NCBI RefSeq assembly: GCF_030264295.1
Contig: NZ_CP127173.1
Coordinates: 4,967,501 to 5,031,500, forward strand
Length of the DNA: 64,000 bases
Source of the DNA: Amycolatopsis nalaikhensis
GTDB taxonomy: Bacteria > Actinomycetota > Actinomycetes > Mycobacteriales > Pseudonocardiaceae
Direction of reading: 5' to 3'
The notes under the pieces were generated by a model, which ran no database searches, was not told where the DNA came from, and saw nothing but the letters and a program-made list of their open reading frames with translations. Shown here in pieces: positions 1 through 64,000 of the stretch (the stretch's first letter is position 1; every line of letters begins with the position of its first letter). The translations under genes and the position numbers were made by a program.

Positions 1-1
1 C

Positions 2-652
2 GCCGCGATGCGCGCGGTGCTGGCCGGGCGCGGGGGTTCGGTCGCCGACATCGAACGCCGGGTGAAGACCATGCTGGCCCAGCGCGAGATCGGCCGGACC
101 CTCGACGAGGTCCGCGCCGCGGGCGGCGTGCCCCAGTACCGGGCGCTGGACGTTCGCGACGCCGACGCCGTGCACCACCTGGTGAAGGACCTCGGCCGGA
201 TCGACGGGGTCGTCTTCGCCGCCGGGGTGATCGACGACAAGCTGATGGCGGACAAGGACGAGGCGTCGTTCCGGACCGTCTACGAGACCAAAGTGGACGG
301 TACGCTGGCCCTGCTCGCCGCGCTTGAGGAGCACGGCGCCGAGCCGGGGTTCCTGGCGTTCTTCGGCAGCATCGCCGCGGTGCTCGGCAACCGCGGGCAG
401 ACGGACTACGCCGCGGCGAACGACGCGCTGGAGGCGCTGGGCACGAGCTGGCGCGGCCGCGCGGTGACCGTCCACTGGGGACCGTGGGCGCCCGGCGGCG
501 ACCACGGCGGCATGGTGTCGCCGGAGCTGGCGCGCGAGTACGAACGTCGCGACGTCGGCCTGCTCGACCCCGGCGAGGGCACCGCGGCCCTGCTGCGCGA
601 GCTCGCCTACGGCACGGACCGCGCGGTGCTCTACACGGCGTCGCTGTGGTGA
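2..652 (+). CDS. Type I PKS/FAS-like protein, C-terminal ketoreductase domain (5' truncated by window edge)
   Basis: The window opens inside this gene, so the ATG at position 8 is internal. What remains is the second half of a ketoreductase of the short-chain dehydrogenase fold: an 'LDVRDADA' loop, 'FAAGVIDD', a Lys in 'ETKVDGTLALL', and the catalytic stretch 'GSIAAVLGNRGQTDYAAAN', which keeps Ser, Tyr and Asn. The 'HWGPW' motif follows. No ACP or thioesterase follows the KR, so the protein ends with this domain. It overlaps the next gene by 4 bp (GTGA), which implies one operon with the downstream KS-AT-DH protein. The reduction would act on an acyl chain carried by an ACP. The upstream architecture is unknown. 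The arrangement of split proteins resembles secondary-lipid (PUFA-synthase-like) systems more than modular PKSs. Confidence 0.85.
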   Translation, partial: AAMRAVLAGRGGSVADIERRVKTMLAQREIGRTLDEVRAAGGVPQYRALDVRDADAVHHLVKDLGRIDGVVFAAGVIDDKLMADKDEASFRTVYETKVDGTLALLAALEEHGAEPGFLAFFGSIAAVLGNRGQTDYAAANDALEALGTSWRGRAVTVHWGPWAPGGDHGGMVSPELAREYERRDVGLLDPGEGTAALLRELAYGTDRAVLYTASLW

Positions 653-3600
653 GCCAGCAGCAGCCGGTGGCCGTCGTCGGCATGGGCGTGTTCCTGCCCG
701 GCGCGTCCACAGTGGACCAGTACTGGCGGAACCTCGTCGAGGGCACCGACGCCGTCACCGACGTCCCGCCGCACCGCCGCGACCCCGCCTTCCACGGCCA
801 CGACGGCACCGGCCCGGACCGGACGCACGGCCGCCGCGGCGGCTTCACCGCCGATACCCTCGACTTCGACCCGGTCGCCCACGGCGTGCCGCCGACGTCG
901 CTCGCGGGCACCGAGCCGGACCAGCTGACCGCGCTCGCCGTCGCCGCGGCGGCGGTCGACGACGCCGGCGGCCTCGGCAGGCTCGGCGACCCGGAGCGGA
1001 TCGGCGTCGTGCTCGGCCGCGGTGGCTACCTCTCACCCGGCCTGCAGGGCTTCGACCAGCGGGTCCGCACGGTCCGGCAGATCACCCGCACGGTCGGCGA
1101 GCTGCTGCCCGCGGCCGGGCCGGAGGTGCTCGACCGGCTCCGGACGGCGTTGCTGGAGCCGCTCGGCGAGTTCCGGCCGGAGACCGCCGCCGGGCTGGTG
1201 CCGAACCTCGCCGCGGCCCGCGTCGCCAACCGCCTCGACCTCGGCGGCCCGGCGTACACAGTGGACGCCGCATGCGCGTCTTCGCTGGTCGCGGTCGACC
1301 AGGCGATCTCGGAGCTCACTCGGAACCGCTGCGACGTCGTACTGGCCGGGGGCGTGCACCAGACGCAGGACGACACGCTCTGGTCGCTGTTCACCCAGCT
1401 CGGCGCGCTGTCGCCGAGCCAGCGGATCAGCCCGCTCTCGCGTGCCGCCGACGGCATGCTGATCGGCGAGGGCACCGCGGTCGTCGTGCTGAAGCGGCTG
1501 GCCGACGCCCGGCGCGACGGCGACCGCGTGTACGCCGTGGTCCGCGGCAGCGGCACGTCGAGCGACGGCCGGGGCGCAGGCCTGCTCAGCCCGTCGGTGG
1601 CCGGGCAGACCCTGGCCCTGCGCCGGGCCTGGGACGGTCTCGACCCCACCCGGATCAGCCTCCTCGAAGCCCACGGCACCGCCACCCCCGCCGGGGACGC
1701 GGCCGAGCTGACCACCGTCGCCGACGTCTTCGGCCAGGCCGACGGGCCGCGCGCGGTGATCGGCTCGGTCAAGTCGATGATCGGGCACACGCTGCCGACC
1801 GCCGGGGTCGCCGGGCTGGTCAAGGTGGCCCTCGCGCTGCACCACGGCGTGCTGCCGCCGACCCTGCACTGCGCCGACCCGAACCCGTTGCTGGACAAGA
1901 CCCGCTTCCGGGTGCTGGCCGAGGCCGAGCCGTGGGGCGTGCTGCCCCGGGTGGCCGCGGTCAACGCGTTCGGGTTCGGCGGGGTGAACGCGCACGTCGT
2001 GCTCGAAGCCGGGGACCCGGCGCCGAAGCGGCGGGTGCGCGTCGACGAGCCGGAACGCGTGCTGCGCCTGGCCGCGACGACCCCTGAGGAACTGCTGGAC
2101 CGGCTCGACCGGCCTGGCGCCGACGTCGGTGCCGGCCCGTGCCGGATCGGGATCGTCGGCCCCGACGACCGCAAGCTCGCCACCGCCCGCAAGGTGATCG
2201 CCAAGGTCGCCGCCGAGGGCCGGTCGTGGCACGGCGGCGCCGACGTCTGGTGCGGCGTCGACCCGCTGCTGCGGGGTGGCAAGACCGTGTTCCTGTACCC
2301 CGGCCTGGAAGCCGACGCCGAGCCGCGCCTCGACGACGTCGCCCGGCACTTCGGGCTCGACCGTCCACAGTGGTCGACGGCGACCGTGCCCGCGCGCGCG
2401 ACGAGCGTGTCGGCGACCGGGCTCCTGCTCGACCAAGCCCTGCGGAGGCTGGCGATCCGGCCGGACGCGCTCGCCGGGCACAGCGTCGGCGAGTGGACCG
2501 CGATGCAGGCCGCCGGGATGTACCGCGCGGAGCCGGACCTGCTGGAACGGTACTGGCCGGAGGGGTTCACGCTGCCCGAAGCGGACTACCTCGTGCTCGG
2601 CTGCCCGGCCGCGCGGGTGGCGGAGCTGCTCACCGGCGAGCTCGTGATCTCCCACGAGAACGCGGCCAAGCAGACCATCGTGTGCGGGCCGCCCGACGCC
2701 GTCGCCGGGTTCGCCGCCACCTGCCGCGGCCTCGGGATCGTCGCCAGGACGCTGCCGTTCCGGTCCGGGTTCCACACGCCGCTGATGCGACCCCACCTGG
2801 CGCCGTTCGCCCGGCTCGTCGCCGAACTGGACCTGCGCGCACCCGCGCTGCCGGTGTGGTCGGCGACGACCACCCGGCCGTACCCGGCGGCCGCGGCCGA
2901 GGTCCGCGCGCTCTACCTGGACCACCTGCTGCGCCCGGTCCGGTTCCGCGAGCTCACCGAAGCCCTGCACGAGGCGGGGTTCCGGGCGTTCGTGCAGGTC
3001 GGCGCGGGCCAGCTCGGCTCGTTCGTCACCGACACCCTCGGCGAGCGGCGGCACCTGGTGGTCGCGGCCGCGTCCGGCACGCGCGCCGGGCTCGCGCAGC
3101 TTCACCGCGTCGCGACCGCGTTGTGGACCGAGGGCGGCGACCCCGACTTCGCCGCCCTGGAACCGAAACGGATCCGGCTCAACACAGGCAACGCCCTGCT
3201 GTCACTGGGCGAATCGGCTTGCGGCCTGCTGGATACCGAACCGCTGCCCGAGCTGCCCGCCGGGGTGCCGGACGCGATCGTCGCCGAGTTCACCGCGCTG
3301 CTCACCGAAACCCGGCGGAGCGCGGCCGACGTCGTCGCGGCGGCCGCGCGCCGGCGTACCGAGTCCACTGTGGACGTATCGCTCGCGGCGATGCCGTACC
3401 TGCGCGACCACCGGTTCTTCCGGCAACGCGACGGCTGGCCCGACGAGTCCGACTTCCGGCCGGTGGTCCCGGCGACGACGCTCGTGGACCTCGCCTGCCG
3501 CGCCGCCGAACGCACCTGGCCGGGCACGAAGGCCGTCGCGGTGCGGGACGCGGTGTTCAGCCGCTGGCTGATCGCGTCGCCCGCCCAGCGGGTGCCGGTG

Positions 3601-4494
3601 TCGATGAGCCGCGAGGGCGACCGGGTGACCGTCGAAATCGGGCCGTACGCGCTGATGACCGTCGAGCTGGGCGGTTTCGGACCGCCGCCGTCGCCGACCG
3701 CGCCACCCGGGCCGGAGACCACGCCACCGCTGACCGCGGCCGAGATCTACGCGCGGCGAGAGATGTTCCACGGCCCGGCCTACCAGGGCCTGGCCCGGCT
3801 GACCGGCCTCGGCGAGCAGCACATCCGCGGCGAGCTGGTGGTGCCGTCCGCGCCCGGCGGCCTGCTGGACAACGTCGGCCAGCTCCTCGGCTGCTGGCTG
3901 ATGGCCACCCGGTCCGACGGCCTGCTCGCCTTCCCGCGCTCGATCGGCGGGCTCACCTGGTACGGCCCGGAACCCGAGCCGGGGACGCGGCTCGAGTGCC
4001 TGGTGCGGGTCCGCCTGCCGCGGCCGGACGTGCTCGAGATGGACGCCGAGCTGGTCCGGGACGGGCGGGTGCTCGCGGGCATCGAGGGCTGGCGCGACGT
4101 CCGGTTCCCCTGCGACCGCGCCGCCCACCGCGTGTACGCCTTCCCCGACCGGCACCTGCTGGCCGAGCGCCACGACGACGGCCGCGTCACGGTCACCGAC
4201 CGCTGGCCGACCGTCGCCGCCCGGGACATCTACGCCGGGATCTACCTCAGCGCCGCCGAGCGCGCCGAGTTCGCCGCCGTGCCGCCGCTGCGGCAGCGCG
4301 GCTGGCTGCTGCGGCGCATCGCGGCGAAGGACGCCGTCCGCGCACACCTGGCCGAGCCGGTCTACCCGGCGGAGATCCGCGTGCACGACGACGGCACGAT
4401 CTCCGGCCGCCACGGCCGGGTGCTGCCCGCGCTCGCCGTCGCCGTCGAGCTGACCGGGGAAACCGCCACCGCCGAACTCAGGAGCCAGCCATGA
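649..4494 (+). CDS. Iterative PKS-like protein, KS-AT-DH with PPTase-like C-terminus
   Basis: About 1281 residues, starting at GTG 649 (GTGA overlap with the KR gene). The ketosynthase spans about residues 5-435: active-site Cys209 in 'DAACASSLVAV', then His in 'EAHGTATPAGD' and 'KSMIGHTLPTAG'. The acyltransferase spans about 543-830, with Ser612 in 'GHSVGE' and His in 'GFHTPLM'. A double hot-dog dehydratase-like region (about 915-1150) has 'LRDHRFFRQRDGWPDE' followed by 'PVVPATT' and later 'FHGPAYQG'. The last 90 residues contain 'LLRRIAAKDAVR', reminiscent of a phosphopantetheinyl transferase; I rate that part as tentative. The catalytic residues I can check in KS and AT are present. The gene lacks its own ACP, which is supplied by the next gene. 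Likely role: chain extension and dehydration in synthesis of a lipid-like polyketide. Confidence 0.88.
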   Translation: MSQQQPVAVVGMGVFLPGASTVDQYWRNLVEGTDAVTDVPPHRRDPAFHGHDGTGPDRTHGRRGGFTADTLDFDPVAHGVPPTSLAGTEPDQLTALAVAAAAVDDAGGLGRLGDPERIGVVLGRGGYLSPGLQGFDQRVRTVRQITRTVGELLPAAGPEVLDRLRTALLEPLGEFRPETAAGLVPNLAAARVANRLDLGGPAYTVDAACASSLVAVDQAISELTRNRCDVVLAGGVHQTQDDTLWSLFTQLGALSPSQRISPLSRAADGMLIGEGTAVVVLKRLADARRDGDRVYAVVRGSGTSSDGRGAGLLSPSVAGQTLALRRAWDGLDPTRISLLEAHGTATPAGDAAELTTVADVFGQADGPRAVIGSVKSMIGHTLPTAGVAGLVKVALALHHGVLPPTLHCADPNPLLDKTRFRVLAEAEPWGVLPRVAAVNAFGFGGVNAHVVLEAGDPAPKRRVRVDEPERVLRLAATTPEELLDRLDRPGADVGAGPCRIGIVGPDDRKLATARKVIAKVAAEGRSWHGGADVWCGVDPLLRGGKTVFLYPGLEADAEPRLDDVARHFGLDRPQWSTATVPARATSVSATGLLLDQALRRLAIRPDALAGHSVGEWTAMQAAGMYRAEPDLLERYWPEGFTLPEADYLVLGCPAARVAELLTGELVISHENAAKQTIVCGPPDAVAGFAATCRGLGIVARTLPFRSGFHTPLMRPHLAPFARLVAELDLRAPALPVWSATTTRPYPAAAAEVRALYLDHLLRPVRFRELTEALHEAGFRAFVQVGAGQLGSFVTDTLGERRHLVVAAASGTRAGLAQLHRVATALWTEGGDPDFAALEPKRIRLNTGNALLSLGESACGLLDTEPLPELPAGVPDAIVAEFTALLTETRRSAADVVAAAARRRTESTVDVSLAAMPYLRDHRFFRQRDGWPDESDFRPVVPATTLVDLACRAAERTWPGTKAVAVRDAVFSRWLIASPAQRVPVSMSREGDRVTVEIGPYALMTVELGGFGPPPSPTAPPGPETTPPLTAAEIYARREMFHGPAYQGLARLTGLGEQHIRGELVVPSAPGGLLDNVGQLLGCWLMATRSDGLLAFPRSIGGLTWYGPEPEPGTRLECLVRVRLPRPDVLEMDAELVRDGRVLAGIEGWRDVRFPCDRAAHRVYAFPDRHLLAERHDDGRVTVTDRWPTVAARDIYAGIYLSAAERAEFAAVPPLRQRGWLLRRIAAKDAVRAHLAEPVYPAEIRVHDDGTISGRHGRVLPALAVAVELTGETATAELRSQP

Positions 4495-4778
4495 CCACCG
4501 CCCCCGCGTCCGTCTTCGACATCGTCGCCGAACTGCTCGCCGAGCTCGTCGGCGACACCGAGGTGCTCGGCGTCGAGATCACCCCGGACACGACGTTCCA
4601 CGAAGACCTGCAGCTGGAGAGCATCGACCTGGTGACCTTCGCGAGCATCCTCGCCGAGCACTTCGGCGCGGAGGTCAACCTCGCCGAGTACCTGGCGGAG
4701 AAGGACCTCGACGACGTCATCGGGCTGACCGTCGGCGACATCGCGCGGTTCGTGGGGGAGCGCACGTGCCTACGATGA
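4491..4778 (+). CDS. Stand-alone acyl carrier protein
   Basis: A 95-residue acidic protein with the carrier-protein four-helix pattern. The phosphopantetheine attachment Ser is Ser44 in 'DLQLESIDLVTF', preceded by 'TPDTTFHED'. It starts at ATG 4491, overlapping the stop of the KS-AT-DH gene (ATGA), with GGAG just upstream. Size and motif fit a discrete ACP well. It probably carries the growing chain for the upstream KS-AT-DH and KR proteins, which have no visible ACP in this window. The substrate cannot be read from sequence. Confidence 0.9.
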   Translation: MTTAPASVFDIVAELLAELVGDTEVLGVEITPDTTFHEDLQLESIDLVTFASILAEHFGAEVNLAEYLAEKDLDDVIGLTVGDIARFVGERTCLR

Positions 4779-5542
4779 CCGTCAACGGGCTGCGCACCAA
4801 CGTGCAGCTCGTGCCCGCCGGCGGCACCGAGACCGTGGTGTTCCTGCACGGCATGGGCACGGACAGCCTGGCGAGCTTCTACCTCACGCTGGCGCCGCCG
4901 GTCGCGGCCGCGGGCGTCGACGTGATCAGCTACGACCTGCGTGGGCACGGCAAGACCGAGCGCCCGGAGCGCGGCTACACGCTCGGGGACTTCGTCGCCG
5001 ACCTCGACGACCTGCTGCGCCAACTGGGCGTCGACCGGCCGGTGCACCTGGTGGGCAACAGCTTCGGCGGCACGCTCGCCTACAGCTACGCCGTGGCCAA
5101 CCCGGACCGGGTGCGCAGCATCGTGTGCATCGAATCCGAGCCCGCGACCGATGTGTGGGCCGAGAAGATGAGCCAGATCCTCGCGCACACCGTGAAGTTC
5201 CTGCAGGTGGAGGAGAGCTTCGACTGGATCGAGGCGAACTTCAGCGCCCACCACCGGCGGCTCGCGCGGATGGCGGCCGAGCGGATCACGTCGACGAAGA
5301 TGGCCGAGGAGGTGCCGCTCGGGCCGTTGCTCACCTGGGAGCAGGTGGCGGCGATCGCGTGCCCGGTCCTGTCCATTTTGGGCAGTCACGGCTACCAGGC
5401 CGACGACCTCGAAGCCCTGACGTCGCTGCTGCCGAACGGGGAGCTGCACGTGTTCGAGGGGCAGGGGCATTCGGTGCTGGTGGAGCAGCACCGGGAGGTG
5501 CGCGAGCTGGTGCTCAAGTGGATCGAACGGCACGCGGCGTGA
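4766..5542 (+). CDS. Alpha/beta hydrolase, probable chain-release or editing enzyme
   Basis: 258 residues with the alpha/beta-hydrolase core: oxyanion strand 'VVFLHGMG', 'DLRGHGKTERP', nucleophile elbow 'GNSFGG', and a C-terminal 'GQGHSVLVEQH' that supplies the catalytic His. The GTG at 4766 is chosen because GGGGAG lies five bases upstream; ATG 4775, which overlaps the ACP stop, is the alternative. The position between an ACP and a glycosyltransferase suggests hydrolytic release or editing of the ACP-bound product. That role is inference; the fold is clear. There is no signal peptide, so it acts in the cytoplasm. Confidence 0.85.
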   Translation: MPTMTVNGLRTNVQLVPAGGTETVVFLHGMGTDSLASFYLTLAPPVAAAGVDVISYDLRGHGKTERPERGYTLGDFVADLDDLLRQLGVDRPVHLVGNSFGGTLAYSYAVANPDRVRSIVCIESEPATDVWAEKMSQILAHTVKFLQVEESFDWIEANFSAHHRRLARMAAERITSTKMAEEVPLGPLLTWEQVAAIACPVLSILGSHGYQADDLEALTSLLPNGELHVFEGQGHSVLVEQHREVRELVLKWIERHAA

Positions 5543-6651
5543 GGTTCCTGCTGGTCGTCCCGCCGCTGGCCGGGCACGTGGCGCCGTTGCGCGCGGTGGC
5601 TTCGGAGCTGTCGGCGCGCGGACATGCCGTGGCTTGGTGCGGTCCCGAGCCGGAGGTGTCCACATTGGTCTCCGGGCACGTTTTCCCGGCCGGGGACTCC
5701 GGGCCGTTCGCGTTGGCGTTGCGGCCACCGGAGCTGCGGGGATTCGCCGCGCTGAAGTACCTGTGGGAGTCGTACCTGGTGCCGTTGGCCGACGCGATGG
5801 TGCCGGGGGTGGCAGCGGCGGTCGACGCCTTCGAGCCGGACGTGGTCGTCGCGGACCAGCAGGCGATGGCGGGAGCGTTGGTGGCGGCGCGGTGCGGGTT
5901 GCCGTGGGCGACGTCGGCGTCGACGTCGACCGAGCTGGCCGACCCGCTGGGGTCGTTGCCGAAGATCGCGTCGTGGGTTTCCGCGTTGCAGGCGGGATTG
6001 CGCGCCAGGCACGGCGTGCTGCTCGGCGACCTGCGGTTCTCGCCGCACCTGGTGCTGGCGTTCACGACCCAGGCGCTGGCGGGCGAGTCGCGGCTGGCGG
6101 TGCCGGTGTCGTATGTCGGCCCGGCGCTGCCTCCGGCTTCGGCCTCGGGTGAGTGGTCCGGTTCGGACGGACGGCCGCTGGTCGTGGTGACGCTGGGGAC
6201 GTCGAACGCTTCGGCCGGGACGCGGTTCCTGGCGGAGAGCGTCGACGCGCTGGCCGGGATGCCTGCCGTGCAGGGCCTGGTCGTCGACCCCGGTGGGCAC
6301 TTGATCAGTGAAAGTGTCGAGGTGGTGCGGCGGATCCCGCAGGTGGCGGTGTTCGCGCACGCCTCGGTGGTGGTGTGCCACGGCGGGCACAACACGGTGT
6401 GCGAAGCGCTGGCGGCGGGGGTGCCGCTGGCGGTCGCGCCGATCCGCGACGACCAGTCGATGCTGGCCCAGCAGGTGGTCACGGCGGGGGCGGGCGTGCG
6501 CCTGCGGTTCGACCGCGCGAAGGCGGCGGACATCCGCAAGGCGATCGAGGCGGCCCCGGCGTACGCGGAAGGCGCGGCCCGCATCCGCGCGTCGTTCTCG
6601 GCGGCGGGTGGCGCGGAAGAGGCGGCAACCCACCTGGAAGCGCTGGGCTGA
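5539..6651 (+). CDS. GT1/MGT-like glycosyltransferase
   Basis: 370 residues, starting at GTG 5539 (GTGA overlap). N-terminal 'FLLVVPPLAGHVAPLRAVAS' is the acceptor-domain start typical of UDP/NDP-sugar glycosyltransferases of macrolide and lipid pathways. The C-terminal donor-binding signature is 'VVCHGGHNTVCEALAAGVP' followed by 'PIRDDQSMLAQQV'. It is the last gene of the synthase operon, so the product is probably a glycosylated lipid or polyketide. The sugar and acceptor are unknown. Its stop codon lies inside the first arm of the inverted repeat that follows. Confidence 0.88.
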   Translation: MRFLLVVPPLAGHVAPLRAVASELSARGHAVAWCGPEPEVSTLVSGHVFPAGDSGPFALALRPPELRGFAALKYLWESYLVPLADAMVPGVAAAVDAFEPDVVVADQQAMAGALVAARCGLPWATSASTSTELADPLGSLPKIASWVSALQAGLRARHGVLLGDLRFSPHLVLAFTTQALAGESRLAVPVSYVGPALPPASASGEWSGSDGRPLVVVTLGTSNASAGTRFLAESVDALAGMPAVQGLVVDPGGHLISESVEVVRRIPQVAVFAHASVVVCHGGHNTVCEALAAGVPLAVAPIRDDQSMLAQQVVTAGAGVRLRFDRAKAADIRKAIEAAPAYAEGAARIRASFSAAGGAEEAATHLEALG

Positions 6652-6724
6652 AGGGGACGTTCATCGCATCTGATGCGAGGAAAGTCCCCTTCAGCTCACC
6701 ACATGCACTGAAAGTCCCCTTCAG
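6648..6724. repeat. Family A inverted repeat between convergent genes (likely bidirectional terminator)
   Basis: A 23-bp arm at 6648-6670 pairs with 6672-6694 with two mismatches (core CTGAAGGGGAC against GTCCCCTTCAG). A third partial copy lies at 6708-6724. The stop codons of both flanking convergent genes lie within the repeat copies (TGA of the glycosyltransferase at 6649; TGA of the permease at 6721-6723 on the minus strand). The same unit recurs at 27852-27928, again at the end of converging genes. Confidence 0.85.
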
Positions 6725-7554
6725 CCGCGGTTGCGGAACGTGCGGGCCGCCAGCGTGCTGCCCGCCACCGCGGCCACCGCCGCGATCGCCAGCGCCGCCG
6801 CCAACGACCAGCCCAGCGGCCGGGCCAGCGCCAGCGCCCGGGTCGCGTCGATCGCGTACGTCAGCGGGTTCACCGCCGAGACCGCGCGGACCCACGTCGG
6901 CATCGTGTCCAGCGGCATGTACGCGCTCGAGGAGAACATCAGCGGGAACATCACCACGAACGACGCCGCCTGCAGGGTCTCGGCCTTGCGCAGCCACGTC
7001 GTGATCGCCACGAACACCCAGCTCAGGCACCAGCCGACCACCATCGTCAGCACCAGCGCCGACCCGAGACCGAGCGCCCCGCCCGCCGGGCGGAACCCCA
7101 GGAACACCACGCTCGCCAAAGCCGTCACTACCAGCTGGACGCCGAGCCGGGCCGAGTCCGACAGCGTGCGGGCGAACAGCACCGAGAACAACGAAATCGG
7201 CAGACACCGGAGACGTCCGGTGAACCCGCCGTAGATCTCCGCCAGCAGGCCCGCTCCCGAACTCATCGCCGTCGTCATCGCGATGTTCACCAGCGTCGCC
7301 GGTACCAGGAAGTTCACGTAACCCTGGTACGCCGCGACCCCCGGCAACGCGCCGACGCCGCTGAACACCTGGCTGAACAACAACAGCAGCACCACCGGCT
7401 GCACCAGTCCGAAGAAGACCAGCCGCCGGTCGCCGAACGCCGTGCGCAACGACCGCGCCGCCAGCACCCGGACCTGCGTCCAGAAGCCGGATTCCGGCCA
7501 GGCCGCCGGGTCCCCGAGTGCGGCCACGGCCGCGCGGTGCCGTGCCTGCGTCAC
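6721..7554 (-). CDS. ABC-2 type permease (DrrB-like)
   Basis: 277 residues with about six hydrophobic segments and the ABC-2 layout: an N-terminal amphipathic stretch ('WTQVRVLAARSLRTAFGDRR'), then 'LVFFGLVQPVVLLLLFSQVF', and near the C-terminus 'SSAYMPLDTMPTWVRAVSAV' followed by 'NPLTYAIDATR', the ABC2 signature of daunorubicin-resistance permeases. The start is GTG 7554, overlapping the stop of the ATPase gene (GTGA), so the two genes are one operon. It forms the membrane channel for the ATPase encoded just upstream. It may export the product of the neighbouring synthase cluster; this is inferred only from proximity. Confidence 0.9.
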   Translation of the reverse strand: MTQARHRAAVAALGDPAAWPESGFWTQVRVLAARSLRTAFGDRRLVFFGLVQPVVLLLLFSQVFSGVGALPGVAAYQGYVNFLVPATLVNIAMTTAMSSGAGLLAEIYGGFTGRLRCLPISLFSVLFARTLSDSARLGVQLVVTALASVVFLGFRPAGGALGLGSALVLTMVVGWCLSWVFVAITTWLRKAETLQAASFVVMFPLMFSSSAYMPLDTMPTWVRAVSAVNPLTYAIDATRALALARPLGWSLAAALAIAAVAAVAGSTLAARTFRNRG

Positions 7555-8486
7555 CAGCCCACCGCCGTCCGGTGCAGGGACAGGTAGACGTCGTCGAGCG
7601 TCGGCTCGGTGACCGTCAGGTCCCGCAGCGGCGCGCCCGCCGCGTCGAGCGCGCGCACCAGCACCGGGATGTCGCCCGGCCCGGTCAACGGCACCGCGAG
7701 GACCAATCCGGTCCGGCCCGCCGACATCCCCAAGCGCGCCAACGCGTCCACCGCGCGGCGCAACGCCAGTTCGGTGCCGAACGTCAGCGTCGCCGTCCGG
7801 TTGCCCAGCCGCGCCTTGAGCTGCGCCGGCGTCCCGGACACCGTGATGTGCCCGAAGCCGAGGACGACGACGTGGTCGGCCAGCCGGTCGGCCTCCTCGA
7901 GGTACTGCGTCGTCAGCACGACGGTCGTGCCGCGCGCCGCGAGCTCTTCGACGACGGCCCACAGCCCGGACCGGCTCACCGGGTCGAGCCCGGTCGTCGG
8001 CTCGTCGAGGAACAGCACCTGCGGCGCGCCGACGAGCCCCGCGGCCAGGTCCAGCCGCCGCCGCATGCCGCCGGAGTACGTGCCCGCCGGGCGGTCGGCC
8101 GCGTCCTCGAGGCCGAACGACGCGATCAGCTCGGCCGCCCGCGCCTGCGCCTGCCGCGGCTTCGCGCCCAGCAGCCGGGCGATCAGCACGAGGTTGCCGC
8201 GGCCGGACAAGGCGTCGTCGACCGCGGCGAACTGCCCGGTCACCCCGATCCGGCGGCGGACCGCGCGGCCGCGGTGCACGACGTCGTAGCCGCAGACCCG
8301 GGCGGTGCCCGCACTCGGCCGGACGCGCGTGCTGAGGATGTCGATCAGCGTGGTCTTCCCGGCGCCGTTGTGGCCGAGGACCGCCAAGACCTCGCCGCGG
8401 GCGACGGTGAGGCTGATCCCGGCGAGCGCGGTGACTTCGCCGTACTGTTTCGCGAGGTCCGTCACGGCGATGACCGGCTGGTTCAT
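7551..8486 (-). CDS. ABC transporter ATPase (DrrA-like)
   Basis: 311 residues. Walker A 'GHNGAGKTT', signature 'YSGGMRRRLDLAAGL', Walker B 'VLFLDEPTTGLD', and switch region 'TTQYLEEADRL'. The extra C-terminal domain ending '...TEPTLDDVYLSL' is typical of DrrA-type drug and lipid exporters. ATG 8486 is chosen because AAAGGAG sits at the right distance; longer readings to 8621 lack homologous character. It drives the permease encoded by the overlapping gene. Transcription diverges from the secreted-protein gene at 8740. Confidence 0.93.
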   Translation of the reverse strand: MNQPVIAVTDLAKQYGEVTALAGISLTVARGEVLAVLGHNGAGKTTLIDILSTRVRPSAGTARVCGYDVVHRGRAVRRRIGVTGQFAAVDDALSGRGNLVLIARLLGAKPRQAQARAAELIASFGLEDAADRPAGTYSGGMRRRLDLAAGLVGAPQVLFLDEPTTGLDPVSRSGLWAVVEELAARGTTVVLTTQYLEEADRLADHVVVLGFGHITVSGTPAQLKARLGNRTATLTFGTELALRRAVDALARLGMSAGRTGLVLAVPLTGPGDIPVLVRALDAAGAPLRDLTVTEPTLDDVYLSLHRTAVGW

Positions 8487-8652
8487 GGCCGCTCCTTTCC
8501 CTGCCCGGGAAAAGGTAACGGGACGCGGGTCGCGCGGGCAAGAAGATCGTGACCACCCGCCGCGCGCGTGACAATTTTCGCGACCGCCGATCGTCCGCAC
8601 GTGACAAGGGCTGACCTGCATGACCGTTCGCGAGGACGGCGATCCACCGCGG

Positions 8653-8700
8653 GTGACAAAGAATTCGAGGCCGCTTGTTCGGGTCGAATCGCGGCGGTAG
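8653..8700 (+). promoter_or_regulatory. Promoter-like element shared with the one at 10336
   Basis: GTGACAAAGAATTCGA begins 87 bp before the GTG start at 8740, followed by CTTGT and a GTAG near the end. A near-identical block (GTGACAAGAATTCGA, TTGT, GTAG) lies 88 bp before the start at 10424. Two further GTGACAA copies precede it at 8568 and 8601. The conserved spacing argues for a common activator site or promoter class. Confidence 0.5.
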
Positions 8701-8739
8701 TTTTCCTGGAAATTCCCCCATTCCCCGAGGTGACGAGCC

Positions 8740-10308
8740 GTGAGATTTTCGTGGAAGTCGAGAAAGCCCGCCTACGGCCTGGCCGCGGCGACGGTCGCGG
8801 GGGTCGCGGCGACCGTCGCGCTCGTCGGGGCCGGGCCGACGCAGGCCGCGCCCGTGAGCCTGACCCTGAACTACAACTGCCCGTTCCCGTTGATCGGCGA
8901 CCAGGTCCTGTCGGTGAAGATCGATACGAACCTGCCCGACAACGCCGTCGCGGGCGCCGCGTCGACGCCGATCACCTTCGACGTCGACGTCACCGTGCCG
9001 GAGACCGCGACCGAGGGGCTGGCGCTGGTCGGCGCGACCTCTTTGGACGGTTCGGCGAAGGCCGCGGCGACGCTCAAGTACCCCGTCGACAAGACGCTGA
9101 ACCTGAACCTGCCGCTGACCATCCCGTCGACGCCGGTGCCGCCGTCGGGCGCGTTCCACGTCAAGAGTAGCGGGAAGGCGCCGGCGGTGACGTTCCCGAG
9201 CCCGGGCACCGCGTCGGTGACCGTCGGCAACTTCAGCACCACGATGACCCCGCGCACCGCGGACGGCCAGCCGACCGACCTCGGCACGTTCACCTCGGAC
9301 TGCGTCGCCGTCCCGGGCCAGAACCAGCAGCTGGGCACGTTCGAGATCAAGCCGGCGGGCGGCACCACGACGCCGACCACGCCGACGACCCCGACCACGC
9401 CCACCACGGAGCCGACGACGCCGACCACTGAGCCGACCACTCCGACGACCGAGCCGACGACGCCGACGACGGAGCCCACGACTCCGACTACCGAGCCGAC
9501 CACTCCGACGACGGAACCGACGACTCCGACGACGGAACCGACCACTCCGACGACCGAGCCGACGACTCCCACCACGGAGCCCACGACTCCGACCACTGAG
9601 CCGACGACTCCCACGACGGACCCCACGACTCCGACGACCGAGCCGACGACTCCGACCACGGAACCGACGACTCCCACCACGGAGCCGACGACCCCGACGA
9701 CGGAACCGACCACGCCGACGACGGAGCCGACGACCCCGACCACCGAGCCGACGACTCCAACGACCGAGCCGACCACGCCGACGACCACCACGCCACCGAC
9801 CGGCGTCGAGGTCCAGTACTCGGTCAAGGGCAAGTCGGTCCTCAAGCAGCTGCACGCCACGCTGCCGCTCGGCCCGGGCACCCTCGACGCCAAGCTCGAC
9901 GCCGCGTCCGGCAAGTTCGGCGCCCAGCTCAAGCTGCCGAAGTCGAGTGTGGACTTCCGCGTCTTCGGGTTCATCCCCGCGTCGGCGACGGTGCGGCTCG
10001 ACCAGGTCGGCAGCATCGACGGCACGCTCACCGGCGGCGCGGTCAAGGCGAACGCGAAGGTCGACATCCACCTGACCACGGTCCGCGTGTTCGGGTTCCC
10101 GATCCTCTGCTCGACCTCGTGCCACACGACGAAGCCCGCCGACATCCCGCTCGTCTCGGCGCCCGGGTTCGACCCGCTCAAGGGCGGCACGCTGACCGCG
10201 ACGTACGCCATCCCGCGGTTCAGCGGGTGCGGCTTCCTGACCGGGCTGATCAGCGCCATCACCTCCGGCCCCGGCAACAAGCTGGAAGTGACCCTCACCA
10301 AGAAGTGA
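8740..10308 (+). CDS. Secreted DUF6801-like protein with long Thr/Pro repeat linker
   Basis: 522 residues, GTG 8740 with GAGGTGA upstream. Residues 1-37 form a signal peptide with a Lys/Arg-rich start, hydrophobic core and 'TQAAP' cleavage region. The N-terminal beta-rich domain begins 'SLTLNYNCPFPLIGDQ', which I recall as the DUF6801 family of actinobacterial exported proteins (confirm by Pfam). Residues about 208-350 are a low-complexity linker dominated by (E/D)PTTPTT. The C-terminal domain (about 355-522) has paired Cys and 'FRVFGFIPASATVRL' and 'FSGCGFLTGLISAIT' segments shared with the paralogue at 38336. No enzyme motif is visible. It stands upstream of the Mce operon and probably acts at or beyond the cell wall. 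Confidence 0.85.
   Translation: MRFSWKSRKPAYGLAAATVAGVAATVALVGAGPTQAAPVSLTLNYNCPFPLIGDQVLSVKIDTNLPDNAVAGAASTPITFDVDVTVPETATEGLALVGATSLDGSAKAAATLKYPVDKTLNLNLPLTIPSTPVPPSGAFHVKSSGKAPAVTFPSPGTASVTVGNFSTTMTPRTADGQPTDLGTFTSDCVAVPGQNQQLGTFEIKPAGGTTTPTTPTTPTTPTTEPTTPTTEPTTPTTEPTTPTTEPTTPTTEPTTPTTEPTTPTTEPTTPTTEPTTPTTEPTTPTTEPTTPTTDPTTPTTEPTTPTTEPTTPTTEPTTPTTEPTTPTTEPTTPTTEPTTPTTEPTTPTTTTPPTGVEVQYSVKGKSVLKQLHATLPLGPGTLDAKLDAASGKFGAQLKLPKSSVDFRVFGFIPASATVRLDQVGSIDGTLTGGAVKANAKVDIHLTTVRVFGFPILCSTSCHTTKPADIPLVSAPGFDPLKGGTLTATYAIPRFSGCGFLTGLISAITSGPGNKLEVTLTKK
9409..9786 (+). repeat. 18 tandem 21-bp units encoding (E/D)PTTPTT
   Basis: Eighteen in-frame copies of a 21-bp unit encode the heptad EPTTPTT; the eleventh copy has Asp instead of Glu. 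Third-base variation between copies shows selection on the peptide rather than very recent DNA expansion. The segment links two folded domains of the secreted protein and looks like a cell-wall-spanning or O-mannosylated linker. Confidence 0.95.
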
Positions 10309-10335
10309 AGTGGTCGCGCGGAAACGCAGACCCGC

Positions 10336-10386
10336 GTGACAAGAATTCGAAAACCCTTGTGGCACAACGAGAACCGTCAGTAGCGT
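10336..10386 (+). promoter_or_regulatory. Promoter-like element, second copy
   Basis: GTGACAAGAATTCGA followed by TTGT and CAGTAG matches the element at 8653, at almost the same distance from its gene (88 bp before 10424). Since the downstream gene overlaps yrbEA, this is the best candidate for the main Mce-operon promoter. Confidence 0.5.
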
Positions 10387-10423
10387 CGGAAAGGATCGTT
10401 CCCTCGATGATGAGGATTTTCGG

Positions 10424-11170
10424 ATGCTGACCCGGTTTTCGCTGCCACTCGTGCTGGTACTGGCCGCGTTCTCGCTCGGCGCCGCGCAAGCCGCGCCGGG
10501 CGAGACTGGGCCTGACCAAAACGTGCCCCAGTCGCAGCCGCAAGCCGCGGCCACGCAGATCCCCTTCGGCTTCACCCTCGGGGACGCGCAGCAGCCGACG
10601 ACGAGCCACGTGGCCAAGCTCGGGTCCGACATCGCCTTCCCGCCGGGCACCTTCGACGGCGCGCTGGGCGGCCTCAGCAACACCGTGCCGATCACCGGCA
10701 AGCTGAACATCCCGCCGACGAACGGCTACTTCGTCGCGTTCCGGATCATGGGCACCACCGGCCGGGTCGAGATCATCCCGGACGGCGATGCCACCGGCAC
10801 GGCCACCGTGCACACCGGCAAGGACACAGGCTGCAAGGCCACGCAGACGAACATCTGCGCCGACACGGACGTCACGGCGAAGGTGTTCATCAAGCTTTCG
10901 GACGCGAAGGTGGACGGCAAGAGCCTCGACGTCGGGCCGAACTGCCGGACGGCCCAGCCCGCGTCGGTCACCATCAAGGCCCTGGTGCCGATTTCGCTGC
11001 CCGCCCCGCCGGTGAAGGTGACGTCGACGTTCACCACGCCGCCGTTCACCGGGTGCGTCGGGCACGAGGACGTGAGCCGGCTGCTCACCGGCCTGGTTTC
11101 GGGGCCGGGCAACACGTTCGTCTCGAACCTCACGCTGCGCTGCTTCAGCACCGGGTGCAAGCAGTCATGA
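10424..11170 (+). CDS. Secreted protein co-transcribed with the Mce operon
   Basis: 248 residues, ATG 10424 with GAGGA seven bases upstream. Signal peptide about 1-24 ('LVLVLAAFSLGAAQAAPGE'). The mature part is beta-rich, with four Cys in the middle ('GCKATQTNICAD', 'PNCRTA') and a tail 'PFTGCVGHEDVSRLLTGLVS' followed by 'GPGNTF', which matches the end of the C-terminal domain of the protein at 8740 ('FSGCGFLTGLISAITSGPGN'). Its stop overlaps the yrbEA start (ATGA), so it is the first gene of the Mce operon. I know no function; a periplasmic or wall partner of the Mce complex is a reasonable inference. Confidence 0.85.
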   Translation: MLTRFSLPLVLVLAAFSLGAAQAAPGETGPDQNVPQSQPQAAATQIPFGFTLGDAQQPTTSHVAKLGSDIAFPPGTFDGALGGLSNTVPITGKLNIPPTNGYFVAFRIMGTTGRVEIIPDGDATGTATVHTGKDTGCKATQTNICADTDVTAKVFIKLSDAKVDGKSLDVGPNCRTAQPASVTIKALVPISLPAPPVKVTSTFTTPPFTGCVGHEDVSRLLTGLVSGPGNTFVSNLTLRCFSTGCKQS

Positions 11171-11961
11171 CGACGCTGCTCAGCGAAGCCCCGCGGCGGG
11201 CCGCGAACGGACTGCGCGAGTTCGGCCGGATGTGCGCGATGGGGATCGACATCATCCTCGCCATGCTCCGCCGCCCGTACCAGGTGCGGGAGTTCATCCA
11301 GCAGTTCTGGTTCATCGCCAGCGTGTCCATCACGCCCGCGATCCTGGTGTCCATCCCGTTCGGCGCGGTGATCTCGCTGCAGCTCGGCTCGCTCACCAGC
11401 CAGATCGGTGCCCAGCAGTTCAACGGCGCGGCGAGCGTGCTCGCCGTCGTGCAGCAGGCCAGCCCGATCGTCACGACGCTGATCATCGCCGGTGCGGGAG
11501 GCAGCGCGATCTGCGCGGACCTCGGCGCGCGCAGCATCCGCGAGGAGATCGACGCGATGGAGGTGCTCGGCGTCTCGCCGATCCACCGCCTGATCGTGCC
11601 GCGCGTGCAGGCCGCCGTCGCGGTGTCCGTGCTGCTCAACGGCCTGGTCAGCGTGGTCGGCGTGCTCGGCGGCTACTTCTTCAACGTGATCGTCCAGGGC
11701 GGCACGCCCGGCGCGTACCTGGCCAGCTTCAACGCTCTCGCACAGCTGCCCGACCTCGTCGTCAGCTCGATCAAAGCCGTCATCTTCGGCTACCTCGCCG
11801 GGGTCGTCGCGTCCTACCGCGGGCTGAACCCGAAGGGCGGGCCGAAGGGCGTCGGCGACGTCGTCAACCAGTCCGTCGTCATCACCTTCCTGCTGCTGTT
11901 CTTCGTCAACACCGTGCTGACCGCGCTGTACCTGCAGCTCGTCCCGGCGAAGGGAACCTGA
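11167..11961 (+). CDS. yrbEA: Mce-system permease YrbEA (MlaE family)
   Basis: 264 residues, ATG 11167 (ATGA overlap). MlaE/YrbE permease with about five membrane segments and the family's cytoplasmic EQ-loop-like motif 'SIREEIDAMEVLGVSPI', the coupling helix for the MceG ATPase. It pairs with YrbEB to form the inner-membrane core for lipid or sterol import by the Mce complex. No mceG ATPase lies in this window; in actinobacteria it is often unlinked. Confidence 0.95.
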   Translation: MTTLLSEAPRRAANGLREFGRMCAMGIDIILAMLRRPYQVREFIQQFWFIASVSITPAILVSIPFGAVISLQLGSLTSQIGAQQFNGAASVLAVVQQASPIVTTLIIAGAGGSAICADLGARSIREEIDAMEVLGVSPIHRLIVPRVQAAVAVSVLLNGLVSVVGVLGGYFFNVIVQGGTPGAYLASFNALAQLPDLVVSSIKAVIFGYLAGVVASYRGLNPKGGPKGVGDVVNQSVVITFLLLFFVNTVLTALYLQLVPAKGT

Positions 11962-12777
11962 GTGGCCATCCTCGGCAAACCCGGCGACCGGCTGTTCGAC
12001 CTCGGCGACCAGCTGCTGTTCTACGTCCGCGCGCTGGCGGCCGTGCCGCTCGCGGTGACCCGCTACTCCCGCGAAGTGGTGCGGCTGCTGGCCGAGGTGA
12101 CGTTCGGCAGCGGCGCGCTCGCGGTGATCGGCGGCACGATCGGCGTGATGGTCGGGCTGTGCGTGTTCACCGGCGTCACCGTGGGCCTGCAGGGCTTCAG
12201 CGCGCTGAACCAGATCAACATCTCGGCGATGACGGGCTTCCTGACCGCGTACTTCAACACGCGCGAGATCGCCCCGCTGGTCGCCGGGCTCGCCCTTTCG
12301 TCCACTGTGGGCAGTGGCTTCACCGCGCAGCTGGGCGCGATGCGGATCTCCGAGGAGATCGACGCGCTCGAGGTGATGGCCGTGCGGAGCATGCCGTACC
12401 TGGTCACCACCCGGATCGTCGCCGGGTTCGTGGCGATCATCCCGCTGTACGTGATCGGGCTGCTGATCTCCTACCTCGGCTCGCGGCTGACCACGGTCGT
12501 CTTCTTCGGCCAGTCCGGTGGCACCTACGACCACTACTTCACGCTGTTCCTGCCGCCGGGTGACGTGCTGTGGTCGTTCGGCAAGGTGCTCGTGTTCAGC
12601 GTCGGCGTGATCCTGACGCACTGCTTCTACGGCTACCGGGCCAGCGGCGGCCCGGCCGGCGTCGGGGTCGCGGTCGGCCGCGCGGTGCGGACATCGATCG
12701 TGCTGATCAGCGTGCTCGACCTGTTCCTCTCCCTGGCGATCTGGGGCGCGACGACCACGGTCAAGGTGTCCGGATGA
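11962..12777 (+). CDS. yrbEB: Mce-system permease YrbEB (MlaE family)
   Basis: 271 residues, GTG 11962 directly abutting the yrbEA stop. Second MlaE-family permease, with coupling motif 'RISEEIDALEVMAVRSMPY' and multiple hydrophobic segments. An N-terminal cytoplasmic stretch 'GDRLFDLGDQLLFYVRALA' is typical of YrbEB. Forms a heterodimeric permease with YrbEA. Confidence 0.95.
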   Translation: MAILGKPGDRLFDLGDQLLFYVRALAAVPLAVTRYSREVVRLLAEVTFGSGALAVIGGTIGVMVGLCVFTGVTVGLQGFSALNQINISAMTGFLTAYFNTREIAPLVAGLALSSTVGSGFTAQLGAMRISEEIDALEVMAVRSMPYLVTTRIVAGFVAIIPLYVIGLLISYLGSRLTTVVFFGQSGGTYDHYFTLFLPPGDVLWSFGKVLVFSVGVILTHCFYGYRASGGPAGVGVAVGRAVRTSIVLISVLDLFLSLAIWGATTTVKVSG

Positions 12778-13979
12778 GCCGCTTCCGCACGCAGCTCGCC
12801 GGGGTCGCCTTCCTCGGGGTGCTCGTCCTGCTCGGGTACCTCGCGGTGGCGATCTACGACAAGGACTTCGACGACGCCGAGCTGGTGACGCTGCGGACCG
12901 ACCGGGTCGGCAACCAGCTCGCCCCGACGGCCGAGGTGAAGGTCAAGGGCGTGCCGTTCGGCGAGGTCAGGGCGGTGCGCAGCACCCGGGCGGGCGCCGA
13001 GATCGACCTGGCGCTCGACCCGGCGAAGATCGGCCTGCTGCCCGGGAACGTCTCCGCCCGGCTGCTGCCCAAGACGGTCTTCGGCGAGCGGTACGTCAAC
13101 CTCGTGCTGCCCGGCCAGCCCCGCGGGTCGCTGCGCGCGGGCGACGTCATCGGGCAGGACCACTCGGCCAACGCCATCGAGCTGGAACGCGTGCTCGGCG
13201 ACCTGCTGCCGCTGCTGCGCGCGGTCCAGCCGCAGAAGCTGAACAGCTCGCTCGGCGCCATCTCCCAGGCCCTCGACAACCGCGGGACGCCGATCGGCGA
13301 CAGCATCGTCAAGCTGCAGGACCTGCTCGCCCAGGTGAACCCGCTGATGCCGCAGTTCAAGGCAGACATCACCGGCCTGGCCAACGCGGCCGACGTCTAC
13401 ACCGGGGCCGCACCGGACATCCTCCAGGCGCTGACCGACCTCTCGACCACGGCGAAGACCATTGTGGACACCCGCGCGGACCTCGACAACCTCTACACGA
13501 GTGTCACGAGTGCCACCGGGCACCTGAACGACTTCCTGCGGAAGAACAAGGACAACATCATCGGCGTCTCGGCCGAAAGCCGTCCGTCGCTCGAGCTGCT
13601 TTCCCGGTACTCGCCGGAGTTCCCGTGCCTGTTCGACGCGGTCAACCGGCTCAAGCCGCTGATGGAGAAGGCGCTCGGCAAGGGCACGAACGAGCCGGGC
13701 CTGCACGTGACCATCACCGTGCAGGACCCGCGCGAGAAGTACGTCCCCGGCCGCGACACCCCGCGGTTCGACGCCACCGGCGGCCCGAAGTGCTACGGCG
13801 GCGGGGCTGCGTCCGCGGGCGCCGCGTTCGCCACCGACGGCGACCTCGGCCCGGCGAACTCCCCGGGCGAACGGCAGCTCGTCGCCGAAATCCTCAAGCC
13901 CGCACTGGGTGCCGTGCCGGACTGGAGCAGCGTCCTGGTCGGCCCGGCGCTGCGGGGAACGGAGGTGACCGTCCGATGA
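12774..13979 (+). CDS. mceA: Mce protein A (MlaD-domain substrate-binding protein)
   Basis: 401 residues, ATG 12774 (ATGA overlap). One N-terminal membrane anchor (about 10-28), then an MlaD/Mce domain ('APTAEVKVKGVPFGEVRAV', 'FGERYVNLVLP') and a long helical region (about 120-300) that in Mce complexes forms the lipid-conducting tube. The tail after about 300 has two Cys and is polar. Position directly after YrbEB defines it as the A subunit. Imports lipids or sterols; the substrate cannot be read from sequence. Confidence 0.93.
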   Translation: MSRFRTQLAGVAFLGVLVLLGYLAVAIYDKDFDDAELVTLRTDRVGNQLAPTAEVKVKGVPFGEVRAVRSTRAGAEIDLALDPAKIGLLPGNVSARLLPKTVFGERYVNLVLPGQPRGSLRAGDVIGQDHSANAIELERVLGDLLPLLRAVQPQKLNSSLGAISQALDNRGTPIGDSIVKLQDLLAQVNPLMPQFKADITGLANAADVYTGAAPDILQALTDLSTTAKTIVDTRADLDNLYTSVTSATGHLNDFLRKNKDNIIGVSAESRPSLELLSRYSPEFPCLFDAVNRLKPLMEKALGKGTNEPGLHVTITVQDPREKYVPGRDTPRFDATGGPKCYGGGAASAGAAFATDGDLGPANSPGERQLVAEILKPALGAVPDWSSVLVGPALRGTEVTVR

Positions 13980-14992
13980 GGAGCGTCGTCGGCCCCGCCG
14001 TCAAGGGGCTCATCTTCTTCCTGGTCACCGCGGTCGCGACGGGGGTGCTCGCCATCACGATCGCGAACTCCAGTGTCGGCGCGACGATCGGCTACACCGC
14101 GCGGTTCACCGACGCGACGTCGGTCAACCCCGGCGACGAGGTCCGCATGGCCGGGGTCCGGATCGGCCAGGTCGACTCGGTGCGCGTGGTCGAGCACCGC
14201 CTCGCCGACGTCGCCTTCTCGGTCGACCGCACGCACCGGCTCACCGCGTCGGCCTCGGTCACCATCCGCTACCGCAACCTGGTCGGGCAGCGCTACCTCT
14301 CGGTCGACCCCGGGGCCACCGACACCTCGCCGACGCTGGCCGAGGGCGCGGAGATCCCCTTGGAGCGCACGAAACCCGCGCTCGACCTCACCGCGTTGTT
14401 CAACGGCTTCAAGCCGCTCTTCCAGGCGCTGTCGCCCAACGACGTCAACCAGCTGTCGTTCGAGATCATCCAGGTCCTGCAAGGGGAGGGCAGCACGATC
14501 GAAAGCCTGCTGCGGCACACCGCGTCGCTGACTTCGACCCTGGCCGGCAAGGACGCCGTCATCGGCCAGGTGATCGGCAACCTCAACACCGTGCTCGACA
14601 CCGTGAACGCACAGGGCGACCAGTTCGACGCGCTCGTCGACACGACCGCGCAGCTGGTCACCGGCCTCGCCGCGGACGCGAAGCCGATCGGGCAGGCCAT
14701 CGGCGGGCTCGGCGAGCTGACCACGGCCACCGCCGGGCTGCTGGACCAGGGGCGGCAGCCGCTCAAGGACAGCATCACCGCGCTCGGCGACCTGTCGAAG
14801 AACCTGGCCGACAACACGCCGGTGTTCCAGCAGTTCATCGACAACCTGCCGAAGAAGCTCGACCGCATCGGCACGCTCTTCTCCTACGGCTCGTGGGCGA
14901 ACTTCTACCTGTGCTCGGTGGAGACCGACGCGAAACCGGCCCCGGGCGGCCCTCCGCCGGGCATCCCCGTCACCGCGGCGAGGTGCCGGTGA
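13976..14992 (+). CDS. mceB: Mce protein B
   Basis: 338 residues, ATG 13976 (ATGA overlap). N-terminal anchor 'GLIFFLVTAVATGVLAITI', MlaD domain ('VNPGDEVRMAGVRIGQVDSV', 'VGQRYLSVDPG'), and a helical domain rich in heptad-like Leu/Val. It ends with 'GSWANFYLCSVE', a conserved tail of MceB/C subunits. Second subunit of the hetero-hexamer. Confidence 0.93.
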   Translation: MRSVVGPAVKGLIFFLVTAVATGVLAITIANSSVGATIGYTARFTDATSVNPGDEVRMAGVRIGQVDSVRVVEHRLADVAFSVDRTHRLTASASVTIRYRNLVGQRYLSVDPGATDTSPTLAEGAEIPLERTKPALDLTALFNGFKPLFQALSPNDVNQLSFEIIQVLQGEGSTIESLLRHTASLTSTLAGKDAVIGQVIGNLNTVLDTVNAQGDQFDALVDTTAQLVTGLAADAKPIGQAIGGLGELTTATAGLLDQGRQPLKDSITALGDLSKNLADNTPVFQQFIDNLPKKLDRIGTLFSYGSWANFYLCSVETDAKPAPGGPPPGIPVTAARCR

Positions 14993-15999
14993 AACCGCCC
15001 CGCATCAAGCCGTTCCGGTCCCGCAACCCGATCGTCGTCGGCGCGGTGACCGCCCTGGTCATGGCGTTGATCGGCAGCGCGACGTTCTTCTCCGACGACC
15101 TGCCGCTCATCGGCGGCGGCACCACCTACAAGGCCGAGTTCCACGAAGCGGCCGGGCTGAAGCCGAACGACGAGGTCCGCGTCGCCGGGGTGAAGGTCGG
15201 CGAGGTCACCGACGTGCGGCTCGCCGGGGACCACGTCGAGGTGCTGTTCCGGGTCAAGGACACCTGGGTGGGCAACCGGACCACCGCGGCCATCAAGATC
15301 AAGACGCTGCTCGGCCAGAAGAACCTCGTGCTCGACCCCGTCGGCAACGGCGAGCTGAACCCGGACCAGCCGATCCCGGCCGAGCGCACGAGCTCGCCCT
15401 ACGACGTCACCGACGTCTTCAACGACCTGGCGGGCACGGTCGGGGCGATCGACACCGACCAGCTCGCGCAGGCGTTCCGGGTGCTGTCCGACACGCTCGG
15501 CGCGTCGGCACCCAGCGACGTCAAGACGGCCTTCGACGGCATCGCCGCCCTGTCGCAAACGCTTGCGTCCCGCGACGACGAGCTGGTCAAGCTGTTCCAG
15601 AACACCAACCAGGTGGCCAAGACGCTCGGTGAACGCTCGGACCAGATCCAAGCCCTGATCCGCGACGGCAACACGCTGCTCACCGAGCTGAACGCCCGCA
15701 AGGACGCGATCGCGCAGCTGTTCAGCGGCATCAAGAACCTCTCGATCCAGCTGCGCGGGCTGGTCGCGGAGAACCAGAAGACGCTCGGCCCGGCGCTCGA
15801 CCAGCTCGACCGCGTCGCGACCGTGCTGCAGCGGAACCAGGGGAAGCTGGAGGACAGCCTGCGCCTGGCCGGCCCGTTCTACCGGCTGCTCGGCAACGCC
15901 GTCGGCAACGGCCGGTGGATCGACACCTACATCTGCGGGCTCATCCCCACCGGCAGCACGCCGGGCAGCTGCCTGCCGCCGAAGAACGGGGGACGCTGA
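14989..15999 (+). CDS. mceC: Mce protein C
   Basis: 336 residues. GTG 14989 overlaps the mceB stop (GTGA) with GAGG upstream; GTG 14983 would add two residues. Basic N-terminus and anchor 'VGAVTALVMALIGSATFF', MlaD domain ('LKPNDEVRVAGVKVGEVTDV', 'LLGQKNLVLDPVG'), helical tube domain, and C-terminal 'GRWIDTYICGLIPTGS'. Third subunit of the complex. Confidence 0.92.
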   Translation: MKPPRIKPFRSRNPIVVGAVTALVMALIGSATFFSDDLPLIGGGTTYKAEFHEAAGLKPNDEVRVAGVKVGEVTDVRLAGDHVEVLFRVKDTWVGNRTTAAIKIKTLLGQKNLVLDPVGNGELNPDQPIPAERTSSPYDVTDVFNDLAGTVGAIDTDQLAQAFRVLSDTLGASAPSDVKTAFDGIAALSQTLASRDDELVKLFQNTNQVAKTLGERSDQIQALIRDGNTLLTELNARKDAIAQLFSGIKNLSIQLRGLVAENQKTLGPALDQLDRVATVLQRNQGKLEDSLRLAGPFYRLLGNAVGNGRWIDTYICGLIPTGSTPGSCLPPKNGGR

Positions 16000-16997
16000 T
16001 GGCGCACCAGCTCATCGACCTCGGGGCCCGGGCCAAACGCCGGACCCGGCTGCGGGCGCTGACCCTCGGCGTCGTGGCCGCGCTGCTGGTCACGGCGGTG
16101 TGGCCGGTGCTGGCCGCGCCCCGGGACCGCACGTTGACCGCGTACTTCACCGCCGCCGTCGGCATCTACCCGAACTCGGACGTGCGCGTGCTCGGCGTCG
16201 CCATCGGGTCCGTGTCCGAAGTGGAACCCAACGGCACCGACGTCAAGGTGACCATGACGCTCAAGCCCGGTGTGCAGCTGCCCGCCGACGCCGGGGCCGT
16301 CGTGATCACGCCGAGCCTGGTCGCCGACCGGTACGTGCAGCTCACGCCCGTCTACCGCGGCGGCCCGGAGCTGGCCGACGGCGCGACGATCCCGCGCGAG
16401 CGCACGGCCACCCCGGTCGAGGTCGACGAGCTGCTGACCAGCCTCAACCAGCTGATGGGGGCGCTCGGGCCGAAGGGGGCCAACAAGGACGGCGCGGTCA
16501 GCGACGTGCTGACGAAGTCGGCCGAGTACCTCAGCGGCAACGGGCAGACGATCGGGACGGCGATCAAGAACCTCGGCGAGTTCGCCCGCGCGGCCAGCGA
16601 CTCGAAGGACGACTTCTTCGGCTCCATCGACAACATCAGCAAGTTCACCGCGATGCTCGCCGCCAACGACGGCCAGGTCAAGCAGGCCATCTCGCAGATC
16701 GCCTCGCTGAGCAAGGTCCTGGCCGACCAGCGCGACCAGTTCTCCGGCGCCCTGACCGAGCTGACCCAGGCGCTGAGCGTCGTGCAGGGGTTCATCAAGG
16801 ACAACCGCGGCAAGGTGCAGTCCGATGTGGACAAGCTCGCCGACGTCACGAAGGTGCTGGTGAACCAGAAGGACTCCCTCGCCGAAGCCCTCGACGCGGC
16901 CCCGAACGCCCTGACGAACCTGCTGGGTGCCTACGACAAGGCCAACGGGACCATCGACGGCCGCGGCAACCTCCTCGAGTTCCCGGAGCCGAAATGA
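15999..16997 (+). CDS. mceD: Mce protein D
   Basis: 332 residues, ATG 15999 (TGATG overlap). Anchor around 27-45 ('LGVVAALLVTAVWPVLAAP'), MlaD domain ('IYPNSDVRVLGVAIGSVSEV', 'LVADRYVQLTPVY'), then a long alpha-helical region. Fourth subunit; gene order A-B-C-D is the standard Mce order. Confidence 0.93.
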   Translation: MAHQLIDLGARAKRRTRLRALTLGVVAALLVTAVWPVLAAPRDRTLTAYFTAAVGIYPNSDVRVLGVAIGSVSEVEPNGTDVKVTMTLKPGVQLPADAGAVVITPSLVADRYVQLTPVYRGGPELADGATIPRERTATPVEVDELLTSLNQLMGALGPKGANKDGAVSDVLTKSAEYLSGNGQTIGTAIKNLGEFARAASDSKDDFFGSIDNISKFTAMLAANDGQVKQAISQIASLSKVLADQRDQFSGALTELTQALSVVQGFIKDNRGKVQSDVDKLADVTKVLVNQKDSLAEALDAAPNALTNLLGAYDKANGTIDGRGNLLEFPEPK

Positions 16998-17965
16998 AGG
17001 CCATGGTCAAGCTCGCCGCGGTCGTGACGCTCGCGCTGGTCACCACCGGCTGCGGGCGCGGGGTCAGCGTCTACGACATCCCGCTGCCCGGCGGCGCCGC
17101 CCTCGGCGACCACCCGATCCACGTCACCGTGCGCTTCACCAACGTGCTCGACCTGGTGCCGCAGTCCGGGGTCAAGGTCAACGACGTCCCGGTCGGGCAG
17201 GTCGTCAAGGTGGAGCTGGCGCCCGACGGGCACAGCGCGATCGTCGACCTGCTGCTCAACGGCGACGTCGACCTGCCGGGCAACGCGGTCGCCCGGCTGC
17301 GGCAGGCCAGCATCCTCGGCGAGAAGTTCGTCGAGCTGGCCCCGCCGGACGACGCGACGCCGTCGGGGCGCCTGCTCGACGGCGCGGACATCCCGCTGGA
17401 CCGGTCGACCCTGACGCCGGAGATCGAGGAGGTCTTCGGTGCCCTTTCGCTGCTGCTCAACGGCGGTGGCGTCGCGCAGGTCCAGAACATCAGCCACGAG
17501 CTGAACGACGCCCTCGGCGGTCGCGAGACCGCCGCCCGCAGCCTGCTGTCCAGTTTGGACACCTTCGTGCGGGGGCTCGACGAGCACCGGACCGAGATCA
17601 CCCGCGCCATCGAGAGCGTCAACAAGCTGGCGGAGACGCTGAACGCGCACACCGACCAGATCACCACGACGCTCAACGGCCTGACGCCCGGCATCGGTGT
17701 CCTCAACCAGCAGCGGGAGGCGCTGGTCGGGATGCTCAAGTCGCTCGACGGGCTGACCTCGGTCGCCGTCGACACCCTGCACAAGAGCAAGGACGACCTG
17801 GTCGCCGACCTGCGTGCGCTGGAACCGCTGCTGCGGAGGCTGGCCGACTCCGGGGACAAGCTGCCGAAGGCGATGGAGATGATCTTCACCTTCCCGTTCC
17901 CGGACGCCGCGCTCGACACGATCCGCGGGGACTACCTCAACGGGTTCCTGAAGGTGGGCCACTGA
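16994..17965 (+). CDS. mceE: Mce protein E, lipoprotein subunit
   Basis: 323 residues, ATG 16994 (ATGA overlap). Signal peptide ends in a lipobox 'LVTTGCGRG', so it is lipid-anchored, as MceE (LprK) proteins are. MlaD domain 'LVPQSGVKVNDVPVGQVVKV' and 'ILGEKFVELAPPD', then helical domain. Only subunit of the six with a lipobox. Confidence 0.94.
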   Translation: MKAMVKLAAVVTLALVTTGCGRGVSVYDIPLPGGAALGDHPIHVTVRFTNVLDLVPQSGVKVNDVPVGQVVKVELAPDGHSAIVDLLLNGDVDLPGNAVARLRQASILGEKFVELAPPDDATPSGRLLDGADIPLDRSTLTPEIEEVFGALSLLLNGGGVAQVQNISHELNDALGGRETAARSLLSSLDTFVRGLDEHRTEITRAIESVNKLAETLNAHTDQITTTLNGLTPGIGVLNQQREALVGMLKSLDGLTSVAVDTLHKSKDDLVADLRALEPLLRRLADSGDKLPKAMEMIFTFPFPDAALDTIRGDYLNGFLKVGH

Positions 17966-19071
17966 TGCTGACCCGGTTCGTGCGCGTGCAGGTGACGATC
18001 TTCGTCGTCATCGCGGTCGTCGGCGTCGCCTACGTCGGCGCCACCTACGCGGGCCTCGACAAGGTCTTCTTCGACCGCGGCTACACCGTGAAAGCCCAGT
18101 TCCCGACCGGCGGCGGCATCTTCACCAACGCCGAGGTCACCTACCGAGGCGTGCCGATCGGCCGCGTCGGCGAGCTGCGGCTCACGCCCGCCGGCATGGA
18201 GGCCGACCTCGAGATCGACTCCGGCACCGCGCCCGTCCCGGCCGACACCGAGGCCGTCGTCGCCGACCGGTCGGCCGTCGGCGAGCAGTACGTCGACCTG
18301 CGCCCGCGCACCGACGGCGGGCCGAAACTGCACGACGGCTCGGTGCTCACCCAGGCCGACACGAGGATCCCGCTGCCGGTGGACGTCGTCTTGTCGACAG
18401 TGGACTCGTTCGCCAACTCCGTGCCGAAGCCCGCACTGCGCACGGTCGTCGACGAGCTGTACAACGCGACGTCCGACGCCGGCCCGGCCCTCGACCAGCT
18501 CGTCGGCCGCGGCATCGAGTTCGTGCAGGCGGCCAGCGCGCACGTCGCGCCGCTGACCCGGTTCGTCACCGACGCGCACACCGTGCTCGACACCCAGGTG
18601 CAGCAGGCCGACGCGATCCGGTCGTTCGGTGCCAACGCGAAGCTGCTGGCGTCGACGCTGAAGCAGTCCGACGGCGACCTGCGCACCCTGATCCCGGCGG
18701 TCCCGGCGGCGGCGAACGAGGTCGGCGCGCTGATCCGCGACTCCGGGCCGCAGCTGGGCGTGCTGCTGGCGAACCTGCTGACCACCGCGGACGTCCTCGA
18801 GGCCCGTCAGGACGGCCTCCGCCAGCTGCTGATCACCGCACCCGAGGCGGTCGCCGCGGGCAGCGCGGTGGTCCGGCCGGACGGCGCGCACTTCGGGCTG
18901 TCGCTGACGTTCTTCGACCCGCCGCCGTGCACGACGGGGTACACGACGCCCTACCGCAACGGCCTGGACACCTCGACCCGCCCCTTCAACACGGCCGCGC
19001 GGTGTGCGCTGCCGAAGGGCGACCCGACGAACGTGCGGGGCTCGCAGAACGCACCGGGAGGACGGCCGTGA
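17965..19071 (+). CDS. mceF: Mce protein F
   Basis: 368 residues, ATG 17965 (TGATG overlap). N-terminal anchor 'VTIFVVIAVVGVAYVGATYA', MlaD domain ('FTNAEVTYRGVPIGRVGELR', 'AVGEQYVDLRP'), helical region and a Cys-containing tail ('PPPCTTGYTTPYRN', 'ARCALPKG'). Closes the mceA-F set. Confidence 0.94.
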   Translation: MLTRFVRVQVTIFVVIAVVGVAYVGATYAGLDKVFFDRGYTVKAQFPTGGGIFTNAEVTYRGVPIGRVGELRLTPAGMEADLEIDSGTAPVPADTEAVVADRSAVGEQYVDLRPRTDGGPKLHDGSVLTQADTRIPLPVDVVLSTVDSFANSVPKPALRTVVDELYNATSDAGPALDQLVGRGIEFVQAASAHVAPLTRFVTDAHTVLDTQVQQADAIRSFGANAKLLASTLKQSDGDLRTLIPAVPAAANEVGALIRDSGPQLGVLLANLLTTADVLEARQDGLRQLLITAPEAVAAGSAVVRPDGAHFGLSLTFFDPPPCTTGYTTPYRNGLDTSTRPFNTAARCALPKGDPTNVRGSQNAPGGRP

Positions 19072-19565
19072 GGATTTTGCTGTGGGTGGCCACGATCGTG
19101 GCGACGGCGGCGGCCGGGTGGTCCGGGTTCACCTGGTGGCAGGCGGCGCACGACGACGGCGTCGCGCGCGCGGTGGTCCGGGAGGACGCGCTGGCCGCGG
19201 GCCGGACCGCGGTCGCCGGACTGACCACTTTGGACTACCGGCAGGCCGCGCCCGGGTACCAGCACTGGCTGGACCTCTCGGGCGGCCCGCTGCACGACGA
19301 GCTGGCCGCCGACCGCCAGGGCAGCCTCGACCGGATCGCGCAGGCGAAGACCGTCACCACCGGCAAGGTGACCGACGCCGCGGTGACCGAAGTGGACACC
19401 GGCGCGGGCACGGCGAAGCTGATCGCGTCGGTCGAGCTGGTCGTGACACCCGAAGGCGGCGACGCCGTGACGAAACGCAACCGGTTCCAGGCCGACCTCA
19501 CCCGCGGGCCCGACGGCTGGCGGGTCACCGGGCTGGGCCAGGTCCCGACGGGGGAGACACCGTGA
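19068..19565 (+). CDS. Mce-associated membrane protein 1
   Basis: 165 residues, GTG 19068 (GTGA overlap) with GGGAGG upstream. One N-terminal membrane helix ('LLWVATIVATAAAGWSGFTW') and an external NTF2-like alpha/beta domain ending 'DGWRVTGLGQVP'. Mce-associated (Mas) proteins of this shape follow mceF in most actinobacterial operons and help stabilise the transporter. It is cytoplasm-in, domain-out by charge distribution. Confidence 0.88.
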   Translation: MRILLWVATIVATAAAGWSGFTWWQAAHDDGVARAVVREDALAAGRTAVAGLTTLDYRQAAPGYQHWLDLSGGPLHDELAADRQGSLDRIAQAKTVTTGKVTDAAVTEVDTGAGTAKLIASVELVVTPEGGDAVTKRNRFQADLTRGPDGWRVTGLGQVPTGETP

Positions 19566-20179
19566 AGGCAGCGACGAAGAAGCGCTCGGTGAAGGTCGCG
19601 GGCCGCCACCACGACGCCGACTCCCAAGACCCTCGTGAGTGGCGATTGGGGTTAGAACCCGAATCGCCACTCACGACCACCAGCCGACCCCAGCTCAAAG
19701 TGGGGCTCGGGGTGGTCGCCCTTCTGATGACCGCTCTCGCCGTGTGGTTCACCCTCGAAGCGCGCGGCACCAACGCCGTCGTCGCGCACAACACCGCGCT
19801 TTCCGACGTCGCGGGCACCGCGGAAGCCGGGAAGCAGGTCAGCGCCGCGCTCGGCACGCTCTTCTCCTACCGCTACGACGATCCGGCGAAGAACGAACGG
19901 GCGGCGAAAGACCTCCTCAGCGGCCCCGCGCTCGCCCAGTACGACCAGCTCTTCGGCCAGGTCCGGAAGCTCGCCGCCGACCAGAAACTCGTGGTCGCTT
20001 CGACCGCCGTCGCCTCCGGCGTGAAACTGCTCGACGGCGACCGCGCGGCGCTGCTCGTCTTCCTCGACCAGACCGGCACGAGAGGCGACGGGCAGCGCAG
20101 CACCGGCGCCGCTCAATTGAGCGTCACCGCCGAGCGCGTGGCCGGGAAGTGGCGCGTCACCGGGATGTCCGCCGCGTGA
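19562..20179 (+). CDS. Mce-associated membrane protein 2 with palindrome-encoded N-terminal segment
   Basis: 205 residues from GTG 19562 (GTGA overlap). Basic cytoplasmic tail, membrane helix about 48-68 ('VALLMTALAVWFTLEARG'), and external NTF2-like domain ending 'GKWRVTGMSAA', like the preceding protein. Residues about 24-39 are encoded by a 44-bp near-perfect palindrome of the kind normally found between genes. An in-frame GTG at 19700 would exclude it but has no ribosome-binding site, so I prefer 19562. It is the last gene of the Mce operon. Confidence 0.82.
   Translation: MKAATKKRSVKVAGRHHDADSQDPREWRLGLEPESPLTTTSRPQLKVGLGVVALLMTALAVWFTLEARGTNAVVAHNTALSDVAGTAEAGKQVSAALGTLFSYRYDDPAKNERAAKDLLSGPALAQYDQLFGQVRKLAADQKLVVASTAVASGVKLLDGDRAALLVFLDQTGTRGDGQRSTGAAQLSVTAERVAGKWRVTGMSAA
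19633..19676. repeat. Family C palindrome inside a coding sequence
   Basis: Arms of 21 bp at 19633-19653 and 19656-19676 are complementary with one mismatch (outer arm TCGTGAGTGGCGATT). The element stays in frame through the N-terminal tail of the second Mce-associated protein. It has the form of an intergenic palindromic element or terminator hairpin. Confidence 0.85.
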
Positions 20180-20324
20180 TTGTCACCGTGACAACAGCCG
20201 CCGCCGAGCGCGCAGTGAGCGGAATGACAAAGTATTTCCGCGCATTCTGCGATTCGTTGACAGGGATTCTCGGCGGGAAATACGGTGAATCACCGGTCCG
20301 CCGCGAGAAATGCGCGAGGAATCC

Positions 20325-21737
20325 ATGCTCACGAGTTCTGAACGGGTCGGCGGCTGGCACGTCGCCGGTACCGGCGCCACCACGCTGTCGACACTCCTGA
20401 CCGCCCGCGCGGCGGCCGACGGCGACCGGGTGGCGCTGACCTGGTTCGGCTTCCGCGCCGCCGCGGCGACCACGCTCACCTGGGCGGAACTGGACCGCCG
20501 GGTCACCGCGGTGGCCGCGGCGCTGCGGCAGGTCACCGAGCCGGGGCAGCGGGCGGCGGTGCTCATCGCGCCGTCCGCCGACCACGTCGTCGCGGTGCTC
20601 GCCGTGGTCCGGGCCGGCCTGGTCGCGATCCCGCTGCCCCCGCGGAGCCCGGCGGCCATCGCCGACGCCGGGCCCGTGATCGTGCTGGCGACGGCGGACA
20701 CCGTGGCCGCCACCCGCCGTTTTCTGTCTACTTTGGACACGTGTGGGCACCGGGTGCTGGCCGTCGACGCCGTCGAGGACGCGCCGGGTTTCACCGAGGA
20801 CCCGGTGGCCGCCGAGGACGTCGCCTACCTGCAGTACCCGGCCGGGGTGATGGTCACGCACGCCAACGTGGTGGCCAACGCCCGGCAGACGGCCGCCGTG
20901 CTGCAGGGGCGGACGGTCCTGAGCTGGCTGCCGCCGACCGATCCGCTCGGGCTGCTGCTCGCCATCGCCGTGCCGATCGTCTCCGGGCGGTCCGCGGTGC
21001 TCGTCGACCGGCGGGACCTCCTGGCCGAGCCCGCCCGCCTGCTTGCGGACCCGGCGCTGCGCGACATCGGCACCTTGGTGGCCGACACCGATCCGGACCT
21101 GGCCCGGCTTCTGGGCGCGTTACCGTCCGACGCGCGGCGGGTGTGTCACGTCCTGGCCGAGGCGACGGCTGTGGTCACCGCGGCGGGCGTCCCCGCCGGG
21201 CAGCGGATCGCGATCGTCGACCCCGGTGGGCGGCGCGTGCCCGACGGCGAACCCGGCGAAATCTGGATCAGCGGACCGAACATCGCCCGTGGCTACTGGC
21301 AGCGGCCCGAGGAGTCGGCTCACGTCTTCTGCGCCCTGATCACCGGCGACGACGAGCCGCGGTGGTGGCTGCGCTCCGGCGACCTCGGCTTCCTCGACGA
21401 ATCGGGCGAGCTGCACGTCACCGGCCGGTGCGCGGACCTCGTGGCCGGGCACCACCCGGGCGACCTCGAGGCGACGGCGGCCGAGGCGCACCCGGCGGTG
21501 GGTTCGGCGACCGCCTTCAGTGTCGGCGACGCGCAGGCCGTGATCGTGGCCGAGCTGGCCGACGGCGTCGTCCCACCGGCTCGCGGGGAGGTCGAACGGG
21601 CCGTCCGGGCCGCGGTGTCGGCCGCGCACGAGCTCGTCCCGCACCGAGTCGTCGTGGTGCCGCCGGGCGGGCGGCCGCCGGAGCGGGCGCGGTGCCGGGA
21701 CCGGTTCGCCGCCGGTCTGCTGGACGGCTCGCGGTGA
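20325..21737 (+). CDS. FadD32-like fatty acyl-AMP ligase homologue lacking the ATP P-loop
   Basis: 470 residues from ATG 20325 (GAGGA just upstream), shorter than the roughly 580 of FAALs. Homology is visible in 'YLQYPAGVMVTHANVVAN', 'LSWLPPTDPLGLLLAI', 'LAEATAVVTA', 'EIWISGPNIARGYW', 'RSGDLGFLDESGELHVTGR' and 'EATAAEAHPAV'. The phosphate-binding TSGSTG-type motif expected between Tyr171 and Pro172 is absent, the segment between 'DRRDLLAEPARLL' and 'LAEAT' is shortened, and the C-terminal catalytic Lys region (usually SGKLRR-like) reads 'ERARCRDRF'. As written it should not adenylate. It overlaps the PKS start (GTGA), the FAAL-PKS pairing seen for fadD32-pks13. Confidence 0.8.
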   Translation: MLTSSERVGGWHVAGTGATTLSTLLTARAAADGDRVALTWFGFRAAAATTLTWAELDRRVTAVAAALRQVTEPGQRAAVLIAPSADHVVAVLAVVRAGLVAIPLPPRSPAAIADAGPVIVLATADTVAATRRFLSTLDTCGHRVLAVDAVEDAPGFTEDPVAAEDVAYLQYPAGVMVTHANVVANARQTAAVLQGRTVLSWLPPTDPLGLLLAIAVPIVSGRSAVLVDRRDLLAEPARLLADPALRDIGTLVADTDPDLARLLGALPSDARRVCHVLAEATAVVTAAGVPAGQRIAIVDPGGRRVPDGEPGEIWISGPNIARGYWQRPEESAHVFCALITGDDEPRWWLRSGDLGFLDESGELHVTGRCADLVAGHHPGDLEATAAEAHPAVGSATAFSVGDAQAVIVAELADGVVPPARGEVERAVRAAVSAAHELVPHRVVVVPPGGRPPERARCRDRFAAGLLDGSR

Positions 21738-24602
21738 ACGACCCCGAACGGCTCCGCCGCTGGCTCGCCGAGCGGATCGCCGGGCTCGCCGGGCTTCCGG
21801 TGGAGGTGGTCGAGGCGGGTGTCCCGCTCGCCGAACTGGGACTTTCCTCGCGGGACGCGGCCGTGATCGCGGCCGAGCTGGGGGAGCTGCTCGGCCGCGA
21901 ACCCGACTTCGGCCTGCTCCGGCGGTACCCGTCGATCGCGGCGCTGGCCGAGGCGCTCGCGGCCGCCGGGCCGCGGCCCCGGGCCGGTGACCCGGTCGCG
22001 GTGATCGGCCTCGGCTGCCGCCTGCCCGGCGGGATCTCCTCACCCGGCGAGCTGTGGCGTGCCCTTCTGGCCGGCGCGGACGTGGTCGGTGCCGTGCCCG
22101 CCGACCGCCGCCCGTGGGCCGAGGGACCCCGGCACGGCGCGTTCCTCACCGACGTCGCCGGGTTCGACGCCGCTTTCTTCGGGATCGGCGCGGCCGAAGC
22201 CGCGGCCATGGACCCGCGGCAGCGGATCGTCCTCGAGACGACGTGGGCCGCGCTCGAACACGCCGGGATCGCCCCCGGCACGCTGCGCGGCACCCGCACC
22301 GGTGTGTTCGCGGGCGTTTCGGCCGTGGAGTACGTGTCTTCCGGGTCGGCGTCGATGATCGCGAACCGGGTGTCGGACCGGTTCGACCTGCGGGGGCCGA
22401 GCTTGGTCGTGGACACCGCGGACTCGGCGGCGCTGGTCGCCGTCCACCACGCGGTGCGCGCGCTGACCGCGGGGGAGGCGGACCTGGCGCTGGCCACCGG
22501 CGTCCACCTGCTGCTCGCGCCGCCGGTGGCCGCCGCGTTCGCCCCGGACGGCCGGACGAAGGCGTTCGCCGCGGCCGCCGACGGCATCGTGCCCGGCGAG
22601 GGCTGCGGTGTCGTGGTCCTGAAGCGGCTCGCCGACGCCCGCCGCGACGGCGACCGCGTGCTGGCCGTCGTCCGGGGCAGCGCGGTCGGCTCGGACGGCC
22701 GTGCCACCGGCCCGGCGGCGCAGCAGCAGGTGCTGGCCGACGCGCACGCCGTCGCGGGCTCCGATCCCGCCACTGTGGACTACGTCGAGGCGCACGGCAC
22801 CGGGACACCGCTGGCGGACGCGGTCGAAGCGCAGGCCCTCGACGTCGTGCTCGGCCGCCACCGCGACCCGCGGCGGCCGCTGCTGCTCGGCTCGGCCAAG
22901 ACCGGCTTCGGTCACCTCGAAGGCGCCGCCGGGATCCTCGGCCTGGTCAAGGTGGTGCTGGCGCTCTGGCACGACCGGATCCCGCCGTCGCTGCACTTCG
23001 CCGAGCCGAGCCCGCGCATCGACTTCAGCAGGCTGACCGTGGTGGACCGGGCGGTGGACTGGCCCCGCTACGGCGGCACCGCGCGCGCCGGCGTCTCGGC
23101 GTTCGGCGCCGGCGGGACCAACGCGCACGTCGTGCTCGAAGAGTGGCCGAGGCCCCTCGAACCGGCCGCGCCGGCGTCGCGGTGGAACGGCAGGCCGCAG
23201 GTGTTCACGGTGTCGGCCAAATCGGAGACCGCGTTGCGCCGCCGGGCGGGCGACCTCGCGGACTGGCTCGCCGGGCCCGGCCGGGCCACCGCGCCGGGTG
23301 ACCTGGCCGCGGCGCTCGCCCGGCGCCGGGAGCCGCTGCCGCTGCGGGCCGCCGTCGTCACCGCGTCCCGCGCCGCTTTGACCGCGGGCTTGCGGGCCGT
23401 GGCCGATGGCGGGACCACGGCGGACGTCGTGCGGGGCACGGCCGGGCGCGAGCTGCCGCGCCCGGTCTTCGTCTTCTCCGGGTGCGGTTCGCCGTGGCCG
23501 GTGCTGGGACGGCGGCTGCTGAGCGCCGAGCCGGAGTTCCGGGCCGCGGTGGCCGAGCTGGAACCGGTTTTCCTGGCCAAAGCCGGGTTCTCGCTGCGGG
23601 CCGCGTTGCGGGGGCGGCAGGCGAACTGCGGTGATCCGGCCGTGGTGCTGTTCGGCACGCAGGTCGCCCTCGCGGCGTGGTGGCGGGCCCACGGCGTCGA
23701 GCCCGCCGCGGTGCTCGGCCACTCGACGGGCGAGGTCGCCGCGGCGGTCGTCGCGGGCGCCCTGGACGTCGCGACCGGGCTCGACATCGTGATCGGCTGG
23801 GCGGAAGGGCTGGCGGAACGGTCCGAAGGTGCGACGGCGGTCGTCGAGCTGTCCGCGGCCGAGGTGTCCGCACGGTTCCCGGACGTCACGGTCGTGGCGT
23901 ACGACTCGCCGACGCACTGCACGGTCAGCGGGCGCGCCGAAGACATCGCCGTGGTTCTGTCCGAAGTGGACGGTCAGCGGGTCGCGGCGTGGCGTTGCAC
24001 CCCGGTCGACGCCGCCCGGTTCCGCGCCGGACTCGGCGAGCCGCGGCCACCGGCGACGACCTGCTACTCGAGCGCGCTCGACGACCCGCGCGCCGTGCCC
24101 GCCTTCGACGCGGACCACTGGGCGGCCGCCGCGGCCGGGCCGGTCCGGTTCGCCCAGGCGGTCGCCGCCGCGATCGCCGACGGGCACCGCTGGTTCGTCG
24201 AGGTTTCCCCGCACCCGATCGCGCTCGCGGCCGTCGAACGGACCGCCGCGGCGGCCGGGGTGGCGGTGCGGACGCTGGCGACGTTGAGCCGTCGAGAGCA
24301 CGAAGAAAACGCTTACGCGCGTTCGCTGGCCGAGCTGCACGTCGCCGGGTACCCGGCGGTGCTCGACCGGCGGTACCCGGAAGCGCCGGTGCTCGACCTG
24401 CCCCCGCCGCCGTGGGACCACCGCAGCTTCCGGCCGCCGCGCCCGGCGCTCGGCCACCCGCTGCTCGGCACCCGCGTCGAGGTGCCGGAGGAGGGCAGGC
24501 ACCTGTGGCAGGCGGCGATCGCGCCGGACGCGCCCGCGTGGCTCGGCGAGCACCGGGTGCACGACGTCCCGGTGTTCCCGGCGACCGGGTACCTCGAGCT
24601 TC
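21734..24602 (+). CDS. Pks13-like synthase, 5' part: ACP-KS-AT-DH start (frameshifted, catalytic residues replaced)
   Basis: Starts at GTG 21734 (GTGA overlap). ACP at residues 1-75 with Ser39 in 'LGLSSRDA', the motif I recall from the N-terminal ACP of Pks13. KS at about 85-470 ends 'DWPRYGGTARAGVSAFGAGG', also Pks13-like; His354 and His394 are present, but the nucleophile is Asp230 ('VDTADSAALVAV') and a loop before 'SMIANRVS' is shortened. AT at about 575-790 keeps Ser664 ('GHSTGE') but the HTxxM motif reads 'CTPVD' (Cys755 for His). The dehydratase N-half begins about 905 with 'GEHRVHDVPVFPATGYLEL'. Homology then jumps frame at 24599-24605; read without a shift, this frame ends at 25450 in unrelated sequence. 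Confidence 0.8.
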
Positions 24603-24605
24603 TTC
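24599..24605 (+). other. Frameshift point in the Pks13-like gene
   Basis: Homology runs in one frame through 'GYLEL' (Leu codon CTT at 24599) and resumes one base later with 'FLAGARELLGTDRV' (TTC at 24603). One extra base in CTTCTTCC accounts for it. CTT codons are rare in this DNA. A sequencing error, a true mutation or a +1 frameshift event are all possible. Confidence 0.8.
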
Positions 24606-27128
24606 CTCGCGGGCGCCCGCGAGCTGCTCGGCACCGACCGCGTCCGGGTCGACGGCCTGGCGGTCCACCGGCTGCTCGCCGTCACCGGGGAAACCCTGCT
24701 GAGCACGGAAGTCCGGGCGGACGGCACCGCGGTCGTGCGGGCCAAAGCCGGGGCGGGCTGGGTGCGGCACGCGACGGCGTGGGTGTCGGCCGACACCGAC
24801 CCCGCACCGCCTGCTCTGTCCGAAGTGGACGCGACGATCGAGGGGCCGGAGTTCCGCGGCCTGCACTCGGTCCGGATCGCCGACGGTCGCGTCTCCGCGT
24901 CGGTGTCGCCCGCCCCGCCGGGCTATGTGCTTCACCCGGTCCTGGCCGACAACTGCCTGCGCGCGCTCGCCGCCGTCCTGCCCGGCGACGCGGCGGAAGC
25001 CCGTCTGCCGGCCGGGTTCGGCCGGGTCCGGCTGCTCGGCGACCCGCGCCGGGGCATCCGGTGCGAGGCCGCGCGCACCGGCGGCGTGGTCCAGCTGCTC
25101 GACGCGGACGGCGCGGTCGTGGCCGACTTCGGCGACGTCCGCTTCGAGGCACTCACCGGCGTCCCGCTCGCCGCCCGCGCGTTCGGGACGAGCTGGCCCG
25201 AGGTGCCGCTGCCGCCCGGTCCGCCCGGGGAGCCGGGCTCGTGGCTGCTGCTCACCGACGAGCACCCGGTCGCGCTCGGCCGGGCCGTGGCGTTGGCGCT
25301 GGCCCTCGCCGAAGCCGGCGACGAGGCGCTTTCCCTGCCGCAGGACGACCTCGACGAGCTGCCCGGGCTCCTCGCCGACCGGCCGGTGCGCGGCGTCGTG
25401 TTCCTCACCGGGGCACCGCACGCCTACCACGACCCGGAGGACGCCCGTGACCTGCTGCGTGCGGTGCTGTCGGTGGTCGCCCGCCTCGGCGACGGCGTCC
25501 GGCTCCACCTGGTCGCGCAGTCCGGTGGCGAGCCGGGGCTGGCGTTCGTGCGCGGGCTCGTGCGGGTGCTCGCCTTCGACCGGCCGGGCCTGCGGGCGAG
25601 CCTCGTCGACTTCGACGCGCGGTCCGATGTGGACGTTCTGGCGCGGGAACTGCGTGCGGACGCGCCCGACGACGAGGTGCGCTGGCGCCGCGGCGTCCGG
25701 TACGCGGCGAGGCTGGCCCGCGTGCCGCTGGTCGACGGCGTCGCGACCGGGCCAGGCGCCTACGTCGTCACCGGCGGGTTCGGCGCACTGGGCCTGGCCA
25801 CCGCGCGCTGGCTGGCCGAGCACGGCGCCACCCGGATAGTCCTCTGTGGACGTCGTGGGGGCGACGTCCGGCTGTCCGGAGTGGACGTCGTGGTGGTCGC
25901 CGGGGACATCGCCGAGGCCGGAGTCGCGGACCGGCTGGTCGCCGCCGCGACCGCGGACGGCTTGCCGTTGCGCGGGATCGTCCACGCGGCCGCGGCCGGC
26001 GACGACGTCGAAGCCACCTGGCGGCCGAAGGTGCTCGGCGCGCGGCGGCTGCACGAGGCGACCGCCGACTCGCCACCGGACTGGTGGCTGACGTACGCGT
26101 CGGCGGCGGCGTTGTTCGGTTCGCCGGGACGGACCGCCGTCGCGACGGCGGACGCCTGGCTGGAGGCGTTCGCGCGGTGGCGGCGGTCCCGGGGCCTGCC
26201 CGCGACGACGGTGCACTGGGGCGCGTGGACGGCGGACCCCGTGCTGGACTCGATGCCGGTCGCGGAAGGCCTCGACGCCCTGCCCGCGGTGCTCGCGTCA
26301 GACCTGCCGTCGGTCGGGATCGCGCGCCTCGACGTCGGCCGCGCGGCCGGGCTCCTCCCGCGTCGGCCGTTCTTCTCGGCCCTCCAGGCGGACGTGCAGC
26401 CGTCACCGGCCGGTGGCACCCCGCACGAGCGGCTGGCCGTCCTCTTCGCCGGGCTGCTGGGCTGCCCGCCCGGCGCGGTCGCCCCCGACGTGCCGCTGGT
26501 CGAGCTGGGCCTCGACTCCTTGACGGCGACGCGCGCGCGGGCCGCGGTCGAGCGCGAGTTCGGCGTCGCGCTGCCGGTGCCGCTGCTGCTGCGCGGCGCC
26601 GACCTGGACGACCTGGCCGAGTACGTGACGAGCCCGGCCGAGCCGGTGCGTGCGGCCCCGCGGGTGCTGCGGGAAGGCGAGGGCACGCCGGTGCTGCTCT
26701 TCCCGTCCGCCGGGCACGTCGCGCTGGTGGAACACCTGACCGTCCCCTGCTACGGCTTCGAGCCCCTCGGCCCGGAGCGGTGCGTCGAACTCCTGCGGAC
26801 GGTCCAGCCGACCGGGCCCTATCGCCTCGGCGGCGGACTGCTCGCCTTCGAGGTCGCGGTGCGGCTGACCGCGCTCGGCGAGCGCGTCGACGTCGTAGTG
26901 CTCGTGGACGCGACCCCGCCCGCGACACCGATGCCGCCGTACCCGGGCCGCGTCGTGCTGTTCCACGCCGAGGACGACGCCGCGCTCGGCTGGGCCGCGT
27001 GCTGCGCCGACCTGCACGTCGAAGTCGTGCCGGAGGACGCCGAGGCGCTGGCCCGGCGCCTCGCGGCCGAGCTGGCCGGGCACCCGAGTCCCGGCGCCAC
27101 CCCCGTGTCGACCCTGGAGGAGCCGTGA
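24603..27128 (+). CDS. Pks13-like synthase, 3' part: DH-KR-ACP-TE remnants
   Basis: Continues the synthase after the frameshift. The rest of the DH is degenerate. A KR structural domain leads into the NADPH fold 'VVTGGFGALGLATARW', with Lys in 'KVLGARRLHEAT', but the Tyr/Asn pair of the active site is replaced: 'GSPGRTAVATADAW' has Val at 26139 where Tyr belongs. A second ACP has an intact Ser at 26517 ('LVELGLDSLTATRAR'). The thioesterase-like end reads 'GPYRLGGGLLAFEVAVRL': the GxSxG nucleophile elbow is missing by a short deletion, and the expected His segment is absent. Pks13 itself has no KR or DH, so domain content is extended compared with it. Ends in GTGA overlap with the esterase. 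Confidence 0.78.
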   Translation, partial: FLAGARELLGTDRVRVDGLAVHRLLAVTGETLLSTEVRADGTAVVRAKAGAGWVRHATAWVSADTDPAPPALSEVDATIEGPEFRGLHSVRIADGRVSASVSPAPPGYVLHPVLADNCLRALAAVLPGDAAEARLPAGFGRVRLLGDPRRGIRCEAARTGGVVQLLDADGAVVADFGDVRFEALTGVPLAARAFGTSWPEVPLPPGPPGEPGSWLLLTDEHPVALGRAVALALALAEAGDEALSLPQDDLDELPGLLADRPVRGVVFLTGAPHAYHDPEDARDLLRAVLSVVARLGDGVRLHLVAQSGGEPGLAFVRGLVRVLAFDRPGLRASLVDFDARSDVDVLARELRADAPDDEVRWRRGVRYAARLARVPLVDGVATGPGAYVVTGGFGALGLATARWLAEHGATRIVLCGRRGGDVRLSGVDVVVVAGDIAEAGVADRLVAAATADGLPLRGIVHAAAAGDDVEATWRPKVLGARRLHEATADSPPDWWLTYASAAALFGSPGRTAVATADAWLEAFARWRRSRGLPATTVHWGAWTADPVLDSMPVAEGLDALPAVLASDLPSVGIARLDVGRAAGLLPRRPFFSALQADVQPSPAGGTPHERLAVLFAGLLGCPPGAVAPDVPLVELGLDSLTATRARAAVEREFGVALPVPLLLRGADLDDLAEYVTSPAEPVRAAPRVLREGEGTPVLLFPSAGHVALVEHLTVPCYGFEPLGPERCVELLRTVQPTGPYRLGGGLLAFEVAVRLTALGERVDVVVLVDATPPATPMPPYPGRVVLFHAEDDAALGWAACCADLHVEVVPEDAEALARRLAAELAGHPSPGATPVSTLEEP

Positions 27129-27880
27129 AGAGAGCCGTGGCACTGGTCGTGCTGCTGATCGCCGCGACGCTGGGCGGGGTGAGCACGGCGTCGGCCGACG
27201 ACGGCGCCCGCGTCACCGCCGAGAACCGCGTCGACGAGCGGACCCTGGACCTGACGATCTCGTCCCCGGCGCTGGGCACGACCGCGCCGGTGCGGGTCCT
27301 GCTGCCGCGGTCGTACGCTCAGGAGCCGTCGCGGACCTGGCCGGTGCTGTACCTGCTGCACGGCTGCTGCGAGGACAAGGACTACCAGTCCTGGGACTAC
27401 TTCACCGACGTCAAGGCGTTCACCGCGGACCAGGACGTCATGGTCGTGATGCCGAGCGACGGCCGCGCCGGGATGTATTCGCAGTGGTGGAACTTCGGGC
27501 TGAGCACGAAGCCGGACTGGGAGACCTTCCACACGGTGGAGCTGCCGCAGCTGCTCGAACGCGGCTACCGCGCGGGCACCACGCGCGCGGTGGCGGGCCT
27601 GTCGATCGGCGGCTACGGGGCGCTGGCGTACGCGTTCCGCCACCCGGGGATGTTCCGCGCGGCGGCGTCGTTCAGCGGCGTCCCGAACACGCTGCAGTTC
27701 GGCGTGCCCGAAGTGATCCAGGGCATCCTGCTGCGCGAGGGTCTGAGCTTCTACGCGTTGTGGGGCAACCAGTATTCGACGCCGTGGCTGTGGTCGGCCC
27801 GCAACCCGTACGGGCCTGGCCGCTGCTGTCGGCGTCCCTCGGCCTCGTGCGCTGAAGGGGACTTTCCTCGCATCACATGA
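27125..27880 (+). CDS. Antigen-85/mycolyltransferase-like secreted esterase, C-terminally truncated
   Basis: 251 residues from GTG 27125 (GTGA overlap). Signal peptide about 1-24 ('LVVLLIAATLGGVSTASADD'). Esterase-D fold: 'PVLYLLHGCCEDKDYQSW', 'VVMPSDGRAGMYSQWW', nucleophile Ser160 in 'GLSIGGYGAL', 'AASFSGVPNT'. After 'WLWSARNPYG' homology stops and about 20 unrelated residues run into the family A repeat; the Asp/Glu and His of the triad should lie in the missing part. Antigen 85 transfers mycolates to trehalose or arabinogalactan in mycolate producers; neighbours resembling FadD32 and Pks13 suggest the same ancestral pathway. Probably inactive as encoded. Confidence 0.75.
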   Translation: MKRAVALVVLLIAATLGGVSTASADDGARVTAENRVDERTLDLTISSPALGTTAPVRVLLPRSYAQEPSRTWPVLYLLHGCCEDKDYQSWDYFTDVKAFTADQDVMVVMPSDGRAGMYSQWWNFGLSTKPDWETFHTVELPQLLERGYRAGTTRAVAGLSIGGYGALAYAFRHPGMFRAAASFSGVPNTLQFGVPEVIQGILLREGLSFYALWGNQYSTPWLWSARNPYGPGRCCRRPSASCAEGDFPRIT

Positions 27881-27928
27881 GCTGAAGGGGACGTTCGTCG
27901 CATCACATGCACTGAACGTCCCCTTCAG
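27852..27928. repeat. Family A inverted repeat between convergent genes
   Basis: Two direct copies of CTGAAGGGGAC..TCGCATCACATG (27852 and 27882) are followed by the inverted CTGAACGTCCCCTTCAG (27912-27928). It is related to the element at 6648-6724. It supplies the last codons and stop of the truncated esterase and faces the 3' end of the PucR gene at 27963. Likely bidirectional terminator. Confidence 0.85.
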
Positions 27929-27962
27929 CCCGCGTCCGGTGGGCGACCGCGCGTTCGATGGG

Positions 27963-29156
27963 TCAGGTGAGCGTCGCCCGCAGGGCGAGGATCATCTCGA
28001 AGCGGTCGTCCGGATCCCGCAGGCTGTCCGCGAAGAGGGCCTCCAGCTCCTGGGCCCGGGCGCGGACCGTCTGCGGGTGGATCGCCAGCCGGTCGGCGAC
28101 CTCGCGGACGTTGCCGCACGTCTCCAGCCACGCCAGCAACGTCCCCGCCAGGCGGTTGTACTGCTTCGGCGTCAACGCGGTCAGCGGGCCGAGGCGGCGC
28201 CGGGTCACCTCCGCGGCGAGGAACGGCTCCTTGCGCAGCCACAGCGTCGCGAGGTGGTCTTCGCACCAGGTCAGCGGCTCGTCCGGGAGGACGTCCGGCA
28301 CCAGCCGCAACGCCTCCTGCGCCGTCGCCAGCGACCGGCCCGCCTGCCGCGGCGGGACCGGCGGCCCGACCGCGGCCCGGTGCCCGGCCAGGGCCGCGGT
28401 GAGCGGAGCCCGGTCCGACGGCGCGGGCAGCAGCAGCCGCGGCGTCCCGTCTTCGAGGTCCTCCAGCGCGTCCAGGCCCGAGACGTCGGCCGGGCCGTCG
28501 AGAGCCACCGCGACCAGCCTGTGCGGCAACGGCCACTCCGCCGCCGCGGCGGCTTCCTGCACCGTGCGCGACGGCGACGGCGGGTCCGCCAGCAGCAGGT
28601 CCAGCAACCGGCGGCGACGCCGTTCCAGCGCGCCCGCCGCGCGCGCCTGCGCCGCCGCGTGCCCTTCGATCGACAACGCGGACAGCTCGTCGATGTAGGC
28701 GAAGATGGCCTCGGCGAGCAGGCACAACGTCGCCGACGGCACGCCCGCCCGCGTCCCCACCTCGGCCATCCGCCGCCACGTCACGCGCGCGCCGACGCGG
28801 TAGGCCGCCTGCAGGACGTCGAGGTTGCGGCCCTGCGCGAGTTCGTGCACACCGAGCCCGACGAACACCTTCCGGCGCTCGTCCGGCAGCGGGCCGGACG
28901 CCGCGATCCGGTCGATGAACTGCAGGATCGCCGCCTGCACGCCCGCCCGCAGCGCCTTGCCGAAGGCGCCGTCGAGCGGCCGCGCGTAGTCCGGGATGGT
29001 CCGCTGGATCTCCCGCAGCACTTCGTCGGCGACGTCGAGCATCCGCGGCCGGAACACCGCGGCCAGCTCGCGGGGGAGCATGGCCCACAGCTGTCCCGGC
29101 CGTCCGTCGCCGCCGAGCATCGGTCCGAAGGTCGTTTCGCCGGACGGTCCCGTCAC
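27963..29156 (-). CDS. PucR-family transcriptional regulator 1
   Basis: 397 residues, GTG 29156. N-terminal helical sensor region ('LPRELAAVFRPRMLDVADEV', 'EAIFAYIDELSALSIEGHAA'), a central CdaR-like GGDEF-type domain, and the C-terminal PucR helix-turn-helix: 'TLLAWLETCGNVREVADRLA' then 'IHPQTVRARAQELEALF'. PucR proteins bind DNA as activators or repressors of nearby catabolic or envelope genes. It sits 28 bp downstream of a paralogue on the same strand, so the two are probably co-transcribed. Target genes cannot be read from sequence. Confidence 0.88.
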   Translation of the reverse strand: MTGPSGETTFGPMLGGDGRPGQLWAMLPRELAAVFRPRMLDVADEVLREIQRTIPDYARPLDGAFGKALRAGVQAAILQFIDRIAASGPLPDERRKVFVGLGVHELAQGRNLDVLQAAYRVGARVTWRRMAEVGTRAGVPSATLCLLAEAIFAYIDELSALSIEGHAAAQARAAGALERRRRRLLDLLLADPPSPSRTVQEAAAAAEWPLPHRLVAVALDGPADVSGLDALEDLEDGTPRLLLPAPSDRAPLTAALAGHRAAVGPPVPPRQAGRSLATAQEALRLVPDVLPDEPLTWCEDHLATLWLRKEPFLAAEVTRRRLGPLTALTPKQYNRLAGTLLAWLETCGNVREVADRLAIHPQTVRARAQELEALFADSLRDPDDRFEMILALRATLT

Positions 29157-29183
29157 GGAAACCCCACCTCGTCTTTGAGGGAG

Positions 29184-30539
29184 TCAGGAGCCGAGCAGGG
29201 CCTCCGCCCGCAGCGCGATCTCCATGTCGAGCCGGTCGTCGGCGTTGTTGAGCCGGTCGCCGAACAGGTCGATGAGCTGGTGCATGCGGTACCGCACGGT
29301 CTGCGGGTGCACCTTGAGCTTCTTCGCGATCTCGGGGGCGCTGCCGCGGGACTGGAGCCAGATCAGCAGCGTCTCGCCGAGGCGCGCCCGCTGCTTCGGG
29401 GTGAGGTCCTTGAACGGTTCCAGGCTGCGCGAACACAGCTCGCGGACGAGGAATTCGTCGGCGAGCAGCCACAGCGTGGAGAGGTGGTCGGTGCAGCGGG
29501 TCACCGGCGCGTCCGGCAGCACCCCGCGCTGGACGAGCTTCAGCGTCCGGCGCGCCCACAGCAGCGAGCGCGGCGCGTCGGTGAGCCGCACGGTCGGGCC
29601 GATCACCGCGCGCCAGCCCTGCAGCCGCTCGGTGAGGTTCTTCAGGTGCTTGGCCGGGTCGCCGGTGACCAGGCACGGCTCGCCGCCCTCGAGGTCGACG
29701 AGGACGTCGGAGTGCAGGTCCGGCGCGGCGAGGCTGTGCTGGTCGGCGCGGGGTTCGAGGGCGACGACGGTGACCTCGGCCGGCAGCGGCCACTGCGCGG
29801 TGGCGGCTTGGGCGGTGATGGTCTGCGGCGCGGACGGGGGGTCGGCGAGCAGCAGTTCGAGCAGCCGTCTCCGGCGGCGCGCCCGGGTGCCGGCGGCGCG
29901 GGTCTGCGCCGCCGTGTAGCCCTCGATGGACAGCGCGGAGATCTCGTCGACGTAGGCGAAGATCGCCTCGGCGCTGGTGCAGAGCGTGTCCGCGGAGACG
30001 CCGGCGGCCTGGCCGAACTCCGAGATGTGCCGCCACGCGACCCGCCCGCCGACCCGGTAGGCGGTCTGCAGGCAGTCCAGGCTGCGGCCCTCGTTGAACT
30101 CGATCTTGCCGAGGTTGCGGAACACGGTCGTCCACGTCTCGAGCGGCACGGCACCGGGGGTGCCGACACTGTCGAGGCACTGGATGATCGACTGCCGCAC
30201 ACCCTGCGTGATGATGTGCCCGAACGCGCCTTCGAGCGGCTGGCGGTACTCGGGCACCGCCCGCTGCACCTCCTGCAGGATGGCGCGGGCCAGCGGGTCG
30301 ACCCGCGGCTTGAAGCGGATCGCCAGCTCGCGGGGCAGCGACGCCCACAGCCCGATGGCGCCGGAAGCGCGCACGGGCCGGGGTTCCGCCGGGGTCCGCG
30401 GTGAGGGTGGGTAGGCAGGCCGGGGCCGGTCGGCCGACACGGACTGCTGCCGGTAGGCCGGTCCGGAAGAGCGCTCGCCGGGGGCAGGCCGTCCCGTCCG
30501 CAGTGCGGGGGTGGCGAACCCGGTGTCCACGTCGGTCAT
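29184..30539 (-). CDS. PucR-family transcriptional regulator 2
   Basis: 451 residues from ATG 30539 (AAGGA eight bases upstream); ATG 30563 would add eight residues. It has an extra Pro/Arg-rich N-terminal tail of about 65 residues absent from the other three paralogues, then 'GLWASLPRELAIRFKPRVDP', the sensor region 'AEAIFAYVDEISALSIEGYT', and the C-terminal HTH 'RGSAPEIAKKLKVHPQTVRY'. A terminator-like hairpin lies about 25 bp before its start. Confidence 0.88.
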   Translation of the reverse strand: MTDVDTGFATPALRTGRPAPGERSSGPAYRQQSVSADRPRPAYPPSPRTPAEPRPVRASGAIGLWASLPRELAIRFKPRVDPLARAILQEVQRAVPEYRQPLEGAFGHIITQGVRQSIIQCLDSVGTPGAVPLETWTTVFRNLGKIEFNEGRSLDCLQTAYRVGGRVAWRHISEFGQAAGVSADTLCTSAEAIFAYVDEISALSIEGYTAAQTRAAGTRARRRRRLLELLLADPPSAPQTITAQAATAQWPLPAEVTVVALEPRADQHSLAAPDLHSDVLVDLEGGEPCLVTGDPAKHLKNLTERLQGWRAVIGPTVRLTDAPRSLLWARRTLKLVQRGVLPDAPVTRCTDHLSTLWLLADEFLVRELCSRSLEPFKDLTPKQRARLGETLLIWLQSRGSAPEIAKKLKVHPQTVRYRMHQLIDLFGDRLNNADDRLDMEIALRAEALLGS

Positions 30540-30564
30540 GTGTTTTATCCTTGCTGGCAACAAA

Positions 30565-30591
30565 ACCGGCCTCTTCGTCGTCGAAGCCGGT
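30565..30591 (-). terminator. Hairpin with T-run upstream of PucR 2
   Basis: On the minus strand ACCGG/CCGGT (30587-30591 with 30565-30569) and CTTCG/CGAAG form a ten-pair stem with a three-base bulge and a four-base loop, followed by TTTTG. It lies between the hydrolase gene and the PucR gene on the same strand, so it could end hydrolase transcripts or act as an attenuator. Confidence 0.55.
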
Positions 30592-30756
30592 CCGGATTTT
30601 GTGGCTCAGGCAACATAATTTCGCGCGAACCGCAGTGTCAACGGGTTCTCCGCTGACTTTGCGGTAACCCGTCCGGACTACACCCGAACGGGTGGAACGG
30701 CGCGATGGGAGGTGACACTTCCGCCTGGCCGGGATGGTGCGCGGATGACAACTTTT

Positions 30757-31680
30757 TCAGAGGCGTTCGCGCACCGGATTCAGGGCCGTGAGCCGGGCGA
30801 CGACGTCGTCGAGGGTCAGCCGCGCGGGCTCGGTGCCGGTGACGAAGTCCTTCAGCAGCAGGCAGAACCCGTCCGGGTCGGCCACGTGCGGAAAGTGTTT
30901 CACGTTTTCCAGCACGGTCAAGCGGCTGTCCGGCAGCAGTTCCGCCGTCCGCCGCCCGTGTGTCACGGGGATGAGCGGGTCGCGCGCACCCCAGACCAGC
31001 AGCGTCGGCACCTGTTCGGCCAGGTAGAGCTTCTCCACGGCGCTCGCGCGCTGCCCGCGCAGGTCCATCAGGGACCGCGCGATGACCAGGAACGCGCGCC
31101 GCCGCGCGGGATCGGCCAGCGAGCCGAAATGCCTGGCCAGCTCTCGTGTTTCAGTTTTCAACGACCTGCCGAGCAGTCGCGCGGCGGCCTTCGCGACCGC
31201 GAGCGTCACGCGGTTCACCGCACACGCGAGCACGAGCGGCGCACCGGGCAGGGCGGCGGCGCGCAGCACGGGGCTGACCTCCGTGCCGAGCCCGGCACTG
31301 GCGACCAGCACGAGCCGGTCGCACATTTCCGGGAACTGGTAGGCGAACTGCATCGCGATGCCACCGCCGAGCGAATGCCCGACGACGGTCGCGTGCCGCA
31401 CGCCGGACACGGCCAGCACGTCCCGCACGGTGCTCGCTTGGGCGCCGAGGCCGTAATCCGCGCGCGGGGCGTCCGAATGACCGTGGCCGGGAAGGTCGAA
31501 GGCGAGCACGCGACGGCCGAAGGGCGCGCACCGTTCCAGCACGGGCCGCCAGGTTTCGGCGCTGCCCGCGATCCCGTGCAGCAGCACGATCGCTTCGTCA
31601 TCGGCGCCCGAGTCGGGCAGGTGCTCGTGCAGCCGCAGGCGGCGGCCGTGCAGGGTGAGGGTGTAGGTCTCGAGTGTCAT
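30757..31680 (-). CDS. Alpha/beta hydrolase
   Basis: 307 residues, ATG 31680 with AAAGG upstream. Complete hydrolase fold: 'AIVLLHGIAGSAETW', 'FDLPGHGHSDAP', nucleophile 'VVGHSLGGGIAMQFA', acid 'WGARDPLIPV', and His in 'VKHFPHVADP'. The catalytic triad is intact, unlike the esterase at 27125. No signal peptide. Flanked by PucR regulators on both sides; the substrate is unknown. Confidence 0.9.
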   Translation of the reverse strand: MTLETYTLTLHGRRLRLHEHLPDSGADDEAIVLLHGIAGSAETWRPVLERCAPFGRRVLAFDLPGHGHSDAPRADYGLGAQASTVRDVLAVSGVRHATVVGHSLGGGIAMQFAYQFPEMCDRLVLVASAGLGTEVSPVLRAAALPGAPLVLACAVNRVTLAVAKAAARLLGRSLKTETRELARHFGSLADPARRRAFLVIARSLMDLRGQRASAVEKLYLAEQVPTLLVWGARDPLIPVTHGRRTAELLPDSRLTVLENVKHFPHVADPDGFCLLLKDFVTGTEPARLTLDDVVARLTALNPVRERL

Positions 31681-32294
31681 CGGCGGCCTTTCTCGCGAAT
31701 CCGAAAATAGGCCATCCGACTACTCGCGCCCGGTGTGGCGAACACCACCGTCGCCGAATCCGGGACAAGCATGACAACAACGGTCCCGAAAAGGTGGCCG
31801 CGCGTGCGGGTTTTTCCGAAGGGGTGTGAATGCGCATCGACATTCCGCCGGTATCCGGGTATTCCTCGGACATGGCCGCAATGACGCACCGGACGCGCTG
31901 ATGTCCTGCCGCGCGAGTTTCCATTTCGCCACACCGGGCCAGGCCCTGCCGCGGCGCAGGCCAGATCGTCGGCCTTGGCGGCGGGTGCTGCCGATGCCGG
32001 TGCGGGCGCTTGAGCGGGTGGTCGGGGCTCGTGGTCATGGTCCGCGGGCGGGTGTGCGGGTGAGCGGCTGAGGTTGGTCGCACGCCGGGGTTGCGGGCGC
32101 GCCTTCCGGGGCCGATCGTCGGGCGCGCCTAGGGGCGCTGACCAGCGGCGGGCCGGTGGCGTGCTGTGGTGGCGGGTGTTGCTCGCCCTCGAACCGCTGC
32201 GATCTCCGCACGCCGGGCAGGCAGGCTCAACGTGAGCCGCTGAGCAGCGAGAGTCCTTGGCATGGCGGGGCAGCGGGTGCCGCCCGGCGCGCCC
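31681..32294. other. 614-bp gene-free interval
   Basis: Between the hydrolase start and the 3' end of PucR 3. The first 150 bp are less G+C-rich and include GCATGACAACAACGG, plausibly the hydrolase promoter. The remainder has short open frames on both strands but none with a ribosome-binding site or recognisable product. I see no transposase or RNA gene. Confidence 0.6.
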
Positions 32295-33506
32295 TCAACG
32301 CTCGCGGTCACCGTCCGCAGGCCGGTGCGCGCGCATGAGCCGCTGCGCCCTCAGCGCCAGCTGCATGCCGAGGCGGTCGTCGGCGTCCTTGAGGCGGTCG
32401 CCGAACAGCTCCTCCAGCTGGCGCAGCCTGTTGCGGACCGTCTGCGGGTGCACGCCGAGCCGCTGGGCGATCTCCGGTGCTCCGCCGCGCGTCTCCAGCC
32501 AGGCCAGCAGTGTCTCGCTGAGCCGTTCGCGCTGCTTCTCACTCAGCGAGGCGAACGGGTCCAGGCTCTGCCGGGCCAGCTCGGCGGCCAGGAAGTCCTC
32601 GGCGAGCAGCCAGAGTGTCGCCAGGTGGTCGCGGCACCAGATGATCGGGCCCGGCACCTCCGGGCCGGACAGCTGCAGCGCGCGCCGGGCGGTGCGCAGC
32701 GCGGCCGGGGCGTCCGCCAGCGGCACCGTCGGCGACACCGCCGCCCGCCAGCCGTCGAGCTTGGCCGCCAGCGGGGCCAGGTCGGCGTCGGGGTCGCGGG
32801 TCAGCAGGTGCGGCTCGGGCCCGTCGAGGTCGGCCAGGACGCCGTCGCCGAGCAGGTCGGCGGGGAAGTCCGCGGCGTCGGGGCCGCGTTCGAGGGCGAC
32901 CATCGCGGCCGTCTCCGGCAGCGGCCAGCCCGCGCCGCCGGCGAGCCCGGCAATGCTGGTCGCGGCGCCTTCGGGACCCTGGACGATCAGCTCCAGCAGC
33001 CGCCGCCGGCGCACCGGGACGGCGCCCTCCGCCTCGGCCTGCGCCTGCTGGTAGCCCTCGATCGCGGTGGCGCACAGCTCGTCGACGTAGGCGAAGATGG
33101 CCTCCGCGGCGACCGAGATGACGGCCGGGTCGACCCCGGCGGCGACCACCCCGGGGTGCATCGCCCGCCAGGCGACCCTGGCCCCGATGGTGGCGCTGTC
33201 CTGCAGGGCGTCGAGGTTGCGGCCCTCGGTGAACTCGATCCGCCCGCGGCCGCGGTAGAACTCGACCCAGTGCTCGTGCGACAGGCCCGGCTCGCCCATC
33301 GAGTCGATGCAGTGCTGCACGGCGTACTCGACGCTCTTGACCAGGACCTTGCCGAAGACGCCCTTGAGCGGCTGGCCGTAGGCCGGGACCGTGCGCTGGA
33401 CCTCCTGGATCATCGAGGCCGCGGCGTGCCCGACGTGCGGGCGCAGGCCCGCGCCCAGCGCGCGCGGCAGCGAGGCCAGCAGGCGGAAGCTGCGGTACTC
33501 GACCAC
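32295..33506 (-). CDS. PucR-family transcriptional regulator 3
   Basis: 403 residues, GTG 33506 preceded by GAGGGGG. Same plan as its neighbours: 'LLASLPRALGAGLRPHVGHA', sensor segment 'AEAIFAYVDELCATAIEGYQ', C-terminal HTH 'GGAPEIAQRLGVHPQTVRNR' followed by 'LRQLEELFGDRLKDADDR'. It diverges from PucR 4; their starts are 191 bp apart and must share a regulatory region. Confidence 0.88.
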   Translation of the reverse strand: MVEYRSFRLLASLPRALGAGLRPHVGHAAASMIQEVQRTVPAYGQPLKGVFGKVLVKSVEYAVQHCIDSMGEPGLSHEHWVEFYRGRGRIEFTEGRNLDALQDSATIGARVAWRAMHPGVVAAGVDPAVISVAAEAIFAYVDELCATAIEGYQQAQAEAEGAVPVRRRRLLELIVQGPEGAATSIAGLAGGAGWPLPETAAMVALERGPDAADFPADLLGDGVLADLDGPEPHLLTRDPDADLAPLAAKLDGWRAAVSPTVPLADAPAALRTARRALQLSGPEVPGPIIWCRDHLATLWLLAEDFLAAELARQSLDPFASLSEKQRERLSETLLAWLETRGGAPEIAQRLGVHPQTVRNRLRQLEELFGDRLKDADDRLGMQLALRAQRLMRAHRPADGDRER

Positions 33507-33697
33507 GAATCCCCCTCGGTGTCCGGTGTGGGCAGAGCGTATCGGACGGATGTGTCACGGAAATCAACGAGGTGTTCCCGGAAAGAGTGACGCGATCACG
33601 TCCTTTTGACACGGACGGGTGGGCGTCCTACGCTCCGTGTCAGATGGTGGGGGCTATTTCCGAGTGTCGATTAATCCGGTGGAGGACCGAATTCCCC

Positions 33698-34894
33698 ATG
33701 CGCGGTTCTCCTGCTTCCGACGGCTCGGTCTGGGCCCGGCTGCCCCACGAGCTCGGCGACGTGGTGCGCCCGCGGATCCCGGAGATCGCGCGGGCCTGCG
33801 TGGACGGCATCGCCGCCGAGATCCCGGAATATTCCCGGAGTTTCGGGGAGGACCCGGGCCGCGCGGTGGCGATCGAGCTGACGCGGCGCGGGATCGAGCG
33901 CGACATCGACCGCGTGGGCACGCCGGCGATGTGGCAGGCGGACCGGCTGGCGGAGTTCCGCGCTCACGGACGTGAGGCGTTCCACAATGGCCTGAGCCGC
34001 GAAGCGGTGCAGGCGGCGGTGCGGGTGTCGAGCCGGGTGACGTGGCGCTGGATAGCGGACATCGCCCGGGAAGCGGGCTTGTCCGGCGACGTCCTGTACG
34101 GAGCGGCGGAGGGCATGTTCGCCGACGTCGAGACATCGATGGCGGCGGTGGCGGAGGGCTACAGCGCGGCCGAAGCGGCGATGTCGGGAACGGGCGAGCG
34201 TCACCGCCGCCTGCTGCGAGCGTTGATCGACGGCCGCACACCGGCCGAAGTGGACGGTCTGGTGGCGGCATCGGGCTTGGCGTTGCCGCCGCGGGTGGCG
34301 GCGGTGGCGTTCCGGGCGTTGCCGGGAGCACCGGAGTTCCCACCGGGGTTGTTGCCCGAGCACGTCCCGGCGGACCCATCGGGAGACCCATCGGCGGCGC
34401 TGACCCCGGCGCCGGACACGGACTTGACGGGGTTGGCGAAGTTACCGGCAGGCTGGACGGCGGCGGTGGGACCGTTGGTGCCGCTGTCCTCGGCCCCTGA
34501 ATCGTTCCGGGTGGCGAGGCGAGCGCTGGACTTGTCGGCGAGGGGGCTGCTGGACGCCCCGGGCCCGGTGGTGTGGTGCCGAGACCACGTGACAACGCTG
34601 TTGTTGCTGGCGGACGAGTTCCTGGTGACCCAACTGGCGGCGACGACGTTGGAGCCATTGGCGGGCCTGACGGGACGGCGGCGAGAGCAGCTGGCGGAGA
34701 CGTTGCTGGCGCTGGTCCAGACCCGGGGGAGCGCGCCGGAGCTGGGAAGGTTGCTGGACCTGCACCCGCAGACGATCCGGGCGAGGTTGAAGAAGCTGGC
34801 GGAGTTGTTCGGAGAGAAGCTGGACGACCCGGCGGAGAGACTGAGGCTGGAGCTGGCATTGCTGGCAGAGAGAGCCCTGCCGAACGGAGACTGA
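33698..34894 (+). CDS. PucR-family transcriptional regulator 4
   Basis: 398 residues, ATG 33698 with GGAGGA eleven bases upstream, a rather long spacing. N-terminal 'VWARLPHELGDVVRPRIPEI', sensor region ending 'AEGYSAAEAAM', C-terminal HTH 'GSAPELGRLLDLHPQTIRAR'. It is the most diverged of the four: sensor 'EGMFADVETSMAAVAEGYSA' replaces the 'EAIFAYVDE' form. Divergent from PucR 3. Confidence 0.88.
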   Translation: MRGSPASDGSVWARLPHELGDVVRPRIPEIARACVDGIAAEIPEYSRSFGEDPGRAVAIELTRRGIERDIDRVGTPAMWQADRLAEFRAHGREAFHNGLSREAVQAAVRVSSRVTWRWIADIAREAGLSGDVLYGAAEGMFADVETSMAAVAEGYSAAEAAMSGTGERHRRLLRALIDGRTPAEVDGLVAASGLALPPRVAAVAFRALPGAPEFPPGLLPEHVPADPSGDPSAALTPAPDTDLTGLAKLPAGWTAAVGPLVPLSSAPESFRVARRALDLSARGLLDAPGPVVWCRDHVTTLLLLADEFLVTQLAATTLEPLAGLTGRRREQLAETLLALVQTRGSAPELGRLLDLHPQTIRARLKKLAELFGEKLDDPAERLRLELALLAERALPNGD

Positions 34895-34896
34895 GC

Positions 34897-34986
34897 AAAG
34901 CGCCCCAAGGCGGCCTTGGGTGCGTGAGACGCAACGAAGGCCGCCTTGGGTGCGTCTGACGCACCGAAGGCCACATTGGGGCGCTT
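34897..34986. repeat. Family B inverted repeat between convergent genes
   Basis: About 90 bp bounded by AAAGCGCCCCAA and TTGGGGCGCTT, with nested inverted copies of AAGGC(C/G)GCCTTGGGTGCGT and GACGCA. Lies between the end of PucR 4 (+) and gtrA (-). The same element occurs at 54952-55041, where it also separates converging genes. Confidence 0.85.
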
Positions 34987-35110
34987 GCCCCGCCCAACGA
35001 AAGGCGAGGGCGCCGGAGGCCAAACCGGCACCGAAAGGGAGTCCGGAGACAACCGAGCAGCCCCCACCCCCGAACCGATACGCAGCCGCCTCAGCGGTCC
35101 TGGCGCCGGG

Positions 35111-35647
35111 TCAAGGCACGCTTTCCCGCCTTGACGCGGTGCCAGGACCGTTGAACAATCCGGCGTTCGGCTCGGGGAGAACAAGGGGAGAAACGGCGTC
35201 GGCGACGCGAACCGGCGGAGCCGACCGGGGAAAGACCCACCGCCGGTAACCGAACCACCGAAAGGCGGTCCCCGACAGAGTCCCGAGCACCATCCCGGAC
35301 ACGAAGTCGGCGACCTCCTGAGCGACATACCCCACGTACGGTTCAGCCAGGTGCAGCACATACCGAGAGACGAGCGGCGGAACGAGATTCACCGCCACGG
35401 CACCGGCGTTGACGGCGAAGAACAGGGTCGCCTCCCGCACCCGCCGATGACCCCCGCGCGACGCGAACGACCAGCGCCGGGAGAGCAGATAAGCGAACGC
35501 CGTCGAGGCGACCGTGGCGATGAAAAGAGCCGTTACCGGTTTCTCCCGCAACACGGTGAGCTTCAGGCTGTAGTCGCCCAGTAGGGTGACCCCGTACGCG
35601 GCCAGGCCGACGACGGCGAAGCGGAGCAGCTCTCGCGGCTCGGGCAT
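35111..35647 (-). CDS. GtrA-family membrane protein
   Basis: 178 residues, ATG 35647 with GGAGGA directly upstream. Four hydrophobic segments in the GtrA pattern: 'LRFAVVGLAAYGVTLLGDYS', 'VTALFIATVASTAFAYLLSR' then 'RWSF', 'LFFAVNAGAVAVNLVPPLVS', and 'FRWFGYRRWVF' at the end of the last helix. GtrA proteins act with glycosyltransferases in moving polyprenyl-linked sugars or modifying wall polysaccharide. Starts 39 bp from a divergent gene, so the two promoters overlap. Confidence 0.88.
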   Translation of the reverse strand: MPEPRELLRFAVVGLAAYGVTLLGDYSLKLTVLREKPVTALFIATVASTAFAYLLSRRWSFASRGGHRRVREATLFFAVNAGAVAVNLVPPLVSRYVLHLAEPYVGYVAQEVADFVSGMVLGTLSGTAFRWFGYRRWVFPRSAPPVRVADAVSPLVLPEPNAGLFNGPGTASRRESVP

Positions 35648-35686
35648 GGTTCCTCCAGGTGACGCCGACAGGGTGGAGGTCTTTCG

Positions 35687-36265
35687 ATGGCACGCACGGG
35701 CGGTGAGGGCGAGATCCCCTCGGTCGCCGAACTGGTGAACCTCTCGGAGACGAGGCCGCTGGTCATCCGCGGTGAACTCGACCGCAAGCTCGCCGAGGAA
35801 CCGGCCGCCGAACCCCGCCCCGACCCGCTGGCCATCCTCGACGCCGAGCTGGCGGCCGACGACGAGCCGGACGAACGCGCCCAGGACGCCCCGCCCGCCG
35901 ACCCCTCGCGGCGGGCGAAGCCCTACGTCCTCGGTGCGGGCGCGGCCGTCGCGCTCGGGCTGGCCGCCGTCGTGCTGCTCCAGCCGCACCAGGTCGGCGG
36001 GACGCCCGTGCCGCCGCCCGGGGCCACCGCCTCGGCGCCGCCGACCTCCAGTGAACCCGTCGAGACGATGAGCGCCAGCCAGGCTCCGCCGCCGCTCACC
36101 GCCGAGGTGCACGACTCGCCGGTCCGGACCACCAGCGCGCCGGCCGCCGCGGGGCGCAAGCCCGCGCGCCCCGCGACGTCGGCGCCGCCGGAGGACCAGT
36201 GGCGCGAGTACGTCAGCTCGGTGATCAGCTCGTGGCAGGAGCACGGCCACGGCCGCAACCGCTGA
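35687..36265 (+). CDS. Small membrane protein of unknown function
   Basis: 192 residues, ATG 35687 with GGTGGAGG upstream. Acidic cytoplasmic part (about 1-75), one membrane helix 'VLGAGAAVALGLAAVVLL', then a Pro/Thr/Ser-rich external tail ending 'WREYVSSVISSWQEHGHGRN'. No family recognised. The stop codon directly abuts the stop of the convergent lipase gene (TGATCA shared region at 36263-36268). Confidence 0.75.
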   Translation: MARTGGEGEIPSVAELVNLSETRPLVIRGELDRKLAEEPAAEPRPDPLAILDAELAADDEPDERAQDAPPADPSRRAKPYVLGAGAAVALGLAAVVLLQPHQVGGTPVPPPGATASAPPTSSEPVETMSASQAPPPLTAEVHDSPVRTTSAPAAAGRKPARPATSAPPEDQWREYVSSVISSWQEHGHGRNR

Positions 36266-37457
36266 TCAGCAGCTCGCCGTCGCCGGCACCCCGGCGATCC
36301 GGTCCTTCACGAAGGCCAGGACGTCGGCGTTGCCGGTGTAGACGAGCGTGATGTGGTCGGTGTCGTAGGTCTTCCACGTCTCCGCCACGCCGGCCGCGCA
36401 GTACGTCTTGTGCAGCGTGTCGGCCTGCGCGAACTGCACCAGCTGGTCGCCGGTCGCGTGGTAGAGGAACACCGGCACCTTCGGCGGGCTGCCGCCGAGC
36501 TTGTTCTCGGTCAGCCGCGCCACCCACGCCGGCTTGATGTAGCCGGGACCGGTCGTGTCAGTCCGCGATCTTCTGGTTCGCGTACGTCGTGAGCAGCTCG
36601 AACGTGCACGCGCTCTGCTTCATTTCGGCGAGCTTCGCGCGGCCGTTGTCGCTCAGGAACGAGTCGAGCTGCAGCTCCGGGTAGGCCTGGTCGAGCCCGA
36701 GCAGCGCGTAGGCGAAGACGCCGAAGCCGAACTTGCCGTCGAGCTGCAGTGTCACCTGCACCAGGTCCGCGGGCACGCCGCCCGCGGCGATCCCGACGAG
36801 GTTCAGCTCCGGCGCGTACGTCGGCTGCTGCTCGCCCGCCCAGGCCGCGGCGCCGCCGCCCTGGGAGTAGCCGCGGAAGACGATCTTCGACGTCGAAGAC
36901 AGTCCGGCGGCGGTGAGGCGCTGGGCCGCGCGGACCCCGTCGATCACGGCCGGGCCTTCGGAGCGGCCCACCACGTACGTCGTCTTCGGCGCGCTCTGGT
37001 AGCCCTCGTAGTCCGGGACCGATACGGCGTATCCCGCGTCGAGCAGGTCGTCGAGACCGGGCTGCTCGTAGAAGGCGCCGATGTCGATCATCTTCGACGG
37101 CGTGCAGGCGAACGCGGGCCCGTGCGTGCCGGGCGCGAACGAGACGATCGGCGCCGTGGCCCGGTTCGCGTTCTTCGGCACGAGCACGGTGCCGGTGACC
37201 GCGTCGGGCTGCCCGAGCGCGTTCGTGGACAGGTACATCACCTGCCACGCGTCGACCGATGCCTTGCGCGGCCCCGCGTTCGACGTCCGCCAGCGGATCA
37301 CGTCACCCGGTTTGCCCGCCGGCAGCGGGGACGGCGGGGTGTAGAACGAATCGTCGAACGGGCCGGTCCCGGCCGCCGGGGCCGCCGAAGCCACGGGCGT
37401 GAACGCGGTCGCGAGCACCAGCGCCACGAACACGGCGAGCACGCGGCGGGCCGTCAC
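36266..37457 (-). pseudogene. Secretory lipase (LIP family), frameshifted near its C-terminus
   Basis: From GTG 37457: signal peptide 'VLAVFVALVLATAFTPVASA', lipase core 'APIVSFAPGTHGPAFACTPS', 'SVPDYEGYQSAPKTTYVVG', nucleophile 'FRGYSQGGGAAAWAGEQQP', up to 'YANQKIAD' and a stop at 36558-36560. The rest of the lipase continues one base out of frame: 'TTGPGYIKPAWVARLTENKL', 'FLYHATGDQLVQFAQADTLH' (acid), 'DTDHITLVY' (His), ending at 36266. One extra base in GACTGAC explains the break. Overlaps the lipoprotein stop (GTGA), so the two genes form an operon. Without the tail it lacks two triad residues. Confidence 0.85.
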
Positions 37458-38017
37458 GAGCCGGTCCCGTAGACGCGCTTGCAGGTCGCGGACTCGCTGA
37501 AGGCCAGGTCCAGCTCGGGGTTCGCCTTGAGCTCCTTGATCGGGCCTTCGGGGTTGGTGAGCTGCCCCATGGTGGCGTCGGCTTCGGAGATGACCTTGCG
37601 CAGGCTGGCGTCGTCGGTCACCTTCGCCTGCTCCATCTTGGTCTTCGTCTCGCCGACCTTGGTCCTGGTCTCGGTGAGGTTGCCGGTCGCCTTGTCCACA
37701 ACGGACTGTCCATCCGGGACGGGCGGAACGCCCGCGGTGCGGATGCCGCCCGCCATGTCGTCGAGGGCGGAGCCGAGCTTGCCCAGGAAGTCGACCATCG
37801 CGGCCCGCGTCTTCACCGGGTCGGCGCTGTCGACGGCCGGCGGCTGGGAGAGCTTCGCCGAGCCCGCGGCCACCCCGGTGCACACCTTGTCGACCCAGGC
37901 CAGTGCCGCGGGGTCGGCGTGCCTGCCGGGGTCGGCCGGCGCGTCGGAAGAGCAGGCGGCGCACGACAGAAGCGCGGCCGCCGACATCGCGAGCGCCGCG
38001 CTGTGCATTCTTTTCAT
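37454..38017 (-). CDS. Secreted lipoprotein of unknown function
   Basis: 187 residues from ATG 38017 (ATG 38008 also possible). Signal peptide 'ALAMSAAALLSCAACSSDAP' with a lipobox Cys; the mature part is helical, charged and low in aromatic residues ('LTETRTKVGETKTKMEQAKV'), suggesting a coiled-coil-like bundle. No family recognised. It precedes and overlaps the lipase gene and may be its wall-bound partner; that is conjecture. Confidence 0.8.
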   Translation of the reverse strand: MKRMHSAALAMSAAALLSCAACSSDAPADPGRHADPAALAWVDKVCTGVAAGSAKLSQPPAVDSADPVKTRAAMVDFLGKLGSALDDMAGGIRTAGVPPVPDGQSVVDKATGNLTETRTKVGETKTKMEQAKVTDDASLRKVISEADATMGQLTNPEGPIKELKANPELDLAFSESATCKRVYGTGS

Positions 38018-38335
38018 GAGTTTCGAGGCTACGCAGCACGGTTGCGCACGGGCAAGGAGAGAATGGCGGGTTGGCACGTGCGTCAACATTCCGCGGAGTG
38101 GATTTGTCACGCCCGTCAGCGCTTCGGAGACGACCCTGTACTGGGGAAACCTGCCTCACCCTGCTAGGAACCCGTGCCGGGCGACGTGCTCGGGTGACAA
38201 TTTGCCGGGTCCGTGTGGCCTTTTTACCGAAAGCCCTTGATCGGCACCAGTCGCGCTCGTTAGCTTACGGGCCGGTCGCGATTTCCAAGAAACGCGCGCC
38301 GTTTCGTATCACTGTTGATACACGGAAGGACCATC
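38018..38335. promoter_or_regulatory. 318-bp divergent intergenic region
   Basis: Separates the lipoprotein (-) from the secreted protein (+). Contains GTGACAA at 38194, the motif also found before 8740 and 10424, and a perfect hairpin GTATCA-CTGT-TGATAC at 38306-38321 just before the GGAAGGA ribosome-binding site of the gene at 38336. The hairpin may be an operator or affect translation. No coding potential seen. Confidence 0.5.
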
Positions 38336-39565
38336 GTGAGTCACCCAAGAGGCAAGAAGAAGACGGTCGCGGCGGTCGCGGCCGCGGGCGCGGTGGGGCT
38401 GGTCGCCACCGCACTGGTCGCCGGGGCGCAGACCAGCGCCGCGGACCCGATCTCGCTGACGCTGAACTACCACTGCACCTTCCCGCTGGTCGGGTCGCAG
38501 TCGCTGAAGGTGGTGATCAACACCGACCTGCCGACCACGGTGAACACCGGGCAGCCGACCGGCGCGTTCGACATCAAGGCCGTGTCCACCATCAACGCCG
38601 ACACCGTCAGCGGGCTGAGCCTGATCGGTGCCACGACGCTCGAGGGCACCGCGGCGGCCGCCGCGACCGTGGCCGCGCCGGGCCTCAACCTGCCGGTCAA
38701 CGTCCCGATCACGCTGGACAAGACGAACATCCCGGCGTCGGGCGAGATGAGCATCAACGCGGCGGGCAAGACGCCGTCGCTGACGTTCACCCAGGCCGGC
38801 CAGGCGAAGATCACCGTCGGTGACCTGAACCTCAAGGTCACCCCGCGCAAGGCCGACGGCTCGGTCACCGGCATCACGCCGGACGGCACCATCGACGCGC
38901 CCTGCACGCAGGACAGCGGCCAGAACAACACCCTCGCCACGATCACCATCAACGGCGGTGGCGGCACGACGACCCCGCCGGTCACCACCCCGCCGACGAC
39001 GACACCCCCGACCACGACGCCGCCGACGATGACCCCGCCCACCACGACCCCGCCCGGTGGTGGCATCAAGTACTCCTTCGGCATCACCGGCCAGACCGCG
39101 CTGAAGACGCTCGGCAGCACGGCGCCGATCACCGGCTCGTTCGACGCCGACGTCAACCTGTCGGCCAAGACGTTCACCGGGAACCTGCAGCTGAACCCGA
39201 CGCACACCGACTTCAAGCTCTTCGGCTTCGTGCAGGGCAGCTCGGACGTCAAGGTCGTGCAGAACGGCCCGCAGACCGGTGAGCTGGTGGGCACCGGCTT
39301 CAAGGCGCACATCAAGTTCGACACGTTCCTCACCACGGTCAACCTGTTCGGCATCCCGATCAGCACCGACCCGAAGTGCGGCACGGTCAGCCCGTCGACC
39401 AGCGAGATGACCACCGGCCCCGACTTCGACCTGCTCAAGGGCGGCAAGCTCTCCGGCACCTACTCGCTGTCCGCGCTGCAGAACTGCGGCTCGTTCAACG
39501 ACATCATCAGCGCGTTCGCCAAGAGCGACGGCAACACGCTGGAACTGAACCTCGCCAAGAAGTGA
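38336..39565 (+). CDS. Secreted DUF6801-like protein
   Basis: 409 residues, GTG 38336 with GGAAGGA upstream. Basic start 'SHPRGKKKT', signal peptide to about 35 ('AGAQTSAADP'). First domain 'SLTLNYHCTFPLVGSQSLKV', the same family as the proteins at 8740 and 39631. A short Thr/Pro linker (about 205-240) replaces the long repeat of the 8740 protein. C-terminal domain 'FKLFGFVQGSSDVKV' and 'LQNCGSFNDIISAFAKS' is homologous to that of the 8740 protein. Exported, probably wall-associated; function unknown. Confidence 0.85.
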   Translation: MSHPRGKKKTVAAVAAAGAVGLVATALVAGAQTSAADPISLTLNYHCTFPLVGSQSLKVVINTDLPTTVNTGQPTGAFDIKAVSTINADTVSGLSLIGATTLEGTAAAAATVAAPGLNLPVNVPITLDKTNIPASGEMSINAAGKTPSLTFTQAGQAKITVGDLNLKVTPRKADGSVTGITPDGTIDAPCTQDSGQNNTLATITINGGGGTTTPPVTTPPTTTPPTTTPPTMTPPTTTPPGGGIKYSFGITGQTALKTLGSTAPITGSFDADVNLSAKTFTGNLQLNPTHTDFKLFGFVQGSSDVKVVQNGPQTGELVGTGFKAHIKFDTFLTTVNLFGIPISTDPKCGTVSPSTSEMTTGPDFDLLKGGKLSGTYSLSALQNCGSFNDIISAFAKSDGNTLELNLAKK

Positions 39566-39574
39566 CCCGATCTG

Positions 39575-39605
39575 CCGGCCCCCGTCGCGCCGCGGCGGGG
39601 GCCGG
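39575..39605. terminator. Strong GC hairpin between secreted-protein genes
   Basis: CCGGCCCCCGTC (39575-39586) pairs with GGCGGGGGCCGG (39594-39605) with a seven-base loop and no T-run, the usual form in high-G+C actinomycetes. It lies ten bases after the stop of the gene at 38336. Confidence 0.75.
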
Positions 39606-39630
39606 TGCCATGCCACGGAGAGGAAAGCCC

Positions 39631-40704
39631 GTGCCGAAAGCCCGGTCGTTGCTCGCGGCGGGCCTCGCCTGCCTCGCCGCGTTCGCCGTCGCCACGCCCG
39701 CGTGGGCGTCGACGCCGGTGGACAGGAAGCTCAGCTACACGTGCCCGTTCCCGTTGATCGGGCTGCAGAAGCTGGACGTGGAGATCAAGGCGTCGTTCGA
39801 CGTGCCGTCGGCGCCGGGCGGCACGTTCACCACCTCGGATCTCGCGGTCTCGGTGACCGTGCCGGACAAGTCCACGCGCGGCCTGGCCCTGGTCGGCGCG
39901 GCGAGCATCGAAGGGACGGCGTCCGCAGGGGTGACGCTGGCCAACGGCTCGCTGACGCTGCCGCTGAGCCTGCCGATGGCGGTGGCGAAGACGGCGGTGC
40001 CGCCGTCGGGGGCGTTCACCACCCCGGCGACCGGCTCGGTGCCGCCGGTCCAGCTGCCGAACGCGGGCAAGACGACGCTGACGATCGGGGACTTCAGCAC
40101 CCGGCTGACGCCGAAGAAGGCCGACGGCTCCTTCACCGGGCTGGGCTCGTTCACTTCGGACTGCACGCTCGACCCGGGCCAGGACCCGGTGCTGCTGAGC
40201 TTCGACCTGGGCGGGACGCAGTCGTCGGTCACCTACGACGTCACCGGGTCGACGACGGTGCGGGCGCTGGGGGTCGCACCGCCGGTGACCGGGTCGGTCA
40301 CGGTCGGCCGGGAGCTCACGCCGTCGTTCGACCCGGCGCGGACGGAGTTCAAGGTGTTCGGGTTCGTGCCGGGCACGGCGGACCTGCGGTTCACCCCGGA
40401 CGGCCCGCAGGCGGTCGAACCGGACGGCGGCGGGTTCGTCGCGCACGCGAAGCTCGCGCTGGCGGTGCCCCAGGCGACGCTGTTCGGGCTGCCCGTCGCC
40501 GACGCGACGTGCCGGGCGAGCGCGCCGATCCCGGTGGACCTGCGCACGGGCAGCGGCTTCACGGCGGCCACGGGCGGCCCGGTGTCGGGGACGTACACGA
40601 TCCCGCCGCTGACCGGGTGCGGCACGTTCACCGCGTACTTGAGCTCGTTGTTCCAGGGAGAGGGCAACGCGTTCGCGCTGACTCTCGCCGCGCGCCGAGG
40701 TTAA
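39631..40704 (+). CDS. Secreted DUF6801-like protein, linker-less form
   Basis: 357 residues from GTG 39631, preferred over ATG 39610 because GGAGAGG lies just before it. Signal peptide 'LLAAGLACLAAFAVATPAWA'. Domain 1 'RKLSYTCPFPLIGLQKLDVE', domain 2 'FKVFGFVPGTADLRF' and 'LTGCGTFTAYLSSLFQGEGN'. Same two-domain plan as the proteins at 8740 and 38336 but with almost no linker. Likely a tandem duplicate of the 38336 gene; they are separated by a terminator hairpin. Confidence 0.85.
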   Translation: MPKARSLLAAGLACLAAFAVATPAWASTPVDRKLSYTCPFPLIGLQKLDVEIKASFDVPSAPGGTFTTSDLAVSVTVPDKSTRGLALVGAASIEGTASAGVTLANGSLTLPLSLPMAVAKTAVPPSGAFTTPATGSVPPVQLPNAGKTTLTIGDFSTRLTPKKADGSFTGLGSFTSDCTLDPGQDPVLLSFDLGGTQSSVTYDVTGSTTVRALGVAPPVTGSVTVGRELTPSFDPARTEFKVFGFVPGTADLRFTPDGPQAVEPDGGGFVAHAKLALAVPQATLFGLPVADATCRASAPIPVDLRTGSGFTAATGGPVSGTYTIPPLTGCGTFTAYLSSLFQGEGNAFALTLAARRG

Positions 40705-40722
40705 CCGCACGCGGGGAGAAGC

Positions 40723-40779
40723 GTTACTCCACGGAGTTCTGGTAACACGCCGGTGTTCCGGGGGAAACGGTCCGGAAAT
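40723..40779 (+). promoter_or_regulatory. GlnR-like half-site array upstream of the Nit1C cluster
   Basis: GTAAC (40742), GTGTT (40753), GAAAC (40764) and GAAAT (40775) are each separated by exactly six bases, giving an 11-bp phase. The actinobacterial GlnR consensus is GTnAC-n6-GAAAC repeated in that phase. A further GTTAC-n6-GAGTT pair lies at 40723-40738. The array ends 23 bp before the first cluster gene. Confidence 0.6.
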
Positions 40780-40802
40780 CGTTCGCCGGTGCACTGATCG
40801 GC

Positions 40803-42122
40803 ATGGACTTCCAGCTCGACGGCCTGCACCGGCCGGTGATCGTGGTCGGCGGCGGCCAGGCGGGACTCTCGATGTCCCACTGCCTGACCGCCGCCGGGGT
40901 CGGGCACCTGGTGCTCGAACGCGAGCGCGCGGGGCACGAATGGCGGACCCGCCGCTGGGACAGCTTCTGCCTGGTGACACCGAACTGGCAATGCCGGCTG
41001 CCCGGGTTCCCCTACGCGGGCGACGATCCCGACGGGTTCATGGTCCGGGACGAGATCGTCGCCTACCTCGAGGCCTACGTGCGGGCGTTCGACGTCCCGC
41101 TCCACGAGGGCGTCGAGGCGACGCGGCTGCGGCAGCTGCCCGGCGGCGGGTTCCGGCTCACCACCTCGGCCGGCGAGCTGACCGCCGACCACGTCGTGCT
41201 GGCCACCGGCCCGTACCAGGTGCCGCTGAAGCCGCGGCTGGCCGAACGGCTGCCCGAGCACGTCGTGCAGCTGCACTCGGCCGAGTACCGCAACCCCGCT
41301 CAGCTGCCCGACGGCGACGTGCTCGTCGTCGGCACCGGGCAGTCCGGCTGCCAGATCGCCGAGGACCTGCACCTGGCCGGGCGCCGGGTGCACCTGGCCG
41401 TCGGGTCGGCGCCGCGGGTGGCCCGGCGCTACCGGGGCCGCGACGTCGTCGCCTGGCTCGACGAGATGGGCTACTACGCCCGGGGGATCGACGAGTTCGC
41501 CGACGCGGACGCCGTGCGGTTCCGGGCCAACCACTACGTCACCGGCCGCGACGGCGGACATGACATCGACCTGCGCGCGTTCGCCGCGGACGGGATGCAG
41601 CTCTACGGCCGGCTCGACACCGTCCGAAGTGGACAGCTGGGCTTCGCGGACGACCTGCGCCGCAACCTCGACGCCGCCGACGCCGTGTCCGAAGGCATCA
41701 AGGACTCGATCGACGCCTTCATCGCGCAGCGCGGGATCGCGGCGCCGCGGGAACCGCGTTACCAGCCGGTGTGGCAGCCGCCGGACGGGCCGCGCACCCT
41801 CGACGCGGAAGCGCTTTCCGTCGTCGTCTGGAGCACCGGGTTCGGCCGCGACCACCGCTGGATCGACGTCCCCGTCTTCGACGGCAAGGGCTATCCCACC
41901 CACCACCGCGGCGTGACCAGCTGTCCCGGCCTGTACTTCCTCGGCCTGCCGTGGCAGCACACCTGGGGCTCCGGCCGCTTCTGCGGGGTCGCCGCGGACG
42001 CCGAGTACCTGACCCGGCGGATCACCGGCGGCGGCCGCGGGGACGTCCGGTGGATCTCCGGCACACCGGTGAGTACCTACCCCGCCGACGACGACTGGGT
42101 CGCGCCGCGGACGGTGGCCTGA
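40803..42122 (+). CDS. nitH: Nit1C flavin-dependent oxidoreductase (MSMEG_0569/NitH type)
   Basis: 439 residues, ATG 40803; no strong ribosome-binding site. FAD-binding Rossmann start '[17 protein letters not shown]', second nucleotide site '[20 protein letters not shown]', and FMO-like '[17 protein letters not shown]'. Matches the MSMEG_0569 family of flavoproteins confined to Nit1C clusters. It opens the cluster directly behind the GlnR-like sites and overlaps the next gene (TGATG). Nit1C is linked to growth on cyanide and to nitrogen starvation in other bacteria; the exact reaction of this enzyme is unknown. Confidence 0.88.
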
Positions 42123-42958
42123 TGAGGTGGACCAACGACGCCCACCGGCACCTGGGCGTGCTCCCGGCGTACCCGTTCTACGACGGGCCGCCGGTCGCGC
42201 CCGCGATCGGCAGCCGCGCGACGATCGGCGAGCTGCTGTCCGATTTGGACCGTGAGGGCACCGAACGCGCACTGGTGATCCCGAACTACGGCGTGCCCGA
42301 CCCGGCGATCGCGTTCTCCTTCAACGAACTCTGCGTCGAGGCGGCGGCGAAGGACGACCGGATCAGCGCCGCGCTCTGGGTGTCCCCGCGCGCCGAAGAC
42401 GCCGACCGGACCGAAGCGGCCCTGAAGCTGGCGGGCGAAGACGGTGTGCGGGCTTTGAAGCTCAGCTTCCTGCTGGGCGGCCGGGCGTCCGATCCCGCCT
42501 GCGAGCCGCAGCTGGACCGGATCTTCGCCACCGCGCGGGAGCACGACCTCGTCGTGCACGTCCACACCTCGCCGGGCGCGGCTTCGGACATCGACGAGGT
42601 GGGCAAGCTCGTCGACACCTACGCCGACGACGTCAAGCTGCACCTCGTCCACTTCGGCGGCGGCATGAGCGGGCACATCAAGCTCGTCGGCGGCCGCTTC
42701 TTCGACTGGATCGCCGCCGGCAAGCAGGTCTACACGGACCTGTCGTGGGCGATCGGCTTCACCCCGCGCTGGCTCGTCGACGAGATCTCGCGGCGGGGCA
42801 TCGGCCACGACCGCGTGCTGTTCGCCTCCGACCAGCCGTGGGGCGATCACGAGGGCGAACTCGCCAAGCTGGCCGCCGCGGCCGGCGACGGCGAGCTCGC
42901 CGACCTGGTTTTCCGCGGCACGTTCGACGTGCTGTACGGACCGAAGAAAGGGAAATAG
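42122..42958 (+). CDS. Amidohydrolase-2 family protein of the Nit1C cluster
   Basis: 278 residues, ATG 42122 (TGATG overlap). Metal-binding 'NDAHRHLG' at the N-terminus, 'VVHVHTSPGA' and 'LHLVHFGGG' His motifs in the middle, and 'VLFASDQPWGD' with the late Asp: the TIM-barrel amidohydrolase pattern with all expected metal ligands. Amidohydrolases of this kind accompany actinobacterial Nit1C clusters. It probably hydrolyses a C-N or C-C bond in the product made by the other enzymes. Confidence 0.85.
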   Translation: MRWTNDAHRHLGVLPAYPFYDGPPVAPAIGSRATIGELLSDLDREGTERALVIPNYGVPDPAIAFSFNELCVEAAAKDDRISAALWVSPRAEDADRTEAALKLAGEDGVRALKLSFLLGGRASDPACEPQLDRIFATAREHDLVVHVHTSPGAASDIDEVGKLVDTYADDVKLHLVHFGGGMSGHIKLVGGRFFDWIAAGKQVYTDLSWAIGFTPRWLVDEISRRGIGHDRVLFASDQPWGDHEGELAKLAAAAGDGELADLVFRGTFDVLYGPKKGK

Positions 42959-42962
42959 ACCG

Positions 42963-43475
42963 ATGGCAGAGCTGACCGAAACCGAGAAGACCAGCCTCGA
43001 CGAGATCCCGCACCCGTCGCTGCCGCAGGGGTCCAACATCTACGGCGGGACCAAGGTCTTCCCGGACTACCAGGCCGAACCGGGCCAGAGCTACTTCACG
43101 CTCGTGCACGGCATCGCGCACGAGTCGTCGGTGAGCTTCGTGGCGATCCTGCAGGCGACCCGCGCGCTGCGGAAGGGCTTCGAGGCGGCGATCTACTTCT
43201 ACGGCCCGGGTTCGCTGAACTGCCTGGCCACCCGCGGCTTCCCGACCACCGGCAACGCCGCTTTCCCGGGCGAGCTGAACATCAACGACCAGCTCAAGAC
43301 GTTCATCTCCGAGGGCGGCAAGGCCTACTGCTGCCGGTTCGGGCTGTCGCTGCACGGCGCGCGCGAAGAGGACCTCATCGAGGGCGTCATCCCGACGCAC
43401 CCCCTCGACGTCCAGGACGCGCTGATCCACTACGCGCGCAAGGGCGCCATCATCAACTCCACCTACATGTTCTAG
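42963..43475 (+). CDS. nitB: Nit1C MSMEG_0572/Sll0783-family protein (NitB type)
   Basis: 170 residues, ATG 42963. 'PHPSLPQGSNIYGGTKVFPD', 'GPGSLNCLATRGFPTTGNAA', 'GGKAYCCRFGLSLHG' and 'IPTHPLDVQDALIHYARKG' are hallmarks of the Sll0783 family of nitrogen-starvation proteins. Fold resembles DsrE-like proteins; four Cys are present. Founding member of the Nit1C cluster, with no assigned reaction. Confidence 0.92.
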   Translation: MAELTETEKTSLDEIPHPSLPQGSNIYGGTKVFPDYQAEPGQSYFTLVHGIAHESSVSFVAILQATRALRKGFEAAIYFYGPGSLNCLATRGFPTTGNAAFPGELNINDQLKTFISEGGKAYCCRFGLSLHGAREEDLIEGVIPTHPLDVQDALIHYARKGAIINSTYMF

Positions 43476-43483
43476 GAGCGGCT

Positions 43484-44554
43484 GTGCGCGTTGGCATCGA
43501 AGAAGATCTGGACACCCGCGCCGACATCGCCGTCCGCGGAGTGCGGGTGGACGCACCCGTGCAGCGCAGCAAAGGCGCCGGGCCGAGCGACGACGGCCAC
43601 CTGGTCGTCGACGGTGCCAACGCCACGCTGCCGCTGAACGACGACAGCCCGTACGAGGTCCGCGACGGCCGGATCCACCGCGGGACGGTCGACCTCGGCC
43701 TGAGCGTGACCCCGGTGGCGCGGCCGCGGTTCTACGACCTGTCCACATCGGACGGAGTGCCGTACCGGAAGATCGCGCTGCTGCACGGCAAGGACGTCCT
43801 CGCGACGACCGTCGTGCAGACGTGCGTCCGGTACGTCGAGGACCAGCGCTGCCGGTTCTGCACCATCGAGGAGTCGCTGCGGGCCGGGTCCACGGTGGCC
43901 GCGAAGACGCCGCAGCAGCTCGCGGAGGTCGCCGAAGCCGCGGTGCGCCTCGACGGCGTCCGGCAGATGGTGATGACGACCGGCACCACGGCCGGGCCGG
44001 ACCGCGGTGCCCGGCACCTCGTCCGGTGCGTCCGGGCGGTGCTCGACGCCGTGCCGGGCCTGCCGATCCAGGTGCAGATCGAACCACCCGGCGACCTCGG
44101 CGTGCTCACCGAACTGCGGGACGCCGGGGCGACGTCGATCGGCATCCACGTCGAGTCGCTCGACGACGACGTCCGGCGGCGCTGGATGCCGGGGAAGTCG
44201 ACCGTGCCGCTGGCCGAGTACGAGGCCGCGTGGGCGGAGGCGGTCCGGGTGTTCGGCCGCAACCGCGTCTCGACGTACCTGCTGATCGGGCTCGGCGAGC
44301 ACCCGGACGACCTGGTCGAAGGCGCCGGACGGCTCATCGACATGGGCGTCTACCCGTTCGTCGTCCCGATGCGGCCGATGCTCGGCACCCTGGCCCGCCG
44401 CGACGGCGCCACCGCGCCTCCACCGTCACTGGTCGCCGACGTCACGAGCCGGGTCGCGGCGCTGCTGCGGGCCGCCGGGATGACCGGCGCCGACCAGGAG
44501 GCCGGGTGCGCCGCGTGCGGTGCCTGCGGGCTGCTCAGCGCGGCGGGAGGCTGA
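43484..44554 (+). CDS. nitD: Nit1C radical SAM protein (MSMEG_0568/NitD type)
   Basis: 356 residues, GTG 43484. The cluster-binding Cys are Cys114, Cys123 and Cys126 ('CVRYVEDQRCRFC'), a CX8CX2C spacing rather than the usual CX3CX2C. Downstream SAM-barrel features: 'VMTTGTTAGPDRGARHL', 'QVQIEPPGDLG', 'TYLLIGLGEHPDDLVEG'. A second Cys group at the C-terminus, 'EAGCAACGACG', could hold another Fe-S centre. Conserved in all Nit1C clusters known to me; the substrate is unknown. Confidence 0.9.
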   Translation: MRVGIEEDLDTRADIAVRGVRVDAPVQRSKGAGPSDDGHLVVDGANATLPLNDDSPYEVRDGRIHRGTVDLGLSVTPVARPRFYDLSTSDGVPYRKIALLHGKDVLATTVVQTCVRYVEDQRCRFCTIEESLRAGSTVAAKTPQQLAEVAEAAVRLDGVRQMVMTTGTTAGPDRGARHLVRCVRAVLDAVPGLPIQVQIEPPGDLGVLTELRDAGATSIGIHVESLDDDVRRRWMPGKSTVPLAEYEAAWAEAVRVFGRNRVSTYLLIGLGEHPDDLVEGAGRLIDMGVYPFVVPMRPMLGTLARRDGATAPPPSLVADVTSRVAALLRAAGMTGADQEAGCAACGACGLLSAAGG

Positions 44555-44555
44555 C

Positions 44556-45926
44556 GTGGACCACGACATCCTCGCCCTGCTCGGTGACGTCCGCAGCGTC
44601 GCCGCCCGCCCGGCGTTCCACATCGAAGAAGCAGGCCACAGTGGACTGACGGCCTACCGCGCGTTGCGCCACGAGGCTTTCGTGGCGCGGCAAGGGCTGT
44701 TCACCGGGCACGACCTCGACGACCACGACACCGACCCGCGCACGATCGTGCTGGTCGCGCGGGACACCGCCGGAGACGTGCTCGGCGGGGTCCGGCTCGG
44801 CCCGGCCACCGACGGGCCCGACCTCGGCTGGTGGCGGGGCGGGCGCTTGGTCGTCGCGCCCGGTTCGCCACCCGGCATCGGCTCGGCGCTGGTCCGCGCG
44901 GCTTGCGCCCGGGCCGAGGCCGAAGGCGCGCTGCGGTTCGAAGCGACCGTGCAGACCCGCACTGAAAAGCTGTTCACCCGGCTCGGCTGGCAGCGCGTGC
45001 GGCCCGTGACGGTCGCCGGTCACGACCATGTGCTGATGCGCTGGCCGATCGGCCGGATCGCCGCGCTGGCCCGGTCGGCGAAGGCCGCGCTGGGGCCGTT
45101 GCTGCGCGGGCTGACCGGCGTACCCGGCTTCGTCGGCGACGACGGCGTCCCGCTGCCCGGCACCGACGTCGTCGCGGCCTGCGACGCGATCATCCCGGCC
45201 ATGGTCGAGCGCGATCCGGAATGGGCGGGCTGGTGCTCGGTGCTGGTCAACCTCAACGACCTGGCGGCGATGGGCGCCACGCCGACGGGACTGCTCGACG
45301 CGCTCGGCGCCCGGGACGCGTCCTTCGCCGCCCGTGTCCTCAGTGGACTGCGGAAGGCGAGCGAGGCTTACGGCGTGCCGGTGCTCGGCGGGCACACCCA
45401 GTTCGGCGTCCCGGCTTCGCTGTCGGTCACCGCGCTGGGCCGGACCACCGACCCCGTGCCCGGCGGCGGTGGGCGGCCCGGGCAGCGGGTCTGGCTCACC
45501 GCCGACCTCGGCGGCGGCTGGCGGCCCGGGTACACCGGGCGGCAATGGGACTCGACGAGCTTCCGCCGCACGCCCGAACTGCGCGAACTGCTCGGCTCGG
45601 TGGCGAAGGCGAGACCGGCCGCGGCCAAGGACGTCTCGATGGCCGGGATCGCCGGAACGCTCGGCATGCTCGCCGAGGCGTCCGGCTGCGGCGCAGTGCT
45701 CGACGTCGACAAGGTGCCACGGCCGCGGGGAGCGTCCACAGGGGACTGGCTGACCTGCTTCCCGGGCTTCGCGATGCTGACCGCCGGTGCCCCGGCGCCC
45801 GCCGGGCCCGCGGTCACCGCGGCCTGCGGCGAGCTGGTGGCCGGCACCGGCGTCACGTTGCGCTGGCCCGACGGCGAACGGACGACCGCCATCGACGGCG
45901 GCGTCACCGGATTGGGGAACTCATGA
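44556..45926 (+). CDS. Nit1C fused GNAT acetyltransferase and AIR-synthase-like protein (Sll0786-Sll0787 type)
   Basis: 456 residues, GTG 44556 with GGGAGG upstream. Residues 1-175 are a GNAT N-acetyltransferase ('LVVAPGSPPGIGSALVRAAC', 'LFTRLGWQRV'). Residues about 195-450 resemble PurM/AIR synthase-related enzymes ('VLVNLNDLAAMGATPTGLLD', 'VLGGHTQFGVPASLSVTALG', 'AGIAGTLGMLAEASGCGA'). In cyanobacteria and pseudomonads these are separate proteins (NitE and NitF); here they are one chain, as in Mycobacterium. Overlaps the nitrilase gene (ATGA). Confidence 0.88.
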   Translation: MDHDILALLGDVRSVAARPAFHIEEAGHSGLTAYRALRHEAFVARQGLFTGHDLDDHDTDPRTIVLVARDTAGDVLGGVRLGPATDGPDLGWWRGGRLVVAPGSPPGIGSALVRAACARAEAEGALRFEATVQTRTEKLFTRLGWQRVRPVTVAGHDHVLMRWPIGRIAALARSAKAALGPLLRGLTGVPGFVGDDGVPLPGTDVVAACDAIIPAMVERDPEWAGWCSVLVNLNDLAAMGATPTGLLDALGARDASFAARVLSGLRKASEAYGVPVLGGHTQFGVPASLSVTALGRTTDPVPGGGGRPGQRVWLTADLGGGWRPGYTGRQWDSTSFRRTPELRELLGSVAKARPAAAKDVSMAGIAGTLGMLAEASGCGAVLDVDKVPRPRGASTGDWLTCFPGFAMLTAGAPAPAGPAVTAACGELVAGTGVTLRWPDGERTTAIDGGVTGLGNS

Positions 45927-46753
45927 CGACACTGAGGATGGCCGCGGTCGCCGCGCCGTTCGACCGCGACCTCGAAGCCGACTTCGCCCGCATCGAAAAG
46001 CTGATCGGCGAGGCGAAGGCCGAGGGGGTGCGGCTGCTGGCACTGCCCGAGGCCGCGCTCGGCGGCTACCTCGCCAACCTCGACGGCGGCGCAGAGGGCC
46101 CGCCCGCGCTGACCGTCGACGGTCCGGAGGTGCGGCGGCTGGCCGCCTTGGCGGGCGACCTCGTGGTCACGGCCGGCTACTGCGAGATCGCCGACGGCCG
46201 CCGCTACAACTCCGCGGTGTGCGTCACCGGCGACGGCGTCCTCGGCCACCACCGCAAGGTGCACCAGCCCCTGGCCGAGAACGCCAGCTACGGCGCGGGG
46301 CGGGGGTTCGCCGCGTTCGACACGCCGGTCGGGCGGCTGGGCATGCTCATCTGCTACGACAAGGCGTTCCCCGAATCCGCGCGGGCCCTGGCGCTGGACG
46401 GCGCCGAGATCGTCGTCTGCATGAGTGCCTGGCCCGGCAGCCGCACCAACGCGGCGCCCGATCTCGAGCAGGACCGCTGGAAACGCCGGTTCGACCTGTT
46501 CGACCGGGCCCGTGCGCTGGAGAACCAGATCGTCTGGCTCTCGGCCAACCAGTCCGGCACCTTCGGCGACCTGCGGTTCGTCGCCAGCGCCAAGGTCGTC
46601 GACCCCGGCGGCGAGGTCCTCGCCGACACCGGCGTCGGCGAGGGCGTGGCGATCGCCGAACTCGACGTCCGGCGGGCACTGGCCACGGCCCGGCGGTCGA
46701 TGGGGCACCTGGCCGACCGACGGCCCGACGCCTACCCCGTTAGTGTCCCGTGA
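45923..46753 (+). CDS. nitC: Nit1C nitrilase (catalytically complete)
   Basis: 276 residues, ATG 45923 (ATGA overlap). Carbon-nitrogen hydrolase with full triad: Glu43 in 'LPEAALGGY', Lys112 in 'HHRKVHQP', Cys144 in 'GMLICYDKAFPE'. Hydrolyses a nitrile or amide; in Nit1C clusters it is needed for growth on cyanide. Followed immediately by a near relative of identical length. Confidence 0.92.
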   Translation: MTTLRMAAVAAPFDRDLEADFARIEKLIGEAKAEGVRLLALPEAALGGYLANLDGGAEGPPALTVDGPEVRRLAALAGDLVVTAGYCEIADGRRYNSAVCVTGDGVLGHHRKVHQPLAENASYGAGRGFAAFDTPVGRLGMLICYDKAFPESARALALDGAEIVVCMSAWPGSRTNAAPDLEQDRWKRRFDLFDRARALENQIVWLSANQSGTFGDLRFVASAKVVDPGGEVLADTGVGEGVAIAELDVRRALATARRSMGHLADRRPDAYPVSVP

Positions 46754-47584
46754 ATGGGGCAGACCCGGATCGCCGCCGTGGCCGCGCACTTCGGCCGCGA
46801 CCTCGACTTCGACCTCCAGCGCATCGCGACGCTGATCGACCACGCGCGCTCGTCCGGCGTCGCGCTGCTGGTGCTGCCGGACGCGGCCCTCGGCGGGTAC
46901 CTCGCCGACCTGCGCCACCCGGACCCGGACGCGCTGCCCCCGGCGCTCGACCCGGACTGCGCGCAGCTGAAGACCATCGCCTCGCTCGCCGGGGAGATGG
47001 TCGTCTGCGTGGGCTACTGCGAGGCCGACGGCCCGCGGCGCTACAACTCCGCGGTGTGCGTCACCGGCGACGGCGTGCTCGGCCGGCACCGCAAGGTGCA
47101 CCAGCCGCCGGGGGAGAGCGTCGCCTACGCGCCGGGTGACCGGTTCGCCGCGTTCGACACGCCGGTCGGGCGGCTGGGCATGCTGATCGACTACGACAAG
47201 ACGTTCCCCGAGTCGGCCCGGTCGCTCGCGCTCGACGGCGCCGACATCGTCGCCTGCCTGAGCGCCTGGCCGACCAGCATCACCAACCGCGCGCCCCGGA
47301 TGGCGCAGGACCGCCAGTCGCGGCTGTTCGACCTCTACGACCAGGCGCGGGCGGCGGAGAACCAGGTCGTGCTCGTCTCGTCCAACCAGACCGGCGCGAT
47401 GGGCGGGATGCGGTTCCTCGGCCAGGCCAAGGTCGTCGGCCCCGGCGGGGAGATCCTGGCGCGGACCTGGTCGAAGGCCGGGATCGCGGTCGCCGAGCTG
47501 GAGGTCGAGCAGGAGCTCGCGAACGCCCGCCGCGTGCTGCACCACCTGGGGGAACGGAAACCCGAGGTCTACCGGGAGGCCTGA
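46754..47584 (+). CDS. Nitrilase paralogue with Cys and Glu of the triad replaced by Asp
   Basis: 276 residues, ATG 46754 one base after the first nitrilase's stop. Clearly a duplicate ('RYNSAVCVTGDGVLG', 'HRKVHQP', 'FDTPVGRLGML' shared), but Glu43 is Asp ('LPDAALGGY') and the nucleophile is Asp146 ('GMLIDYDKTFPE'); Lys114 remains. Nitrilases need the Cys, so it should not hydrolyse nitriles. Nitrilases assemble as multimers, so it may be a structural or regulatory subunit of the first one, or bind an intermediate. Not a decayed gene: length, frame and surface motifs are kept. Confidence 0.9.
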   Translation: MGQTRIAAVAAHFGRDLDFDLQRIATLIDHARSSGVALLVLPDAALGGYLADLRHPDPDALPPALDPDCAQLKTIASLAGEMVVCVGYCEADGPRRYNSAVCVTGDGVLGRHRKVHQPPGESVAYAPGDRFAAFDTPVGRLGMLIDYDKTFPESARSLALDGADIVACLSAWPTSITNRAPRMAQDRQSRLFDLYDQARAAENQVVLVSSNQTGAMGGMRFLGQAKVVGPGGEILARTWSKAGIAVAELEVEQELANARRVLHHLGERKPEVYREA

Positions 47585-48642
47585 TGCGGATCGCCCTGCT
47601 GAGCTACTCCACCAAGCCCCGCGGCGGGGTCGTGCACACCCTGGCGCTGGCCGAGGCGCTGGCGGACCTCGGCGAGGACGTCACCGTGTGGACGCTCGGA
47701 CGGGGTGGCGACGCGGGGTTCTTCCGGCCCGTCGACCCGCGCGTGCGGCTGGCGGTCGTCCCGTTCCCGGACGTGCCCGGCGAAGGCGTCGGCGAGCGGA
47801 TCCTGCGGTCGATCGCCGTGCTGCGGGCGGCGTTCACCCCGGACGCCTACGACGTCGTGCACGCGCAGGACTGCATCAGCGCCAACGCCGTCGACGCCTG
47901 CGTCCGCACGATCCACCACCTCGACACCTTCACCACGCCCGAGCTGGCCGCCTGCCACGAACGCGCGATCGTCCGGCCGTACGCGCACATCTGCGTCTCG
48001 GCGTCGGTGGCGGCGGAGGTCCGCGACGGCTGGGGCATCGAGGCGGCGGTCATCCCCAACGGCGTCGACTACGACCGCTTCGCGACCGCGTCGCGCACGA
48101 CCGAGCGGGGCCGGTACGTGCTCGCCGTCGGCGGGATCGAGCCGCGGAAGGGCTCGCTCGACCTCCTCGAGGCGTACGCGCTGCTGGCCGAGCCGGACCT
48201 GCGGCTGTTCATCGCGGGCGGCGAGACGCTCTTCGACTACCGCGACTACCGCACGCGCTGGGAGAAACGCGCTGCCGAGCTGGGTGTCGAGCCGGTCGTG
48301 CTGGGGCCGGTCGCGCACGACGAGCTGCCGTCGCTGGTCGCGTCGGCGGCGGTGTTCGCCTTCCCGTCCACGAAGGAGGGCTTCGGGCTGGCCGCGATGG
48401 AGGCCCTGGCCGCCGGGGTGCCGGTCGTGACCCGCGACCTGCCGGTGCTGCGGGAGGTCTTCGGCGGGGCCGCGCGGTTCGCCGCGGACCCGCCCGGCTT
48501 CGCGCGCGAGCTGCGGGCCGCGCTCGGCGGTGCCGACCCGGAACCGGGGCGGGCACTGGCCCGGCGCTACACGTGGGCCGCGGCCGCTCGCGCGCACCGC
48601 GACTTCTACCGGTCGTTGTCGATTTCGCCGTTCCCCGCGTGA
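47584..48642 (+). CDS. MSMEG_0565-family glycosyltransferase (GT4) of the Nit1C cluster
   Basis: 352 residues, ATG 47584 (TGATG overlap). GT4 GT-B fold: 'MRIALLSYSTKPRGGVVHTL', 'DVVHAQDCISANAV', 'AVIPNGVDYDRF', 'VGGIEPRKGSLDLLEAYALL', and the donor-site 'FAFPSTKEGFGLAAMEALAA'. This family is found with Nit1C in actinobacteria, which suggests that a glycoside is made or consumed by the pathway. Last gene of the cluster. I find no separate MSMEG_0570 (NitG) gene. Confidence 0.88.
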   Translation: MRIALLSYSTKPRGGVVHTLALAEALADLGEDVTVWTLGRGGDAGFFRPVDPRVRLAVVPFPDVPGEGVGERILRSIAVLRAAFTPDAYDVVHAQDCISANAVDACVRTIHHLDTFTTPELAACHERAIVRPYAHICVSASVAAEVRDGWGIEAAVIPNGVDYDRFATASRTTERGRYVLAVGGIEPRKGSLDLLEAYALLAEPDLRLFIAGGETLFDYRDYRTRWEKRAAELGVEPVVLGPVAHDELPSLVASAAVFAFPSTKEGFGLAAMEALAAGVPVVTRDLPVLREVFGGAARFAADPPGFARELRAALGGADPEPGRALARRYTWAAAARAHRDFYRSLSISPFPA

Positions 48643-48678
48643 CGGAGTAGGAAAGGACACGACTCGGGAGGAATGGAC

Positions 48679-49017
48679 ATGGCGCAGTACGCAGTGCTGA
48701 TCTACGAGCGGGTGCCCGCCGAGGAGCTGCCGAAGGAGATCATGGACCGGCACATCGGCCTGCCGGACCGGATCGCCGAGCTCGGCGGGAAGGTCACCGC
48801 GGGCCTGGCCCTGCAGCCGAACGAAACCGCGACCGCCGTGCGGGGTGACCTGGTCACCGACGGGCCGTTCGTCGAGACCAAGGAGGTGCTGGCCGGGGTC
48901 TACCTCCTGGAGGCACGCGACCTCGACCACGCCCTGGCCTGCGCGAAGCTGACGCCGATCGTCGAAGGCGGTGTCGAGGTGCGGCCGCTGGTCGACTTCC
49001 AGGTGGTGCCGGACTGA
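48679..49017 (+). CDS. DGPF/YCII-domain protein
   Basis: 112 residues; ATG 48679 is six bases after GGGAGGA, better than ATG 48673. Contains 'DGPFVETKEVLAGVYLLEAR', the DGPF motif of YCII-related proteins linked to ECF42 sigma factors. Its stop overlaps the start of the sigma-factor gene by CTGA. DGPF proteins are thought to be under control of the adjacent ECF42 factor. Confidence 0.9.
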   Translation: MAQYAVLIYERVPAEELPKEIMDRHIGLPDRIAELGGKVTAGLALQPNETATAVRGDLVTDGPFVETKEVLAGVYLLEARDLDHALACAKLTPIVEGGVEVRPLVDFQVVPD

Positions 49018-50237
49018 CCACCGCCGCCGACGCCGTCGCCGAAGCGCACCGTCGCGAGTGGGCCGCCGTGCTCGCCGCGACGGTGCGGGTCACCCGCGAC
49101 CTCGACGAGGCCGAGGAAGCCGTCCAGGACGCCTACCTCCAAGCCTTGACGCGCTGGGCGGCCGACGGTGTCCCCGAGCGGCCCGGCGCGTGGCTGACCA
49201 CGGTCGCGCGCCGGACCGCGCTCAACGGCGTCCGGCACCGGGAAGTGCTGCGGCGCAAGCTGCCGCTGCTCGTCGAGCCGGACACCGCCGAGCCGCCCGA
49301 ACCCGCCGGGCCGATCCCCGACGACCGGCTCCGGCTCGTCTTCACCTGCTGCCACCCCGCGCTCGCGCAGGAAGCCCAGATCGCGCTCACGCTGCGGCTG
49401 GTCTGCGGCGTCGCGACGGCCGACATCGCGCACGCCTTCCTGGTGCCCGAGCCGACGATGGCCGCCCGCATCACCCGTGCCAAGAAGAAGATCGCCGCCG
49501 CGCGGATCCCGTACGCGGTGCCGTCGGCCGAAGACCTGCCCGCGCGGGTTTCGGTCGTGCTGACCGTCGTCCACCTGCTCTTCTCGGCCGGGCACACCGC
49601 GGCCTCCGGCGACGACCTGGTGCGCGACGAGCTGACCGGGCGCGCGCTCGACCTGGCGCGGCTGCTGCGCGCCCTGCTGCCCGCCGACACCGAGGTCGCC
49701 GGGCTGCTGGCCCTCCTGCTGGTCCACCAGGCCCGTCGCGCCACCCGTACCGACGGGGCCGGGCGGCTGCTGCGCCTGGAAGAGCAGGACCGGTCCCGCT
49801 GGGACACCGCGCTGGTCGCCGAGGCCGACCGGCTCGTCGTCGAGGCGCTGAAGGGCGGCCCGCCGGGGCGGTTCGCCGTCCAGGCCGCGATCGCCGCCCT
49901 GCACGCGCAGGCGCCGAGCTACGCCGAGACGGACTGGGCGCAGATTCTGACCCTCTACGACGTGCTGCTGCGGCTGTGGCCGTCGCCGGTGGTGGCGCTC
50001 AACCGCGCGGTCGCGGTGTCCATGGTGGACGGTCCCGCGGCCGCGCTCGAGGAGATCGCCCGGCTCGAGGGCGACCGCAGGCTGGCCGGCTACCGGTACC
50101 TGCCGGCCACCAAGGCGGACCTGCTGCACCGCCTCGGCCGCGACGCCGAAGCGGCCGAGTCCTACCGCGCCGCGCTCGCGTTGAGCGACAACGCCGTCGA
50201 GCAGGAGTTCCTCGCGGCGCGCCTCAGCGGCGCTTGA
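49014..50237 (+). CDS. ECF42-type RNA polymerase sigma factor with C-terminal extension (CTG start)
   Basis: 407 residues if started at CTG 49014, which forms the CTGA overlap and has AGGTGG seven bases upstream. No ATG/GTG/TTG precedes the homologous 'AVAEAHRREWAAVLAATVRV'; the next GTG (49068) would delete part of region 2. Sigma-2 'TRDLDEAEEAVQDAYLQALT' then 'RWAADGVPERPGAWL', sigma-4 'TLRLVCGVATADIAHAFLVP' then 'EPTMAARITRAKKKI', and the long C-terminal domain with TPR-like end 'DLLHRLGRDAEAAESYRAAL' that typifies ECF42 instead of an anti-sigma factor. Controls stress genes including DGPF partners. Confidence 0.88.
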   Translation: MTTAADAVAEAHRREWAAVLAATVRVTRDLDEAEEAVQDAYLQALTRWAADGVPERPGAWLTTVARRTALNGVRHREVLRRKLPLLVEPDTAEPPEPAGPIPDDRLRLVFTCCHPALAQEAQIALTLRLVCGVATADIAHAFLVPEPTMAARITRAKKKIAAARIPYAVPSAEDLPARVSVVLTVVHLLFSAGHTAASGDDLVRDELTGRALDLARLLRALLPADTEVAGLLALLLVHQARRATRTDGAGRLLRLEEQDRSRWDTALVAEADRLVVEALKGGPPGRFAVQAAIAALHAQAPSYAETDWAQILTLYDVLLRLWPSPVVALNRAVAVSMVDGPAAALEEIARLEGDRRLAGYRYLPATKADLLHRLGRDAEAAESYRAALALSDNAVEQEFLAARLSGA

Positions 50238-50844
50238 CGAGGTACGGCTTCGCGCCGTCCCGGTACATCAGGACCCAGCCCGCGATCGTCAGCACCAGCG
50301 TCGCCAGGAAGAACACCAGATGCGCGAGGTCGCCGCCGTTCATCTCGTCCTGGGCCGCGAGCCCGATCAGCTGCCCCACCACGACGAAGGTGCCCAGCAC
50401 GGCGAAGACCGCCAGCAGAGCGCGTGCCCAGGAGGCACCGTGGTACATGCCGAAGACCAGCAGCGCCCACAGCCCGCCCAGCAGCAGGAACGTGAACACC
50501 GCGACCCCGACGGGGAGCGGGGCGACCGTCGTCGTGGTCAGCACGGTGCCGTCGCCCGCCCGCTCCGACCGGTACGACGTGAACCGGATGAGGTTCCCGT
50601 CCAGCGCCTGGCTGAGCACCGAGCCGAGAACCCAGCACGCGACCGCGCCCCACCAGGCGAAGGCGGCCTTCCGGACCGGTGCCGGCCGCTCGACGCGGGA
50701 CGTCGTGGAAGCCCATGGCGGCGCGGCCGGAAACCGGCCGTAGGGGTGGGTCTCGGGTGAAGGTCCCGGCGGAAGTCCCTCGCCGCCGCCCCCTGCGTCT
50801 CGGACATGGGCGCACCATATGCCGGGTCCGCCCGGTTCCGGCAC
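50224..50844 (-). CDS. Multi-pass membrane protein of unknown function
   Basis: 206 residues from GTG 50844, the only start in frame, without a clear ribosome-binding site. Pro/Gly-rich N-terminus, then four hydrophobic segments: 'WWGAVACWVLGSVLSQAL', 'VAVFTFLLLGGLWALLVFGM', 'ALLAVFAVLGTFVVVGQLIG', 'LVFFLATLVLTIAGWVLMY'. No family recognised. The last 14 bp overlap the sigma-factor gene tail on the other strand. Confidence 0.65.
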   Translation of the reverse strand: MPEPGGPGIWCAHVRDAGGGGEGLPPGPSPETHPYGRFPAAPPWASTTSRVERPAPVRKAAFAWWGAVACWVLGSVLSQALDGNLIRFTSYRSERAGDGTVLTTTTVAPLPVGVAVFTFLLLGGLWALLVFGMYHGASWARALLAVFAVLGTFVVVGQLIGLAAQDEMNGGDLAHLVFFLATLVLTIAGWVLMYRDGAKPYLVKRR

Positions 50845-50869
50845 GGATGTGCGCCGAACCGTTACCCGC

Positions 50870-50884
50870 CCGGTGTCACACCGG
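50870..50884. promoter_or_regulatory. 15-bp palindrome in divergent promoter region
   Basis: CCGGTGTCACACCGG is a perfect palindrome around a central base, followed by AGTGCTATAAAGCGCT. It lies between the membrane-protein gene (-) and the signalling operon (+), a likely operator. Confidence 0.4.
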
Positions 50885-51003
50885 AGTGCTATAAAGCGCT
50901 ACCTCGGTGGGACCGGTTTCGCGGCGGTAGGCGGCCGCTGCCGGGGCCGCTAGGGTGATCGTCTGGATGTGCTGGCTCGAGGGCAGCCGAACGGGAGACG
51001 CCG

Positions 51004-52200
51004 GTGACCGCCGCGCAGGACTCATCGTGGGAGGCCGGTGCCCGCCTGCGCGTGCTGCTGGTCGAGGACGACGACGGTGACGCGCTGCTGGTCGAGGAGA
51101 TGCTGGCCGACACGTCCGTGCCGTTCGCGCTCGAACGCGTCGAGACGCTCGCCGCCGCGCTGGCCGTCCCGCTCACCGCCGACTGCGTCGTGCTCGACCT
51201 GCAGCTGCCCGACGCGATGGGGCTCACCGGGCTGACCCGGCTCGCCCAGCACGCCCCCGGCGTCGCGGTCGTGGTCCTGACCGGGCAGCACGACCAGGCC
51301 ACCGGCGTCGCCGCGGTCGCCGCCGGCGCGCAGGACTACCTCGTCAAGGACCAGGTGGACGGCCCGCTGCTGGTGAAAGCGCTGCGCTTCGCCCGGGAAC
51401 GCAAACGCGCCGAACAGGTCGAACAGCAGTTCCTCCAGCAGCAGCTGCTGGCCAGGGAGAACGCCCGGCTCGAACGCGGGCTGCTGCCCAGCCCGCTGCT
51501 GCGCGACCCGCACCTCGACCTGACCTCCCGCTACCGCCCCGGCCGCAACGGCTCGCTGCTCGGCGGCGACTTCTACGACGCCGTCGAACTCGCCGACGGC
51601 ACCGTCCAGATGATGATCGGCGACGTCTGCGGCCACGGCCCGGACGAGGCCGCGCTCGGCGTCGCGCTGCGCATCGCGTGGCGCTCGCTCGTCATGGCGG
51701 GCATGCCGATGGCGGACGTGCTGAGCACGGTCGAGCGGGTCCTGGTGCTCGAGCGGATCGAGCCGCTGTTCGCCACCGTCTGCATGGTCGTCGTCGCGCC
51801 GGACCGGCGGTCGCTGCGCCTGTCGCTGGCCGGGCACCTGCCGCCGCTGCTGCTCACCCCCGGCGACGGGCACCTGCTCTCCGGTGAGCGTCTCGGCGTG
51901 CCGCTTGGCGTCGTCGACGGCGCGAAGTGGGAAGCCCTCGACGTGCCGCTCGAACCGGGCTGGTCACTGCTGCTCTACACCGACGGCGTGTTCGAGGGCC
52001 GCGTCGGCGCCGGGTCCGAACGGCTGGGCCACGAGCGGATGGCCGAGCTGGTCCTCGACCTCCGGCACCGGGCCGGGCTCGACGGCACGGCCCTGCTCGA
52101 CGAGCTGATCGCCCGCGCCGAACGGCTCAACTCCGGCCCGCTCGACGACGACGTCGCCCTAACCCTGCTCAGCCACGACCCCCGGGAGCTTCGCCGATGA
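51004..52200 (+). CDS. Response-regulator/PP2C-type (SpoIIE) serine phosphatase
   Basis: 398 residues, GTG 51004. Receiver domain 1-125: 'VLLVEDDDGDALLVEEML', phospho-acceptor Asp65 ('VVLDLQLPD'), Lys in 'DYLVKDQ'. A coiled-coil linker ('EQVEQQFLQQQLLARENARL') leads to a PPM/SpoIIE phosphatase with 'LLGGDFYDAVEL', 'GDVCGHGPDEAAL', 'YTDGVFEGR' and 'LDDDVALTLL'. Such RsbU-like proteins dephosphorylate STAS antagonists; a STAS protein is encoded three genes downstream. First gene of a five-gene operon. Confidence 0.92.
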   Translation: MTAAQDSSWEAGARLRVLLVEDDDGDALLVEEMLADTSVPFALERVETLAAALAVPLTADCVVLDLQLPDAMGLTGLTRLAQHAPGVAVVVLTGQHDQATGVAAVAAGAQDYLVKDQVDGPLLVKALRFARERKRAEQVEQQFLQQQLLARENARLERGLLPSPLLRDPHLDLTSRYRPGRNGSLLGGDFYDAVELADGTVQMMIGDVCGHGPDEAALGVALRIAWRSLVMAGMPMADVLSTVERVLVLERIEPLFATVCMVVVAPDRRSLRLSLAGHLPPLLLTPGDGHLLSGERLGVPLGVVDGAKWEALDVPLEPGWSLLLYTDGVFEGRVGAGSERLGHERMAELVLDLRHRAGLDGTALLDELIARAERLNSGPLDDDVALTLLSHDPRELRR

Positions 52201-53717
52201 GCGCTGACGCGCCCGGCCGGCCGATCGGCCGCTGGTTCGCCCTGTTCGCGATCGGCGGCGCGGTGCTGCTGCTCGCCGCGCTGGCCGGCGGCGGGATCGC
52301 GCTGAGCAACCTCACCGACGCCCGCAACCGCCTGCTCGACGTCATCGGTCCGCAGCGGCTGGCCGCCCTCCAGCTGTCCACCGCGCTGCTGAACCAGGAA
52401 AGCGGGGTTCGCGGCTACCAGCTCGGGCGGCGGCCGGAGTTCCTCGCCCCCTACACCGACGGCCTCCGCGCGCAGGCCGACGCCGTCGCGCAGCTGCGGC
52501 AGGCCGGGGCGGTGCCCGGCACCGGGATCGGCGCCGACCTCGACGCGGTGGTCCGGGCGGCCGCGGCGTGGCAGGCCGAGGCCGCGCCGACCCTCGCCCC
52601 CGGCGCGCCGCCGGTCACCCCGGCCCAGGTCGAGCGCGGGCGGATGCTGTTCGACGCCGTCCGGGCGGCGCTCGCCACGCAGCTCGACCACCTCGCCGAG
52701 ATCCGCGAAACCGGCCGGGCCGAACTCGACACCGCGGCGAGCGTGCTGACCGCGTTGCTCGTCGCCGTGGCCGTACTGGCGGTGCTGCTGTTCGCGGTCC
52801 TGCTGCTCGGGCTGCGGCAGGTGATCACCCGGCCGATCCTGCGGCTGGCCGGCGAGGTCCGGCAGGTCGCCGGCGAGGACATCCACCGCCCGGTGCGCGG
52901 GAGCGGGCCGCGCGAGATCGCCCAGCTCGGCGCCGACGTCGACGCGATGCGCCGGCGCATCCTCGACGAGGTCGCCGAGCTCGAACGCGCGCACGCCATG
53001 CTCGACAAGCGGACCCGCGAGCTGGAGCGGTCGAACGCCGACCTGGAGCAGTTCGCGTACGTCGCTTCGCACGACCTGCAGGAGCCGCTGCGAAAGGTGG
53101 CCAGCTTCTGCCAGCTCCTCCAGCGGCGTTACCAGGGCCTGCTCGACGAGCGCGGCGAGCAGTACATCGAGTACGCCGTCGACGGCGCGAAGCGGATGCA
53201 GGACCTGATCAACGACCTCCTGGCGTTCTCCCGGGTCGGCCGCAAGCCCGGCGAGCACGTCGTCACCGACGCGGGCGAGCTCGTCGACGCCGCCCTCGCG
53301 AACCTCGAGGTCGCCCTGTCGCTGAGCGGCGGCAAGGTCGACCGGGGCGAGCTGCCCGCGGTGCGCGTCGAGCCGGTGCTGATGACGGCCGTGTTCCAGA
53401 ACCTGATCGGCAACGCCCTGAAGTTCCGGGGCGAAACCCCGCCGGAGGTGCGGGTCACCGCGGAGCGCGACGGCGACGACTGGGTGTTTTCGGTGTCGGA
53501 CAACGGGATCGGCATCGACCCGGAGTACGCCGAGCGGATCTTCGCGCTGTTCCAGCGGCTCCACACCCGCACCGCGTACCCGGGCACCGGCATCGGGCTG
53601 GCGATGTGCCGCCGGATCGTCGAGTACCACGGCGGCCGGATCTGGCTCGACACCGAGGCCGACCGGACGACGTTCCGCTTCGCCGTCCCCGCGAACCCGG
53701 ATAATGGGGACGCATGA
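52197..53717 (+). CDS. Sensor histidine kinase with CHASE3-like domain
   Basis: 506 residues, ATG 52197 (ATGA overlap). Membrane helix about 15-37, external CHASE3-like region ('[20 protein letters not shown]'), second helix about 182-206, HAMP ('[17 protein letters not shown]'), then HisKA with His292 in '[14 protein letters not shown]', and HATPase N/G boxes '[11 protein letters not shown]', '[15 protein letters not shown]', '[13 protein letters not shown]'. This kinase type resembles phytochrome-like kinases paired with small Rcp-type regulators, one of which follows. Confidence 0.93.
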
Positions 53718-54148
53718 CGCCCGGCCCGATCGACATCCTGCTCGTCGAGGACGACCCCGGCGACGTGCTGATGACGCGCGAGGCGTTCGAGCACCAGAAG
53801 ATCCGCAACGCCCTGCACGTCGCGAGCGACGGCGTCGAGGCGCTCGAGTTCCTGAACCGGAAGGGCCGGTTCAGGACCGCGCCGCGGCCGGGGCTGATCC
53901 TGCTCGACCTCAACCTGCCCCGCAAGGACGGCCGCGAGGTGCTCGGCGAGATCAAGCGGGACCCGGACCTGCGGACGATCCCGGTGGTCGTGCTGACGAC
54001 GTCGGAGGCCGAGGAGGACATCGCGCGCAGCTACGACCTGCACGCCAACGCCTACGTCACCAAGCCGGTCGACTTCGAGAAGTTCGTCGAGGTGGTCCGG
54101 AAGATCGACGACTTCTGGCTCACCGTGGTGAAGCTGCCGCACCGGTAG
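53714..54148 (+). CDS. Single-domain response regulator (Rcp1-like)
   Basis: 144 residues, ATG 53714 (ATGA overlap). Receiver only: '[18 protein letters not shown]', Asp65 in '[17 protein letters not shown]', '[13 protein letters not shown]', and '[13 protein letters not shown]' with the conserved Lys-Pro. No output domain, so it relays phosphate or binds a partner, probably between the kinase and phosphatase of this operon. Confidence 0.93.
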
Positions 54149-54182
54149 CCGTCCGGCGGGGAGTGGGGCACGATAGGGGGCC

Positions 54183-54542
54183 GTGACGTCTTCCTCGCGG
54201 GATCTGCCCGCCGCCGAGCTGACGGTCTCGCTCGACTGGCGCGACGGGGCGGCGGTACTGCGCGTGGCGGGTGAGATCGACCTGCTGAGCGCGCCGGAGT
54301 TCGAAGACGTCGTCGACGCGGTGCTGGCCGACCGGCCGCGCACGCTGGTGGTCGACCTGCGCGAGGTGACGTTCTTCTGCTCGGCGGGCCTGCAGGTGCT
54401 CGCGGCGGCGCACCGCAGGCTGGCGGCCGGCGCGCTCCGGGTGGTGAGCGTCGCGGCGGTGACGTCGGGACCGCTGAAGACGACGGGGCTCGACACGTGG
54501 ATCGGCATCCACGCGACGGTCGACGAAGCGCTCCGCCCGTGA
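54183..54542 (+). CDS. STAS-domain anti-sigma-factor antagonist
   Basis: 119 residues, GTG 54183. 'LRVAGEIDLLSAPEFEDVV', 'LVVDLREVTFFCSAGLQVLA' with the regulatory Ser67. RsbV/SpoIIAA-like: binds the HATPase anti-sigma protein when dephosphorylated. Overlaps the next gene (GTGA), which encodes that class of partner. Confidence 0.9.
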   Translation: MTSSSRDLPAAELTVSLDWRDGAAVLRVAGEIDLLSAPEFEDVVDAVLADRPRTLVVDLREVTFFCSAGLQVLAAAHRRLAAGALRVVSVAAVTSGPLKTTGLDTWIGIHATVDEALRP

Positions 54543-54949
54543 CGGCCCCCGAGGAGTTCCACCGCCACGGCGTGCTCGCCGCCCCGGACACGCTCCGGGC
54601 GTTGCGCCACGACCTGACGGCGTGGGTGCGGGCAGTGGGCGTCGACGCGGCGCGGGCCCAGGACATCGTGCTGGCCAGTTACGAGGCGTTGGCGAACGTG
54701 GCCGACCACGCGTACGAGGAAGCGGGCCTGGTCGACCTGGACGCGAAGCTGCTGCCGGACCGGGTGGAGGTGGTGATCAGCGACCGCGGCCGGTGGCGGA
54801 CCCCGGCGCTCGACCCTCGTCCGGTTTCGTTGCGGGGCCGCGGATTGCTGCTGCTGCGGGCGAGCGCGGACCGGGCGGACATCGAGTCGGGCGACTCGGG
54901 CACGGTGGTGACGCTGGCCTGGGACCTGACCCCGGCGGCCCGCCCCTGA
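54539..54949 (+). CDS. HATPase_c anti-sigma factor/serine kinase (RsbW-like)
   Basis: 136 residues, GTG 54539 (GTGA overlap). GHKL ATPase boxes: 'ASYEALANVADHAYEEA' (N box), 'VVISDRGRWRTPALDP' (G1) and 'LRGRGLLLLRASADRADIES' (G2). It would phosphorylate the STAS protein and sequester a sigma factor, which is not encoded in the operon. Its 3' end faces the family B repeat. Confidence 0.9.
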   Translation: MTAPEEFHRHGVLAAPDTLRALRHDLTAWVRAVGVDAARAQDIVLASYEALANVADHAYEEAGLVDLDAKLLPDRVEVVISDRGRWRTPALDPRPVSLRGRGLLLLRASADRADIESGDSGTVVTLAWDLTPAARP

Positions 54950-54951
54950 CC

Positions 54952-55041
54952 AAAGCGCCCCAATGTGGCCTTCGGTGCGTCTGACGCACCGAAGGCCGCC
55001 TTGGGTGCGTCAGACGCAACCAAGGCCACATTGGGGCGCTT
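54952..55041. repeat. Family B inverted repeat between convergent genes
   Basis: Outer arms AAAGCGCCCCAATGTGGCCT and its complement (55022-55041) match at nearly every position; inside are inverted GTGCGTCTGACGCAC palindromes. It is an inverted-orientation copy of the element at 34897-34986. Separates the anti-sigma gene (+) from the phosphoesterase (-). Confidence 0.88.
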
Positions 55042-55047
55042 GGGGCG

Positions 55048-56670
55048 CTAGCCCTGGACCACCGCGCCGGTCTTCGGGTCGAGGACGACCTTCTTCGCCC
55101 TCGGTGACCAGAAGTCGAACATGCCCGTCAGCGAGCCCGCCCTGGTGTCGAACGACGAGTCGCCGATGCGGCCGGCGAACCAGTTGTCCTCGATGAACTT
55201 CAGCACCGAGGTCTGGTCGGTCAGCGAGTGGTCGACGTGGTTCACCTTGCTGTACGGCGAAACCACCAGCAGCGGCAGGCGCGGGCCGTAGCCGCAGCGG
55301 TCCGCGTAGCCGCCCATCGTCGTCGGCTTCGCCGTGCACACCGCCTGGTCCTGCGACGCGTCGTGCGAGCCGTTGACGATCGGCGACTTCTGGTGGTCGT
55401 ACCAGCCGTCGGAGTCGTCGTAGGCCAGGACGATCGCCGTCGACTTCCACTCCGGCGACTGCTGGATCGCGTTGATCTCGTTCACGACGAACTGCTGCTC
55501 GTCCAGCGGGTCCGAGTAACCCGCGTGGCCGTCCTGGTACTCCGGCGCCTTCAGGAAGCTCACCGCGGGCATCGAGCCGGCCTTCAGCGAGTCGTTGAAG
55601 TCGGTGATGTCGTACTGGTGGTTCGCGCGGTCGGTCTGGCCGATCGCCTGCACCGACGACGGCGCGAGGTGCTTCGGGTTCGCCGTCGACGGGTAGTACT
55701 GGAACGGCTCGTGGTGCGGGCTGTAGTCGACGACCGCGTTGCCGCCGATGTTGGTGTGTGTCTGGCCGCAGACCGCGTAGCCGTTGGCCTCGCCGGTCGG
55801 GCGGAAGCCGCCCTGGAACCAGCCCCACGTCACGTGGCGCTGGTTGAGCAGGTCGCCGATGTTGCGGCCGTGCATCGTGGCGAGGTTGTCCTTGCTCGTG
55901 TGGTTCTTGCCCGAGCAGTCGTCCCACGCCGGGTCCGGGTCGTTGATCATCGTGCCGATGCCGTTCTCGTCCGGCGACTGCACGGCGTAGGCGTCGCTGA
56001 CCGGCTCGTGCGTCACCGGGTCGACCGCCTGGACGCCGTGGGTGTTGCCCGAGATCAGGTTGATCGCGCCGGGGCTCGACGGGCCGAACACCGTGTTGAA
56101 CGAGTTGTCGCTCATCGCGTAGTGCTGCGCGTAGTTCCACATGCCGGTGACGGTGTTGCCGTCGAAGTAGTCCATCACCAGGCCGGGCTCACCGAACAGG
56201 ACCGGCTGACCGGTGCACTTGTCCGTCTCGGTCTTCTCGACGAACTTGTCCATCTTGCCGCCGTTGAACGCGGCCTGCTCGGCGCCGTAGTTGTGGTTCT
56301 GGTCGCAGGTAAGCGCTTGCTGGGGCGAGAGCCGCTTCGGGTTGTACGCGTTCGGGTTGTCGGTCAGCAGCTTCTTGTCGAGGCCGTTGACCTTCGGGGT
56401 GCCGTGCGCGGCGGTGAACGGCGTGCCGTCGGTGTTCGCCGCGTTCGGGTACGTGCCGAAGTAGTGGTCGAACGAGATGTTCTCGCCGAAGATGACCACG
56501 ACGTGCTTGATCGGCGTCGCGGTCGGGATCCAGTGGGCGGGGAACACGTTCAGGGGCTGGGCGTCCGCCGTGCCCGCCGCGGAACCGGTGGCGACGGCCA
56601 GCACGGCCACCGAGGCGAGCGCCCCGGCCCCGATCAGGCCACGCCGTCGTCGGCGGATTCTCTTGTCCAC
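55048..56670 (-). CDS. Secreted phosphoesterase (phospholipase C/acid phosphatase family)
   Basis: 540 residues, GTG 56670 with AAGGA upstream. N-terminus 'MDKRIRRRRRGLIGAGALAS' with hydrophobic core looks like an export signal. Phosphoesterase family features: 'HVVVIFGENISFDHYFGTYP' (metal-binding Glu/Asn), 'DNSFNTVFGPSSPGAINLIS', 'VLAYDDSDGWYDHQ', and 'GPRLPLLVVSPYSKVNHVDH'. Cleaves phosphomonoesters or phospholipid head groups outside the cell. Follows efeB on the same strand with a 37-bp gap. Confidence 0.9.
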   Translation of the reverse strand: MDKRIRRRRRGLIGAGALASVAVLAVATGSAAGTADAQPLNVFPAHWIPTATPIKHVVVIFGENISFDHYFGTYPNAANTDGTPFTAAHGTPKVNGLDKKLLTDNPNAYNPKRLSPQQALTCDQNHNYGAEQAAFNGGKMDKFVEKTETDKCTGQPVLFGEPGLVMDYFDGNTVTGMWNYAQHYAMSDNSFNTVFGPSSPGAINLISGNTHGVQAVDPVTHEPVSDAYAVQSPDENGIGTMINDPDPAWDDCSGKNHTSKDNLATMHGRNIGDLLNQRHVTWGWFQGGFRPTGEANGYAVCGQTHTNIGGNAVVDYSPHHEPFQYYPSTANPKHLAPSSVQAIGQTDRANHQYDITDFNDSLKAGSMPAVSFLKAPEYQDGHAGYSDPLDEQQFVVNEINAIQQSPEWKSTAIVLAYDDSDGWYDHQKSPIVNGSHDASQDQAVCTAKPTTMGGYADRCGYGPRLPLLVVSPYSKVNHVDHSLTDQTSVLKFIEDNWFAGRIGDSSFDTRAGSLTGMFDFWSPRAKKVVLDPKTGAVVQG

Positions 56671-56707
56671 AGGGGATTCCTTTCGTGGTGGTGGTGGGGT
56701 GCGACAG

Positions 56708-57907
56708 TCAGGTGAGCAGGGAGCGCCCGAAGTGGTCGTCCGGGCCGGTGACGCCCGGCAGCGCGAAGAAGTAGCCGCCGCCGAACGGGGAGATGTAGTC
56801 GGTCAGGGGTTCGCCGGCCAGCCGCGTCTGGACCGCTTCGAACTGGCGCTCGAGGTCCTGCTGGTAGCAGACGAACACCAGGCCCATGTCCAGGTTGCCG
56901 TTGCTGTCGACGCCGCGGTCGTAGTTCACCGCGCGGCGCAGCAGCCGGCTGCGGTCGGTCTCCGGCGTGCGCGGGTTGGCCTTGCGGATGTGGCTGGTCA
57001 GCGGGATCACGGTGCCGATCGGGTCGTCGGCGTAGTTCGGGACGTCGGTCTCCGCGGTGCCGTCGAGCGGGGCGCCGGTGTCGCGGCGGCGGCCGAACAT
57101 GTTCTCCTGCTCGGCCAGCGAAACCCGGTCCCAGAACTCGACGAGCATCCGGATCAGCCGGATCACCTGGTAGCTGCCGCCGGTGGTCCACGCGGGCTCG
57201 CCACCGCCGTTCGTCCACACCAGACTGTCCAGATCGGACCCGGTGGGGTTGGCCGTGCCGTCCTTGAACCCCATGAGGTTGCGCGGCGTGCCGGACGGCC
57301 GCGGCGGCGAGCTGAACCCGCTGATCTTCCACCGCGGCTGCATGCCGCCGCGGGTCGCGCGGGCGATGTCGCGCAGCGCGTGCAGCACGGTGTCGGTCGA
57401 GTTCGCCGAGAGGGTCAGGCTCACGTCGCCGTGGCACTGCGCGGGGTCCAGCGCGTCGTCCGGGAACGTCGTCATCGGCTTCAGCTTGGCGGGCTTGCGG
57501 TTCGCCAGGCCGTACCGGTCGTCGAACAGCGACGCGCCGACCCCGAGGATCACGCCGAGGTCGCCGCCCGGCACCACCGGGCCGAGCACGCCGGAGTCCG
57601 CGGGCGGGGCCGTGATGCCGAGCGCGGCGGGTGCGCCGCCACCCGTGAGGAACCGGGCCCGGTCGGTGATCGCGCGGAAGAGGTCGGTCAGCTCGGCCTT
57701 CGACTCGGCGACGACGTCGAACGACGCGACGACGGTCTGCGTCGGCGGGTTCCGCAGGATGGCGGCCTGGTTCCGGCCGTGGAACGGCACGGGCGACGTG
57801 CTGTCGGTGACGGCGGCCGACGCGCCGAGCCCGGCCCCGGCGGCGACGGTCAGCCCGGCGCCCACCGCGGCCCGGCGCAGGAACGAACGGCGCGGCAGGT
57901 CGCTCAC
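56708..57907 (-). CDS. efeB: Dyp-type haem peroxidase EfeB
   Basis: 399 residues, GTG 57907 (GTGA overlap with efeO). Twin-arginine signal '[20 protein letters not shown]'. Dyp peroxidase motifs: '[16 protein letters not shown]' with catalytic Asp, proximal-His segment '[11 protein letters not shown]', and '[20 protein letters not shown]'. EfeB works with EfeO in ferrous iron or haem-iron uptake, in the extracytoplasmic space. Complete by family length. Confidence 0.94.
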
Positions 57908-59073
57908 GAGACCCTCCTCGGTTCGGCGATCGCGGCGATCGGGGCCAGCAGCTCGGTCAGCTCGCCGACGTCGGCGTTCAGCTTCTGCCGGTCCTTTCGC
58001 GACAGCTGGTCCAGCGGAGTCCAGCTGCCGTCGGCGCGGTGCGCGGAGTCCAAAGCGGACTGCGTGCGCGCCAGCCAGGTGTCCACCTTGGACAGATCCG
58101 GGTAGCGCGGGACCAGCAGCGGGCGCAGGACGTCGAGCACCGCGCGGGTGCCGTCGAGGTTGGCGCGGGCGGTGGCCAGGTTCGTGCCGCTGCCGTAGTC
58201 GGTGCGGCCGGTGAGCTCGAACTGCAGGGTGTTCTCCATGATCTCGTGCGCGCGCAGGCCGAGGTCGTTGCCGTCGACCTGGCTCTCGCCGAAGGACTGC
58301 TGGAGCGCGCGGGCGTCGGTGTCCAGCCGGTCGGCGACGGCGGCGAGCGCGCCGAGGTCCTCGCCGTGCCAGAGGCCCTGTTCGAGCCGGTGGAAGCCGG
58401 TGAAGCCGGGGTCGGCGGTGCCGCCGGGGAGACCGTCGGCGGTGCCGTTGAGCGCGCCGTCGGAGTCGCCGAACGCGTCGTAGGCGGCGCCGAGGCGTTC
58501 GTACGTCAGGTGCGCGGTCAGCCAGGCCGCCTGGCTCGCCGCTCGGTCGCCGCCGTGGACGGCGGTCTTCAGCGCGCCGGTGTTCGCGACCAGCTCGCCC
58601 AGGCCCGCGGTGACGTGCTGCTGGTAGGTCTTGAGCGGGCCGAGCAGGTCGTTGTGCGTCACCGGCGCGACCCCCGGGCCGCTCCGCTCGGCGCCGCCGC
58701 TGAGCCGCACCGTCGGCCCGACGATCGCGCCCGCGTCTTCGGGCAGGCAGCGGAACGCGTAACCGCCGTTGCCCAGGTTGACCTGCAGCGGCCGGGTGGT
58801 CGCCGGGCCGAGGCCTTCGACCTCGCCGTAGATCACGCCGGTCGCCGGGTCGATCAGGTCGACCTCGGCGGTCACCGAGCCGACGTTGTGGAGGCGGAAG
58901 GTCTGCGGCCCGGGTTTCGGGTCCGTCCAGCCGGTGCCGCACGCCGAGCGCGACACGGCGATCTCGGGGTCCTGGGCGTCGGCACTCTCGGGCCGGAACG
59001 CGACGACGGCTCCCGCCGCGGCGGCCACGACCACGGCCGCCACGATCCAGCGGGTACGCACTGACCCCGGCAC
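57904..59073 (-). CDS. efeO: EfeO, cupredoxin-M75 iron-uptake protein
   Basis: 389 residues from GTG 59073, preceded by GGGAG; ATG 59103 would add ten residues with a poorer site. Signal/anchor '[18 protein letters not shown]', an N-terminal cupredoxin-like domain (about 40-115), then the M75 imelysin-like domain with the metal motif '[14 protein letters not shown]' and '[15 protein letters not shown]'. Together with EfeB it forms the iron-uptake system; no EfeU permease gene is present in the window. Confidence 0.92.
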
Positions 59074-59116
59074 GCCTGCTCTCCCGTCACTCGATCGGAC
59101 CATTCCCGGTCACGGA

Positions 59117-59130
59117 TTATGCGAGCCTAA
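59117..59130 (-). promoter_or_regulatory. Candidate iron box (DtxR/IdeR-like) of efeOB
   Basis: Minus strand TTAGGCTCGCATAA matches 11 of the 14 right-hand positions of the DtxR/IdeR consensus (TTAGGCTAACCTAA) and overlaps a CATAAT -10-like hexamer. It lies about 45 bp upstream of the efeO start. Confidence 0.45.
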
Positions 59131-59271
59131 CGCCCGCAAAACCGCATCGGATGGCGCCGGAAGGAGGGAATTCACCGGGACTTCAGCCGGGCGAACACGA
59201 AAGGGGGAGGATTCAGACGTTTACCTGTGCCAGATCTGTCTGGTTCGGAAGCTTGGTCCGAAACGTCGTGA

Positions 59272-60048
59272 TCACGGAAGGGGGACGCCGGTCTCCAGGA
59301 GCGTCTTGAGGCTGGACAGCAGCGCGGGCCAGCCCTGGCTGCACATCGCGAGGACCGTGCTGTCCGGGTCGAAGCCGTCGTGCAGCACGGTGAGCTTCAC
59401 CAGTTCGCCGTGCGGCTCCAAGGTGAACGTCACCTTCGTGCGGCTTTCCTGACGCAGTTTCGCGAGCGTTTCCTCGTCGACCCCGGAGCTTTTCGCCCAT
59501 TCGGACGTGAACGTGTGCCACGTGTAGGAGAGACGGCGGTACGGGTCCGATTCGAGAACGACCTGGCCGGGGTCGGTCGTTTTCGCGCCGTTTTCCGACC
59601 AGACCATCGGCGAGCCCTTTTTCCAGTCGGTTTCGAACGCGACACCCCAGTACTGCTTGGTGAATTCCGGTTCGGTAAGCGCTTGCCAGAGCCGTTCCGG
59701 CGTGGTGTTGATGTAGGTGGTGTAGGCGAATTCGTTCATCGGTGCGGACTCCAGTGCTCGTTTGAGGTCGGCCAGCGCGCCGGCCCGCCTGCGGTCGTAG
59801 CGGGTCATCCAGCGCTCCGCGATCGCGTTGATCGGGGCGGCGTCGAGGTAGTGCAGCTTTTCGCGGCCGCGCCAGGTCGTCGTGACCAGCCCGGCCGCCT
59901 CCAGGACGGCCAGGTGCTTGCTCACCGACTGGCGGGTCATGTCCAGGCCCGCGCACAGTTCGCGCAGGGTCTGGCCGTTGCGCTCGTTGAGCGCGTCCAG
60001 CAGCAGGCGGCGGCTGGGGTCGGCCAGTGCCTTGAACGCCTCGTCCAT
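59272..60048 (-). CDS. ArsR-type repressor fused to an AHSA1/SRPBCC domain
   Basis: 258 residues, ATG 60048 with GGAAGGG upstream. Residues 1-95 are an ArsR winged helix ('KALADPSRRLLLDALNERNG', 'MTRQSVSKHLAVLEAAGLVT'). Residues about 105-255 form an SRPBCC ligand-binding fold ('YTTYINTTPERLWQALTEPE', 'SYTWHTFTSEWAK', 'TVLHDGFD'). In many genomes these are two adjacent genes; here one chain joins sensor and DNA-binding parts. No metal-binding Cys set, so it senses a small hydrophobic ligand rather than a metal. Probably autoregulated through the repeat upstream. Confidence 0.9.
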   Translation of the reverse strand: MDEAFKALADPSRRLLLDALNERNGQTLRELCAGLDMTRQSVSKHLAVLEAAGLVTTTWRGREKLHYLDAAPINAIAERWMTRYDRRRAGALADLKRALESAPMNEFAYTTYINTTPERLWQALTEPEFTKQYWGVAFETDWKKGSPMVWSENGAKTTDPGQVVLESDPYRRLSYTWHTFTSEWAKSSGVDEETLAKLRQESRTKVTFTLEPHGELVKLTVLHDGFDPDSTVLAMCSQGWPALLSSLKTLLETGVPLP

Positions 60049-60059
60049 CGCGCCCTTCC

Positions 60060-60120
60060 GTTGACATGCAGCCGTCTGACTGCCTTTTCACGATAGGCAG
60101 CCGGACGGTTGCATGTCAAC
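60060..60120 (-). promoter_or_regulatory. Promoter and large inverted-repeat operator of the ArsR-AHSA1 gene
   Basis: 25-bp arms at 60060-60084 and 60096-60120 match at 22 positions (ends GTTGACATGCA). On the minus strand TTGACA (60119-60114), 18 bases, TATCGT (60095-60090) make a sigma-70-like promoter inside the repeat. The element also directly follows the 3' end of the next minus-strand gene and could act as its terminator. Confidence 0.65.
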
Positions 60121-60125
60121 CGGGG

Positions 60126-61010
60126 TCAGCGGAAGCGGATGACGGTGATGCCCGCGAGGACGAAGAACACGAGGATGACCAGCGTCCCGGTCTGCCCGCC
60201 GGACGAGCGCGTCACGACCTGGTCGACGGCGCCGGTCAGCCGCACTCCGCACTCGGCGACGACGGTGTGCCGCCCGGCCTCGATCCGGGTGAACTCGACC
60301 GGCGCGGTGAAGGCCCCGGTGCTGTCGGTGTAGGCGGAGCCGACTTCGGCGCCGTCGGCGGTGAGCGTGACCATCCGGCTCGGCTCGCAGCCCTTACCGG
60401 ACGCCGACAGCGTCTCGCCGGGCTGGATGCTCGGCCGGTCGAGCACCAGCTCGCCGGGCTTCGGCTCAGTGCTGGTCGTGGTGGGGGTGGAGGTGCCGGG
60501 CGTGGTCGACGTCGGCGGCGTGGTCGTGGTCGTCGGCGGGGTGGACGTGGTGGTCGGCGGGGTCGTGGTGGTGCCGGGCCGGGTCGGCCGGGTGGTCACC
60601 GGCGGGGGCGGGGTGGTGGTCACCGGCGGCGGGGGTGTGGTGGTGGGCGTGGCGGTCACGCTGAACCGGCTGCCCGCGCTGAGCGGTCCGCCGGTGCGGG
60701 CGTTGGTGCACGTGCCGGTGACCGGGTAGGTGCCGGGCTGGGCGCCCGCGGGCACGGTGGCGGCGACGGTGCCGGAGGTGTTCTGGAGGTCGGCGTTCGC
60801 CGACCACATCGGCGTCCCGTTCCAGGAAAAGGTGACCGGTCCTTTGCACGGGTAGAAATTCCAGGAAATGGTGAAGGAACTCCCGGCCTTGCCACTCGAC
60901 GGTTTCAAACCAACCGAAGATGTGTATTGTGCGTTGGCACTGTTCGCGGTGGCGATCAGCAGCAACGTTCCGGCCACGGCGCCGAAAAACAACCGAACCA
61001 CGAACCGCAT
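60126..61010 (-). CDS. Secreted, membrane-anchored Thr/Pro-rich protein
   Basis: 294 residues, ATG 61010 with GGAGGA upstream. Signal peptide 'LFFGAVAGTLLLIATANSAN'. A first Ig-like domain ('KAGSSFTISWNFYPCKGPVT'), a Thr/Pro linker (about 120-175), a second beta-domain ('VLDRPSIQPGETLSASGKGC') and a C-terminal membrane helix 'TLVILVFFVLAGITVIRF'. Surface-exposed protein; no enzymatic motif. Divergent from the gene at 61083. Confidence 0.8.
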   Translation of the reverse strand: MRFVVRLFFGAVAGTLLLIATANSANAQYTSSVGLKPSSGKAGSSFTISWNFYPCKGPVTFSWNGTPMWSANADLQNTSGTVAATVPAGAQPGTYPVTGTCTNARTGGPLSAGSRFSVTATPTTTPPPPVTTTPPPPVTTRPTRPGTTTTPPTTTSTPPTTTTTPPTSTTPGTSTPTTTSTEPKPGELVLDRPSIQPGETLSASGKGCEPSRMVTLTADGAEVGSAYTDSTGAFTAPVEFTRIEAGRHTVVAECGVRLTGAVDQVVTRSSGGQTGTLVILVFFVLAGITVIRFR

Positions 61011-61082
61011 TGGACGTCCTCCCCGGAGTGTGCTCGCTGTAGCATTCCGGACCAGTCGGATTACGCAAGTAGGGGATGCCCA

Positions 61083-61856
61083 ATGGGACGTGTCATCGCG
61101 GCGGGGGTTGCGTTGGGTTTGTGCGCGGTGCTGTTCGGCGCCCCGCCCGCCTCGGCGGAGTCCGCCTCGCTCGGCGTGCAGGTGTCGATCGACGGGCAGG
61201 CGGTCGAAGACGCCACCGTCCCGATCGACCCGGCGAGGCAGGTCGAGCTGCGCGTCGTGGCCACGAACCCCGGCACCGCGCCGGTGAAGGTCCGCAGCGT
61301 GCGGCTCTCCGGCGTCGCCCTCGCGCTGACGTTCTTCGCCTACGACACGACGGCGCCGTTCGAAGTGCCGGCCAGGGGCACGATCACCCGGACGTTCGTG
61401 CTCGACCTCGGCGACCTGGCCGGACAGGCGACGGGGCTGCTGCCGTCGTCGGTCGAGCTGCTGGACGCGCAACGCGGCACGCTGGGTGAGGCGTCGACGG
61501 TCGCCGACGTGCGCGGGTCCTTCTGGTCGGTGTACGGCGTGTTCGGCCTGGCGATGCTCGTGCTCACGGTGCTGGCCTGGCTGACGGCGTTGCTCGCGCT
61601 GGCCCGCCACCGGCTGGCGCCGAACCGCTGGCGCCGCGGCCTGCGGTTCCTGCCGGCCGGGTTCGGCACCGGGCTGGTCGCCGTGATCACGCTGTCGGTG
61701 CTGCGGCTGGTGCCGCCGGAGCCGGCGATCGAGATCCCGGTGGTGCTGGGCGCGGCGGCGATCGCGTTCCTGCTCGGCTACCTGACGCCGCACCCGGCCC
61801 CGCCGCCCGCCGACGACACGACCGTCCGGCTGTCCGCGCGGGAACTCACCCGATGA
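61083..61856 (+). CDS. Exported membrane protein upstream of the Ser/Thr kinase
   Basis: 257 residues, ATG 61083. Signal peptide 'AAGVALGLCAVLFGAPPASA', an external beta-domain ('RQVELRVVATNPGTAPVKVR'), then three hydrophobic segments (about 155-180, 198-215, 221-237). Its stop overlaps the kinase start (ATGA), which implies joint expression and possibly a sensing role for the kinase. No family recognised. Confidence 0.8.
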   Translation: MGRVIAAGVALGLCAVLFGAPPASAESASLGVQVSIDGQAVEDATVPIDPARQVELRVVATNPGTAPVKVRSVRLSGVALALTFFAYDTTAPFEVPARGTITRTFVLDLGDLAGQATGLLPSSVELLDAQRGTLGEASTVADVRGSFWSVYGVFGLAMLVLTVLAWLTALLALARHRLAPNRWRRGLRFLPAGFGTGLVAVITLSVLRLVPPEPAIEIPVVLGAAAIAFLLGYLTPHPAPPPADDTTVRLSARELTR

Positions 61857-63685
61857 GCGCACCGGCCGAGCTGGTCGCCGCCCTGCCGCAGTACGAGATC
61901 GGGGCGGAGATCGGCGAAGGCGGCATGGGAGTGGTGTTCGCCGGGGTGCACCGGACGCTGGGGCGCAGCGTCGCGATCAAGCAGCTGCCCTGGGACGTCC
62001 TCAACCACACGGCGAGCAGCGAGCTGTTCGACCGGGAGGCGCGGGTGCTGGCGAGCCTCGACCACCCGCACATCGTCCCGGTGTACGACTACGTCCGCAC
62101 GGGCCGCGAGCACCTGCTGGTGATGGAACGCCTCGACGGCGGGACGGTCCACAGCCGCTTCCACGGCGAAGGGGTCAGCGGCGAGCAGGCGTGCGCGATC
62201 GGGCTGGCGATGCTGGCGGGGTTGCACGCGGCGCACCGGGCGGGGGTGCTGCACCTCGACGTCAAGCCGAGGAACCTGCTGTTCAGCACGCAGGGCGTGG
62301 TGAAGGTGGCCGACTTCGGCATCGCACGGGTGATCAGCGAGGGCGCGACGCTGGTGACGCACGGCGGCGAGATCCTGGGAACACCGGCGTACATCGCACC
62401 GGAGCAGGCGATGGGCAACGCGCTCAGCCCGGCGGCGGACGTGTACGCGGCGGGCACGGTGCTGTACGAGCTGCTGTCGGGAGAGCTGCCGTTCGACAAC
62501 ACGCGCGGCGCGATCAGCATGATGCGCCAGCACATGTTCACCGACCCGCGCCCGATATCGGGTGTCCCGATGCCGATCGCCGGCGTGATCATGCGCAGCC
62601 TGGCACGGGAGCTGGAGTCGAGATACAGGGAGGCGGAGTCGTTCGCGGCGGACCTGTCCGCGGCGGCGACGGCGGTGTACGGGGCCGGGTGGCTGGAGCG
62701 GTCCGGGGTACCGGTGCTGCACTTGACGCCAAGGGTGATCGCGGGCCTGAACGCGGCGACGGTGCCGGTGGTGGACGAGCGGACCCGGCCGGTGCAGCGA
62801 CACTCGGGCCCGAACGCGACGCTCGTGGCGAGTCCGGCCGAGCCGAACGGGTTCACGCAAGGTGCCGCCGGGGCCCCTGGTGCCCCGTGGGGTGGTGATC
62901 GCGCCGGTTTCCCGCCGAGCGCCGACTCGAGCGGCCCCGCGTGGCCCGCCGATCCCACACCTGGCGGCGACTCCGCGAGGACCGGCTCTCAAGCCGCCGT
63001 CATCGGGCTGCGGCTGGCCGCCGCGGCCGCCGTCGTCGTGCTCGTCGTCCTCGCTCTGCTCAACCCGGCTCGGCTGCCGCACGAGGCGTCGCCCACTCTG
63101 AACCTCGGGGCCGCTCCCGTGTCGGCGCCCGTCGAGGTCGATCTCAGCAAGCCGCTCATCCTGACCGGGCCCGGGAACCCCGGGCGGGTCGCGATCTCGC
63201 TGTCCGCGGCCGGGATCCCGCTCGGCTCGGCGGCGACCGACGCGAAACCCGACGGCAACGGCTTCACCGCCCAGCTCACCCTGCCGGCGTTGGCGCGGTG
63301 GATCGTCGGCGGCGCCGTCACCGCGACCGTGCAGACCGGGCCCGTCACCCAGACCTTCACCCTGCTGACCAGCCAGCACCCGCTCGCGAGCGCGATGGGC
63401 GCGGGCACCCTCATCTTGGCGCTGTTCGCCTTGGCCTACCTCGAATCCGGGCTCCGGACCATCCGCAACGGCCACCGCTGGCGGGGCGCGACGGTCGGCG
63501 GCCCCGTGCTCGGCCTGCTCTTCGGCGCGGCGGTGTGGCTGTGCGTTTCGGTGTTGCGTGTGCACGAGCCGTCGCCCGGGTTCGGGGCCGGGTGTGCCGT
63601 GGCGGGGGCCGTCGCGGCCGGGTTCGTCGTCGCCGCCGCGCGACGGCGGGCGTCCACTGTGGTCAGTCGACCATCCGGACGGTGA
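61853..63685 (+). CDS. Membrane Ser/Thr protein kinase (PknB-like catalytic domain)
   Basis: 610 residues, ATG 61853 (ATGA overlap). Kinase domain 14-285: 'GEGGMGVVFAG', Lys43, catalytic loop 'HLDVKPRN' with Asp136 (Leu instead of the usual Arg of HRD), 'DFG' at 154, 'GTPAYIAPEQA'. A Pro/Gly-rich juxtamembrane segment leads to a helix at about 381-402, an external beta-domain (about 405-510), and three more hydrophobic segments at the C-terminus, an unusual topology. No PASTA repeats. The last 23 bp overlap a convergent gene. Confidence 0.9.
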   Translation: MSAPAELVAALPQYEIGAEIGEGGMGVVFAGVHRTLGRSVAIKQLPWDVLNHTASSELFDREARVLASLDHPHIVPVYDYVRTGREHLLVMERLDGGTVHSRFHGEGVSGEQACAIGLAMLAGLHAAHRAGVLHLDVKPRNLLFSTQGVVKVADFGIARVISEGATLVTHGGEILGTPAYIAPEQAMGNALSPAADVYAAGTVLYELLSGELPFDNTRGAISMMRQHMFTDPRPISGVPMPIAGVIMRSLARELESRYREAESFAADLSAAATAVYGAGWLERSGVPVLHLTPRVIAGLNAATVPVVDERTRPVQRHSGPNATLVASPAEPNGFTQGAAGAPGAPWGGDRAGFPPSADSSGPAWPADPTPGGDSARTGSQAAVIGLRLAAAAAVVVLVVLALLNPARLPHEASPTLNLGAAPVSAPVEVDLSKPLILTGPGNPGRVAISLSAAGIPLGSAATDAKPDGNGFTAQLTLPALARWIVGGAVTATVQTGPVTQTFTLLTSQHPLASAMGAGTLILALFALAYLESGLRTIRNGHRWRGATVGGPVLGLLFGAAVWLCVSVLRVHEPSPGFGAGCAVAGAVAAGFVVAAARRRASTVVSRPSGR

Positions 63686-64000
63686 CGTGCGGGCTATAGC
63701 TCTTGCGCCGGCTCCACCCTTGTTCGGCGCAGAGGCTCAGCTGGATCGCGCGGTCGGCGGGCGCCCAGTACCCGGTGCGGACGAAGTAGCCCTCCATCGT
63801 GTTCAGCGCGCCGAGGCTCTTGCGGGCCGAGCACATCTCCCAGCCCCACTGGCGCCCGCTCTTCTCGACGCCGTTGCGGCGGACGGAGATCCGGGGGTTG
63901 CCGACCGCGCGGATGTCGGCGTCACCCTCCGTGACGTAGACGACGCCGTCGATCTTGTAGAACCGGTTGTTGTCCAGCAACGACACCTGCCCGGAGAGGG
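63663..64000 (-). CDS. Hypothetical protein, 5' end beyond window
   Basis: Open to the window edge; the last 112 codons are visible and the GTG at 63986 may be internal. 'NNRFYKIDGVVYVTEGDADI' and 'EGYFVRTGYWAPADRAIQLS' suggest a beta-rich fold with two Cys. No family recognised. Overlaps the kinase gene tail by 23 bp. Confidence 0.6.
   Translation of the reverse strand, partial: LSGQVSLLDNNRFYKIDGVVYVTEGDADIRAVGNPRISVRRNGVEKSGRQWGWEMCSARKSLGALNTMEGYFVRTGYWAPADRAIQLSLCAEQGWSRRKSYSPHVTVRMVD

Follow-up and report, generated by a model that had tools for sequence, protein, structure and literature searches.

Predicted pseudoenzymes derived from a FAAL-PKS-esterase locus beside the Mce genes of Amycolatopsis

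The genes for a FadD32-like ligase, a polyketide synthase (PKS), and a truncated esterase that lie behind the Mce gene set of Amycolatopsis nalaikhensis represent, as judged from sequence comparison, one of the long-form members of a pseudoenzyme lineage within Amycolatopsis and not a single decaying relic. The window (the whole stretch of 64,000 nucleotides that was analyzed) comes from a genome of 10.67 Mb in one contig (contamination estimate, 5.33). The first-pass annotation had proposed a search for orthologous loci in related genomes, and these were found in 22 of the 80 Amycolatopsis genomes searched, in the same place behind the mce and mas genes. The reading that we favor, with moderate confidence, is that a pseudoenzyme pair, consisting of the ligase remnant psiFAAL and the ketoreductase remnant psiKR, has been kept beside the Mce transporter and probably serves it as a cytosolic adaptor or regulator, which makes these proteins candidates for a new accessory of that transporter. 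FadD32, Pks13, Ag85, and Mce are already known; the pseudoenzyme lineage itself appears to be new.

Organization of the locus in the window

The gene order in the window is two YrbE genes, six mce-type genes, two Mas-like genes, ligase, synthase, esterase, and a convergent regulator (Table 1); the upstream YrbE, mce-type, and Mas-like genes, recognized by Pfam and by position, bear out the earlier placement of the set behind Mce genes. No carboxyltransferase gene was seen in the window locus. The remaining mce ORF markers were placed by position, and some of them are perhaps in an overlapping frame; the “PucR” and “mceE” locus markers probably are ORFs that overlap real genes in another frame and mark places, not genes, the PucR-type regulator being Pfam-confirmed in the window alone. 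The Pfam search gave no match for mas1 or mas2, whose position behind the mce genes is the same as that described in PMC1810536. Inspection by eye of the stretch between mas2 and psiFAAL picks out a promoter-like arrangement (TTGACA, 18 nt, TACGGT); a promoter consensus scan of this stretch detected none.

Table 1. Features of the Mce-linked locus, in window coordinates
Feature	Position	Strand	Basis
Pair of YrbE permease genes (MlaE-type) that opens the Mce gene set	11053..12777	+	Pfam PF02405, E 2.3e-63 and 6e-62
Six mce-type genes	12570..19071	+	Position; Pfam MlaD/Mce4_CUP1 on three
MceF, last mce-type gene	17965..19071	+	
mas1, small Mas-like	18927..19565 (ORF bounds, true start unsure)	+	Position
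mas2, small Mas-like	19562..20179	+	Position
Stretch between mas2 and psiFAAL	20175..20335	+	Conserved across five long copies
psiFAAL, FadD32-like ligase without P-loop and catalytic Lys stretch	20310..21737	+	Pfam, Foldseek, alignment
Synthase, first open frame: ACP1, KS (Cys to Asp), AT, start of DH	21734..25450	+	Pfam, alignment
Synthase, second open frame: rest of DH, KR, ACP2, TE without elbow	24735..27128	+	Pfam, alignment
psiKR core, Tyr to Val	25239..26210	+	Inside second synthase frame
Truncated secreted Ag85/PS1-like esterase	27125..27880	+	Structure matches to PS1, Cmt1, Ag85
PucR-type HTH regulator, convergent, boundary gene outside the finding	27963..29156	-	PF13556, E 1.3e-15

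The window psiFAAL has the ANL fold and is FAAL-like (PF00501, E 1.4e-36; Foldseek match to FAAL 7r7e, E 6.9e-31), with a score against the NCBIfam FAAL_FadD32 model (169 bits) that is far below the cut-off of 975. Alignment confirmed that this ligase lacks its P-loop and revealed that the SGK stretch is gone too. The segment that holds TSGSTxxP in relatives is absent between YLQY and PAGVMVTH, with the junction at 20837, and both the TSGST-like ATP P-loop and the C-terminal catalytic Lys (SGK) are missing from the window and from all 13 aligned psiFAAL sequences. The KR and FAAL folds nevertheless appear to remain, since the AlphaFold models, although of modest confidence, match FAAL structures in the case of the window psiFAAL (mean pLDDT 70.7, pTM 0.64) and KR structures in the case of the psiKR of L136 (mean pLDDT 69.5, pTM 0.71).

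The synthase is not one open frame: the earlier description missed a single change of frame near 24.6 kb, which none of the other four long copies shows, all of them being open. In the window, homology stops near 24600 in the first frame, whose remainder is out of register, and starts near 24600 in the second. The synthase of the window may be coming apart in the direction of the short form, may be newly broken, or may contain a sequencing error. Across the two frames, Pfam recovers the domain order ACP-KS-AT-ACP-TE with an extra DH-KR added, and these domain findings go beyond chance, because Pfam detects the domains and the losses recur in orthologues. The KS nucleophile codon at 22421 is indeed GAC (Asp), and both KS His residues (22793 and 22913) are kept; the KS Cys is lost in all five long copies. 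With respect to the AT His, reported to be Cys, the loss is real but it is not a plain exchange: the aligned window sequence lacks some ten residues on either side of and including this position. At 26832, the elbow with the TE Ser is missing, in agreement with its reported deletion, and the TE Ser is lost in four long copies, the fifth (L119) having no TE. Both ACP Ser residues stay, as had been noted (the first at 21845 or 21848 and the second at 26517). The earlier phrase “catalytic centres removed” goes too far for the AT, DH, and ACP domains, which keep the AT Ser, DH His, and ACP Ser. Several in-frame GDLADWLAGPGRGT-like repeat units are present in the dead synthase of L122, and a proline-rich insert, likewise in frame, is found in that of L121.

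The ketoreductase region retains its fold (PF08659, E 4.3e-38, in the window; Foldseek match to KR 4dif, E 7.2e-16, for the L136 psiKR), and its catalytic Tyr is Val at 26139, just as first read; this Tyr is absent in all 22 members of the lineage. Three residues are also missing from the glycine-rich cofactor loop in 12 of the 22 psiKR sequences (L122 and L135-L145), and the loop is altered in L121. In the lineage, median identity is higher in the structural than in the catalytic half of the KR (79 versus 73%, 231 pairs), which is the reverse of the pattern in five A-locus synthases (61 versus 74%, 10 pairs; see below for these loci). No such inversion was found by dN/dS (structural half, 0.34; catalytic half, 0.31).

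The esterase keeps its Ser (27602), diverges from around 27812, and lacks the C-terminal part present in L120, which agrees with the reported truncation; it is not a complete hydrolase with C-terminal catalytic residues. No esterase match was obtained within the stretches read of the other 21 loci of the lineage. A short repeat and a palindrome (CTGAAGGGGAC...GTCCCCTTCAG) occupy positions 27855-27945 of the window, where the esterase end would lie, and other palindromes are found in L149 and L150, in the interval from mas2 to the regulator.

Distribution of related loci

The loci read among the 80 Amycolatopsis genomes fall into an A-locus, a B-locus, and the dead lineage. The A-locus, of which five were read (L124-L128), comprises a ligase, a synthase, and an Ag85-like esterase, with no Mce gene set recognized in the five stretches. 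The window genome itself has one A-locus, L124, in which the ligase, KS, AT, KR, and TE motifs are all present by alignment. Its ligase and synthase are paralogous to those of the window locus (38 and 53% identity, respectively). A carboxyltransferase gene was identified in L126, where it lies between the FAAL-PKS pair and the Ag85-like esterase (L126:14517-17215).

The Mce-linked B-locus was found outside the dead lineage in seven deeper genomes, its motifs being called from alignments, which show motifs that a regular-expression scan missed. The B-locus of G031 (L120) keeps the ligase, KS, and AT motifs and the TE Ser, and its KR Tyr and TE His are replaced by His and Gln, respectively; the alignment shows no ACP there that carries the LGLDS motif. 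Given these KR and TE changes and the lack of an aligned LGLDS ACP, no fully intact B-locus was found. In G004, G058, G001, and G011, the synthase is trimmed, the KS Cys being kept in G004 only and the AT Ser being lost in all four. The ligases of these four genomes and of G031 have both the P-loop and SGK. No synthase is present in the stretches read of G028 and G036. The ligases of these two genomes (L155 and L156, respectively) are full length and Mce linked, with the P-loop and SGK letters replaced, not deleted, which makes this a second mode of ligase inactivation, unlike the first.

The dead lineage consists of five long loci (the window, L118, L119, L121, and L122) and 17 short ones (L129-L145) that keep the KR region. 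In the short loci, the KS, AT, ACP, and TE are gone, and a psiKR of approximately 330 to 420 aa is left together with psiFAAL, with a remnant of it, or on its own. The psiFAAL is complete in ten short loci, represented by a large part in two (L138 and L139), and reduced to a short remnant in two (L135 and L144); in the remaining three, psiKR is either located directly behind mas2 (L141 and L143) or joined to the start of psiFAAL (L129). The psiFAAL is also gone, except for a leader, from two long loci, L119 and L122. A further locus, L146 (G023), stops at a contig edge within psiFAAL and is left out of these counts. In the tree, all 22 psiKR rows fall into a single clade (support 100/100), within which 16 short rows (L130-L145) form a subclade (98/97), with L129 (G006) outside it.

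The distribution was also followed along MceF identity. MceF proteins that are at least 91% identical are encoded in 25 of the 80 genomes, 22 of which have psiKR; G023 is the one cut off, and G032 and G012, with near-identical Mce genes, show no part of the locus behind mas2. In the group with 78 to 82% identity (20 genomes), none of the four loci read (G020, G022, G024, and G042) has it, and at 67 to 73% identity, the ligase is present in all seven genomes. Outside Amycolatopsis, among 200 genomes of the family drawn from a larger group, scores above 600 bits were obtained in G000 and G051 only, all others being at most 302. One frame of 682 aa outside Amycolatopsis contains a KR match (G189:C51:907036-907839) and is possibly another shortened synthase.

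Purifying selection on the remaining proteins

The conclusion that the remaining proteins have been retained as coding sequence under purifying selection is well supported. Open frames had been judged weak evidence in G+C-rich DNA, a doubt that is answered here by shifted-frame controls, indel phase, and gene junctions. The NG86 dN/dS ratios have medians of 0.40 for psiFAAL (range, 0.20 to 0.52; 78 pairs) and 0.33 for psiKR (range, 0.11 to 0.54; 231 pairs), and reading these codons in shifted frames gives medians of 1.35 to 2.09 (78 and 230 pairs). Constraint on psiFAAL and psiKR falls short of that on the intact paralogue and on the Mce genes (0.16 to 0.28 in 10 pairs for the A-locus synthase over its N-terminal part, 0.15 for MceF, 0.21 for mceC, and 0.22 for mas1 and mas2). 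Calculated per domain, as the first-pass annotation had advised, the ratios for the long copies (six pairs) run from 0.27 for KR through 0.29 for KS, 0.34 for AT, 0.37 for both ACP1 and ACP2, and 0.38 for DH to 0.57 for the TE remnant, which on these values is near relaxed.

Gaps between long copies mostly come in multiples of three: 30 of 33 between the window and L118, 31 of 34 between the window and L122, 17 of 21 between the window and L119, 38 of 44 between L118 and L121, and 15 of 17 between L119 and L122. The lower share between the window and L121 (32 of 51) is perhaps due to the repeat insert in L121. At the gene junctions, overlaps of stop and start are kept or formed anew while the ligase shrinks. 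In L119 and L122, the ligase is cut to leaders of 38 and 36 codons, respectively, counted from the ligase start, and each leader ends in a stop that overlaps the start of the synthase. The short loci lack the stretch between mas2 and the ligase, and their psiFAAL, where present, begins just behind mas2; an overlap of the mas2 stop with the start of psiKR is seen in L141 and L143.

The main rival explanation regards the B-locus as a slowly decaying pseudogene series whose frames are open through G+C richness and recent decay. It is consistent with the stepwise losses, with the complete absence of the locus from G012, G032, and the four loci read in the 78 to 82% MceF group, with the frame change and truncated esterase of the window, with the relaxed TE remnant of the long copies, and with dN/dS ratios above those of the intact paralogue. 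However, the ligase losses are common to 13 genomes, and low dN/dS, in-frame indels, and gene overlaps nonetheless persist. In a simple neutral simulation of the KR frame (400 lineages) with an assumed indel rate of 5%, the frame was kept in none of 400 lineages at d 0.2 and in 5 of 400 at d 0.1; without indels, 121 and 179 of 400, respectively, stayed open. A decaying series seems unlikely. Between the relic and the non-catalytic scaffold that had been offered as alternatives, the relic fits the frame change and truncated esterase of the window, but the scaffold better fits the wider evidence of 22 genomes with frames under purifying selection. The two marks of a conserved pseudoenzyme, shared catalytic loss and subsequent purifying selection, are both apparent in these alignments.

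That the frames stay open for the sake of a polar downstream gene was considered and rejected for most loci: when the 21 loci other than the window were scanned for ORFs with a composition filter, 13 had no forward ORF after psiKR. The same scan showed forward ORFs of odd composition in three loci (L119, L136, and L138) and a shared forward ORF of 237 to 272 aa in five (L130-L134), where polarity on the downstream gene may play a part. In the window, psiKR is followed by the esterase remnant.

Order of losses and proposed function

The loss of the KR Tyr is probably older than the lineage, since this residue is gone from all its 22 members and from G031, G004, G001, and G011 as well. The ligase P-loop and SGK, in turn, were probably lost on the branch leading to the dead lineage, since they are intact in the five B-locus ligases from G031, G004, G058, G001, and G011 and missing from every psiFAAL aligned. 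With this order of losses, selection within the lineage would have acted on a ligase and a KR that already were without these residues. The losses of the KS Cys and TE Ser are judged from the long copies alone.

In the mechanism that we propose, an Mce-linked FAAL-PKS-esterase set would first have lost KR chemistry and then, on the lineage branch, ligase chemistry, while the paralogous A-locus with intact motifs stayed elsewhere in the same genome. Most of the synthase domains would later have been deleted, leaving psiKR, with or without psiFAAL, directly behind the Mce genes. There, psiKR (with psiFAAL where present) could serve as a cytosolic non-catalytic adaptor or as a lipid-responsive, acyl-sensing regulator of the Mce transporter. 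Such a role is suggested by position and by the overlaps with mas2; psiFAAL and psiKR are presumed to be expressed, and an operon with the Mce genes is assumed from gene spacing. A bolder version, to which we give less credence and which we regard as only a tentative possibility, is that a line for the activation and condensation of fatty acids has been converted stepwise across species into a dedicated non-catalytic Mce component of one or two proteins, with the window as a long intermediate.

It is also conceivable that the long copies are a residual partial enzyme, whose AT, DH, and ACP domains could still be loaded with an acyl group and carry it, with no condensation to follow. Among the five long copies, the AT Ser, DH His, and ACP2 Ser are retained throughout, the ACP1 Ser in four, and the AT His in three (L118, L119, and L121). 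Against this, the AT His is absent from the window and L122, the window frame changes between AT and ACP2, and none of these domains was found in the 17 short loci, which argues that AT, DH, and ACP are not the conserved function; we consider a partial enzyme quite improbable. An assembly or sequencing artefact as the cause of the missing window motifs is excluded by their recurrence in other species (among the matches listed, A. pretoriensis DSM 44654, L046), even though the frame change near 24.6 kb is here indistinguishable from a sequencing error.

Comparison with known systems

FadD32, Pks13, and AccD4, together with antigen 85, form the mycolate condensation set. The window locus resembles it in the order of ligase, synthase, and esterase and in structure matches, which for the ligase are to FAAL/FadD32, for ACP-KS to Pks13, and for the esterase to PS1, Cmt1, and Ag85. 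To this extent, the structure matches support the homology proposed earlier. The synthase, however, differs in its extra DH-KR, and its KS-AT and KR are nearer to mycobacterial lipid PKSs other than Pks13: among solved structures, mycocerosic acid synthase gives the best match to KS-AT (E 2.5e-161), and the KR is closer to Pks2, so the sequence is not closest to Pks13. The Pks13 structure matches over ACP-KS (about 5e-148, aligned from residue 6 on), and the second frame, on which alone the NCBIfam Pks13 model was run, scores 45.5 bits against a cut-off of 2100. A further difference from the mycolate set is the loss of the ligase, KS, KR, and TE residues. The A-locus (L124 and L126) shares with the window a paralogous ligase and synthase followed by an Ag85-like esterase, but it differs in the motifs present in L124, the carboxyltransferase gene of L126, and the absence of a recognized Mce set. 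These loci point to a FadD32-Pks13-AccD4-Ag85-like set whose motifs are intact, although the genus is described in PMC5859366 as lacking mycolic acid.

The literature searched, mostly papers available without subscription, contained no description of a dead Mce-linked FAAL-PKS lineage. Pseudoenzymes in general keep their fold, lose catalysis, and remain under purifying selection, and psiFAAL and psiKR appear to do the same; to our knowledge, none is known that descends from a FAAL-PKS pair or that accompanies Mce genes. Nonelongating KS and other degenerate domains also occur inside working PKS lines, where dead domains are likewise kept in frame. There, however, the whole megasynthase works, whereas in this lineage the ligase, KS, KR, and TE have changed, and the majority of domains were later deleted. 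The graded series within one genus, from the Mce-linked FAAL-PKS-esterase locus of G031, by way of dead long-form synthases, to a small protein that stems from the ketoreductase, allows the reuse of megasynthase domains as non-catalytic parts to be tested. Elsewhere in the window, an additional PKS-type gene with KS, AT, and DH domains detected by Pfam is located near the start (484-4494), and an extra KS match lies just upstream of the window.
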